Shown here: piece by piece, positions 1 through 42,530 of the stretch
Position numbering within the stretch: the first letter of the stretch is position 1
Layout: the number at the start of each line of letters is the position of its first letter
Assembly (NCBI GenBank): GCA_020437385.1
Contig: JAGQWL010000348.1
Span: 1 to 42,530, forward strand
Origin: Bacteroidota bacterium
GTDB taxonomy: Bacteria > Bacteroidota > Rhodothermia > Rhodothermales > JABDKH01
Length of the DNA: 42,530 bases
Reading direction: 5' to 3'
Program-made: the position numbers and the translations under genes
The notes under the pieces: generated by a model
Database searches by the model: none
Told to the model about the DNA's origin: nothing
The model's input: the letters and a program-made list of their open reading frames with translations, nothing else

Positions 1-1381
1 CGGCTTGGCCGTTATAGTACGACGAAGCGTGGACCATGCCAAAAAACGTCCACATGAAGGTCCCCATAGCACCTCCCTGTTGACTGCCGGCAAACATCAA
101 CAGCATACTCACGAGCGTCGCGGCAAGGGCAAACGTCGAGAAGTGGTCCAGCGTATCCTTTTGGAGACCAAGCGCTGAAAAGAATACCATCAAGAGGCCG
201 ACAACGTAGGCGATACCGCCGAACCATCCGAGCTGAATAAAGATCGTAATCCAGCCACTGTCGTACGTATCGGAGCCAAGGCCACGGCCGAGCGGAGACC
301 TGAGTATCATCTTTGGAGCATCCGCGTAGAGTGAGCTTCGTGCTTGAAAGCTGCCATCCTCTTCAACCGACCCCAGGGTTTCGACGCGATCCGAAAATCG
401 GTCGGAGATAGGATCTGCCAGGGGGCTCTTTAGCGCGAGCGGAACGCCAACCACGACAATAAGTCCGACTGTGACAATCAACCGTTTCTGAAGCTGTCCG
501 TCGGCGCGGGAAATCGCAAACAGTAGCCCGACCACCAGGCCCAACCACGATGCCCGTACGTTGGACAGCATCAGCCCCAGTACACCGAGGAAGGACGCAG
601 ACGTTGACACGAGGTTGCCTCGGCCCAGTTGTACGAGGACCGCAGCCAGCGTTGTCATCGCGTACGGTCCCGGACTGTTCAATGTACTCCAGACCCTGAC
701 GCTCATGGGTTCCGGCTTGCCAATGGAACTCATTTCGGCACCGATGAACCACAGCTTGTCCCACGGCGGGAAGACGACGTATTGGACTAAGGCATACGTT
801 CCAGTCAGAATCAGGGCGTACGTGATTGTCGACAAGATTACACGCCTAAAGGTCGGATACTCCTTCCAATGGATGATCGTGAGCATTCCCATCATCACTG
901 GACCGGCCCACGCGAGATACGACTTTGCGGCTTCGACGGGGCTGCCGAGGCCGATGCTCACAATCAGACCAAATGTAATGGCGACCAGTACCGCGATGAA
1001 TGGCACAAACACTTTGTGGCGCAATGCCTCACGGTGACGGATAAGCGAGAGAATTGCCAGGCCGCTCACAAGGAAGGGAGCGGTCATCATGAACGGATCT
1101 TCCGAGTACTGTCCAACCTTGTAATCCAGGATGCGGCGCAGAAACGGGATGAACAGCCACAGCGCCATTACGAACGACACGTAATAGGCCGGCGAGAAGA
1201 TCAGGAACCAGGCACCTACGGCAACCGATAAGACCGGTACGAGGGCGTGCAGCATTTCGGCTTTGCCGGTAAGGGCCACGACAACACATGCAGTTGTCGA
1301 TAGCAACAGCAATCCGATCCCCGTCTTTACGGCACGATCGGCGTCTCGCTGGGCGTTATCGATTGCACCTGCGTAGGTCAT
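1..1381 (-). CDS. O-antigen ligase/polymerase family membrane protein (Wzy/WaaL-like), partial
   Basis: The reading frame is open from an ATG at 1381 to the left edge (460 codons visible), so the C-terminus lies outside the window. The product is strongly hydrophobic, with about ten or more predicted membrane spans. Its middle carries the SNVRASWLGLVVGL segment and later LGRGLGSDTYDSGW followed by a FIQLGWFGG helix. This arrangement (an arginine next to a helix, then a large periplasmic loop, then a final helix pair) is typical of the Wzy_C/O-antigen ligase superfamily. Such proteins polymerise repeat units at the outer face of the inner membrane or ligate glycans to an acceptor. The start codon overlaps the stop of the upstream glycosyltransferase gene as ATGA (1378-1381), so the two are probably translationally coupled. 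Polymerase and ligase cannot be told apart by sequence alone. A second member of the superfamily lies at 30275-31696. Confidence 0.8.
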   Translation of the reverse strand, partial: MTYAGAIDNAQRDADRAVKTGIGLLLLSTTACVVVALTGKAEMLHALVPVLSVAVGAWFLIFSPAYYVSFVMALWLFIPFLRRILDYKVGQYSEDPFMMTAPFLVSGLAILSLIRHREALRHKVFVPFIAVLVAITFGLIVSIGLGSPVEAAKSYLAWAGPVMMGMLTIIHWKEYPTFRRVILSTITYALILTGTYALVQYVVFPPWDKLWFIGAEMSSIGKPEPMSVRVWSTLNSPGPYAMTTLAAVLVQLGRGNLVSTSASFLGVLGLMLSNVRASWLGLVVGLLFAISRADGQLQKRLIVTVGLIVVVGVPLALKSPLADPISDRFSDRVETLGSVEEDGSFQARSSLYADAPKMILRSPLGRGLGSDTYDSGWITIFIQLGWFGGIAYVVGLLMVFFSALGLQKDTLDHFSTFALAATLVSMLLMFAGSQQGGAMGTFMWTFFGMVHASSYYNGQA

Positions 1382-2526
1382 TGGCGCCACTCTGAAGCAT
1401 CAAACGCCTCGCGGAAAACACTCGCGACGCGATCCCACGAAAACACATCTCGGTACAAACGCGCTCCGGCACTCGCCATCGCACACCGGTCATCCTTGCT
1501 GGTCGCAATCCGAACAGCGAGCGACACAAACGAATCAGGATCGTTCGCATCCGTAAGTCCAATACCCGAATCCACAAACAGTGCGTCCGTCTGTGGTCCG
1601 TTCGTAGTCAAGGTCGCTACTTCGTGCTGCAAGCCCACAATCGCAGATCCTTTTCGAGACGAAATACCATACTTGAACGGACTGAGGAACAAGTCCATCG
1701 CGCTCAGTGCAATCGAAAGTTGGTCAGCCGGAAGGCGCCCCAACGCCAGAAGGGGGACGTTTCGGACGAGCTCCCTCAGCCGGTGTTCCGCCGAGCCCGC
1801 GTATGCGAGCACGGTTTTCGGATTTCGGGCGACAATCGCCTCTGCGGCCTCGACCGTCAAGTCCCACATGCGGGATTCGTGATCACTCCCGAAGGCCCCT
1901 ATGACAAGTGCATCCGGAGGAAGACCAAAATGAGCCTTTGCGTCCGCGTTGGAAACAGCGATTCGGGGAATGTTGGAGCCAACAGGAGCATGAATGATCG
2001 GTTTGCCTGGAAACCACGGCCCATATTGCTCGACCCATGCCGAAATCGAAAAGAAAATTACGTCGCTCGCGGCCCCAAGTTCTCGAAGCTGATAACTCTG
2101 CCACGTCCGCATCAATCGTCGTTTCCAATCACGCGCAGGAACGATGGATTCGTGTACCATCAAGCCGATCTGTAGTTGAGGGAAGCGTCGGCGGAGGCGC
2201 TTGATTGCGGTGGGAAGGCTAAGATTTAATCCCCAGCGGCCGTAGCTGAACGGGTTGTACTGCACGATAAGCCGGTCCACCGGGTGCTGTTCGATCAGCG
2301 ACAAGAGTCCGCCATCCGCTTCCAAGGCTGTCTGGGCGGGATAAATATCGACTCCAGGAATCGAATCGAACGAACCTGCCTCGGTGAAAACGCAGCACGG
2401 CTCATCTTCCGACAGCTTGGCTGCCAGTCGACCTACGTAATCGCCAATTCCGTCGTGTGCGGGCGGCAGGACGGGAAAGGCAAGGGCGGTCCGAGAAGTG
2501 TTCACGAGGACCCCGTCTCGGCTCAT
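1378..2526 (-). CDS. Glycosyltransferase, GT4-like (GT-B fold)
   Basis: This 382-residue protein resembles family 4 glycosyltransferases. The N-terminal half has the glycine-rich acceptor-side loop (LPPAHDGIGDYVGRLA). The C-terminal Rossmann half contains VIGAFGSDHESRMWDLTVEA and a donor-side segment, FKYGISSRKGSAIVGLQHE, where the classical E-x7-E motif is poorly kept. The ATG at 2526 was chosen because it overlaps the stop of the upstream gene as ATGA and places the glycine-rich loop near residue 25. An in-frame upstream extension reads through the neighbour's coding sequence and looks artificial. It would add a sugar to the lipid-linked repeat unit in the cytoplasm. Donor and acceptor cannot be inferred. 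It sits between another glycosyltransferase and the Wzy/WaaL-like gene. Confidence 0.8.
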   Translation of the reverse strand: MSRDGVLVNTSRTALAFPVLPPAHDGIGDYVGRLAAKLSEDEPCCVFTEAGSFDSIPGVDIYPAQTALEADGGLLSLIEQHPVDRLIVQYNPFSYGRWGLNLSLPTAIKRLRRRFPQLQIGLMVHESIVPARDWKRRLMRTWQSYQLRELGAASDVIFFSISAWVEQYGPWFPGKPIIHAPVGSNIPRIAVSNADAKAHFGLPPDALVIGAFGSDHESRMWDLTVEAAEAIVARNPKTVLAYAGSAEHRLRELVRNVPLLALGRLPADQLSIALSAMDLFLSPFKYGISSRKGSAIVGLQHEVATLTTNGPQTDALFVDSGIGLTDANDPDSFVSLAVRIATSKDDRCAMASAGARLYRDVFSWDRVASVFREAFDASEWRQ

Positions 2527-3665
2527 GCGTCCACGTGGCTGCTTCCCAGTACCGACCAGAACTTGGAGCGCTGGTGTGAAGCCATGAACTGCGTCCGCGC
2601 AAGATGAAGGGCGTTCTCCGCCTTTTGACCAAACTCCGTTCCGTCCGTGATTGTACTGGCGAGAAGCGTCGCTTCGTTTGCATCGACGATCGTGGCGGCG
2701 TCGTATTTCCTGAGCAACCGGCACGCTGCAGCGTATTCGGGTCCATGGAACAGGATCGGAAGGCCGCTGCCCAGGTACGTGATCAACTTCGTGGCCATGC
2801 TGAATCGTGCAAGTGGGGCGTGTCGCTCCTCAAACGGAAGCGGCATATACAAAATATCTACTTCGTCGAGATCAGATTCGACTTCTTCCTGCGTCCCCCA
2901 TGGCAGCTGAATCAGCGGAATCGACGACTGCACATCGTACGGGAAGCCTCCCCTGATCGTCAATGAGATATTCCAGTCAGGATGCGCATCCTTCAGGAGC
3001 GACAGACCTTCAAACAGCACACGGAAATTCTCCCGATAGCTCATGTGAGCCGAACCCATCATATAGACGCGACGCGACTGCGAAGCGACGGACCTCGGCT
3101 GCGACGCCACCTGGGTAAGTCCGTCCGTCACGATCGTGTAATCACGCTGACCATATCGCCGGCAGTACTCCTCTCCCATTACCTCCGAGATGACAAAAAC
3201 GCCGTCCGCATTACGCCAGACTTCGGCGAGTCGCTTTACGGCGTACGACAGATAGGGCACACCGTAGAGGTTGTAATACAACTCGTCGTGAACGTTTAGA
3301 AAGAACGGTACGCCAATCTTCCTGGCCGCTCTGAACGCGTACCAGAAATCGATCCCGTGAGGAATAGCGTGTACGGCGGTCACGCCATTCTTCTTGAACG
3401 CGGTAACCAATCGATTTTCGAGGTCGCCGCCGTACAACACATCAAGATTCGAGGTCACGAGCCGCTGGATTCTCGCGAAGCGATCCAGGACTGGAACGAC
3501 AGGCCGTCCCGGAACGTGGATCTCCCCTTCTGCGGCATCTGGCGGATTCCCGACAGCCGTGTTCACACTAAGACACGGCTCTGGAGCACTCTCAACCAGG
3601 GTACGCAGGATTCGCGCTCCACCCGCCTTTCCGTCCAGCGAGAACGGTTGTACAAACGCGACCAT
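2523..3665 (-). CDS. Glycosyltransferase, GT4-like
   Basis: This 380-residue protein begins MVAFVQPFSLDGKAGGARI, which matches the N-terminal strand and glycine loop of GT-B glycosyltransferases. Further on it has FLNVHDELYYN, a nucleotide-binding-domain strand (VYMMGSAHMSYRENFRVLFEGL) and a C-terminal ARFSMATKLITYLGSGLPIL segment, which is the usual donor-binding region. The ATG at 3665 was preferred over a TTG six codons upstream because a GGA-containing sequence lies just before it. Its 3' end overlaps the next gene by ATGA. It follows the sulfotransferase by less than 50 bp and clearly belongs to the same transcript. The specific linkage is unknown. Confidence 0.78.
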   Translation of the reverse strand: MVAFVQPFSLDGKAGGARILRTLVESAPEPCLSVNTAVGNPPDAAEGEIHVPGRPVVPVLDRFARIQRLVTSNLDVLYGGDLENRLVTAFKKNGVTAVHAIPHGIDFWYAFRAARKIGVPFFLNVHDELYYNLYGVPYLSYAVKRLAEVWRNADGVFVISEVMGEEYCRRYGQRDYTIVTDGLTQVASQPRSVASQSRRVYMMGSAHMSYRENFRVLFEGLSLLKDAHPDWNISLTIRGGFPYDVQSSIPLIQLPWGTQEEVESDLDEVDILYMPLPFEERHAPLARFSMATKLITYLGSGLPILFHGPEYAAACRLLRKYDAATIVDANEATLLASTITDGTEFGQKAENALHLARTQFMASHQRSKFWSVLGSSHVDA

Positions 3666-3711
3666 ATTCCGTGATTCGTCCAAGAAAGTTCGATTGGTGG
3701 CGGCGATCGTT

Positions 3712-4638
3712 TCAGACGGTCTTCAGGCCTTCGAGCGACCTGATTTGACCTTCGATCCAGGCGTCGTCACTTTCGTAACCCGTGGCCTGCAATATGCCGC
3801 TGAAGCGACTATTGAATTCCGTACAGTGTTCTGCGTTGAAATAGTTCTTCCAGTCTCCAGCGACACCCTTGCGGTAGTGGCTCGACGTATCTTCTGTGCC
3901 CTTTTTTCGACCGCCCGAAATCTTCTCGAAACGAAAGTCAAAGACCCGTCCGAGCACAAGTTCGGGTGCGGCAGCAACCTCTTGACGTAGGCCGGCAAAC
4001 AGGCCGCCGCGTCTTGCAAGCCGATTGCGCATGGCATTCACATACACCTGGGTGCGCCTCGAAGCCGGATACGTGGACTTCTCCTCCAGCAGATCGAGAA
4101 ACCTGAATATCTCGATGAACGGCTCATAGGAGCAACTGGTGATGCGCTCCATTTTGAGCTCAAGAATGTCAGGGTTGTTGTAATTCCACGAGTTCAGGTC
4201 GTTCAACTCCGACGCCGAGAAATCCATCTCCAGCATCAGTCCCTCTTCCTCCGACACAGACTTCAGCTTCTCTCGATGTTCGGCGAGGTGGTCAAGTCCT
4301 TCCGTCGGGTGGCTGTTGCGGTGAGAGAAATAAGCCGAAACGATAATGTCCCGCGGATCTCGAATGACATGAAACCCCTTGACGCCGGGCAGCGCGTCGG
4401 CCTGCGACTGGTCCGCCGTAATGAAGGATACGAAACCGAGGTTGTTGCGCTTCACCCATGACGCGATTTCGTCTCGGGTGAACTCCTCGTGATAATCTGT
4501 CAGTGGCCCATGACCGGAGGGGGTATTCGGGTCGACGGCGAGGCGATGTACAATGCCAATCTCGTTCAGGACTCCCTCAACGATGTTCCTGATCCATGTT
4601 GATCCACACTTGTGATGCCCGAAGTACGCCCTGATCAT
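3712..4638 (-). CDS. Sulfotransferase domain protein
   Basis: The 308-residue product has both PAPS-binding signatures of the sulfotransferase family. The 5'-phosphosulfate loop is at residues 7-15 (GHHKCGSTW). The 3'-phosphate site is around residues 91-105 (VIRDPRDIIVSAYFS), with Arg93 and Ser101 as the likely ligands. Enzymes of this type move a sulfuryl group from PAPS to a hydroxyl of a carbohydrate or other acceptor. The position between the SLBB/Wzc pair and two glycosyltransferases suggests that the acceptor is the polysaccharide or its precursor. No signal peptide is seen, so it probably works in the cytoplasm on nucleotide- or lipid-linked sugar. Acceptance of a small molecule or peptide instead cannot be excluded. 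Confidence 0.85.
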   Translation of the reverse strand: MIRAYFGHHKCGSTWIRNIVEGVLNEIGIVHRLAVDPNTPSGHGPLTDYHEEFTRDEIASWVKRNNLGFVSFITADQSQADALPGVKGFHVIRDPRDIIVSAYFSHRNSHPTEGLDHLAEHREKLKSVSEEEGLMLEMDFSASELNDLNSWNYNNPDILELKMERITSCSYEPFIEIFRFLDLLEEKSTYPASRRTQVYVNAMRNRLARRGGLFAGLRQEVAAAPELVLGRVFDFRFEKISGGRKKGTEDTSSHYRKGVAGDWKNYFNAEHCTEFNSRFSGILQATGYESDDAWIEGQIRSLEGLKTV

Positions 4639-4692
4639 TGTGGTGTGCGGTTGTGACAGCTCTATTGATTGGTGCCGCGTTCGACTGTGCGG

Positions 4693-5217
4693 CTAATTGC
4701 CCTGCGAGAGGCGCAGGTACAGCAGCACCACGGTTGATGCCGTTCCGAGCACTGCGGTGAAATTGCGGAATGTGACAATGCGTCGCTTTCGCTTCACCTG
4801 CGGCTTAAAAACTACGAGATCGCCGTTCTCGAGAACCGGAGTCGGCGCAAGCGACGACAGTATATCTTCAAGGCTCGCTTCGAACACCTTGGCACGACCG
4901 GACTGGGTTGTACGATAGATCTGGATATCGACCTGTGGTGACGTGTCGAACGTCTCCGCAACGTCGAGGCCCCGAGCCTGAACGACCGTCACGAAATCAA
5001 CGAACTGAATGTCTTTGGCAACCTGCCACATACACGGCTTCGCGACTGCACCCCAGGCATAAACCTCGATTGTATCTACGCCAAACTTGTAGAATTCGCA
5101 GATCTGCTCATCGTAGCCTCCCGGTTCGGTCGTCTGCGCGCCGGCACGTGGTGGCAGCACGCCGACCAGCAACAGAGTCGACAGCGGGATAAGCGTCCTA
5201 ATCGTCTTCGATCGCAT
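4693..5217 (-). CDS. Small SLBB-domain polysaccharide export protein (copy 1)
   Basis: This is a 174-residue protein with an N-terminal signal peptide (LIPLSTLLLVGVLPPRAGAQ). One beta-grasp SLBB-like unit follows, with IEVYAWGAVAKPCMWQV near residues 45-65 and a GDLVVFKP strand near residue 140, and then a C-terminal hydrophobic helix (FTAVLGTASTVVLLYLRL). SLBB domains are found in Wza-type exporters, but this protein lacks the Poly_export domain and is less than half the length of Wza. The start at 5217 overlaps the end of the tyrosine-kinase gene by 20 bp. A longer upstream frame exists but has an arginine-rich, non-secretory N-terminus. It is a paralogue in design of the protein at 36817-37338, and each follows its own Wzc gene. 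An accessory periplasmic role beside Wzc is inferred. Confidence 0.72.
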   Translation of the reverse strand: MRSKTIRTLIPLSTLLLVGVLPPRAGAQTTEPGGYDEQICEFYKFGVDTIEVYAWGAVAKPCMWQVAKDIQFVDFVTVVQARGLDVAETFDTSPQVDIQIYRTTQSGRAKVFEASLEDILSSLAPTPVLENGDLVVFKPQVKRKRRIVTFRNFTAVLGTASTVVLLYLRLSQGN

Positions 5218-7492
5218 AGGAATAATCGCTTGAGTAGTCGTAGTAGCCCGTCCGATTACGCTCCGTGTCGTGACGGTTGAACACCACCCCGGCAATCGCG
5301 ATGCGCACATTCTCCAGCGCACTGATCGACGCGTTGATCGCCTTCGGTGTCGTCTTATTGGCCGAAACAACCAACACGGCCCCCTCGGCACACGGACTCA
5401 AGATCAAGGCGTCCGTGACCGCGAGGACTGGCGGTGTATCTATTATGATCGTGTCGAACATGTGACTGAGATGCTCGATCAATCGCTTCATCCGCGGTGA
5501 TCCAAGCAACTCAGGCGGCGGCACCAGCGTCTTGCCCGCCGGCATGAAATAGAGCGAATCAATGTCTGTCTTGAACTGATCGGCATCGCCTACCAGATCC
5601 ATGCGGGAGCTCAGCAGTTCGGCCAGACCGGGCGCGACGGGCACGTCCAGGAGCTTGTGCAGAGTCGCTCGGCGAAGGTCCGCGTCAATTATCAGCGTCT
5701 TGCCGCCACTGTGCGCCAACGAGATTGCCAGATTCAGTGAAGTTACCGACTTGCCGTCACCCGGCTCCGGGCTCGTAATCATCAGTACGCGGGGCATTTC
5801 GCCATTAATCCCGAGCTGAAGATTCGTTCGGATGAGTCGGTAATGCTCTGATGCGGGCGACCACGGACTGTGCAGGGTCACCAACGCCGTGCTCCGTTTT
5901 TTGCCGTTGAGTTCAATCTGATCTCGGCCCCGAAAGGCAGACTTGATTTCCTTCGTCAACAGCGGCACTGAGCCGAGCAATCGGTATCCCATACCGGCGA
6001 CCTGATCCGGTCCATCCAGCTTGGTGCGCACCGCCGTACGCACAAACGCGAGTCCGAGTCCACCTGCGAGACCCAGCAGCAGCGCGAGCATCACATTCGT
6101 CTGAAGGTCCGGCTTTACGGGTCTTGATGGAATGCTGGCCTTCTTGATCACGTCCACGTAACCGAGTTCGGCCTGCTCTGCGATCTTGTAGCTTTGAAGC
6201 TGCGTTTGCAGAGACTGAAACCAGTTCTCAGCACTCTCCAGCTTTCGTCCGACCTGGTCCACTTCAAACTGTTTGAACGGAATTGCCTCCAGTTCTCGAC
6301 CGACGGCATCAAGCTGGGACTTGTAATTGCTTATCGCGGACCTGCGCTCGGCAATCTGAATGTCGAGTTCGCGCAGACGACTCTGAGCCGACACATTGAA
6401 GTCGCCGCCGCCGGTCGATCGCGTTTCATTAAGGAGTTGTTGCTGAAGCCGGTTTCGGGTTGCTTCGAATTCCGTTAGTTCGTCAAGTACCTGCTTGACT
6501 TGTTCGTTTGCGGACTCATTGCCGCGCAGCTCCGGTCGGTTACGGTAGGCGGTGTTGAGCTGCTCGCTCCGATCCGCAATCTTCCGATTCAATTCGTCGA
6601 TCTGGAGCTGAAGGGCGGCAGCCGAACTCGACGCGTAATTCTCGGATGTTGATTCAAGCTCCTTCCGAATTGAACCCGCTTCCAGCTCGTAACGACGCAG
6701 TTCGGACTCTGCATCCGTGAGTCGATCCTGGATCCCTGTATATTCGGCCGTCGCCCGCTCACCACCCGCGCCCTGCCGGAGCACGTTGTTCCTCGTCTGG
6801 ACGCGAGCGTATTCGAGCCGGATGTCGTCCAGTTCCTCCGAACGTTTTTCGAGCTGCTCCTCAAGGAATTCGCGTGCCGCCACGATCGAGGCACGGCTCC
6901 GCTCTGTGTTGAGATCCTCGTATTCTGAGGCAAAGAGGTTGGCGAGTTTGGCGGCCTCATAGCTGGACGAGCTCTGAGCGCGGATACTGATCATGCCCGA
7001 TCCGAGGTCGCGATACGACATATGCCGCCAGAGCTGGCCGGATATCGCGTTGGCGATGTTGTCACCGCTGGATTCGTTCTCTTCAACGAGTGGATAGACT
7101 GCCGTAATCCCGATCGCACGAGAGTTCTCCACCAGGCTCTCCGCTACGCGCACGGCCAGTTCACCCGAACGCTCCAGGAGGCCTATTTCATCACTGACGA
7201 TCGGTCCACGCTGCGGGATCGCGTCGACGCCGGGCATCAAAGCTCCACGCGTGTTGACGGAAACGATACTCGTGGCCTCGTAGGTTGGCTCCGCAAGAAA
7301 CGAATACAGAATCGCAAAGGCGGTCGTAACAAAAAGGACGGACAGAATAATCCACTTGCCGTTTCGAATCACATTCCAAACGGATCCAAGGTCGATGGTC
7401 TTGTCGTCGACACGCGGCGGCGGTTGTGACGCCGGTTTGGCCACGAGCGGCTCAGGCATCGCCTGATTTGGACTGGCAGGCAGGTTTTTCAT
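5198..7492 (-). CDS. Wzc-like polysaccharide co-polymerase and BY-kinase (copy 1)
   Basis: The 764-residue protein has the full layout of a bacterial tyrosine autokinase of the Wzc/GumC type. A proline-rich cytoplasmic N-terminus is followed by a Wzz-type membrane helix (IILSVLFVTTAFAILYSFL), a long periplasmic coiled-coil region (about residues 170-430), a second helix (VMLALLLGLAGGLGLAFV) and the ATPase domain. Walker A is SPEPGDGKS with Lys581, Walker A' is LIIDADLRR with Asp603, and Walker B is TIIIDTPPV. The tail is tyrosine-rich (YYDYSSDYSYAIEDD), as expected for the autophosphorylation cluster. The protein sets chain length and couples assembly to export at the inner membrane. Its end overlaps the SLBB gene. 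It starts a new transcript after a 278-bp gap. Confidence 0.93.
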   Translation of the reverse strand: MKNLPASPNQAMPEPLVAKPASQPPPRVDDKTIDLGSVWNVIRNGKWIILSVLFVTTAFAILYSFLAEPTYEATSIVSVNTRGALMPGVDAIPQRGPIVSDEIGLLERSGELAVRVAESLVENSRAIGITAVYPLVEENESSGDNIANAISGQLWRHMSYRDLGSGMISIRAQSSSSYEAAKLANLFASEYEDLNTERSRASIVAAREFLEEQLEKRSEELDDIRLEYARVQTRNNVLRQGAGGERATAEYTGIQDRLTDAESELRRYELEAGSIRKELESTSENYASSSAAALQLQIDELNRKIADRSEQLNTAYRNRPELRGNESANEQVKQVLDELTEFEATRNRLQQQLLNETRSTGGGDFNVSAQSRLRELDIQIAERRSAISNYKSQLDAVGRELEAIPFKQFEVDQVGRKLESAENWFQSLQTQLQSYKIAEQAELGYVDVIKKASIPSRPVKPDLQTNVMLALLLGLAGGLGLAFVRTAVRTKLDGPDQVAGMGYRLLGSVPLLTKEIKSAFRGRDQIELNGKKRSTALVTLHSPWSPASEHYRLIRTNLQLGINGEMPRVLMITSPEPGDGKSVTSLNLAISLAHSGGKTLIIDADLRRATLHKLLDVPVAPGLAELLSSRMDLVGDADQFKTDIDSLYFMPAGKTLVPPPELLGSPRMKRLIEHLSHMFDTIIIDTPPVLAVTDALILSPCAEGAVLVVSANKTTPKAINASISALENVRIAIAGVVFNRHDTERNRTGYYDYSSDYSYAIEDD

Positions 7493-7721
7493 GCGTCACT
7501 TCAAATAGAAACAAAGTCCGAAAAGGTCTCTTCTGGCCCGATCCCTGCCAGCCAACCGAAAGCGGACGGCCGGTCGGTCCTCGATCACGAAACCCCCACG
7601 GTCAGTCCAAATTATCGGCAATTCTCGACCGGCCTGTAACGGCATCCTGACAGGCACGACCGACTCCCCACTCCGGCAACGATTCCCGCTTCGTACGCCC
7701 GCGGAGTAGAAATGTTGTATA

Positions 7722-7744
7722 CCGGCGAATCATATAATCGCCGG
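7722..7744. promoter_or_regulatory. Perfect 7-bp stem hairpin between GalE-like and wzc genes
   Basis: CCGGCGA at 7722-7728 pairs perfectly with TCGCCGG at 7738-7744 across a 9-base AT-rich loop. No run of T follows on either strand, so a standard rho-independent terminator is not supported. It lies 27 bp after the stop of the epimerase gene and about 230 bp before the wzc start. It could be an operator, an RNA processing or stability element, or a rho-type terminator structure. Confidence 0.3.
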
Positions 7745-7770
7745 AAACCCAACCAAACGAGGCGAAAAAC

Positions 7771-8700
7771 CTAGAAGGCGATACCTTCGAAGTCGACCAA
7801 TTCCTTGAGACCGTCTTCCAGCGAATAACCCGGCTTGACTCCGGTGGCGGAGACCAACCTCGAGATGTCGGCCATCTGGTGCGGTTTGTCGACCGGCCGC
7901 AACCGTGCCTCGTCCACCGAGATTGTGATCTCGGATCCCAGAATCTGCCCAAGCATCTGCACGATTTCCTCGGCTGAATACTCGATTCCCGTCCCGACGT
8001 TCGCTATCAGCAAGTCTCCCTTGTCCACTTGAGACAATCCGTACAATGATGCGGCGGTATCCTTAACGAAGATGTAATCCCGCTTCGTATAGATGTTGCC
8101 CAACTCAATCGACGGACCAGTCTTCAAACTGTCCATGATGTGCGGAATGAGATGGTCGTTCGTCTCATACGGGCCATACGTGTTGAACAGACGGCCAATG
8201 CGGACGGTCAGTCCACTGGATCTGTGATAGTAGTCCAGCACAGATTCCATGATATGCTTTGACAGGCCATAGATATCCACCGGAACGGCGGGCGTTGCTT
8301 CTGTCAGCAACCCGTCGGTTCCAGGGTAGCAGGCACCTGTGGACGCCGCAACGAGTCGCTTGACGCCCGCCGCTGCCGCCTGTCTGCACACAATCTCCGT
8401 ACCCTCGACATTGACCCTGAGCGTCTCGGCCGGATGGGCGTTGCAATAAGGGATGAAGTGGTGTGCCGCAAGATGAAAGACGATATCGGGCCTGGCCTTC
8501 GCAAGGGCCGTCGACAACCGTTCTTCGTCGAGGATGTCCGCCTCAACAAGCGCGACCCGATCACCAAACTCGTCCAGGTTGGATTTCCGGCCTACACACA
8601 GGTTATCGTACGCCGTCACCTCGTGCCCATCTGCAAGGCAGCGCGCGACAACCCAACGGCCGATAAATCCGGCCCCTCCCGTTATGAAAACTCTTGCCAT
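7771..8700 (-). CDS. NAD-dependent epimerase/dehydratase (GalE-like extended SDR)
   Basis: The 309-residue protein is an extended short-chain dehydrogenase/reductase. It has the NAD-binding loop GGAGFIG at residues 8-14, the HLAA strand near 76-79, the catalytic Ser120/Thr121 region (AASTGACYPG) and the YxxxK pair Tyr144/Lys148 (DIYGLSK). The sequence is closest in style to UDP-glucose 4-epimerases and related nucleotide-sugar epimerases. It probably interconverts a nucleotide sugar used by the locus, but the substrate nucleotide and carbon are not readable from the sequence. It is the last gene of its block, 4 bp after a glycosyltransferase stop codon, and is followed by a 278-bp gap. Confidence 0.85.
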   Translation of the reverse strand: MARVFITGGAGFIGRWVVARCLADGHEVTAYDNLCVGRKSNLDEFGDRVALVEADILDEERLSTALAKARPDIVFHLAAHHFIPYCNAHPAETLRVNVEGTEIVCRQAAAAGVKRLVAASTGACYPGTDGLLTEATPAVPVDIYGLSKHIMESVLDYYHRSSGLTVRIGRLFNTYGPYETNDHLIPHIMDSLKTGPSIELGNIYTKRDYIFVKDTAASLYGLSQVDKGDLLIANVGTGIEYSAEEIVQMLGQILGSEITISVDEARLRPVDKPHQMADISRLVSATGVKPGYSLEDGLKELVDFEGIAF

Positions 8701-8704
8701 TTAC

Positions 8705-9946
8705 CTAATTGACTGTCTGATGAACTTCCTGTTCGGCATTCTGAACGATGCCTTCAAATACTGATTCGATCGAACGGACGACGGCGGCGGTCGTGTACCT
8801 TTCTTCGACGAGTTGGCGGCCACGCCGTCCCATTTCGGCGGCTTCTTCGGGATTTGCAAGCATCCCTTTCAGTATCGCCGTCAACTCCTCCGGCTCCTGG
8901 GTCGAGATCCGACCAGCGCCGTTGCCCTCAACCAGCTCCTTCAACCCGTTTGCCGTTCCACCGACAACCGGTTTGCCATACGACCAGGCTTCCAGATAGA
9001 CAGCCGGCAGAATCTCGAATCTTGACGGCATCGAGAAGATTGTGCAGGCTGCGAGCGCGTCAGCCTTTTCTTGTTCGGATACCTTCCCAAGGAAGTGAAT
9101 CCGCCCCTTTTCGTCCTGAAACTCGGACGCATCCGGGTCACCACCAGGGCCAACGAATACGAAGTGCACATCCGGAAAATCCGCCCAGATCCGGCGAGCT
9201 GCTTTCAAGACAACATCATACCCCTTGTATTCGACCATCCTGCCGACATAGAGCACAACGGGAGCATCACCGAGTCCATGCCGCTCGCGGAACGAAAGCG
9301 GGTCGGATGTTTCCGGTAGGAGCGGAACAACCCCACTAAGGTGGACCGAACTTGCGTCTACCCCGAGGTCCACGAGCAGCTTCTTGTCGGTCTCAAGCAA
9401 CGCGAAGACAGCATCTGAGTTCTTGTAGTAAGCAACGTTTGCGGCATCCGCGCCATGCTGACCGGGGTGGACATAGGGGGTGCAGGCAAACGCCTTACCC
9501 TCGGCTCGGGCGGCCTCAAGCGCGGTCCACCCGAGATACCCGCCTGCGACCGAGTGGATCACGTCCACCTCTCGCGCCATCCGGCGAAGCTGATTCAGCC
9601 ACGCCATGCGGTACCAGCGAAAGCCAAAGGCCAGCAGCTGCTGATAGCGGTATCGCCGAAGAATCGGAATCGCCCGAGCGGCGATGGGGAGCATCGTCAG
9701 GCGCTGACCAATAGACGGTGCGAGTGCTACTACCGGTACATCGCCATCAACGTAACTTTCGTATTGGGGAACGAGCATGTTCTCCGCAAGCACGTCGAGG
9801 CGAGGCGGCACCTTCGGTACTTCGAAGTTAGCTGCCGCAACGCGGACGCTGTGACGCTTTGCCAGCTCGTTTGCGAACAAGCGGGTCTGCGTTTCAACTC
9901 CTCCGACAAACGGATGGTAACGTTGGGCTACGATTAGTATTCGCAC
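8705..9946 (-). CDS. Glycosyltransferase family 4
   Basis: The 413-residue protein has the classical GT4 pattern. The N-terminus is MRILIVAQRYHPFVGGVETQ, where the GGVE loop contacts the acceptor. The second domain begins at VVLYVGRMVEYKGYDVVLKA, and the donor site has SRFEILPAVYLEAWSYGKP, matching the E-x7-E signature. The start codon is GTG at 9946, chosen because it puts the conserved first beta strand at the N-terminus. It is a cytoplasmic or peripheral-membrane enzyme that transfers a sugar with retention of configuration. It is packed between another GT4 and the GalE-like gene, consistent with a role in repeat-unit assembly. Confidence 0.88.
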   Translation of the reverse strand: MRILIVAQRYHPFVGGVETQTRLFANELAKRHSVRVAAANFEVPKVPPRLDVLAENMLVPQYESYVDGDVPVVALAPSIGQRLTMLPIAARAIPILRRYRYQQLLAFGFRWYRMAWLNQLRRMAREVDVIHSVAGGYLGWTALEAARAEGKAFACTPYVHPGQHGADAANVAYYKNSDAVFALLETDKKLLVDLGVDASSVHLSGVVPLLPETSDPLSFRERHGLGDAPVVLYVGRMVEYKGYDVVLKAARRIWADFPDVHFVFVGPGGDPDASEFQDEKGRIHFLGKVSEQEKADALAACTIFSMPSRFEILPAVYLEAWSYGKPVVGGTANGLKELVEGNGAGRISTQEPEELTAILKGMLANPEEAAEMGRRGRQLVEERYTTAAVVRSIESVFEGIVQNAEQEVHQTVN

Positions 9947-9991
9947 AAAAATCTGGCTTATTGCACACTTCAGGCTGAGTATCGGCCGAAA

Positions 9992-11185
9992 TCACGCGGT
10001 TTGAATCGGAGTCCGCAACGAATCGGCTCCGAGACGCCTCCCGCGGGAAGAAAACTCTTCGTAGTGGCCCGCGACTGTTTCTCGCAAACGTTGCCGAAAC
10101 GCAGACTCCGAAAACGCCTGAGCGTGGCTTCGGACTGCCGGTACGTCAAACGTCAGTGTCGAGAAACGCCGAACGGCATCCGATAACGACTCCTCCGTCT
10201 GGTGCTGAAAGAAGAGTCCCGTTTTACCATCAACGATTGTCTCCAGTGCCCCACCCGCCCCAAAAGCGATCACTGGAACGCCGCAAGCCTGCGCCTCAAC
10301 TGGAACAATTCCAAAGTCTTCCTCGGCGGCGAAAACGAAGGCACGCGCCCGACTCATGGTATGTCGGACAACCTCGTCAGACTGATATCCCATCAATGTG
10401 ACATTTGGTCCCGCGCAACCTCGAATCTTCTCCATTTCCGGGCCGTCGCCGATAACGACAAGCCTCTCATCAGGAAGAAGCGAAAATGCGCGCACAATCA
10501 GGTCAATCCGTTTGTATGGAACGAGCCTGGACATTGTGAAGAAGTAGTTCTCTCGTTCCCTCGACGGGACAAAGTCCTCAGTGGCGACAGGCGGATAGAT
10601 CACGTCGGCCGTTCGCCGATATGTCTTTTCGATCCGTCGCGCCACATGCCGCGAATTGGCAATAAAATGGTCCACGCGATCGGCAGTACCCGCATCATAC
10701 AGCCGCATGTAGTGCAGAATCATTCGCGCGGCGAGGCTTCGTATTCCCTTAGTCAGGCCCCCGTTTTCGAGATAGTCGAAATACAGGTCCCAGGCATACC
10801 GTATCGGACTGTGAACGTAGCTGACATGAAGCTGATCCGGCGTAGTAAGCACCCCTTTTGCAACAACATAGCTGGAGGACAGCACAACATCATATCCGCG
10901 AAGGTCGAATTGTTCGATCGCCAACGGAGCGAAAGGCAGGTACAACCGATAGTGTTTCCGTGCAAAGGGGAGCTTCTGGATAAAGGAGGTTGACACGGCA
11001 CGCCCGCCAAGGAAGGCCCGCTGATTCTCCGGCAGAAACTCGATAAGGCTGAAGACGTCCGCGTTTGGAAACACCTCGAGCATCTGCTCAAGGACACGTT
11101 CCGCACCCGCATAAACGGGAAGCCAATCGTGGACGATCGCGACTCGCGCGTTATCGATATCAGCCTTCGGCAAACCGTTTAGCAC
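9992..11185 (-). CDS. Glycosyltransferase family 4 (WbaZ-like)
   Basis: The 397-residue protein starts from a GTG at 11185 and contains RVAIVHDWLPVYAGAERVLE, followed by SYVHSPIRYAWDLYFDYL, a stretch typical of mannosyltransferases related to WbaZ/WbdA. The C-terminal domain contains FFTMSRLVPYKRIDLIVRAF and the donor-site segment AAEEDFGIVPVEAQACGVPV with a clear E-x7-E motif. The similarity suggests, but does not prove, a GDP-mannose or related donor. The first about ten residues may be an artefact of the start choice. It lies 10 bp after the upstream GT2 gene and 45 bp before the next GT4, so it is co-transcribed with both. Confidence 0.87.
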   Translation of the reverse strand: MLNGLPKADIDNARVAIVHDWLPVYAGAERVLEQMLEVFPNADVFSLIEFLPENQRAFLGGRAVSTSFIQKLPFARKHYRLYLPFAPLAIEQFDLRGYDVVLSSSYVVAKGVLTTPDQLHVSYVHSPIRYAWDLYFDYLENGGLTKGIRSLAARMILHYMRLYDAGTADRVDHFIANSRHVARRIEKTYRRTADVIYPPVATEDFVPSRERENYFFTMSRLVPYKRIDLIVRAFSLLPDERLVVIGDGPEMEKIRGCAGPNVTLMGYQSDEVVRHTMSRARAFVFAAEEDFGIVPVEAQACGVPVIAFGAGGALETIVDGKTGLFFQHQTEESLSDAVRRFSTLTFDVPAVRSHAQAFSESAFRQRLRETVAGHYEEFSSRGRRLGADSLRTPIQTA

Positions 11186-11195
11186 GACGATAAGT

Positions 11196-12221
11196 TTAGC
11201 CGGCCTGCTGGTGCACGGGGTCGCTCAGCGTCTCGTGGCCCAGCCTGCTCAGTTCTGTGAGGTCGACGCCTTTGTAAGCCCGGTATACCCAGCGAAAGAG
11301 TGGGACGCCGATCGATGGTGGAAGCAGCTGACCACAAAACACCTGCAGTATGTTCTTGATCCCGGAACGACGGAAGTAACCCGTCGACATCAGCTGACGC
11401 GACTCCGCCACTCTGCCATGAAGCAACAAATCCGTCACACCTTGTCTCGTCATTTCAGAGAGAGCGGCCCTCCTTCGGGTTTCCACATTTGGCCGATATC
11501 GAATGTCGAGCAGTGACAGTACCAGATCTCCGAAACCAACCATGGAAGTCGTGGCGCGATCGTCATGGTAGCGAATCTCTGACACCTGCTCCTTGCAAAA
11601 AAGGAAGCGGATGTCATCGGACGCCATTCGAATGTAGAGTTCCGTATCGCCCTTGGTCAGGTGGGTCCGCAGTCTGTACCGCCTGAATACGTCAGCCCGC
11701 GTGAGTGATGCGGCAATCGCAACCGAGGCGCACCATACGGCGTGCTCAGCCTGCTCGCTGGACAGAGGTCCGGGCGTCAGGTTTGCGCGTCCGAATCGTG
11801 CTTCCATGTCGGTCGTCAATTGCACATCCTCACTACCGGAATCATCGATTACCTTGTGGTTCGCAAAAACAATGTCGACGTCATCCGACACGTTCGCGGC
11901 GAGGTGGGCAAGACCGTCCGGCAGCAGGCGATCGTCATCGCCAATAAAGATGAGAAACTCTCCGCGTGCAGCATCCGCAATCGCATTCATGTTTCCCGAC
12001 ACGCCGAGGTTTTCCTCGTTGAGTTGATACCGGATTTTCGGGTTGCGATCGACCTGGTCCAGACACCACTCCTGGACTCGCTCGCGGACTTCGCTATCCG
12101 GATGCGGGTTCTGACTGATAAGAATTTCGTAGTCGTCGAAACTCTGCGCGAGCGCACTATCCACCGCCTCCTGCAGATAGGTCAGTCTTCGATATGTTGT
12201 GATTCCAATCGTGACCAGCAT
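11196..12221 (-). CDS. Glycosyltransferase family 2
   Basis: The 341-residue protein has a GT-A fold domain. It opens with MLVTIGITTYRRLTYLQEAV, has the QSFDDYEILIS strand, and has the metal-binding acidic motif in GEFLIFIGDDDRLLPDG near residues 90-105. The C-terminal third (SEIRYHDDRATTSMV onward) probably binds the acceptor and ends in a short amphipathic segment without clear membrane spans. It transfers a sugar with inversion, using a nucleotide-sugar donor. It begins the short run of three glycosyltransferases plus the GalE-like enzyme, 108 bp after the PIG-L gene. Confidence 0.85.
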   Translation of the reverse strand: MLVTIGITTYRRLTYLQEAVDSALAQSFDDYEILISQNPHPDSEVRERVQEWCLDQVDRNPKIRYQLNEENLGVSGNMNAIADAARGEFLIFIGDDDRLLPDGLAHLAANVSDDVDIVFANHKVIDDSGSEDVQLTTDMEARFGRANLTPGPLSSEQAEHAVWCASVAIAASLTRADVFRRYRLRTHLTKGDTELYIRMASDDIRFLFCKEQVSEIRYHDDRATTSMVGFGDLVLSLLDIRYRPNVETRRRAALSEMTRQGVTDLLLHGRVAESRQLMSTGYFRRSGIKNILQVFCGQLLPPSIGVPLFRWVYRAYKGVDLTELSRLGHETLSDPVHQQAG

Positions 12222-12329
12222 GTGTCTGGTTGACCTGGGCGGGGCACTTCGAGGCTTGCCTGCTTCTCCGCCAGACGTATCGTCAGATTAGTTGTTGTAT
12301 TGGTTGTGGATGGTCACTTCGAGCACGAT

Positions 12330-12986
12330 TTACATAAACCCAAGTACGGCCTTCCGAGAATAAAACGCCTCCGCCCAACCAGATTCCGAAGCCGACTCCA
12401 TCCCTCTTAGTCGCAGCAACGCACGAAACGTATCCTCGGAGAACCAGTGTTTGTTCCGCTGCGAGGCGAAGCTGCGCTCAAGGCCCTGGACCTTGAAGGC
12501 AACATCATCGGCAGAGAGTTTGACGAACAGGTTCGGCTGCCCCAGGTCGCCGTCATACTTTGGCACTTCGTATTCAAGAACGAGGTGATTTCGGAATGTC
12601 TGCCAAGTCAGGTCAGAAAGTGTCCGATGGTCCTGATGTCGATCGTCACGATAATGCGTGAACACAACGTCGGGTTCAAAATCTCGGAGACGCGTCGCGA
12701 AGACGGACTTGATCTCCTGCGCTTCGAACGGAAAGTGTCCGTCCGTAAACGTAGCGAGATCTATCGTGGACGTACCGCAGCCGTCGAGAAAATGAGACGC
12801 CGCGTTTCGAGCCTCCTCATGTCGTTCGGTAGTACCGGACGCTACAAACCAGTAGACAGCGACATCTCGTCCGCTCGCAATGAGTCGACGGATGGTTCCT
12901 CCACATCCAATCTCTATATCATCCGAATGCGCGCCGATGAACAGTACACGGATGGCGCGATCCAGATTCGGAAACACGTTGATCAT
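12330..12986 (-). CDS. PIG-L family (GlcNAc) deacetylase
   Basis: The 218-residue protein has the zinc-binding signatures of the PIG-L/LmbE family: AHSDDIE with His20 and Asp23, and HYRDDRHQDHR with His111, His117 and His120. These enzymes remove an N-acetyl group from sugars such as GlcNAc-inositol, or from sugar nucleotides and antibiotics. Its ATG overlaps the stop of the cytidylyltransferase gene as ATGA, so it is translated with the nucleotide-sugar cassette. That makes an amino sugar made by the cassette, or the lipid-linked product carrying it, the likely substrate. No signal peptide is visible, so a cytoplasmic location is inferred. Confidence 0.87.
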   Translation of the reverse strand: MINVFPNLDRAIRVLFIGAHSDDIEIGCGGTIRRLIASGRDVAVYWFVASGTTERHEEARNAASHFLDGCGTSTIDLATFTDGHFPFEAQEIKSVFATRLRDFEPDVVFTHYRDDRHQDHRTLSDLTWQTFRNHLVLEYEVPKYDGDLGQPNLFVKLSADDVAFKVQGLERSFASQRNKHWFSEDTFRALLRLRGMESASESGWAEAFYSRKAVLGFM

Positions 12987-13783
12987 CGCGCACCGATCAG
13001 GGTGTCCTCCCTCTTCCAGACCTGCCAGGGTGCTTCTCCCTTGTCAAACAGGTCGTCGAGGATTTGCTTTTCCTTGAACGTGTCCATGCACGCCCAGAAG
13101 CCGTCGTGGTGGTAAGTGACCAGTTGCTCCGCCTCAATCAGTCGACGGAATGGTGCTTCGACCAGTTCGTCACCCGGCTCCATGTAGTCGAATATCTCCT
13201 GCTTTAGAACGAAGAAGCCTCCGTTGATCCGAAGCCCGGACCGCAACACGCTGTCGATCTTGCGGACCGTACCGTCCGAATCGCTGTCGACAACATGGAA
13301 CGTACCGTTCGGTTCGACGCCGATGAAGCAGGCGACCTTATCGTGCTCCTCGGCGAAACGAACCATATCATTGATGTTGACATCCGAAACGCCATCGGAG
13401 TAGTTGGCCAGAAAACGTTCCTCGCCTTCAAGGAGGTGCTTGACGGCCATCAGCCGTTCGCCAACGCACGCGTTGAGCCCCGTATCCACGCACGTAATTG
13501 TCCAGCTCTGGATGTCGGAGGAGAGCAGTTCGAGTTTCCGACCGCCCTCCGATAGCACGAAGTCGTTAGACAGGGCTTCGGAGTAGTTGAGGAAGTACTC
13601 TTTGATGTAATTGGCTTTGTGACCGAGCGCGAGAATAAAATCGGTGTGCCCGAAGTGGGCATAGTACTTCATGATATGCCACAGAATGGGCCGATACCCG
13701 ATCGGGACCATTGGTTTCGGGATGGACTCAGAGTAGTCTCGCAGCCGCATTCCCTGTCCGCCGCAAAAAAGTACAACCTTCAT
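12983..13783 (-). CDS. rfbF: Glucose-1-phosphate cytidylyltransferase-like nucleotidyltransferase
   Basis: The 266-residue protein has the sugar-nucleotidyltransferase signature FCGGQGMRLRDYSESIPKPM at the N-terminus. It also has the family-typical ILWHIMKYYAHFGHTDFILA, FLANYSDGVSDVNI and INGGFFVLKQEIFDYM segments, which are characteristic of the RfbF (DdhA) type that makes CDP-glucose from CTP and glucose 1-phosphate. The length is close to that of the family. CDP-glucose is the usual entry to 3,6-dideoxy and branched CDP sugars. The usual partner, CDP-glucose 4,6-dehydratase, is not found in this window. The gene overlaps PIG-L by four bases and follows the aminotransferase by about 100 bp. 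Another hexose-1-phosphate substrate cannot be excluded. Confidence 0.88.
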   Translation of the reverse strand: MKVVLFCGGQGMRLRDYSESIPKPMVPIGYRPILWHIMKYYAHFGHTDFILALGHKANYIKEYFLNYSEALSNDFVLSEGGRKLELLSSDIQSWTITCVDTGLNACVGERLMAVKHLLEGEERFLANYSDGVSDVNINDMVRFAEEHDKVACFIGVEPNGTFHVVDSDSDGTVRKIDSVLRSGLRINGGFFVLKQEIFDYMEPGDELVEAPFRRLIEAEQLVTYHHDGFWACMDTFKEKQILDDLFDKGEAPWQVWKREDTLIGAR

Positions 13784-13881
13784 GTGATTTCAGTTTTCGA
13801 CCCGTTCCTTACTTGTTTAATCCGCGATACCGGTATCGGCACGAAATGGCATTTGTTGACAGGCATGACGACCCGAGGGGG

Positions 13882-15189
13882 TCAATTAAAGCGCCGGTAG
13901 ACCGGTTTCACTGAATCTCCTACAAGATAACCTTCTATTCCGTTCTCGAGTGCCGCCTTATAAACCTGCAACGCGCCGGCGCAGGCCTCCACGGTTCGGT
14001 CGATGTCCTCGTCTGCGTGGGAGTAGTTCACAACAAAAGACGGTGCGATAACGCCGCGGCGAATCAGCTCCTGCAGAAACAGCGTACGGTACGGCTGCGA
14101 CGACACGCCTTCCGGGTCGCGCGTAACAAAATACATGTTACTGGCCATGCCTTGAACGGAAAAATGATCGCCCAGGCCGCTAGCCTGAATCACTTGATTC
14201 ACACCAGATCGAAGTCGTTCGCCCTGGCGCGCAAGCGTTCCCACTACATCTTCCGTTTCGTAAACTTCCATTGTTGCGATGGCCGCCGCGAGCGAGTGGT
14301 TCTCGGCACCGTGCGTCGTCGAAAGCAGGAACACCCGCTCACGACTGTGAAAGAGTCCACCGACCTCCATGAGGTCGCGGCGTCCGGCAAGGGCCGAAAG
14401 AGAAAACCCATTGGCGAGCGCCTTCCCCCAGGCTGACAAATCCGGCGTGACGCCAAAGTATGCCTGCCCTCCGCCATTGTGAAGTCGGAAACCCGTGATC
14501 ATTTCGTCGAAAACGAGAATCGCTCCCCTTCGTGTGCAGATGTCTCGTACGGATTCCAGGAATCCGTTCTCCGGTTCCTCGTTCCGGGCCGGCTCCAGAA
14601 TGACGCAAGCAATCTCATCCGGATAGGCATCGAAAAGTGCGTCGAGCGAGGCGGCGTCGTTATAGCGAAACAACAGTGCCTCCTCGCGCGATGAGACGCC
14701 GACTCCACTGTCGACATCCGTCGTGGCAATGAACCAATCGTTGTACGAAAAGAAGGGATGGTCGGAACAGAGCGCCACGCGATCGCGACCCGTGTGCGCT
14801 CTCGCCAGTTTCACGGCAGCCGTTGTGACGGTAGATCCGTCCTTGGCAAACTTGACCTGCTCTGCCGCCGGAATAAACGAAAGGAGCTTCTCGGCGCACG
14901 CTACCTCGACTGGCGCCGGGCGCGAGTAGTTGTTACCGAGCAACATCTGCCGATGCGCCGCCTCAACCACTGAATCGTATGCGTGACCAAGCGTGACCGA
15001 ACGGAGTCCGCTTCCGTATTCGATGAATTCGTTTCCGTCGACATCCCATACATGACAACCTTTTCCCCTTGCGATAAAGCCAGGTGACTCCAGCGGAAAC
15101 TGGTCATCACCCTTCGCATAGGTATGACAGCCTCCCGGGATGAGCTGGTGGGCAGTCTTCTGAAGCTGCCTTGACTTGTCGAATTGCAT
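13882..15189 (-). CDS. Class III PLP aminotransferase (glutamate-1-semialdehyde aminomutase-like)
   Basis: The protein is 435 residues from the ATG at 15189. This start gives the family-typical opening MQFDKSRQL...IPGG. A GTG 17 codons upstream is possible but overlaps the neighbour. PLP-binding features are the FAKDGSTVTTAAVKLARA segment near 114-131, Asp228 in LVFDEMITGFR, and the Schiff-base Lys256 in AWGKALANGFS. The closest named relatives are HemL-like enzymes, but HemL is not expected inside a sugar cluster. Class III aminotransferases also occur in nucleotide-sugar and secondary-metabolite pathways, so amination of a keto sugar or of a side chain is inferred. The gene follows the DUF4910 gene by 40 bp. 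Confidence 0.85.
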   Translation of the reverse strand: MQFDKSRQLQKTAHQLIPGGCHTYAKGDDQFPLESPGFIARGKGCHVWDVDGNEFIEYGSGLRSVTLGHAYDSVVEAAHRQMLLGNNYSRPAPVEVACAEKLLSFIPAAEQVKFAKDGSTVTTAAVKLARAHTGRDRVALCSDHPFFSYNDWFIATTDVDSGVGVSSREEALLFRYNDAASLDALFDAYPDEIACVILEPARNEEPENGFLESVRDICTRRGAILVFDEMITGFRLHNGGGQAYFGVTPDLSAWGKALANGFSLSALAGRRDLMEVGGLFHSRERVFLLSTTHGAENHSLAAAIATMEVYETEDVVGTLARQGERLRSGVNQVIQASGLGDHFSVQGMASNMYFVTRDPEGVSSQPYRTLFLQELIRRGVIAPSFVVNYSHADEDIDRTVEACAGALQVYKAALENGIEGYLVGDSVKPVYRRFN

Positions 15190-15229
15190 ATATGGCGCCG
15201 TGCGTTTGCCGATCGGAAGAGATCCAGTA

Positions 15230-16552
15230 TTACCGCACACTCGTCAGCAGTCCCTGCTCTGTAAGCGTGTCGGCAACTTTTCCCAGTCGATCAAATCCCA
15301 TACCGGATCGCTCCGCGATGTCCAGGAGTGAGTTGGACCCATCTGCCAGGTTGAGAATCCACAACATTGCCATCTGGTCTTCCTGAGCGTCCGCGTAACC
15401 TCCCATCATGCGATAAAGTCCGCGACGACCAAGCTGCGGTTCGCATTTTGGATTTAGATTAACATACGTCCGGTTCTGCTCAAGGCATTCCACTATCTCC
15501 ATGAAGCGCAGAAGTGAGCCTTCAAGCGCCACCGGCGTCACGAAGTCCGGATTGTCCGCAGACGTGTGGTACTCAGGGAACTTTCCGTGAGGCGTTCGCG
15601 ACAAGCAGCCGAGCGGCAAGTTGAAGCCCGGCGAACAGTACTGGCGCTCATCGTAACCGTACGGAGAGAAATCTCGAATTCCGTAAGGCTCTCCAGATCT
15701 ACGCAGAATGTGTTCAACGACACGGTCAATTTCCGCCGTACCTCGCCGACTCTTCTTGTAGTGGAAATGACCCGGGTCGCCCACGCACGCGACGACAAGA
15801 CCATGTTGGATTCTGGCAACACGGCTTTCATTTCGCGCCAGCCAGGTGATTGAACCAATCGTTCCCGGTACAAAGACGAACCGATACGAGAACCTGCGCC
15901 GATCGGCCTTGAGAATCCGATCGGCCAGAAACGTCAGAAGCGCGACGCCGGAAAGGTTGTCATTCGCCAACGACGGATGACAAACGTGTGTTGAAAACAG
16001 CACTTCCTCTTCAGACTCACCGGGTACAAACAACTCGCCATAGTTTAGCACGCCCGGCTCGAGTGAGCTGCGGACAACAACGCGGTAGTTTCCGTCCTTC
16101 AGGTTCTCGAGCTGATGGTGCGAGAGGCAAAAGCCCCAATCCCTTTTGTAATACGACGTGCGATACGGGATGTGGTCCGGCATTGCCGGATTCGAAAAAA
16201 GATGCGGCTTGAGCTCCTCCAGAGAGACGGTCGCATCAACAGGCTCGCTGTAGTTGAGCAGGTGCAGGTTGTTGTCCCGAAAATCGATCAGCCGATCGCC
16301 GTCCGGCCCTTCGATCCATGCCTCCGATACGTTCCACTCGTCCGGGATCTCCCAGTCAAAAACCTTCGTCCCGCTTGGGACTTCGTGAATATCGATACCG
16401 ATTCGTTCCCGAATTCGCCCGAGCGTGTCTCGTGTGCCCTGCCCGGTTATGCTCCTCAGGATCGGAAAGAGTTCAGATACAAACCGATGCATCGCCTCGC
16501 CAACGGGAAAGCGAGAATCATCGGGCTGTTGATGTATCGTCGTAGGCTGCAT
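15230..16552 (-). CDS. DUF4910 aminopeptidase-like protein with C-terminal winged helix
   Basis: The 440-residue protein matches the DUF4910 architecture: an M28-type zinc-peptidase-like fold with an inserted DUF2172 domain and a C-terminal winged-helix segment. Possible metal ligands are seen in STHVCHPSLANDNLSG and in KFPEYHTSADNPDF. Early on it has ELFPILRSITGQGTRDTL, a hallmark of the family. The last about 75 residues (MAMLWILNLADGSNSLLD onward) look like the winged helix. The reaction is unknown. Family members recur in polysaccharide and sugar-nucleotide clusters, so a hydrolase or amide-forming role on an aminoacylated sugar is a guess. Its start lies inside the end of the RmlC-like gene (35-bp overlap). 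A Met at codon 21 would remove the overlap and is an alternative start. Confidence 0.8.
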   Translation of the reverse strand: MQPTTIHQQPDDSRFPVGEAMHRFVSELFPILRSITGQGTRDTLGRIRERIGIDIHEVPSGTKVFDWEIPDEWNVSEAWIEGPDGDRLIDFRDNNLHLLNYSEPVDATVSLEELKPHLFSNPAMPDHIPYRTSYYKRDWGFCLSHHQLENLKDGNYRVVVRSSLEPGVLNYGELFVPGESEEEVLFSTHVCHPSLANDNLSGVALLTFLADRILKADRRRFSYRFVFVPGTIGSITWLARNESRVARIQHGLVVACVGDPGHFHYKKSRRGTAEIDRVVEHILRRSGEPYGIRDFSPYGYDERQYCSPGFNLPLGCLSRTPHGKFPEYHTSADNPDFVTPVALEGSLLRFMEIVECLEQNRTYVNLNPKCEPQLGRRGLYRMMGGYADAQEDQMAMLWILNLADGSNSLLDIAERSGMGFDRLGKVADTLTEQGLLTSVR

Positions 16553-17081
16553 CGATTGAGAAGTCTGCGTATTCGGCGTCGCGGTCCTTGACCACGACTA
16601 CCTTCGCCGGCCAACGAATCGCGAATGCCGGATCATCGTAGCGAAACCCGGAAGCCGCCGATGGCTCGTAGACGTTGGACATCTGATAGAACACCTCGGA
16701 ATCGTCTTCGAGCGTAAGAAAGCCGTGCGCAAATCCCTTCGGAATGTACAAAGCGCGGCCGTTCTGTTCGGTTAGTTCGACACCCGCGTATTGCAGGAAC
16801 GTTGACGATCCTCTTCGAACATCAACGATAACGTCAAAGATGGCTCCCCGCGTACACCTTACAAGCTTTACCTCACCGAACGGAGAATGCTGAAAGTGCA
16901 TCCCACGCAACGTGCCTCGCTGTCTGTTGAATGACACGCTGCACTGCACAAGCTCGGCCTCAAGGCCCTGCGCCGCGAACTCCTCGCTGCACCATGTTCG
17001 AGCAAAGTAGCCCCGCTCGTCTTCGAATCGCTCCTGCGAAACGAGCCAGGCTCCCGAGACGTTCAGCGGTTCGAAAATCAT
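16518..17081 (-). CDS. dTDP-4-dehydrorhamnose 3,5-epimerase-like cupin (RmlC/RfbC family)
   Basis: The 187-residue protein is a cupin with the RmlC features: GTLRGMHFQ with the catalytic base His62, PKGFAHGFLTL with His119, and EVFYQMSNVY with Tyr132 and Tyr138 in the position of the catalytic acid. The length fits the family. RmlC enzymes epimerise C3 and/or C5 of a 4-keto-6-deoxy nucleotide sugar. Next to RfbF and a C-methyltransferase the substrate may be a CDP- rather than dTDP-linked keto sugar. That is inference. The gene is 36 bp after the methyltransferase stop. Confidence 0.87.
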   Translation of the reverse strand: MIFEPLNVSGAWLVSQERFEDERGYFARTWCSEEFAAQGLEAELVQCSVSFNRQRGTLRGMHFQHSPFGEVKLVRCTRGAIFDVIVDVRRGSSTFLQYAGVELTEQNGRALYIPKGFAHGFLTLEDDSEVFYQMSNVYEPSAASGFRYDDPAFAIRWPAKVVVVKDRDAEYADFSIDAAYDDTSTAR

Positions 17082-17117
17082 AATGACGGGTTTCCGAAAC
17101 TTCGGGCAAGGACCGAG

Positions 17118-18407
17118 TCAGTCGATGACAGTGACTTCCGGAATCGGCACGACGAACCTTCCACCCCACTCTCGAACATCAGCCATCTGCTCGATTATTT
17201 CGTCTTTGAGATTCCAGGGTAACACAACAATATAGTCCGGCTTCTCCTCGAATATCTTTTCAGGTGTGTAAACAGGAATACGAGAGCCGGGCAACCACGT
17301 ACCCTGCTTGTACGGATTGCGGTCGACAGTGAAGTCGATGAAGTCTGTTCCGATGCCGCAGTAATTGAGAAGTGTGTTGCCCTTACCGGGTGCGCCGTAG
17401 CCTGCGACCTTTTTTCCCTGCCGTTTCGCCTCTATCAGAAACTCGAGCAGCTTTCTCTTGGTTTCGCGTACACGTTCAGCAAAATCGGAATACGCGGCGA
17501 GCCCCGTCAGTCCAGCTTCCTCCTCTCGCGCGAGCATCTCCGTCGCGCGCTCGGACTGTGGCTTGGTGGCATCATCATGATGACATCCGAATATCCGGAT
17601 CGATCCACCGTGCGTGGGAAGCTCCTCAACGTCAAAAAGTCGGAGCCCGTGGGCAGCAAAGATCTTCGAAGCGGTCACGAACGAAAAATATCCGAAGTGC
17701 TCATGATAGATGGTATCGAACTGATTCTCGGCCATCAAGCGCATCAGATGCGGAAACTCGATCGTGATAACTCCCCCGGGATTGAGCAGGATCTTCATTC
17801 CACCAACGAAGTCATTCAAGTCCGGGACCTGAGCCAATACGTTCTTGCCGAAGAGAAGGTCTGCAGCGTATCCATCCTCCTTCAGTTTAGTCGCACTGTC
17901 GCGTCCAAAGAAGACAACTCGCGTGGGGACACCCTTCTCCTCAGCGACCTTGGCAACGTTGGCAGCAGGCTCAACGCCCAGCGACGGAATACCAGCCTGC
18001 ACGAAGTACTGCAGGGCATAGCCGTCGTTGCTCGCAACCTCCACAACCTGACTCCCCGAGCTCAGACCAAATCGTTCGATCATGTAGCCCGCATACCTCT
18101 TAACGTGAGCGAGCCATGAATCCGAATAGGAGGAGAAGTAGGCGTACTCCGTAAAGATGTCTTCTGGATCCACGTAGCAGTCGAGCTGCACCAGATGGCA
18201 GTGCTCGCATACGAAGGCGTGTAGCGGGTAGTAGGTCTCAGACTTATTCAGGTCTTCCGACTTAACCACGTTCTGGCAAAGGGGACTCATCCCCAGATCC
18301 ACGAAGGAATATTCCAGTGGCTCATCGCAGAATCTGCAGCGAAAGCCGGGAATGATCATGCGGGCCGGGAGTCGTTCTGCCTCCGGCGACAGGGAGCTTG
18401 TTGTCAT
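17118..18407 (-). CDS. SAM-dependent sugar C-methyltransferase (zinc-binding, TylCIII-like)
   Basis: The 429-residue protein has the three-part design of NDP-sugar C-methyltransferases. An N-terminal zinc site has CRFC (Cys24, Cys27) and CEHC (Cys67, Cys70). A SAM-binding Rossmann domain has VVEVASNDGYALQYF near 130-145. The C-terminal domain has VAGYGAPGKGNTLLNYCG and FTVDRNPYKQGTWLPG. Known relatives add a methyl branch at C3 of 4-keto deoxysugars, for example on the way to mycarose-type sugars. It therefore predicts a branched-chain sugar in the polymer. It lies between the SDR and the RmlC-like epimerase in a tight operon. Confidence 0.9.
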   Translation of the reverse strand: MTTSSLSPEAERLPARMIIPGFRCRFCDEPLEYSFVDLGMSPLCQNVVKSEDLNKSETYYPLHAFVCEHCHLVQLDCYVDPEDIFTEYAYFSSYSDSWLAHVKRYAGYMIERFGLSSGSQVVEVASNDGYALQYFVQAGIPSLGVEPAANVAKVAEEKGVPTRVVFFGRDSATKLKEDGYAADLLFGKNVLAQVPDLNDFVGGMKILLNPGGVITIEFPHLMRLMAENQFDTIYHEHFGYFSFVTASKIFAAHGLRLFDVEELPTHGGSIRIFGCHHDDATKPQSERATEMLAREEEAGLTGLAAYSDFAERVRETKRKLLEFLIEAKRQGKKVAGYGAPGKGNTLLNYCGIGTDFIDFTVDRNPYKQGTWLPGSRIPVYTPEKIFEEKPDYIVVLPWNLKDEIIEQMADVREWGGRFVVPIPEVTVID

Positions 18408-18433
18408 GGATTCTGCAGCTTCGTTTCGTCCGT

Positions 18434-19474
18434 TCAGAGCGTATGCGCGGGAGACCAGCGGAGGTCATCCTGAAGTTCACCCGACGCCAGCATTTCTCGA
18501 ATGTGATCAATTCGACGATAGCGCGGCCCCTCGAATTCATCCGGCGAAAGTCCACTGTCCCGAAGCGTGGCATACACCTCTTCTACTCCCTTTCGCGCCG
18601 TCCACGTAGGACGGTAGCCTGGAATTGCCGCCTGGATTTTACTGAAATCGACCTGGTAGGATCGCTTGTCCGGACTTGCACCGTCGGCGAACGTCACCTC
18701 GCAGCCGGGCACAACTTCTTCGACCAGCCTGGCAATGTCGCGGATCTGATAGTTCTCTTCACTGCGGCCGACATTGTACGCTTCGTTATGAATGACGCTC
18801 CGATCGACATCAAGCGCAGCAATAAAGGCGAGAGAAATGTCTCGTATGTGAACGATTGGGCGCCACGGTGACCCATCGCTTTTGATGAGGATCTTTCCCG
18901 TGGTCACGGCCCAGGCGACCAGGTTATTGAGCACGAGGTCAAATCGAAAGCGAGACGAAACGCCATACGCGGTCGCGTTTCGGAAATACGTAGGGCTGAA
19001 GTCAGGCGTCGCCAGCTTGGCGATGTCCTGCTCGGCCAACACCTTGGCCTTGCCATAAGGCGTCACAGGATTGAACGGTGCCGTCTCCGTAACGGCATCC
19101 TGCCCGGCCGCACCGTAGAGGCTGCACGAAGATGAAAACAGAAATCGCTCGACGCCCGCTTCCCGAGACAGCTCGGCAAGTCTGACACTTCCATGGTGGT
19201 TGATGTCATACGTGAGATCCGGATTCAGATTGCCGAGCGGATCGTTCGAAAGATTGGCAAGATGAATGACCGCCTCGAAGCCGGCAAGATCCGAGCGCGT
19301 GACATCCCTCACATCCTTCACAATCTCGGGTATGCTCGAAATACCTTCCTCGGAATAGGAACAGTCGGCAAAGAGATTCGAGTCGAGTCCGACGACTTCG
19401 TGCCCCGCTTCAAGCAGCATGGGTACCATAACGGTTCCAATGTATCCGTTATGGCCAGTAACCAGTACGCGCAT
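18434..19474 (-). CDS. NAD(P)-dependent SDR, nucleotide-sugar epimerase/reductase
   Basis: The 346-residue extended SDR has the GHNGYIG cofactor loop (residues 7-13), HLANLSNDP near 71-79, the SSSCSLYG catalytic strand and the active-site pair Tyr140/Lys144 (TPYGKAK). It heads the seven-gene cassette. By position it is a candidate for the keto-reductase, or for an unusual dehydratase or epimerase, acting on the same sugar as the C-methyltransferase and RmlC-like enzyme. It does not obviously match CDP-glucose 4,6-dehydratase. The ATG at 19474 places the cofactor loop at the N-terminus as expected. Confidence 0.85.
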   Translation of the reverse strand: MRVLVTGHNGYIGTVMVPMLLEAGHEVVGLDSNLFADCSYSEEGISSIPEIVKDVRDVTRSDLAGFEAVIHLANLSNDPLGNLNPDLTYDINHHGSVRLAELSREAGVERFLFSSSCSLYGAAGQDAVTETAPFNPVTPYGKAKVLAEQDIAKLATPDFSPTYFRNATAYGVSSRFRFDLVLNNLVAWAVTTGKILIKSDGSPWRPIVHIRDISLAFIAALDVDRSVIHNEAYNVGRSEENYQIRDIARLVEEVVPGCEVTFADGASPDKRSYQVDFSKIQAAIPGYRPTWTARKGVEEVYATLRDSGLSPDEFEGPRYRRIDHIREMLASGELQDDLRWSPAHTL

Positions 19475-19578
19475 CAGGTAACTATTACAATGTTAAGAAA
19501 AGAAGGTGAGCGGCAATCCAGCTGCCCAGCTCAAGTCTTGAATTCGCAGGTGTTTGCACACGCTGCTATCCAGTCAGC

Positions 19579-20571
19579 CTAACTCACGGTGACGACTTCC
19601 GAGTCCTTTTCCACTCCCGATTTCTCGGGGACGGCTGGACGGTTCTTTGACCGGGACTCCGAACGAATCAGTCCCAGCTCCAATCCGAAGTAGTTGTGCT
19701 TTCCGGGCAGCAACAGGTTCTTCAGGACGGTTGTGCGAAGTCCATGCCGGAACAGATACCACGTGGCGGCCAGCTTGGTAATCGGCGAATGGTGACTTGC
19801 CTTGAAGAGCCGGAGATAATCAATGATGGCCCGGCCGGCGGGAAAAATGAGCCCTCGGGGCTTTCGGCCGGTAAGCAGCTCCGCGAGTTCCCGCGTCGAA
19901 CGGGTGGATGTGTTATTAGTGTGGTACCGCTGAATAAACAGCCCGGGTTTTACGGCAGCGCTGCGACCGCTCGTTGCGAGCTGCGTGAGTAAGAGCCGGT
20001 CAGCTCCGAAGTAATCCTTGTAGGGCATGAAGTCCGCCAATACCTCGCGGCGGAAAACTCCGTGCACCACCCCACTCCATCCGTGCAGGAGGATCGCAGC
20101 CCGAAGCCGGATCCGGGGGTTCGGCGAAGCAAGATGCTTCATCAAGGACGGTTCAAACGGTTCCCTGGCCAGGAGCCCGCCATGATCCGTCATGATCGCC
20201 AGTGAATAGGCGCACGAGATGCCCGGGTCGCGCCGGAACTGGTCCATGCACTCTTCCAGAAAGGTCGGCGCACAAAGGTCATCGTAGGCGTGCCACTTGA
20301 AGAATGGCGAACGCGAAAATTCGAACGCCTTGTTCCAGTTGGCGGCCAGTCCGACATTCTCGCGGTTCCGGATATAACGAACGCGAGGGTCCTGCTCGGC
20401 AATCGCCCGGCAGATTTCCGCAGTCCGGTCCGTTGACGCATTGTCACAGACGATTACCTCGAAATCTTTGTAGGTCTGCGCCAGGAGCGACCGGAGCGCC
20501 TGCTCGATGTAGGCCTCTCCGTTATAGACGGGCAGGCCGATTGCTACCGTTGGTACCGATGAATAAACCAT
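19579..20571 (-). CDS. Glycosyltransferase family 2
   Basis: The 330-residue protein has a clear GT-A domain: VAIGLPVYNGEAYIEQALRS, TYKDFEVIVCDNASTDRTAE and the acidic motif in KWHAYDDLCAPTF near residues 90-103. The C-terminal half lacks strong membrane spans and includes FIQRYHTNNTSTR. It probably adds one of the first sugars after the initiating enzyme, because it is the next gene after the WbaP-like transferase. The donor is unknown. A 17-bp repeat copy lies two bases upstream of its ATG, across the expected ribosome-binding region. Confidence 0.87.
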   Translation of the reverse strand: MVYSSVPTVAIGLPVYNGEAYIEQALRSLLAQTYKDFEVIVCDNASTDRTAEICRAIAEQDPRVRYIRNRENVGLAANWNKAFEFSRSPFFKWHAYDDLCAPTFLEECMDQFRRDPGISCAYSLAIMTDHGGLLAREPFEPSLMKHLASPNPRIRLRAAILLHGWSGVVHGVFRREVLADFMPYKDYFGADRLLLTQLATSGRSAAVKPGLFIQRYHTNNTSTRSTRELAELLTGRKPRGLIFPAGRAIIDYLRLFKASHHSPITKLAATWYLFRHGLRTTVLKNLLLPGKHNYFGLELGLIRSESRSKNRPAVPEKSGVEKDSEVVTVS

Positions 20572-20572
20572 C

Positions 20573-20655
20573 GCTTTCAGAATTGCACCGTGTTTTCAGA
20601 AGCCTTCAGGCTTTCAAAAATCCTTTAGAAGCTTAGAAGCTTTCAGAGTTGCACC
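20573..20655. repeat. Imperfect 17-bp direct repeat pair flanking a hairpin-rich spacer
   Basis: GCTTTCAGAATTGCACC at 20573-20589 recurs as GCTTTCAGAGTTGCACC at 20639-20655, with one mismatch and a 66-bp period. The spacer contains AAGCC-TTCA-GGCTT, which can form a short hairpin, and two AAGCTT boxes. One copy touches the GT2 start. The function is unknown. Confidence 0.6.
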
Positions 20656-20733
20656 AACATGTGGCTGCAACTGACGGCTCCCTCCAGGTTACTCAGAACG
20701 AGTACCAGAAGTTGCCCTGTGAATGACTTGAGA

Positions 20734-22251
20734 CTAGTAAGCGCCCGAACCCTTTATGACGGCACGATACGTACGGACGAGAATGACGATATCAAGCCAC
20801 ATGGACCAATTCCGTACATAATACCCATCGAATCGCTCCATCGCATCCCGCCCGACATCGCTACGTCCGGAAACCTGCCACAGGCCGGTGATGCCAGGAC
20901 GAACGCGAACGCGTAGATCAACGATTCGCTGATCCAACGCCTCCTGATGATAGTCGGGCAGCGGTCGCGGGCCCACAATCGACATGTCACCGCGAAGAAC
21001 ATTGTACAGCTGCGGCAACTCGTCAATCGACAACCTTCGCAGGATCCTGCCGATACGGGTGATACGCGGGTCGCGACGCAGCTTGTGGAATTCATTCCAC
21101 TCCCGACGAAGCTCCTCGTTCTCGCTGAGGGCGTGCTGCAGCACGGCTTCGGCGTTCGGAACCATCGTCCGAAGTTTCCAGAGAGTAAACGTTCGACCGT
21201 TCAGCCCGGATCGATCCTGGCCGAAGAAAGGGCTCTGTCTGTCCTCGAGCCAGATGAGACCCGCACAGGCGAGCGACAACGGCAGCCAAACGATGGCACC
21301 GAGTCCAGACACCAGGAGATCCACGGCCCGTTTCATTGTTCGGGCCAACGGACTCAAGAGGTTACTGGTAATCTCAAGGCCGATCGAGCCGCCAATGTCC
21401 CGCGGACGTACCCACAGGCTCGGGATGTCGAGCAGGTTCGGAATGACGATAACCTTGTGGTAGTGGGACAGCGTGCCTTCCATATACTCGGCAAGACGGG
21501 CGCGCGTCAGACTCGGCATTGCAAAGATGGCAACCGGGGCGTTCTTTCTTACGAGTTGCGTCCCGCCAACCACCGGTACTCCGGAGACGTTTGACTTCCG
21601 TGTCCTGGGATCGTCATCGAACACGGCAACCGGAATGTAACCCAGTCCGGCCTCCTGCTGAAGGATCGGAACGAGGCGGCGACCGGTGTCGCCCGCCCCG
21701 TAGACAACCGTCGGTACTCCCCAGAGTCCCTTTCGCACCAGAAGGCGCCTGACTCGTGTACGGATCAACGGTACAAGAGTCAGCGAGAAGATGAGCGCCA
21801 ACCCATATGTCAGGCGGCTGGCCTCGCTTATCTGCTGGCTGAAGAAGAGAAGGACTGCAAGCGAGAAATAAACCGAGAACAGAAGAATAGACGAGCGTCG
21901 GAGTTCCTCGACCGGGCCAAGGCCCCACCCCGGCAACAAACCGGTCGAGACGGCGCCGGTGCCCCACGCCCCGATTACAAACCAACTCCACTTTGGATCG
22001 AAGGGCTGGCCGAGCAAAAAGTATCGGATGGCACCCGCCATCACCAGCGACAAACCGAGCGCAAACGTGTCGCCCGCGGCAATCGCAAAAGCATTCTGAA
22101 ACGAATGCCGAAGATAGAGGAATGAGGGGCGCCTGTGCTCCCGAACCGATCTAGGCGTCTCAGAATGCGACGGCTTCCTGTCTCGTGTCGAGACATCTAT
22201 GCTCGAAACGGGAGGGGCAAGCTCCTGAACAACTGCGGTCTGTTCTTCCAT
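20734..22251 (-). CDS. wbaP: Undecaprenyl-phosphate sugar phosphotransferase (WbaP-type initiating enzyme)
   Basis: The 505-residue protein has four N-terminal membrane helices, a central Rossmann-like domain (VVYGAGDTGRRLVPILQQE) and a C-terminal Bac_transf domain from about residue 305. That domain holds KRAVDLLVSGLGAI, the TLWKLRTM motif, RRLSIDELPQLYNVLRGDMS and VGPRPLPDYH, which are the signatures of polyprenyl-phosphate phosphoglycosyltransferases. It transfers a hexose 1-phosphate (galactose or glucose in characterised WbaP enzymes) to undecaprenyl phosphate at the inner membrane and so starts each repeat unit. It heads its own transcript, 378 bp from the upstream gene and beyond a terminator. 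The symbol reflects architecture; the sugar is not established. Confidence 0.92.
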   Translation of the reverse strand: MEEQTAVVQELAPPVSSIDVSTRDRKPSHSETPRSVREHRRPSFLYLRHSFQNAFAIAAGDTFALGLSLVMAGAIRYFLLGQPFDPKWSWFVIGAWGTGAVSTGLLPGWGLGPVEELRRSSILLFSVYFSLAVLLFFSQQISEASRLTYGLALIFSLTLVPLIRTRVRRLLVRKGLWGVPTVVYGAGDTGRRLVPILQQEAGLGYIPVAVFDDDPRTRKSNVSGVPVVGGTQLVRKNAPVAIFAMPSLTRARLAEYMEGTLSHYHKVIVIPNLLDIPSLWVRPRDIGGSIGLEITSNLLSPLARTMKRAVDLLVSGLGAIVWLPLSLACAGLIWLEDRQSPFFGQDRSGLNGRTFTLWKLRTMVPNAEAVLQHALSENEELRREWNEFHKLRRDPRITRIGRILRRLSIDELPQLYNVLRGDMSIVGPRPLPDYHQEALDQRIVDLRVRVRPGITGLWQVSGRSDVGRDAMERFDGYYVRNWSMWLDIVILVRTYRAVIKGSGAY

Positions 22252-22628
22252 TGGGTACTACACAGGTCTAGAAATCGTCTATACCCAGAGATGCACGATT
22301 CATGCCACAACCCGAGGGGAGTGTCGCGGCGACCTATCTGTACCGACTCAAGGAACCAGAAGAGAATTCAATTCCTCACTGAATACACGGCGCTTTGCGC
22401 GGGAGCGCACAACTCCGCACGTGCCCGAACAGCGTCGACAGACCACAACGCTGGATCAGATGACGAATGCCCAAACTGGCCCCGGTGCTACCGGTAGGCC
22501 CGCCACGCGTTCAAGATACAAACCGTTCGGCTTACATTCCGTAAACCACAAAAAAACAACGGAGCCACGCCGCAGCGCACTCCGTTGTTTGAACGAGTAA
22601 CTAAACCTGATCGGACCAGCCGGAGCGA
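22252..22628. other. Intergenic region upstream of wbaP
   Basis: No credible gene is seen in these 377 bases. The right part holds the rho-independent terminator of the epimerase gene (22550-22590). The left part should contain the wbaP promoter. A TATAGA hexamer lies about 30 bases upstream of the ATG on the minus strand, but no good -35 box accompanies it. Confidence 0.5.
22550..22590 (-). terminator. Rho-independent terminator after the 22629 epimerase gene
   Basis: On the minus strand AAACAACGGAG (22590-22580) pairs perfectly with CTCCGTTGTTT (22564-22554) over 11 bp, with a 15-base loop. The second arm continues into seven T residues (22556-22550). It starts 39 bases after the stop of the epimerase gene and separates that transcript from wbaP. 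Confidence 0.9.
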
Positions 22629-23699
22629 CTACACCTTCTCGGTCCAGCGCTCGTGATTGGCTTCGTAAATCTCACCCAGGATCCGAGGAACATCGTACCG
22701 GATGTCCCAGTCCGGATAGTGAGCCTTGAACTTATCAAGATCGCTGATATACCAGATGTGATCTCCCGAGCGATTCGCGTCCGAATACGAGAAGTTCAGC
22801 TCCCTTCCTGCGATCTCATTGCAGAGGTCAATCCCCTCCAGCATCGAGCAGTTCGACTGCCGGCCACCTCCGATGTTGTAGACTTCCGCGGATCGCGGCG
22901 CCTTGTAGAACTCGTAAAACGCCGCGATGAGGTCCGCCGAGTGGATGTTGTCGCGAACCTGCTTGCCTTTGTAACCGAATATCGTGTACGGCTGACCGGT
23001 CACGGTGCACTTCATCAGGTACGCGAGGAAACCGTGAAGCTGGGTACCGGAATGGCTCGGTCCGGTGAGACATCCGCCCCTGAAAATGGCGGTCTTCATG
23101 TCAAAATACCGGCCGTACTCCTGGACCAGAACGTCGGCGGCAACCTTGGACGCGCCGAACAGCGAATGCTTGGACTGGTCGATGCTCATGTCCTCCGCAA
23201 TTCCCTTGTGGTAGCGATGCGACGCTTCAATCTCCCACCTCTTCTCCTGCTCGACGAGTGGAAGGAAGTTCGGCGTGTCGCCGTAGACCTTGTTGGTCGA
23301 CGTAAAGATGAACGGCGCATCGGGGCAATGATGGCGTGCCGCCTCGAGTAGATTCAGCGTCCCATTCGCGTTCACACTGAAATCCATGAACGGGTCGCGC
23401 GCCGCCCAGTCATGGGACGGCTGTGCAGCGGTATGGACGATCAGCGAGATATCCGTTCCGTAACGCTTGAACAACTTCTCGACTTCCGCATAGTCTCGGA
23501 TGTCGAAGCTCTCGTGGATGTAACCCGGCAGGTCCTGCTCCAGACGGGCCCGATTCCAGGAAGTCGACGCCTCCTCACCGAAGAACACCTTCCGCATGTC
23601 GTTGTCGATTCCGACAACCGTCATCCCAATGCTTGAGAAGAACCGAACAGCCTCGGAACCGATCAGACCCGCCGATCCCGTGATGATTGCAACACTCAT
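22629..23699 (-). CDS. CDP-paratose 2-epimerase-like SDR with Phe in place of catalytic Tyr
   Basis: The protein is 356 residues from the ATG at 23699, which has an AAGGGAAAG ribosome-binding sequence just upstream. It has a cofactor loop GSAGLIG (residues 8-14), HTAAQPSHD near 89-97, [13 protein letters not shown] near 132-144 and [13 protein letters not shown]. This pattern resembles the CDP-paratose/tyvelose 2-epimerase group. The usual YxxxK pair is FGASK here (Phe181, Lys185), so the normal proton-relay tyrosine is absent. A conserved subfamily with this substitution appears to exist, which argues against simple decay. The gene is a single-gene transcript ending in a strong terminator. 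Role: probably modification of a CDP-linked sugar; reaction uncertain. Confidence 0.82.
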
Positions 23700-23821
23700 G
23701 CTTTCCCTTTTTGGATATTTTGGACCGACTGGATCAATTGCACCGGGATCCGGAACGGATTTCCAATACAAATCGAACGAGAGTCCATTGGAAGCGCTCA
23801 GCCAGCCGCTGACCACTTAGT

Positions 23822-23864
23822 CGTCGTTTCGGCAAGAGTTATGCCACAGGCGTCCGAAACAACG
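23822..23864 (-). other. 11-bp stem-loop in 5' region of the epimerase gene
   Basis: CGTCGTTTCGG (23822-23832) and CCGAAACAACG (23854-23864) are complementary except at one position, which becomes a G-U pair in the minus-strand transcript. The 21-base loop has a further GGCA/TGCC pairing. No T-run follows. It may be an RNA leader structure of the epimerase gene or a 3'-end stabiliser of the T9SS gene. Confidence 0.4.
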
Positions 23865-23875
23865 CCACGCTCGAA

Positions 23876-23930
23876 TCGCGTAACGGTACTCGCGCAACGG
23901 TAATCGTGTAACGGTATCGCCTAACGGACC
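23876..23930. repeat. Four tandem 13-14-bp repeats
   Basis: Units TCGCGTAACGGTAC, TCGCGCAACGGTAA, TCGTGTAACGGTA and TCGCCTAACGGACC follow each other without gaps at 23876-23889, 23890-23903, 23904-23916 and 23917-23930. The core TAACGG (CAACGG in the second unit) is kept. The last unit reaches the final base of the beta-helix gene's stop codon. Iterated spacing near one and a half helix turns could suit protein binding, or the array may simply be a slippage product. Confidence 0.75.
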
Positions 23931-26248
23931 TAATGTGCGACGGTGATGGCCTTCGTGTCCACGTAAACTGCGCCGTCTGCCTTGCCGACCAGGCGGACGT
24001 AGTACAATCCGGAAGTGAGATTGGATCCATCAAGAAAGAGCGAATGGCTCGAACTCGCTGCCATCTGTCGATCCGGAGACCGGAACACGATTCGGCCGAG
24101 CAGATCGAACACCTCATAATGAACCTCAGCGGTCCGCGGAAGCGAGAAGGTCAGCGTAGTGGACTCGGCGAACGGATTCGGATAATTCCCCGTAAGCTCA
24201 AAATCTACTGCATCTTGAAGATCGTCGATGCCAACAGCGTTGGCGTTCTGCCCGCGCGAGATCGAGACGTCCGACACCTTGTAACCAATTGTTGTCGGAC
24301 CGTTCGGGCGCAGTCCCACGACGAATCGGAGCTCGTTCGTCCCTTCAACAAAGAAGTCGCTGCTTACTTCCACCGAATCGCGAACCCAGCGGGTGGCGCC
24401 GATGAGTCGTTCACTGATCGGGACCTCGTGCCCATTGACGAAAAGCTGCATCTCGGATACCTCGTTCAGGTCGAACGTGGACATCGAGATGTATGCCGAA
24501 GGAGCATTGTCCAGTGAAACGTCCACGTTGCGCGTGACTGCCGTCCGCTCAGATTCACCTAGCAGATCAACAACGTCGTTGGGTCGCGGAACTGCGCAGA
24601 TGTCTCCGGGCGATGACCGATCGAATGTCGAGTGGCGCCCCTGACCCGTCGAGTTCTGCCAACCCGCAAGCGTCAGGTCGTTGTAATCGGGAAATCCGAA
24701 CACATTGTCCCGGCTCGGATGATGCCACTTGTTGTAATCCACCGTGAACGATCGGAGAAACTCGGCCCACTCGGCGTGTTTGAAGTCGGTATCGATGAGC
24801 GTGGGTCCTTTCGCATACGGATGATGGAAGATCTCGGACCCGAGGAATTCGTTATTCGTAACGGTCCAGTCCTTGACCTTCAGCGGCAGCTGGCTGCGCG
24901 TCTCGAAGTTCTGAATCACGCGCGTGCCCCCTCCCGCAATCAGCAACTGACTGAAGTTCAGCTCCACATCTTCCCGCGTGGCGTTCCGCGCAAACTTGTT
25001 TCCGTCGACGGTCACTCGTTGCGAGTAGGTCGTGCGAAGCCCGGACCATCCGTTATCACAAAAGACGCTGTTCTTGACGGTTATCGGACCCTGGCTTGCC
25101 TCGATCCATACGCCGTCCAAAAGATTGTCACTCACATTCAACTGGTCGAGAACGGCATCCGAGATGTCATAGTCGAGCCAGAGGCCGCGGCTGTAGTTGT
25201 TTTTCGCCGTGAGTCGGCGGATGGTCAGGCCGTGAACCGAGAGGAGCTTGTTTCCGATCGACCAGCCCTGAAATCCGCCCTGACGCCCGCGCCAATTGTT
25301 GAACGACGTTTCAGCATCCTGAATGTAGAGTCTCTTGTCGCGGAACATCCCCCAACCCTGCCCGCCATGGTAATTGAACTTCACGCGCCTGAGCGTAACA
25401 TCTTCGGATTCGCCCAGGTACAGGCCCTGCCAATTGGTCCAGAGAAAGTCGGTATCCTCGATTAGCGTCCGGTCGGAGCCCGAAATCAATACGGCGGCAC
25501 TTCCGTCCTCCCAGGCCGTTGCCGCGTGTTCGAAAACGATGCCGCGAATGGTCACCGCATCCTCGTAGAACTGCTCCCACAAGCGTTCGCGAACAGCCAC
25601 TTCGACCTTCGCGTTTTCCATGCTGATACCTGACGGCGGCGACACGTAAACCTTGTTTTCGGACTCATTAACGTAGAAGCGACCGGGCGACACCTCGCCC
25701 CGCGAAAGGACCTGTTCGAGGAACTCGCCCTCAACGAAGATCATCTCGCGACGCAGGACGATATCGGCAATCTCCCGAACACCATTCCACGGGTCAGGTG
25801 AAACACCCCAGTCGTACGGCCAGTCATGGACGTAAACGTCGTTCGCATCGAGCTGCCAGTCGGTCCAGATGTCCGCACCCGAAATCACGGCGGTGCCCTT
25901 GTGCTGTGCCTCGACGAGGATCGGGGTTCGATTGTCCGGATCGTTCGAGGGCCAATTCGTATAGCCAAACGAAATGAGCGGCTCACGGTACGTGCCCGGA
26001 TGAAGCACAACCCTGGTGCTCTGGTACTGTCGTTTCCACGCCACCGCCCTGTTCATCGCCTCCTGAATTGTTCGCAGGGGCGCACCTTCGGTGCCGTCAT
26101 TCGAATCCTGACCGATCGTGCCGACAGGATCAACGTGGATTGTGTGGTTGTACGTCTGACCTGCGGCCGAATAAACGGGCAGCAGAATTAGCAGAACGAG
26201 AGCAAGTTGAACCGGAGATCCAGATTCGGCACAAAAACACTTCCTCAT
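23930..26248 (-). CDS. Secreted right-handed parallel beta-helix protein with T9SS sorting domain
   Basis: The 772-residue protein has a signal peptide (LALVLLILLPVYSAAGQ). A beta-helix region follows, opening with a DSNDGTEGAPLRTIQEAM motif and then many coil repeats to about residue 540 (for example WTNWQGLYLGESEDVTLRR). A beta-sandwich-like segment spans about 560-680. A C-terminal type A sorting domain with GNYPNPFAESTTLTFSLP and SGLYYVRLVG covers the last about 85 residues. The sorting domain directs export through the Bacteroidota type IX system and anchoring or release at the cell surface. Beta-helix proteins of this kind include polysaccharide lyases, epimerases and hydrolases. No catalytic residues can be assigned. 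A close paralogue without the sorting domain lies next to it. Role in processing the polymer outside the cell is inferred. Confidence 0.87.
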   Translation of the reverse strand: MRKCFCAESGSPVQLALVLLILLPVYSAAGQTYNHTIHVDPVGTIGQDSNDGTEGAPLRTIQEAMNRAVAWKRQYQSTRVVLHPGTYREPLISFGYTNWPSNDPDNRTPILVEAQHKGTAVISGADIWTDWQLDANDVYVHDWPYDWGVSPDPWNGVREIADIVLRREMIFVEGEFLEQVLSRGEVSPGRFYVNESENKVYVSPPSGISMENAKVEVAVRERLWEQFYEDAVTIRGIVFEHAATAWEDGSAAVLISGSDRTLIEDTDFLWTNWQGLYLGESEDVTLRRVKFNYHGGQGWGMFRDKRLYIQDAETSFNNWRGRQGGFQGWSIGNKLLSVHGLTIRRLTAKNNYSRGLWLDYDISDAVLDQLNVSDNLLDGVWIEASQGPITVKNSVFCDNGWSGLRTTYSQRVTVDGNKFARNATREDVELNFSQLLIAGGGTRVIQNFETRSQLPLKVKDWTVTNNEFLGSEIFHHPYAKGPTLIDTDFKHAEWAEFLRSFTVDYNKWHHPSRDNVFGFPDYNDLTLAGWQNSTGQGRHSTFDRSSPGDICAVPRPNDVVDLLGESERTAVTRNVDVSLDNAPSAYISMSTFDLNEVSEMQLFVNGHEVPISERLIGATRWVRDSVEVSSDFFVEGTNELRFVVGLRPNGPTTIGYKVSDVSISRGQNANAVGIDDLQDAVDFELTGNYPNPFAESTTLTFSLPRTAEVHYEVFDLLGRIVFRSPDRQMAASSSHSLFLDGSNLTSGLYYVRLVGKADGAVYVDTKAITVAH

Positions 26249-26654
26249 TCGAGTAGACCTGTGGGGATAGGGTCAGTCGAGCCTCTAGGCGTCCAAAACC
26301 AACGCTTTGTGTGGGAAATCGGCTTGGGCCCCGCGCTTCGGTGGGAATCCGACGGAGCTTTCTCGATTCAGATCGACAAAGCCCCTGTTTTTTTTAAGCT
26401 TCTCCGGTGACGGTGGTGACCCGCCGGAAGGCCCATCCGAGCCCGGTTCGGAATACGTGTTTCTGCCGCGGGAAACTGCAGAAAACTACCGACCAAACTC
26501 GCAATAGCGGATTAACCCCCGGTCCCCAGACTTCTGTGGGTTCGCGCACTTCTCGCAACTAAATGGAAGACTCTGGGTGGGAAGCCTGCCGGAATTTAGT
26601 CCAACGAGGCGGTTAAGAGATTGGATCTTCTGCAGATATCTAGTAAAGAAACTG
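26249..26654. other. 406-bp intergenic region between the beta-helix genes
   Basis: No gene, clear terminator or RNA structure is recognised. It contains an eight-T run at 26389-26396 on the plus strand, which is the wrong direction to terminate the neighbouring genes. The promoter of the T9SS beta-helix gene should lie in its left part. No trace of a lost sorting domain of the upstream paralogue was found by eye in the three minus-strand frames. Confidence 0.45.
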
Positions 26655-28220
26655 CTAGGATCCGGTGGAGCTTCGACGGTCCTGGCCCGTCCGGGCCTGC
26701 CAATTCGCAAACGTCCACGTGTCGTTCAAGATTCGAAACGACGTGTTGCCACCGGGGCCGGAATAACGGTTCTCGTCGATCACGAGATGCGACAGAAACT
26801 CGGTCCAATCTGCCCGCTTGACCACCTGACCAGTTGAGATCGAAACCGGCCCATGGATTTCGTTGTGCGTGATCACCCACTCCCGGAGCGTCAGGGGCAA
26901 ATCCCGTCGGGACTCGAAATCGCGCGTCACGCGTGTCCCGGTGCCGTCGAGTTCAATCTGGGATGTGCCGTTGCCGGTGATTCGGTTGTTATCGATGACC
27001 ACGAGGCGCGAATAGGTGCTTCGGATCCCACTCTCGACGTTGTCCGAGATTGTGCTGTTCTTCACGGTTACAGGCCCCTGCGACGCCTCAATCCACAAGC
27101 CGTCGCGCGAATTGCGACTCAGGATGACGCTGTCCAGAACGACGGCGCTGATGTCGTAGTCGAGCCAGATACCGCGAGAGTAGTTCTCAACAGCCACGTG
27201 ATTCTTGATGAGCGCATTGTGTACGGATAGCAGCTTGTTTCCCATTGACCACCCGTCAAATCCGCCGAGATGCCCGCGCCAGTTGTTGCGCGAGGTCTCG
27301 TTGCCAACAGCTTCAACATCGGTTACGCGAAAGAACCCCCAACCCTGTCCTCCGTTGTCGTTCATCTCGGACGAGAGAACTTTTATGTTCGAGGACTCCC
27401 CCACGTACAACCCCTGCCAGTTTGTGTTGGATACCTTGCAATCCTCGAACACCACGTTGCGCGATCCGGAAATCCGCACGGCCGCGTCGCCGGGGTCCCA
27501 CGGAGTTGACGCGTGTTCGAAGTTGATGCCGCGGATCGTCACGTTGTTCTCATAGTTCTGATCCCAGAGGCGTTCTCGCACAGCGAGCTCGATCAGGTGA
27601 TCAGCGGGGAGCGAGCCGGCTTCGAGATTGAGCACTACACGGCCTGTCCGTTCGTCAATGAGGAAACGGCCGGGGGCGAGGTCCTTTTCGCGAAGCACTT
27701 GATCCAGCCGCTGGCCGTCGAGAAAAAGCATTTCGCGCCGCAAAACGATGTCGGCCACTTCCCTGTCGCCCTTCCAGGGATTCGGCGAAACGCCCCATGA
27801 ATATGCCCAGTCGTGTGTGAAGACGCCGGGCGTTTCGGTGGGCTTCCACGCATCAAACTCCTCGGATCCGCGGACGAACACGGTGCCAATCGTAGCCGCC
27901 TCAATTACGATCGGAGTATCGTTGCCGGGATCGTTGTTCTTCCAGTTCGTGTATGCAAATTCGATCGGGCCCTCGCGGTAAACACCGGGATGCACCACGA
28001 TTCGGGTCGCTATTCGCTTTTTCTTCAGTTCGACGGCACGCCGTACTGCTGCGCCTATCGACTTCATGGGCCGCGCAGACGAGCCGTCACTGAAATCCGA
28101 CGCATCCGGGTGCGCGACATCGACATCAATTCGGACCTCGTCGAGTCGCAATCCGCCTGATTGGCCGAGAATCGAACCAACGAATGCGACGAGCAGAATG
28201 AACGCGACGAGCCGCATCAT
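26655..28220 (-). CDS. Secreted parallel beta-helix protein lacking a T9SS sorting domain
   Basis: The 521-residue protein starts with a signal peptide (LVAFILLVAFVGSILGQ) and aligns over nearly its whole length with the neighbour at 23930-26248. Shared blocks include HDWAYSWGVSPNPW, VADIVLRREMLFLDG, AVRERLWDQNYE, NWQGLYVGESS and WIEASQGPVTVKNS. It ends near the point where the paralogue passes from the beta-helix to the sandwich domain, so it lacks both the sandwich and the sorting domain. It may be periplasmic or exported differently, or it may be a truncated duplicate. Its ATG overlaps the stop of the upstream GT4 as ATGA, which argues that it is an active operon member. Confidence 0.83.
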   Translation of the reverse strand: MMRLVAFILLVAFVGSILGQSGGLRLDEVRIDVDVAHPDASDFSDGSSARPMKSIGAAVRRAVELKKKRIATRIVVHPGVYREGPIEFAYTNWKNNDPGNDTPIVIEAATIGTVFVRGSEEFDAWKPTETPGVFTHDWAYSWGVSPNPWKGDREVADIVLRREMLFLDGQRLDQVLREKDLAPGRFLIDERTGRVVLNLEAGSLPADHLIELAVRERLWDQNYENNVTIRGINFEHASTPWDPGDAAVRISGSRNVVFEDCKVSNTNWQGLYVGESSNIKVLSSEMNDNGGQGWGFFRVTDVEAVGNETSRNNWRGHLGGFDGWSMGNKLLSVHNALIKNHVAVENYSRGIWLDYDISAVVLDSVILSRNSRDGLWIEASQGPVTVKNSTISDNVESGIRSTYSRLVVIDNNRITGNGTSQIELDGTGTRVTRDFESRRDLPLTLREWVITHNEIHGPVSISTGQVVKRADWTEFLSHLVIDENRYSGPGGNTSFRILNDTWTFANWQARTGQDRRSSTGS

Positions 28221-29401
28221 GCTGTCGCCCTCACATCTTCGATGGCTTCTCGATACACCGAGATCAACTGCCGATAATTACTGTCAGTCGAGAACTTCTC
28301 TTCGTAGACGCGCCTGGCCTCCCGACGCATCTCGTCCCGTGCCGCGTGATTTGCCGACATCCAGTTGATCTTGTCGGCAAGCTCGACCGGATCGCCCGGC
28401 GAGAAATGAAGGCCCGTTTGCCCCTCATCCACCAGTTCCTCGATCGCACCAATTCGAGATACGATCGCAGGCGTTCCAACCGCAAACGACTCTGCGACGA
28501 CGCGGCCGAACGTCTCGTACCAGACAGACGGAACCACTACCGCACATGCAGACGCCATCAAGTCGTAGATCTCTGCCGGTTTTCGTTGACCCAGCCATTC
28601 GACTCCTTCGTTCTCCGCCGCCACTTTTAGAACGTCTTCGCGCAAGGGGCCGTCCCCCGCAATCTTCAGCTTCAAGTCAGTCTTCTGTTTCGACCAGGCT
28701 TCGAGTAGCACGTTGATCCCCTTGTCTACAGTCAGTCGGCCGACGAAAAGGATATAGCCACCGTCGCCGGGACCCGGCCTCAGGTCCGCGTTTACGAAAT
28801 GCGGCTTGACGACAATTTTCTCCTGCGGAATGCCTCCCTCGACGAATTTCGACTTCCCAAAATCCGTCATGGAGATATATCGGTTGACTGCCTGGTTCCA
28901 CGTTCCAAGCGCCCGGTGCGTGACGAGCATTGCGGCGACGGCACCACTTGCGACAGTCGATCCACGGTAGCAACGATGGACGACGGCCGGTAGCGGCATC
29001 TTTCCGAGGCACAGCTCACAGATCTTTCCGTCACGGTAGAACAGGGACCCAGGACAGAGCATCCTGTAATTGTGCAGCGTCTGGACAACGGCAACGCCGT
29101 GCTTTCGGGCAGCGTGATAGATCGCCGGCGACAACAGGGGCAGCGTGTTGTGCACGTGCATCACGTCAGGACGTTCTCGCTCGAGAATCTCTGCCACCTG
29201 AGCGTAGGAGGTCCGGCTCCAGATCGTACCGACGCCCGCCGCCGCTCGCTGCAGAACGGACATCGTATCAATCGAGTCGTTGTGGACGGCAACGCGTACG
29301 ACAGGATGTCCCTTGCGCTCAAGCAGCGCAGACTCATCCTCAAAGACGCCGTCCTCCCCTCCCGGTTGCTGATAGTAATTATGTACGACCAGAACCTTCA
29401 T
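28217..29401 (-). CDS. Glycosyltransferase family 4
   Basis: The protein is 394 residues from the ATG at 29401; a TTG two codons upstream is possible. It has MKVLVVHNYYQQPGGEDGVF, TLHNYRMLCPGSLFYRDGK, a second-domain start GYILFVGRLTVDKGINVLLE and the donor motif YETFGRVVAESFAVGTPAI with E-x7-E. A cysteine pair at ICELCLG is typical of one GT4 subgroup. It overlaps the methyltransferase gene by 23 bp upstream and the beta-helix gene by 4 bp downstream. Donor and acceptor are unknown. Confidence 0.88.
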   Translation of the reverse strand: MKVLVVHNYYQQPGGEDGVFEDESALLERKGHPVVRVAVHNDSIDTMSVLQRAAAGVGTIWSRTSYAQVAEILERERPDVMHVHNTLPLLSPAIYHAARKHGVAVVQTLHNYRMLCPGSLFYRDGKICELCLGKMPLPAVVHRCYRGSTVASGAVAAMLVTHRALGTWNQAVNRYISMTDFGKSKFVEGGIPQEKIVVKPHFVNADLRPGPGDGGYILFVGRLTVDKGINVLLEAWSKQKTDLKLKIAGDGPLREDVLKVAAENEGVEWLGQRKPAEIYDLMASACAVVVPSVWYETFGRVVAESFAVGTPAIVSRIGAIEELVDEGQTGLHFSPGDPVELADKINWMSANHAARDEMRREARRVYEEKFSTDSNYRQLISVYREAIEDVRATA

Positions 29402-30194
29402 TCGCAAAAAAGGCCACCCCTAACAAACTGTCCTTGACATCCTCTCTCACAACCGCCGAGTACCCGGGTCGATGCTTTTTCGACCACTCAAGAAACGCCG
29501 GATTCTCGTCAATATCGTCCGCGATCACCGCTCCATTTGGAGACAAGTGCTGAGAAACCTTCTCCAGCTCGTAGCTGATGTTCTTGTACGTGTGCAGACT
29601 GTCGTGCACAAAGAGATCCACCGTACCGATGGTCTTCAGTACGCCGGGCAGCACGCGTCTTGAGGGTCCACGTGTAAGCGTCCAACGGCTGCGGACGGCA
29701 TCGCGAATCAGAATTCCCACGTAGGAATCGACATTGGGACCGAGGGGCGGAAGATCTACGGAGTGAAGGGATCCTTCCCCATTTTGCTCGAGCGCTTCCA
29801 GGATAAACGCGGACGTGACTCCATAGGCGACACCCGTTTCGAGGACCGATTTCGGCCTCAGGACTCTAACGGCGGCATAACAGAGTCGGGCCAACGCAAA
29901 GTCGGCGCTGTGGATGTGGGCGATCGGACCATCGTTGAGCGCCTGCATCCGCTCTCGGACCTGCTTCTCGATTTCCGTTGCCTCGGCCCGGATCGCGCCC
30001 GGATCGACAGAATTGAGGCTCGATATTCGATCGAAAACCTCTGCATATTGTACCGTTTCGTACTCGGGCGGCTCCACAAACATCAGATCCGATCGAACGT
30101 CTATTATCGTGGCGATACGGTCGATGGCCTCGATCGGATTGTTGACTGAAAGTCTCAGCCACTGCAGGAGTTTGTTAGCCTTCGAAGCTGGCAT
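29379..30194 (-). CDS. Class I SAM-dependent methyltransferase
   Basis: The 271-residue protein has a Rossmann methyltransferase core. The SAM-binding strand is SVLETGVAYGVTSAFILEAL near residues 117-136, followed by GSLHSVDLPPLGPNV, VDLFVHDSLHTYKNISYELE and GAVIADDIDENPAF. The pattern fits the Methyltransf_24 group, which includes O-methyltransferases of surface glycans. The first about 110 residues form a helical extension of unknown role. It probably methylates a sugar hydroxyl of the repeat unit. It sits 80 bp after the Wzy/WaaL-like gene. Confidence 0.8.
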   Translation of the reverse strand: MPASKANKLLQWLRLSVNNPIEAIDRIATIIDVRSDLMFVEPPEYETVQYAEVFDRISSLNSVDPGAIRAEATEIEKQVRERMQALNDGPIAHIHSADFALARLCYAAVRVLRPKSVLETGVAYGVTSAFILEALEQNGEGSLHSVDLPPLGPNVDSYVGILIRDAVRSRWTLTRGPSRRVLPGVLKTIGTVDLFVHDSLHTYKNISYELEKVSQHLSPNGAVIADDIDENPAFLEWSKKHRPGYSAVVREDVKDSLLGVAFFANEGSGRT

Positions 30195-30274
30195 CTCGAT
30201 TCTTGCTTATTGAATTTGCACTATTCTCCTCAACACGCCGCGTACCGTTTCACCCGACACCAGCGCTCGATACA

Positions 30275-31696
30275 TCAGTCGTACTGCTGGACCACCTCGC
30301 TCTCGAAGCGCCGCGGCGGACCGAAATTCTCTGGCCTGCGCAACCGAATCCGCCGATCATAGGCGACGGACGCTGCGACGATTCCGCCCATCATCCAGAT
30401 CAGAACTGCACTCTGATGGAACGGAAGCGAGATCTCCGATTCGAAGAATCCTTCGACAAGGAGGACAAAAAGGATTCCAAGGACCATCAATGCGTCCACG
30501 TGTTTGAACCGCCAGGCATGCATTACCACCCAACCCAGCCACAGGACAAAACCAAGAAGGGCGAAGATGCCGGCACCTCCTAGAACCTCGAGGTAACCGT
30601 TGTGCGCGCCGATGAATGCCTTATCCGGGAGAGTGGACAGTACGTCCGGTCTTGACATGTACGAGCGGACGCCGCCAATGTAGCCTAAGCCGAGCGGATG
30701 CGATGCCACCCCGTTCAGCAGTACCGCCGCTGCCTCTGTACGGCCATTCAGCGTTGCAAGGCTTTTCGCCTGGATCTCTGCGTCCTTCAATGCCCAGTAG
30801 TCTCGAACGATGAATCGTTCGTAGTTGCGATCAAGGTACCACGTTACTCGCTGTGAGGTGCCATACAGCATTCCGATCCCGATGAGGCCGATCATCCCCG
30901 CGACTGCAACGGCCGTCAGGTTGACCACGTTTTTTGCAAGCTTTCCGTTCGCCCAGAACATCATGAACGCGCCGACTGCCATACCGAGATACGCCGAACG
31001 GGTCTGACCCAACATGAGCCAGTAAAACCCGAAGAGAATCGGAAAGACGTACAGCAGTCGTCTCCGCGACTTGTTCAGCAGGAAGAAGTGGATACCCAGA
31101 TAGACGGATACAACCGAGAGAAGCGGTGCATACGCAAATCCTTCCCCTCGAAGGCGCGCACCGAAGACTCCAGTCGACACGAGCTGCGGAAACATGAGGT
31201 AGATTGCCGAGACGAAGAGAAGGAGGAAGACAGCAGTCCACAACAGGTATTGCAGCACTCGGGATATCGGAAGCACTCCGCCGTAAATCTTGAGTGCCAT
31301 GTGAACCGTCGCAATGATCAGCAGAAACATCATAACGACGTTGGCGGCGGTAAACATCGGAACCGGCGACAGCACGATCGAAACAAACATCCCGACCAGA
31401 TAGAGCGAGACAAACGCCACCGGTTTCCCGATCTCGGAAAGCATCTGCTGCAACAGGCGGCGCTCGCGGATGATGAGTATGAGGGCGATGGTTCCGAACA
31501 GTAGCCACCAGACGAGTCTGATGTAGTTCCAGATATCCTGATCTCCCTGAAGACTGGAAAGTCCGCTTCGGTCGTCGTCGACGGCTGTACGAATCGCAGG
31601 CGGTCCGAGCAGCATCCAGAAGATCGGCAGCGAGAAGATCGAGGCAATCTTCTGCGCCGGCGCCGAGTTTGATATTCTTTCCTGAATTCGATTCAT
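30275..31696 (-). CDS. O-antigen ligase/polymerase family membrane protein (Wzy/WaaL-like)
   Basis: The 473-residue protein has about 11-12 membrane spans. The Wzy_C-like signatures are GQTRSAYLGMAVGAF and, after the long periplasmic loop, AFIGAHNGYLEVLGGAGIF. It probably polymerises repeat units in the periplasm, since it is in the same transcript as the Wzx flippase and Wzc. The ligase role is an alternative. The ATG at 31696 shares one base with the stop of the upstream GT4 gene (TGATG), pointing to coupled translation. It is one of two members of this superfamily in the window. Confidence 0.85.
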   Translation of the reverse strand: MNRIQERISNSAPAQKIASIFSLPIFWMLLGPPAIRTAVDDDRSGLSSLQGDQDIWNYIRLVWWLLFGTIALILIIRERRLLQQMLSEIGKPVAFVSLYLVGMFVSIVLSPVPMFTAANVVMMFLLIIATVHMALKIYGGVLPISRVLQYLLWTAVFLLLFVSAIYLMFPQLVSTGVFGARLRGEGFAYAPLLSVVSVYLGIHFFLLNKSRRRLLYVFPILFGFYWLMLGQTRSAYLGMAVGAFMMFWANGKLAKNVVNLTAVAVAGMIGLIGIGMLYGTSQRVTWYLDRNYERFIVRDYWALKDAEIQAKSLATLNGRTEAAAVLLNGVASHPLGLGYIGGVRSYMSRPDVLSTLPDKAFIGAHNGYLEVLGGAGIFALLGFVLWLGWVVMHAWRFKHVDALMVLGILFVLLVEGFFESEISLPFHQSAVLIWMMGGIVAASVAYDRRIRLRRPENFGPPRRFESEVVQQYD

Positions 31697-32952
31697 CAAT
31701 GCGTCTCCGCGGTCGTAGTCACTCTGCCAAGCACCTCTTCGTAGGCGTCGACTATTTCATCCGCCTTGCGCTCCCAGGAAAACAGCTCCCGTGCCCGTTC
31801 CTGCGCCCCGGCTCCAAGCGTCGAAACAGTTTGAGGGTCATCCACGGCGGACTGCATCGCTTCCTGGAGCCGCCGAATGCCGGTCTCCGTGTCACCGGCA
31901 GACAATTTGAATCCGGAGTGAGAATCGACCATCAGCGCCGGCCCCCCGAGGTCAAAACAAATCACGGGTCGGCCCGCTGCCATCGCCTCGATACACACCC
32001 AGCCTCCCGAATCGTGCAAGCTCGGATGCAGCAGCACGTGCGACTTCCCGAGTACGGCGAACGTCTCGTCGCGACTGATGTTGCCTGTGAACTTCACAGC
32101 ATCAGCGATGCCGAGTTCTTCGGCCAGGCGTTCGAGCCGGTTTCGATCCGGGCCGTCCCCTACCAGCCAATATTCGCTTCCCCGCCGATCCATGCGGGCG
32201 AACGCCCGCATCGACATCGAGAAGCCTTTCCAGTTCAGCATTCGGCCGATACTGACAAAGCGGATGGGCGCGGGCGGAACCGCAGGGATGGCGCCGAGGC
32301 TCGCGAAATCCTTGCTGGCGAGTGCCGCGTTACCAAGTATCCTCGTACTGGCAACGTTCAAATCGCGCAACTTCGCGTCGGTTTCGGCGGTCGTAGGCAG
32401 TGCCATCCGACAATTTCGCGCGGCCCGTCTGACAAACGGATCGAGTTGCCCCAGCGATCGCGCAGCGCTGCGAGCCATTTCGAAGAGCTTGTCACGAGGC
32501 GGAAAATCGGCCCAGAAACCCGGAGGGGCCGATTCGCCACCGCCGATCGGCCCCCAGACGAGTGGGATGCCCAGACGGGTCAGGAACGTCGGGCTCCAAT
32601 AGCGCCCGAACGTTACGTGGTGGGCCAAATCGAAATTAGCGCCCCTGTGAAGTTCGTGTGCCAGCCGGGCCGCCCCGATCTGCCACAGATAATAGTACGC
32701 CTGCACGCCGCGGTGACCTCGCTTCCACCACCTTGCCCACTTCGGCAGATCGTAGTAAACGAAACGCAGGCCGGGTTCAGGATCCTGTTCAAGGGCACGG
32801 TCGATCGCGTCGCGGTTGTTTTCACGCGTAATGACGACAAGGTCTTCAACCCGACGGCCGACTTCCCGAACGATGTTCCACCCGATTCCGGTTTCTGATC
32901 CGGTCTCCGGCTCACACGCATACGCAGTTGCGATAACCGACAGCTGCTTCAT
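31696..32952 (-). CDS. Glycosyltransferase family 4
   Basis: The 418-residue protein is a GT-B glycosyltransferase opening with LSVIATAYACEPETGSETGI. It has WGPIGGGESAPPG in the first domain, RFVSIGRMLNWKGFSMSMRA at the start of the second, and the donor site HDSGGWVCIEAMAAGRPVI. In the latter the first acid of E-x7-E is Asp followed by Ser-Gly-Gly, a common variant. It overlaps the kinase-like gene upstream (ATGA) and the Wzy/WaaL-like gene downstream (TGATG), so it belongs to a tightly coupled group. Confidence 0.87.
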   Translation of the reverse strand: MKQLSVIATAYACEPETGSETGIGWNIVREVGRRVEDLVVITRENNRDAIDRALEQDPEPGLRFVYYDLPKWARWWKRGHRGVQAYYYLWQIGAARLAHELHRGANFDLAHHVTFGRYWSPTFLTRLGIPLVWGPIGGGESAPPGFWADFPPRDKLFEMARSAARSLGQLDPFVRRAARNCRMALPTTAETDAKLRDLNVASTRILGNAALASKDFASLGAIPAVPPAPIRFVSIGRMLNWKGFSMSMRAFARMDRRGSEYWLVGDGPDRNRLERLAEELGIADAVKFTGNISRDETFAVLGKSHVLLHPSLHDSGGWVCIEAMAAGRPVICFDLGGPALMVDSHSGFKLSAGDTETGIRRLQEAMQSAVDDPQTVSTLGAGAQERARELFSWERKADEIVDAYEEVLGRVTTTAETH

Positions 32953-33983
32953 ACCAGCCCTCCCAGAACGGAAAGCCGCCAGGCCTGCAGCGGTTCGTCG
33001 TCCGTATGCCCGTCATCGCGGGCATTGAAGTACGCATCCAATAGCGCCAGTTTGGCAAGCGCCGTCGCCGCCGTTACCGAGGCGTCAGGCTGAAGGACGC
33101 GATCCGCGAGGTATGACGCGGTCTGCTGAAGCGCTTCGCGGGGCGCCATATCGTGGACGAGCGCCGCCGTTTGAAGGAAATAGAATGCCAGATCTGCGAA
33201 TGGAAACCCATCAACCCGGCCGAACTCCCAGTCGAAAGCCGAAACCGCTCCCGAACGCAGCCGCAGGTTCCACGGCGCATAATCGCCATGTTGAATCGCC
33301 AGTTTCCAGCGGTGCGACGCGAGGTCAGCTACCAGTTTTGCCGCGTTCGGAGATCTGCGAATCAGGTCGTTCAACCACGGGTGCTCGGCAACGTCCAACT
33401 CCTTCCCGTATTGCCGCTGACTGCACCAATCGGCCACAGCGTCTGGAGGCGGCAGACTTACCGTGACGGGGTCTCCGTCCAGGGTCGAAACGATGAGCAT
33501 TTCGCCATCCCCAACCGCTCCAAACTTCAGATTGCGCGGAGCCGCTTCGTCCGGAAGCTCATTCAGCAGGGCACTTTCGCGACGCAGCCGTTCCAGGGCG
33601 GTCGCCCCCTCGGCGTACTTTCCGTACGCGACCACTTCGCCATTCGTGCCTCGAAACTGGACGGTCACCTTCTGCGTCGGTCCCGGGGTGCCGACGAGCA
33701 CGGAGGCATCGGATATCTCCGGCAGGATGTCCTCGACAAAGTCCGCGAGCAGCCAATCGCGTGATGTCTCTCTGGGCCTCGCGTTCGGCACGAGCGCGAC
33801 GCGAGACCGCACGGCAGTCCGATACAAACGACCTCGCAGCCGGAACGCGGGGAAAAGCCCACTTCTGTTCCACCGCTCCGCCGCCGTTCCCGAAGAAAAC
33901 AGCAGCCGTGGGTTGGACCACGACGGGAGCGCGCAAACCTCACTGCCTCCCGGCATCATTGAGAGAAGTGTAGAAAGCTTCAT
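32949..33983 (-). CDS. Aminoglycoside phosphotransferase-like kinase
   Basis: The protein is 344 residues from the ATG at 33983, which overlaps the upstream stop as ATGA. The C-terminal half has the phosphotransferase catalytic loop IQHGDYAPWNL (Asp234, Asn239) and the metal-binding Asp251 in SAFDWEFGR. These define the APH/choline-kinase-like fold. The N-terminal lobe (about 90-170) has GEVVAYGKYAEGATALERL, where Lys may contact ATP, and a Glu in the next helix. The substrate is unknown. Inside a polysaccharide locus, and coupled to an NTase/TMPK-like protein, phosphorylation of a sugar, polyol or amino alcohol is plausible but unproven. Confidence 0.78.
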   Translation of the reverse strand: MKLSTLLSMMPGGSEVCALPSWSNPRLLFSSGTAAERWNRSGLFPAFRLRGRLYRTAVRSRVALVPNARPRETSRDWLLADFVEDILPEISDASVLVGTPGPTQKVTVQFRGTNGEVVAYGKYAEGATALERLRRESALLNELPDEAAPRNLKFGAVGDGEMLIVSTLDGDPVTVSLPPPDAVADWCSQRQYGKELDVAEHPWLNDLIRRSPNAAKLVADLASHRWKLAIQHGDYAPWNLRLRSGAVSAFDWEFGRVDGFPFADLAFYFLQTAALVHDMAPREALQQTASYLADRVLQPDASVTAATALAKLALLDAYFNARDDGHTDDEPLQAWRLSVLGGLV

Positions 33984-35365
33984 CGCAGCCAGAAACGCTT
34001 TTCGACGCGGTCGGCCATGCGATCGACGATAACCCATTCGGCCTCTGCCAGGGTGCTATCGAGTTCGCCTGACGCATCAACAATCCTGAAACTCTTGAGG
34101 CGATGCGCAAGCAGTTTGTACGCCTCACGCTGTCGAACGGTCTCCTCGTACGTTACTTCTGTTTTTCGTGACTGAATGACGTCGGCCGGGGCGTCGAGAA
34201 ACAGAAAAACATCGGGCTTCGGAATAAAGCGAGCGAGCAGGGCCGGAAGAAACGCGGGGCCGCCGTAGCGATAACGTCGAGGATCGACAATCAGGTCGTG
34301 GAAGTAGCGATCGAAAACAACAAGTTTCGACCGAATCAACAGCGGCTTGACAGTGAACAGGTAGCCCGCGATGTAGTCAAACGTGTAATAGAGCAGCTTT
34401 GAGACCGAGCTCAGCCATCCACGGGGTTTCTTTCCGTGCGGATCAAGCGTCGGCATCCGGCTGCTCTCATCCAGAGTAACGCCGATTCGCGGCCGAAGGT
34501 GTATGTATTCATTTCCCCAGAACGCGAGGTCCAGACTCTTGCGGATGTGTTCGTTGACAGTGCTCTTCCCCGATCCATCCGGACCAAACACCGCAATGAA
34601 GAATCCCGTCGGCATCAGGATCCGGCCGATCAATCTCCGGACTTCCGAGATTCGAGCTCCCAGGGATCGCGGAATCCGCGAATGAAGCTCGGCTCGAAGA
34701 TCCGCTATCTTCGCGCTGACGATCGACCAATCGCCGGATTCGCCGGCAGCACAGATCAAATCGACAACTTCTGACTTCCAGTATTTCGCAAGCGCCGGTC
34801 GTATCGCATCAGGTGCTCGTCTGAACAGACGCGACAACACCTCCGCATGGTGCCGATCGAGTTGCTGCTTCTCGACCTTCTTGAGCATGTAGTAGAGAAA
34901 CGCTGCGGTACTTCCGGCGATGAAGTAGTCGGTTCCGTCATCCGCCGTAACAAACTCGCGTCCCCGCAGGATTTCGTCGTAGGGTATCAGCTTCCGACCG
35001 AACCTGTAGTAATCGCTGCAGGTGTCGAGTTGCATCAGATGCAGCGCGCCGCCGGCGTCGCGCCAGGCAAGGACAAAAAAGTATGCAGTCGGTTCGTGGC
35101 GGATGGACTGCATGAGACGGGCGTCGTGCGTGATGGCAAAACGCAGCAACAGTCGCGGCATCGATTTCAGCGCATTCGACGTTACAACGAGATCGACATC
35201 GCCATCCGCGCCGGCAACCATCTTCTCGTCGTCTCCGACGACACAGTACTCGACCATCTCGCGGTCGAGAAAAGCAAAAAGCTCACTCAGAACTCTCCAG
35301 CGTTCCGCACTGCCGGAGGTCGCCGACTCCTCACTCATTGTTGCTGTCAGCTGTGATTGATTCAT
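33980..35365 (-). CDS. Nucleotidyltransferase-like/thymidylate-kinase-like fusion protein
   Basis: The 461-residue protein has two parts. The N-terminal domain has a nucleotidyltransferase-like DxD motif (GADGDVDLVV, Asp56 and Asp58) followed by HLMQLDTCSDYYRFGR. It resembles the NTase-fold domains seen in polysaccharide clusters, but the usual GS motif upstream is weak. The C-terminal domain is a P-loop kinase with AVFGPDGSGKST (Lys267), VVFDRYFHDLIVDPRRY and FLFLDAPADVI, as in thymidylate kinases. The substrate is unknown; a role in DNA metabolism is unlikely in this setting. It overlaps the flippase gene upstream and the APH-like kinase gene downstream by ATGA at both ends, so the three act as one translational unit. 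Confidence 0.75.
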   Translation of the reverse strand: MNQSQLTATMSEESATSGSAERWRVLSELFAFLDREMVEYCVVGDDEKMVAGADGDVDLVVTSNALKSMPRLLLRFAITHDARLMQSIRHEPTAYFFVLAWRDAGGALHLMQLDTCSDYYRFGRKLIPYDEILRGREFVTADDGTDYFIAGSTAAFLYYMLKKVEKQQLDRHHAEVLSRLFRRAPDAIRPALAKYWKSEVVDLICAAGESGDWSIVSAKIADLRAELHSRIPRSLGARISEVRRLIGRILMPTGFFIAVFGPDGSGKSTVNEHIRKSLDLAFWGNEYIHLRPRIGVTLDESSRMPTLDPHGKKPRGWLSSVSKLLYYTFDYIAGYLFTVKPLLIRSKLVVFDRYFHDLIVDPRRYRYGGPAFLPALLARFIPKPDVFLFLDAPADVIQSRKTEVTYEETVRQREAYKLLAHRLKSFRIVDASGELDSTLAEAEWVIVDRMADRVEKRFWLR

Positions 35366-36732
35366 TGAGTGCTCACGACGGATGGGGTTTTCGCAACGCC
35401 GACCTCTTCGTCATCAACAAACTGAAGGTCCTTCGCCTTCGAGGAGACGCTGAAGAAGTACGCCATGAATGCCAGTTCAACACCCATGTTCAAGGAAAAG
35501 CCGATGATCGCACCGACGACGCCCATGTAATAGATGAGCAGAAGACCTATCGTCGCGGCGGTAATCGAGGACGAAACACTCGCCCAGAAAACGTAGTTGG
35601 GCTTCTCCAGCGACCGCAGCGCCGTCCTCACAACCACGGCCAAACCGGAAACAAATGGATAGGCACCGGCAAACCAGAGATACCCTGCGTACTCGACATA
35701 CTTGCCCTTGTACAGGAGTTGGATCAGGTTTTCGCCGAAAACGCCAAGAAGTATCCAGTAGAGTCCGTTAGCAACGATCAGCAAACCGGCTGTGGCAAAC
35801 ACGAAAGAGCGAAAGCGACCGGATTCGCGCGCCCGAACGAACATCGGCACAAGCAGGATTGACAGAGCGGCGTACGCATGTGCGGCGGGCATCATGAAGT
35901 TGAAGATTGCCTTCAGGATGCCGGGTGCGCTGGTGCCAACCATCAGGGGAAGCACGATGTAGGGGATGTTGCCCGGCAGCCAGCCCAGTACGCCCGTCGC
36001 AGTTGCCCATCCGCTGTATCGTCTGTGTTCGGAGATCGCCTCCGCGGCAGTAAGGTCCTCGCCGGTCGACTGATTGGAACGGAGTCGCCACAGAATCCAG
36101 AGACCACCTATCAGGCTGGTTCCAGACATTACTAGCAGGGCCGACGTGACAGTGAGAGACCCGGTCCTCTGAAGCGCATACGCGGCGGCCAGAACCAGCA
36201 CCATATAGATGATGCCGCCGAATGCAGACGTCTGAGGTCTCAGCAGCACGTAACAGGCCCGTCGCATCAGCCACAGGAACAGGATAAACGGTTGCGCAAC
36301 GGCGAGTACGAGGAGCGCCTCAGCGACGAGCGGCGATCCGAGCCGGCCCACAACAAACGAAATCAGCGCGAGGGCAATTCCGGAGAATACCGCGAACAGG
36401 ATATGTGCCTTTCGCAGGATCCCGACGTATGACCAGAATCGAGAGCGGAATCTCCCGGCTCCGAAGACCAACATGGGTTCGGTAATAATGCCGGTATGTA
36501 TCGTGCCGAAAAAGAGAAAGACGGAGAAGGCAACCGCGAAAGCACCGTACGCATTCTCGGTGAGGGCATCGATCAACAGGACATTGAGAACGAAGTTGCT
36601 CCCTGCGTAAAGCGCCTGGTCCAACACAGTCCAGAATCCCTTTCGGAACCACGTCAGGATCTGACCCAATATGGATCGATTCCCAGACAGAGATTCGTCT
36701 ATTGAACTAAGGCTTTCGATAGCTGAATGCAC
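35362..36732 (-). CDS. wzx: Wzx-type polysaccharide flippase (MOP superfamily)
   Basis: The 456-residue protein has about 12 membrane spans. The N-terminus is typical for the MATE/Wzx group (GFWTVLDQALYAGSNFVLNV), followed by regular helix pairs and a cytoplasmic C-terminal tail. It should flip the undecaprenyl-pyrophosphate-linked repeat unit across the inner membrane. The start codon appears to be GTG at 36732; no better ATG is seen before the first helix. It overlaps the NTase/TMPK gene by ATGA and follows the small SLBB gene by about 84 bp. Confidence 0.87.
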   Translation of the reverse strand: MHSAIESLSSIDESLSGNRSILGQILTWFRKGFWTVLDQALYAGSNFVLNVLLIDALTENAYGAFAVAFSVFLFFGTIHTGIITEPMLVFGAGRFRSRFWSYVGILRKAHILFAVFSGIALALISFVVGRLGSPLVAEALLVLAVAQPFILFLWLMRRACYVLLRPQTSAFGGIIYMVLVLAAAYALQRTGSLTVTSALLVMSGTSLIGGLWILWRLRSNQSTGEDLTAAEAISEHRRYSGWATATGVLGWLPGNIPYIVLPLMVGTSAPGILKAIFNFMMPAAHAYAALSILLVPMFVRARESGRFRSFVFATAGLLIVANGLYWILLGVFGENLIQLLYKGKYVEYAGYLWFAGAYPFVSGLAVVVRTALRSLEKPNYVFWASVSSSITAATIGLLLIYYMGVVGAIIGFSLNMGVELAFMAYFFSVSSKAKDLQFVDDEEVGVAKTPSVVSTQ

Positions 36733-36816
36733 CCGGAACTAAATGATGCCGAAAACACATGCGACATTGCGCTGCGTCTTCCGACGCAGCGTTGCAACGA
36801 TCACGATGCGATACTG

Positions 36817-37338
36817 TTATCGGTTTGCGCGATCGAAGATGATATACGCTGACGCGGTGGCGGTAACGATCTGCAAGGCATCACGCCAGCTGAAACCGGT
36901 CCGCTCGATCACATCGACCCGTACGACGTCTCCCTCCTGGAGGGCTGGGTACGAATTCGTGTACAACGCGCCGTCCTCGAGCTCAGACTCGAACAAGGGC
37001 ACGGCGGAATCTGTCGACGGGCGATAGAGCCGAATGCTGACTTCGCGCTTGTTGCGCCGCTGGCGAGCGCCGAGCTGGGGCCCACCGGACAAGGCAATGA
37101 GCTGTCCAAGCGTCGTACCGTCATTCACCTCGTACAAACCAGGCGACATGACACTTCCGATCATGTGCACTTGTATCGTTCGCGTGCCCGGCTGGACATA
37201 GTAGAAGTAGTCCGGAGCATTCGACTCTGTCTGCTCGACGCGCCCGATCATCTGGGCGGAGGCGGATTGCGACGGCAGTACCAGGACCGCGAGGATTACC
37301 ACAACTGCGCCATAAACGGCGACGGATCCACGTTTCAT
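36817..37338 (-). CDS. Small SLBB-domain polysaccharide export protein (copy 2)
   Basis: This 173-residue protein has a signal peptide (VVVILAVLVLPSQSASAQ). One SLBB unit follows, with QVHMIGSVMSPGLYEV and TLGQLIALSGGPQLGARQ near residues 55-90, then LQEGDVVRVDVI and a C-terminal hydrophobic helix (ALQIVTATASAYIIF). It is the second of two such short SLBB proteins; the other lies at 4693-5217 after the first Wzc. It lacks the Poly_export domain of Wza. The ATG at 37338 was preferred over a TTG inside the wzc gene. A periplasmic partner role to the adjoining Wzc is likely. Confidence 0.75.
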   Translation of the reverse strand: MKRGSVAVYGAVVVILAVLVLPSQSASAQMIGRVEQTESNAPDYFYYVQPGTRTIQVHMIGSVMSPGLYEVNDGTTLGQLIALSGGPQLGARQRRNKREVSIRLYRPSTDSAVPLFESELEDGALYTNSYPALQEGDVVRVDVIERTGFSWRDALQIVTATASAYIIFDRANR

Positions 37339-37357
37339 ATTCACTTTTGGTAGATAA

Positions 37358-39856
37358 CTAAGAGGTTGCAAGTTTCTCCTGGCGGTCGCCGCGGTAATAC
37401 TCGTTGTAGTACTGATAGCGGTACTTGTAGGTTGACTTGTAGCCCGGCACGCTGCTCGGGTCGAACTTGTTGATCACGGCACCGACGACGTTTGCGCCGA
37501 TGCTGTTCAACTCACCGATGGAGTGTTCCAGCGCTTCACGGTCTGTCGCCCCCGCCGCAGCCACGACGATCGTGGCGTCCGCCTGCGTCGCGACAATCGC
37601 TGCGTCGGCAGTCAACAATACGGGCGGCGTGTCGATGATAATGACGTCGAACATGTCCTTCAGGCGCTGGAGAAACACCCGGAACTCCCTGGACCCGAGC
37701 TGCTCAGCGGGGTCCGAGAGCGGCCGCTCCGGCGCGATCGCGAAAAGGTTGTCGATGCCGGTGGCGTAGTCGGCAAGAGACAGGCCGTCGATTCCGGCCG
37801 ACTTCCTGGTTTCCCGCGAACCTGCGCCGTTCATCATCGGGTCAAACGAATCGGAGCCGGTCGAGATATCCACCGAGTCGAGCAGTTTAGAAAGGTCAGG
37901 CTGTTCGCCAAGTCCGAGATACCGCGCAACAGTTGGCCGATGGAAGTCCGCACCGATGATGAGTGTCTTGCGCTTAGCCTTGGCCGCGGTTATCGCCAGG
38001 TTAATGGAGGTTGTGCTCTTCCCTACCGATGCCTCCGGGCTCGTCACCAGCACAGTCTGAACGACGCGATCCGGCATCGAAAACTGCAAGTTGACGTAGA
38101 GCCTTCGGTACGCTTCCGAAGTTGGAGAGGCAGGCGTCAGCAACGTGGCCAGGCCGGTGCTGATCTGTCGACCCTTGAAATCGGCGGTTCGAGCGCCCTT
38201 GAACTCAGACTTGATCACGTCTGCCATATCCGGGACGGCGCCGAGCAACGTAACACCCATCGACGTGATGTCATCTGGAGAGTAGATCTTCGAATCCATC
38301 CAGTGACGCACGATGGCAGCTCCCACACCCATCATGAGACCGAGTAGCAGGCCGAGCGCGATGTTGCGCGGCTTGTTCGGTTTGTCCGGTTCTGCCGGCG
38401 TGAACGCAGGTCGAAGAATCTCCGCAAATCCAACTTTTGACTCTTCGGCTATCCTTGCCTCCTGCAGCTTGTCGTTCAGACTCAGATAGCTGGCCTCGGC
38501 CGACTGGCGCTGTCGCTCAAGCTGGGCCAACTCCTGGGACTTCGACGGAATTGCCCGCAATTTACCGGAGCTTGCCGCGATCGTTCTACGGAGTTCGTTG
38601 ATCTTGCTGTCGAGCTGACTGGCCACGACCTTGTCATTCTCGATGTCGTTCTTGAGCGTCGACGCAAACGCGACGTCACTCGACGCACTCCCCGTTCCAC
38701 TGCTCGGCGAAACTTGCTGCGCGTACTGCTCGGACAGCGTCCGCAGGCGCTGGCGGTACGTTGCAAGCTGCTGCGTCATTCCCATCACGAAGGGTTCGCC
38801 CGAGGGATCGTCGCGAAGCTCAGGATTCTTCTGGTAGATTGGCTCCAGCTTGTTTTCGATCTCCTCGATCCGCTGTCTCACCTTTCCGATCTCTTCTTCA
38901 AGCCCTTCAGACAGCCCCTGCGACAGGGAAGGTGCCATATTGGCGAGTTGCTGCTCCTTCGCGGTGATCCCTCGCTCGAGCATGCTCTTTTCTACTCTCG
39001 CTTCGTTGAGCTGCGCTTCGAGCGTCGCGATTTCGGTGACCGTCAACGTCGACGCGGCCTCCAGAGAAACGGCACTCTGTGAGCGCTGGTATTCTGCGAT
39101 GCGGTCCTCGATCGTCTGCAGTTCTGTCTTGTGCTTGGTAATCTGATCTTCGAGGAAAGCCTTGGACTGTACGATCTGTTGCCGGCTGGCCTCCTGCGAA
39201 AAGCGTTTGTACTCGTCAGCGTAGGTATTCGCAATTTCCGCGGCCTCGATCGGGTTCTCACTTCGAACCTCGATTCGAATTGCCCCGGTCTGCCAGTCCC
39301 CTTCTGATCGAATACGGATGTAGTTCTCCTGAAGGTACTTCGCCCAGTCCGTGACGGTTGGTTCATGCCCGAGCGCGTCAACGAGATCCTCCTTCTTGTC
39401 AAGGAACGTGAAGTCGATGTCCGTCCCCTTGATCTTGTTTCCTTCCTGGAACAGCCGATCAACGGTACGTTCGGCAATGAGGATCGACTCCTGCAGTATC
39501 AGCGTCTGCGTGGCCTTGCTGGCATCCATCCCGGCAGCATCAACGCGGCCAAAGTCCAGCGCGTCCTGATTTGGAGCCTTGTTATTGTCGGTATTCAGGA
39601 TGAGAAGCGTGGAAGCCGAATACTCGGGCTTCATCAGAAGGGTGGCTACGGTCACCAGCAGGCCGACAACCAGAAACACGAGGCCGATCAGCCAGGCGCC
39701 ACGTTTCAGCAACTGGAGAAGCTGGTTAAAGGACTTCTTGATGTCCAATGTAGAACCCGTGCCGTAGGTACTCGGTGCGGTCGGATAGGCCGGATAGGAG
39801 CCTTGATGCGCGGAGTCGCCTGCTGAAGGATACTGACGGTTCGAATAGTTACTCAT
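37358..39856 (-). CDS. Wzc-like polysaccharide co-polymerase and BY-kinase (copy 2)
   Basis: The protein is 832 residues from the ATG at 39856; a TTG eight codons upstream is possible. It has a Gly/Pro/Tyr-rich N-terminal tail, a Wzz helix (LIGLVFLVVGLLVTVATLLM), a long coiled-coil periplasmic part, a second helix (IALGLLLGLMMGVGAAIV) and the ATPase domain. Walker A is SPEASVGKSTTS (Lys613) and Walker B is VIIIDTPPV. Walker A' reads LIIGADFHRP, with Gly635 where the first Asp of DxD normally is. The tail is tyrosine-rich (YKYRYQYYNEYY). It controls chain length; autokinase activity may be reduced. It is the first gene of the minus-strand block. Confidence 0.92.
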   Translation of the reverse strand: MSNYSNRQYPSAGDSAHQGSYPAYPTAPSTYGTGSTLDIKKSFNQLLQLLKRGAWLIGLVFLVVGLLVTVATLLMKPEYSASTLLILNTDNNKAPNQDALDFGRVDAAGMDASKATQTLILQESILIAERTVDRLFQEGNKIKGTDIDFTFLDKKEDLVDALGHEPTVTDWAKYLQENYIRIRSEGDWQTGAIRIEVRSENPIEAAEIANTYADEYKRFSQEASRQQIVQSKAFLEDQITKHKTELQTIEDRIAEYQRSQSAVSLEAASTLTVTEIATLEAQLNEARVEKSMLERGITAKEQQLANMAPSLSQGLSEGLEEEIGKVRQRIEEIENKLEPIYQKNPELRDDPSGEPFVMGMTQQLATYRQRLRTLSEQYAQQVSPSSGTGSASSDVAFASTLKNDIENDKVVASQLDSKINELRRTIAASSGKLRAIPSKSQELAQLERQRQSAEASYLSLNDKLQEARIAEESKVGFAEILRPAFTPAEPDKPNKPRNIALGLLLGLMMGVGAAIVRHWMDSKIYSPDDITSMGVTLLGAVPDMADVIKSEFKGARTADFKGRQISTGLATLLTPASPTSEAYRRLYVNLQFSMPDRVVQTVLVTSPEASVGKSTTSINLAITAAKAKRKTLIIGADFHRPTVARYLGLGEQPDLSKLLDSVDISTGSDSFDPMMNGAGSRETRKSAGIDGLSLADYATGIDNLFAIAPERPLSDPAEQLGSREFRVFLQRLKDMFDVIIIDTPPVLLTADAAIVATQADATIVVAAAGATDREALEHSIGELNSIGANVVGAVINKFDPSSVPGYKSTYKYRYQYYNEYYRGDRQEKLATS

Positions 39857-40400
39857 CTTGACGAGGTTAGAGGAAACCAATCCCTGTTTGTTTGCGCAGC
39901 TTGGCGATTAGCGCCGCCAGGCTCTGTTCTTTCTGCTTGTCGGAGGCAGCGAGTCCGATCGCACCGTGGAAGCAAACCGGTGTTCCCGGACCGTCTCATG
40001 CTGCGTCTCAAATGTGTATCACTTTCGTGCGCCGACGCGTCCCAACCTGCTGTGAATGCCCCAGATACGTTCAAAAACGCGGTGCGGCGAACCCAGAGCG
40101 GGACGGATGAACCCTTAGCGAAATCCAGACCAATCCGCGTGATTGGCATCCAGGCGCCCTTCGCCGGACCGGCGACATAGAGGAACTGGAGAGGTTGCAC
40201 AACAAGGGTTTCACCCAATCAACCTGTACGTACGATACTTGATAGTGGAGACGCGGCCTTATGGCAAGGCGAACCCGTAATATACTTTGAATCCACGTAT
40301 AATCTGGTCGACCAGCCGAAAGCCTCTAACGGTTAACGCGCATTTTCAGCGGTTTCGTACGTACACTTATCACGATGACTATTCGTAATCGGACCTGGTT
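39857..40400. other. Divergent intergenic region (wzc block versus pnuC operon)
   Basis: This 544-bp region should hold promoters for both divergent transcripts. It contains a widely spaced inverted repeat (40225-40235 and 40355-40365), a 12-bp palindrome (40304-40315) and a TATAAT hexamer (40298-40303). A 42-codon open fragment on the minus strand (39867-39995) has no start codon and is discussed as a possible relic. No full gene is supported here. Confidence 0.55.
40225..40365. promoter_or_regulatory. Inverted repeat, palindrome and -10-like box between divergent operons
   Basis: TGTACGTACGA (40225-40235) and its exact reverse complement TCGTACGTACA (40355-40365) flank a 119-bp segment. 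One more mismatch-tolerant extension gives 13 of 14 matches. Inside lies TATAAT (40298-40303), immediately followed by the perfect palindrome CTGGTCGACCAG (40304-40315), where a plus-strand transcript would begin. This would fit a regulator controlling one or both operons. No good -35 box was found. Confidence 0.35.
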
Positions 40401-41042
40401 GTGATCCGGACAGCGCTATTCATACTTGTCTTCCTCCTGGCGGTCAGCATCGTCGCGACGCTGCCGTACCCCGTGCTGCGGTTCGCACGACGGAACTGTC
40501 GAAGGCTCGACGGATCGTTCAGCAGACTCCGCATGCGAAAGGAGCTTCGGCATCTGGTGTCGTTCTCGGCAGAAGTGCTGATGGTGCCCATTCTGGCCTT
40601 TGGACTGGGAGGCAGCGTACTGTTCGCCGTCAATCGGTATCTCATTCCGATCCCCCTTCTGGAGAAGACCATCGAGCTGTTTGACGCGTCATTCTCCAAA
40701 TGGGATCAGAACATGGAGACCGGCAAGTATGGAGACATTGGCTACGATTACGGCGATTTCGGGGAGTCGGCGGGCTATTCCGAGAGCACCTCGTATATGC
40801 TCCGCAAGACCCTGAAGCACAACTGGCTTTTCGTGACCCTTCTGTTCATCGCGTTCGGGATCTTCGTCTACTGGTTCACAACGCGCTACTACCTCTATAT
40901 TGTCGACGAATACCGGAAAGGTGTATTTGCGAGACAGGTCCGCTATTCCCGGGTTGACGAGAAACGCGCCCTCGATGGGGGCATCCAGGATGTCGAAGCC
41001 CTCGATAACCGGTTTGACCGAAGGGCTTTTTCGGCGAAGTGA
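40401..41042 (+). CDS. Unknown membrane protein upstream of pnuC
   Basis: The 213-residue protein starts with GTG at 40401. It has an N-terminal membrane helix (ALFILVFLLAVSIVATLPY), a second hydrophobic stretch near 56-80 (VLMVPILAFGLGGSVLFAVN) and a third near 143-163 (LFVTLLFIAFGIFVYWFTT). A soluble Gly/Tyr-rich loop (YGDIGYDYGDFG) lies between the second and third, and a charged C-terminal tail follows the third. No family is recognised. It lies 18 bp before pnuC and is probably co-transcribed with it, so a link to nicotinamide riboside uptake is possible but not shown. Confidence 0.65.
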   Translation: MIRTALFILVFLLAVSIVATLPYPVLRFARRNCRRLDGSFSRLRMRKELRHLVSFSAEVLMVPILAFGLGGSVLFAVNRYLIPIPLLEKTIELFDASFSKWDQNMETGKYGDIGYDYGDFGESAGYSESTSYMLRKTLKHNWLFVTLLFIAFGIFVYWFTTRYYLYIVDEYRKGVFARQVRYSRVDEKRALDGGIQDVEALDNRFDRRAFSAK

Positions 41043-41060
41043 CGAACAACCGGGCGCTCC

Positions 41061-41792
41061 GTGTCTGAACTAGGAAATGCAATTTCCGACTACGTCGGAT
41101 CCGTCACGGTTGTAGAGGTTGGCGCGCTCGTGTTCGGCCTACTCTACGTTCTCCTTGCCTCGCGAGAGAAGCTCCTCTGCTGGCCCGCGGGGATTATCGC
41201 CTCCGTTCTCGCCTTGACGATTGCCGCCCGTTCGAACTACCGGCTCGACGTCGTCAAGGAAAGCTACTACATCCTGATGGGCTTCTACGGATGGTATGCC
41301 TGGGTTGCGGGTAGACGGCGCAGCGGTGTGGCCGGGGTTTCGGCCAACGAGCGGGGTCGGACAGCCGGCGAAAATGACCGACCCGTTAGCGATGATGCAA
41401 TCGCCGGCGTCGACCGGGTTTCCACATTGATCTCCGGACCTACACGACCGATCATCCACTACAGCACCCGGCAGCATGTTCTTGTACTGGCATTTGGAGT
41501 TGGGCTGTCGCTCGTCGCCGGATTTGCCTTCGACCGGCTGGGATCCTCACTCCCCTATCTTGATGCCGGCACGACCGTTTTCGCCTTCATCACGACCTGG
41601 CTCGTGACCCAGAAAGTGCTGGAGAACTGGCTCTACTGGATCGTCATCAATGCGGCGTCCTTCTACATGTACATGCTGAACGGATATTACGTCTTCAGTC
41701 TGCTGATGCTGATCTACATCGCGATTTCGATCTCCGGTTTCGTGGCGTGGCGCACGCAATTTCAACAACAGGCGCGGCATGTCACTGGATAA
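41061..41792 (+). CDS. pnuC: Nicotinamide riboside transporter PnuC
   Basis: The 243-residue protein has about seven membrane helices. The PnuC hallmarks are REKLLCWPAGIIASVL near residue 35, SYYILMGFYGWYAW near 70, and TTWLVTQKVLENWLYWIVIN near 180-200. PnuC carries nicotinamide riboside by facilitated diffusion, trapped by phosphorylation inside the cell. An extra hydrophilic loop of about 50 residues after GWYAW makes it longer than typical members. The start is GTG at 41061. Its end overlaps the kinase gene by 14 bp, so transporter and kinase are probably coupled. Confidence 0.92.
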   Translation: MSELGNAISDYVGSVTVVEVGALVFGLLYVLLASREKLLCWPAGIIASVLALTIAARSNYRLDVVKESYYILMGFYGWYAWVAGRRRSGVAGVSANERGRTAGENDRPVSDDAIAGVDRVSTLISGPTRPIIHYSTRQHVLVLAFGVGLSLVAGFAFDRLGSSLPYLDAGTTVFAFITTWLVTQKVLENWLYWIVINAASFYMYMLNGYYVFSLLMLIYIAISISGFVAWRTQFQQQARHVTG

Positions 41793-42360
41793 CAGCCGGG
41801 CGGCGGACCCGCGTTCCGGCATCGTGCGCGTAGTGTTGACGGGTGCCGAATCGACCGGAAAGACGACATTGTCGAGACGTCTCGCAGACCACTACGGGTG
41901 TCCACTTGTCGAGGAACAACTGCGTCGGTTTGTTGAAATGAAGGGCGCGTTGCCCGCATACGAGGATCTCGCCGCAATCCTCGACCTGCATCGCACGGCT
42001 CAGGAACAGGCCATTCGCGAAGCGACCTCGAACGGCCACGCACTGGTAATTCTCGATGCCGATCCCCTTTCGTTGAAGGTGTTCTGGACGTATGTGTTCG
42101 GCGCGGTTCCGGATGAAATCGAGCAGTACCAGTTCGCGGACCTGTACCTCCTTCTCGCGACCGATATCCCGTGGGAGGCTGACCCCGGGCAGCGCGACGG
42201 CCCGCACGTTCGTGAAGCGACACAGCCGATCTTTCGACGGTTTCTGGAGGAGGCCGGAGTGCCCTTCATAAGCGTCGAGGGGGACGCATTCGCTCGTTTT
42301 GACGTGGCAAGGCGGATTATCGACGAAACCCTGGAGCGAGGAAGGTCGGCCCAGGTGTAA
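41779..42360 (+). CDS. NadR-type ribosylnicotinamide kinase
   Basis: The 193-residue protein is a P-loop kinase with Walker A GAESTGKTT (Lys28) and the diagnostic TDIPWEADPGQRDG motif of the NadR C-terminal domain. It phosphorylates nicotinamide riboside to NMN for NAD salvage. Unlike enterobacterial NadR it has neither the helix-turn-helix nor the NMN adenylyltransferase domain. The overlap with pnuC supports uptake-coupled phosphorylation. It is the last gene before the right-edge tRNA-like sequence. Confidence 0.9.
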   Translation: MSLDNSRAADPRSGIVRVVLTGAESTGKTTLSRRLADHYGCPLVEEQLRRFVEMKGALPAYEDLAAILDLHRTAQEQAIREATSNGHALVILDADPLSLKVFWTYVFGAVPDEIEQYQFADLYLLLATDIPWEADPGQRDGPHVREATQPIFRRFLEEAGVPFISVEGDAFARFDVARRIIDETLERGRSAQV

Positions 42361-42394
42361 ATCCTTCCGGGCAGCCGCCCGTGTCGGCACACGT

Positions 42395-42489
42395 GCGCCC
42401 GTCGCTCAGCTGGATAGCGTATCTGACTGGTCTGATTTGAAGCGAATGGATCAGAGGGTCGGAGGGTCGACACGAGCGGCCGCGGCGCA
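42395..42489 (+). pseudogene. tRNA-Arg-like relic with enlarged anticodon loop
   Basis: The stretch starts as a tRNA: GCGCCCG acceptor strand, GCTCAGCTGGATAGCG D-arm, and the TCTGA/TCAGA anticodon stem (42422-42426 and 42451-42455). It continues with GGGTC GGAGG GTCGACA and ends with CGCGGCGC, which differs from the expected acceptor complement CGGGCGC by one inserted C. The anticodon loop is 24 bases instead of 7, with CT and GGA kept at its ends as in tRNA-Arg(ACG). The T-stem is mismatched (GGAGG against CGAGC) and the D-stem has one mismatch. It is most likely a decayed tRNA-Arg copy, perhaps left by an integration event. No CCA is encoded. Confidence 0.6.
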
Positions 42490-42530
42490 AAAAGGGGCAT
42501 AGCGCGCATTCCGCGACTGACGGAGTGAGC

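Follow-up and report, generated by a model that had tools for sequence, protein, structure and literature searches.

A conserved seven-family gene unit with a putative pathway to a methyl-branched amino sugar through C4 oxidation without dehydration

In Campylobacter jejuni, the SDR Cj1427 oxidises C4 without dehydration and its NAD+ is regenerated by alpha-ketoglutarate, which is converted to L-2-hydroxyglutarate (PMC10680097). Gene context had already connected DUF4910 proteins with modified surface sugars (PMC4000134), and in Streptomyces coelicolor the genes SCO0381-0401 form an orphan cluster described as “deoxysugar” (PMC2000904, PMC8062868). A sequence-only reading of the locus studied here had found no match to a described pathway, and this still stands, though the DUF4910 and SCO0381-0401 neighbourhoods were already known. 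In the literature that we searched, neither a described CDP-glucose C4 oxidation nor an L-2-hydroxyglutarate link was found.

The window (the whole 42,530 nucleotide stretch that was analysed) is identical to contig C243 of the host genome, an assembly of 4.69 Mb which is 93.7% complete, and the contig contains no flanking sequence beyond it. Within an exopolysaccharide locus, all seven expected ORFs were found on the minus strand, and their positions, direction and families agreed with the sequence-only reading: an SDR of the Cj1427 type and proposed NDP(CDP)-hexose C4 dehydrogenase (18434..19474; assigned from its relationship to Cj1427 and its motifs), a sugar C-methyltransferase (17118..18407; PF08421, PF13489 and PF08484), an RmlC-like 3,5- or 5-epimerase (16518..17081; TIGR01221), a DUF4910 + DUF2172 + HTH_47 protein with a mono-zinc M28-like fold (15230..16552; domain matches and 3k9t), a class III aminotransferase (13882..15240; NF004856), an RfbF-like nucleotidylyltransferase (12983..13783; TIGR02623, below cut-off) and a PIG-L family zinc N-deacetylase (12330..12986; PF02585, 71 bits). 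Gaps had been put at 105 bp or less; we measured at most 98 bp within the run, and the adjoining glycosyltransferase gene upstream is 104 bp away. The longest ORFs overlap at three places, by 4, 11 and 35 bp, where two overlaps had been counted before. As relatives of the aminotransferase align from approximately residue 18 onward, its true start is probably internal, near 15189, in which case the 11 bp overlap may vanish. The run is flanked by two family 2 glycosyltransferases (PF00535) on the same strand, at 19579..20571 and 11196..12221, which are candidate users of the product, and a WbaP-like undecaprenyl-phosphate sugar-1-phosphate transferase of the surrounding locus lies at 20734..22251 on the minus strand (TIGR03022: 418 bits, cut-off 403). 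The neighbour order around the glycosyltransferase at 19579..20571 is the same in another Rhodothermales locus, L020.

Unlabelled clustering took in all ORFs of 43 related loci, and the seven most frequent families were exactly the seven of this cassette. Of 83 related loci, drawn from many phyla, 52 carry the complete set, with Streptomyces, Nostoc and Sinorhizobium fredii NGR234 among the hosts; the unit is also annotated as such on Agrobacterium and Neorhizobium plasmids. Since label-free clustering recovers the same families and so many loci are complete, this co-occurrence is not due to chance and the seven families form a conserved unit; this bears out the earlier reading of them as one cassette. 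In Kribbella and Gordonia the module lacks DUF4910, which is therefore not always needed. Neither a dehydratase nor a ligase or acyl-carrier protein was conserved with the module in the clustering of 43 loci, and no acetyltransferase that would account for PIG-L was present. The modules without DUF4910 and the lack of an acetyltransferase both weigh against the pathway proposed below.

We consider it fairly probable that the seven genes encode a conserved route to an activated amino sugar with a methyl branch, which goes into an exported polysaccharide and is made via C4 oxidation without dehydration. The families, the conserved unit, the lack of a dehydratase, the exchange of SDR and dehydratase, the relationship of the SDR to Cj1427 and its linkage to an oxidase gene, described below, were computed directly.

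The RfbF-like enzyme scored 223 bits against TIGR02623, below the cut-off of 300 for the RfbF equivalog, with module copies in L029 and L020 scoring 231-232 and canonical copies 427-447. Its residues R13, K23, D130 and D234 are conserved and it belongs to a divergent subfamily in which the Glu-Lys-Pro motif is missing. Because of this absence and the score below the CDP-glucose cut-off, neither glucose nor CDP is certain for the module enzyme, and with such divergence the earlier suggestion that the substrate is not glucose may still hold. The PIG-L zinc motifs AHxDD and HxDH are invariant, as in PIG-L deacetylases. PIG-L accompanied the RfbF lacking Glu-Lys-Pro in 60 of 61 loci and canonical RfbF in 0 of 14, and in L035 a single canonical RfbF stands in for both the RfbF-like enzyme and PIG-L. 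Both observations would fit an RfbF-like enzyme which takes N-acetylhexosamine 1-phosphate, with PIG-L deacetylating the product, so that the pathway would really start from a CDP-2-amino sugar. We regard this as possible but on the unlikely side, as the copies of divergent RfbF probably form a single lineage, whose pairing with PIG-L may reflect one inherited event, no residue points to a new substrate, and both dehydratase-bearing modules also have the divergent RfbF. This reading concerns the substrate only and is compatible with the pathway favoured above.

The catalytic residues of the non-SDR enzymes are intact. The C-methyltransferase is closest among solved structures to D-mycarose 3-C-methyltransferase (4rv9) and TcaB9 (3ndi); it has the three-domain architecture of the TylC3/TcaB9 type and its Tyr/Glu/His/Asn residues, which we take to be catalytic, with N189, Y234, H235, E236 and H237 invariant. 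The RmlC-like protein scored 167 bits against TIGR01221 (cut-off 155.75) and has the His-Asp-Tyr-Lys set of the RmlC type, H62, K72, Y132 and D168 being invariant. The DUF4910 protein matched 3k9t (CA_C2195) at 510 bits, with the same DUF4910, DUF2172 and HTH_47 domains and with equivalents of the three zinc ligands of 3k9t, H192, D198 and H329, conserved. The aminotransferase, in which K273 and D245 are invariant, scored 680 bits against NF004856 vs 221 bits against TIGR00713 (hemL, cut-off 527). Relative to 3k28, the region of the proposed gating Glu of glutamate-1-semialdehyde aminomutase (GSAM) is deleted in the window enzyme and filled in no module copy; a Glu near position 406 is presumably a HemL feature. 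The description of this enzyme as HemL-like thus stands as homology, but with a score below the cut-off and the gating-Glu region missing we rejected its identity as HemL, and the name that NF004856 carries, glutamate-1-semialdehyde aminomutase (“HemL”), is on these grounds a misnomer.

Aminotransferases closely related to this one (66% and 63%) also occur outside polysaccharide loci (L018 and L021), which counts against the favoured pathway in that the substrate of the enzyme could be a small molecule and not the nucleotide sugar. A rather unlikely reading has two sub-pathways in one operon, in which the SDR, C-methyltransferase, RmlC-like, RfbF-like and PIG-L proteins would make a branched sugar and the aminotransferase and DUF4910 protein would serve to make, or to attach, an amino side chain that is not a sugar. 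The closeness of the aminotransferase to glutamate-semialdehyde aminomutases and its presence outside sugar loci next to an HpcH/HpaI-type aldolase are consistent with such a division, as are L101 and L112, which carry the RfbF-like/PIG-L part with no aminotransferase in the stretch examined, and Lautropia, which has only the C-methyltransferase, DUF4910 and aminotransferase. However, the gene combinations in Lautropia and Kribbella cross both proposed halves, and the lack of a conserved ligase or acyl-carrier protein also argues against it.

No match to the CDP-glucose 4,6-dehydratase model TIGR02622 over its cut-off (278 bits) was found in the host genome, which on this count falls outside the yersiniose- and ascarylose-type pathways, and among 30 related genomes the enzyme was present in 2 and absent from 28. 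This agrees with the earlier statement that the cassette has no 4,6-dehydratase and disfavours the alternative that one of the CDP type is encoded elsewhere. Both dehydratases that were found lie inside a module at the SDR position (L029:3291-4334, 451 bits; L034:1631-2680, 403 bits), where the SDR is absent. Since the dehydratase sits exactly where the SDR is missing, the two enzymes seem to replace each other in making a 4-keto sugar, and the exchange also supports a CDP sugar. The earlier proposal of an unusual branched amino sugar which is probably CDP-linked is supported. A dTDP-glucose 4,6-dehydratase on host contig C369 (TIGR01181: 452 bits, cut-off 365) was rejected as the pathway dehydratase as nothing ties it to the module. 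Two further SDRs of the window, at 7771-8700 and 22629-23816 (the latter without the Tyr of YxxxK), were also rejected, no dehydratase signature being seen in either.

The closest solved relative of the module SDR is Cj1427 (6vo6/6vo8), by single-sequence search (125 bits), by profile search (171 bits vs 110 bits for the next solved relative) and by Foldseek with the predicted fold, where Cj1427 gave the top matches at approximately 30% identity. Little or no variation is seen at Y140, K144 and S118 or in the motif GxSxRxRxDxxxN, and this motif and the Tyr-Lys pair are shared with Cj1427. The Asp-Glu or Asp-Lys pair which dehydratases have beside the catalytic Ser/Thr is absent from the SDR, whose motif is SSCSLYG vs TTDKCY and ATDKVY in the L029 and L034 dehydratases. 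By analogy with Cj1427, we infer that the module SDR oxidises C4 without dehydration; the suggestion that an SDR had taken over from the dehydratase would then hold for its position but probably not for its reaction. It should be noted that Cj1427 acts on a GDP-heptose and that its identity to the module SDR is only ~30%, which counts against this reading.

Among 33 related SDR genes in 296 genomes, 6 had an L-2-hydroxyglutarate oxidase gene (called by NF008726 over its cut-off) 39-54 bp upstream, where the chance expectation is estimated at ~0.01. Such a gene is also found ~20 bp upstream of the SDR in module L035 and 1.7 kb from it in the complete module L052, and the recurrent order canonical RfbF - oxidase - SDR - RmlC ties the SDR to CDP-glucose. 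On the other side, no oxidase gene adjoins the SDR in most of its copies, and none was found in the host genome at E 1e-60; both observations count against the favoured pathway. A partial match in L040 (173 bits, cut-off 299) was left out of the count.

That the SDR has turned into a 4,6-dehydratase heading an otherwise ordinary 6-deoxy C-methyl CDP-sugar route is improbable: true CDP-glucose 4,6-dehydratases do replace it in L029 and L034, where a 6-deoxy product must then suit the downstream enzymes, but it lacks the dehydratase pair, its best relative is Cj1427 and not any dehydratase, and a self-contained hydride-returning dehydratase needs no adjoining oxidase. It is highly improbable that the SDR acts as a conventional C4 epimerase, with the 4-keto sugar for methylation supplied from another contig, for although GalE-type SDRs are its second-best relatives and contig C369 encodes a dTDP-glucose 4,6-dehydratase, the exchange within the module, the oxidase linkage and the lack of a dehydratase conserved with the module all argue against it.

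For the C4 oxidation pathway, we infer every reaction, the step order and the CDP and hexose identities as follows. The RfbF-like enzyme would join CMP to a sugar-1-phosphate, and the SDR would oxidise C4 to give a free 4-keto sugar with the C6 hydroxyl kept, its bound NADH being reoxidised by alpha-ketoglutarate to give L-2-hydroxyglutarate. The C-methyltransferase would add a methyl group at C3, beside the ketone, and the RmlC-like enzyme would epimerise C5; should it precede the C-methyltransferase, it could also epimerise C3, which has no proton once methylated. The aminotransferase would introduce nitrogen, most simply at C4; PIG-L would strip an N-acetyl group that the starting sugar probably brought with it; the mono-zinc DUF4910 protein may carry out hydrolysis or transfer of some kind; and the flanking glycosyltransferases would use the finished sugar. 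More tentatively, and at somewhat under an even chance, this may be an undescribed multi-phylum route to a CDP-linked C-methyl amino hexose which keeps its C6 hydroxyl, with an alpha-ketoglutarate-driven CDP-hexose C4 dehydrogenase coupled to L-2-hydroxyglutarate oxidase in some genomes, a new PIG-L-paired RfbF subfamily feeding in an amino sugar and DUF4910 as a new zinc-dependent step.

If true, C-methylation could proceed on 4-keto nucleotide sugars which are not 6-deoxy, and an entire family of SDRs annotated as “epimerase/dehydratase” in bacterial surface-sugar loci could be re-annotated as C4 dehydrogenases yielding L-2-hydroxyglutarate, which would account for the L-2-hydroxyglutarate oxidase genes inside polysaccharide operons. 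It would also provide an experimental frame for DUF4910, for which a structure but no reaction was reported in 2014, and would say what the long-known orphan cluster SCO0381-0401 of Streptomyces makes, a product that would become testable in tractable strains such as NGR234.

Of the systems compared, the Anabaena HEP island alr2825-alr2841 (PMC4390870) resembles the module in its annotations only (cytidylyltransferase, epimerase, rfbC) and we do not claim it as a module copy; alr2828 appears among glycosyltransferases in PMC2211374. SCO0381-0401 is alike by order only, with Streptomyces loci L054-L096 fitting the SCO0392 methyltransferase, SCO0395 epimerase/dehydratase, SCO0400 epimerase and SCO0401 aminotransferase; if C4 oxidation is right, the name “deoxysugar” is probably wrong. 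In surface-sugar operons of many phyla, DUF4910 likewise has a nucleotidyltransferase, a sugar epimerase and a methyltransferase as neighbours, but the main text of PMC4000134 proposes neither the seven-family set nor C4 oxidation, and CA_C2195 itself is located in a sialic-acid-like cluster. The TylC3/TcaB9 pathways to D-mycarose and D-tetronitrose share the C-methyltransferase family and an RmlC-like epimerase, but their sugars are dTDP-linked and 6-deoxy, whereas the module has no dedicated dehydratase. The RfbF/RfbG pathways to yersiniose and ascarylose share an RfbF-like cytidylyltransferase, and an RfbG-type dehydratase takes the place of the SDR in L029 and L034; however, the host genome has no RfbG, the module RfbF is divergent and the module product is predicted to keep O6. 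The C. jejuni Cj1427/Cj1430/Cj1428 route to GDP-D-glycero-L-gluco-heptose differs in its GDP-heptose substrate and its C4 reductase as last step, and as described has no C-methyltransferase, aminotransferase, DUF4910, PIG-L or RfbF, but it is alike in that a related SDR oxidises C4 without dehydration and is followed by an RmlC-like epimerase in the making of a capsular sugar (PMC10680097).

The seven genes that the sequence-only reading had grouped into one cassette were all found on the minus strand, running from the SDR (19474) to the PIG-L gene (12330). They lie in an exopolysaccharide locus encoding the sugar-1-phosphate transferase WbaP, several glycosyltransferases, a Wzy-like protein and an SLBB export protein. 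This locus also contains two separate Wzz/GNVR chain-length, tyrosine-kinase-like proteins (5198-7492 and 37358-39880, both minus strand), suggesting either two polysaccharide systems or duplicated control. Two right-handed beta-helix proteins are also encoded here (23930-26248 and 26655-28220, minus strand), the first with a C-terminal tail of the Por secretion-system type. The window is a complete contig of a 4.69 Mb assembly of 488 contigs. The nearest gene order was found in another Rhodothermales locus, L020 (SDR3-WbaP-GT2-SDR-CMT-RmlC-DUF4910-AT3-RfbF-PIGL), which is collinear with the window at about 50-79% identity. The SDR adjoining WbaP (22629-23816, minus strand) has FGASK as its YxxxK motif, the catalytic Tyr being replaced by Phe, and its counterpart at the equivalent position in L020 is 75% identical.

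We scanned species genomes with the window aminotransferase, obtaining 80 loci, and the neighbourhood check bore out the grouping: in an unsupervised comparison of all ORFs (43 of 80 loci), the seven families were the seven commonest clusters. The complete set was present in 52/83 loci, from Rhodothermota, Cyanobacteria, Acidobacteria, Krumholzibacteriota, Bacteroidota, Alpha- and Gammaproteobacteria and Actinomycetota, the last share being mostly Streptomyces. All seven lie within 12.3 kb on pNGR234b of S. fredii NGR234, and the set is visible in the annotation of Agrobacterium pusense and Neorhizobium petrolearium plasmids. Gene order is variable among loci and therefore does not reflect simple inheritance of one fixed operon; the seven genes are a real conserved unit. 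In Lautropia dentalis a reverse-transcriptase gene which looks like the group II intron type (L025:11641-13017, minus strand) separates the aminotransferase from a canonical RfbF. A protein of ~300 aa without a Pfam or NCBIfam match (L033:7463-8374; similar near modules in L022, L030, L026 and L036) has His/Asp spacing like that of Fe(II)/2-oxoglutarate oxygenases; in Nostoc and Acidobacteria its gene lies within the module, and it is perhaps an optional tailoring enzyme.

No CDP-glucose 4,6-dehydratase was found above cut-off in the 4.69 Mb assembly. Only 2/30 module-bearing genomes encode one, in both cases within the module, from which the SDR is missing: between C-methyltransferase and RmlC (L029:3291-4334) and between DUF4910 and C-methyltransferase (L034:1631-2680), the latter slot being where L026, L033 and L047, its acidobacterial sisters, carry the SDR. 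The swap occurs in two different phyla and indicates that the SDR fills the role of the dehydratase, providing a 4-keto nucleotide sugar, with CDP as the probable nucleotide.

The SDR (18434-19474) keeps the Ser-Tyr-Lys set, with SSCSxYG versus TTDKCY/ATDKVY in the dehydratases. Its best solved relative was the Campylobacter jejuni enzyme Cj1427, by single sequence (125 versus 75 bits) and by profile (171 versus 110 bits), and all top six Foldseek matches to its predicted structure (pLDDT 91) were Cj1427. Cj1427 oxidises GDP-heptose at C4, keeping the C6 hydroxyl, and holds NADH tightly, which is re-oxidised by alpha-ketoglutarate to give L-2-hydroxyglutarate (PMC10680097).

Gene context independently supports this reading. 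An L-2-hydroxyglutarate oxidase gene (above cut-off) lies between RfbF and SDR in module L035. Among 33 SDR relatives from 296 genomes of the phylum, six (G257, G183, G144, G211, G255 and G130) are immediately preceded, at a distance of 39-54 bp, by a same-strand oxidase gene of this kind, where we estimate about 0.01 such adjacencies by chance, given one or two oxidases per genome. Canonical RfbF, oxidase and SDR follow one another in this order in L106, L111 and L115, and with a gap in L114; RmlC follows in L106 and L111 (RfbF 443-446 bits), and L102-L104 have RfbF, SDR, C-methyltransferase. Through these orders the SDR family is linked both to CDP-glucose and to the production of L-2-hydroxyglutarate. 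At E 1e-60 the genome that carries the window had no such oxidase. Canonical RfbF is followed by the oxidase and a Gfo/Idh-type dehydrogenase in L120:8088-11448, and L017:12766-17749 has RfbF, two more SDR/UGDH-type genes, RmlC and the same Gfo/Idh type; these sets are perhaps another CDP-sugar oxidation pathway.

The window RfbF-like enzyme has R13, K23, D130 and D234, which by family analogy serve as its metal and nucleotide residues. Neither this enzyme nor any module copy accompanied by PIG-L has the Glu-Lys-Pro motif found in 1tzf. Copies without the motif had PIG-L in 60/61 loci (26/27 without Streptomyces, a large share of the 60) and canonical copies in 0/14, with L034, L052, L108 and L111 corrected by eye and a weak 25% match in L117 omitted; the sole exception, L042, ends at a contig edge. 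The altered sugar-phosphate pocket and obligate deacetylase lead us to hypothesise that the substrate may be an N-acetyl amino sugar.

Active sites are intact in the C-methyltransferase and the RmlC-like enzyme; since C3 has no proton once methylated, the epimerase would have to act earlier or at C5 only. The DUF4910 protein keeps the single zinc site of the solved structure 3k9t. The aminotransferase is not HemL and belongs to a separate family (NF004856, 680 bits). Public records name module genes glutamate-1-semialdehyde 2,1-aminomutase (NF004856) and glucose-1-phosphate cytidylyltransferase (TIGR02623); contrary to this naming, the window proteins do not reach the cut-off of HemL or of RfbF. 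L018 and L021 carry homologues of the window aminotransferase (63-66% identity) away from polysaccharide loci, beside DJ-1/PfpI or an HpcH/HpaI-type aldolase, so the family may serve a second function and real caution is due on the substrate.

In the literature searched, we found no description of the seven-gene set, of a CDP-hexose C4 dehydrogenase or of the oxidase link. DUF4910 has previously been tied to modified surface sugars (PMC4000134), and, for the published genes, Streptomyces loci L054-L096 agree with SCO0392-0401 of the orphan 'deoxysugar' cluster in gene type and placement (PMC2000904, PMC8062868). Entry by C4 oxidation is known from GDP-heptoses, and we read the module here as a nucleotide-sugar pathway in which this entry has moved to a C-methyl amino sugar, probably CDP-linked.
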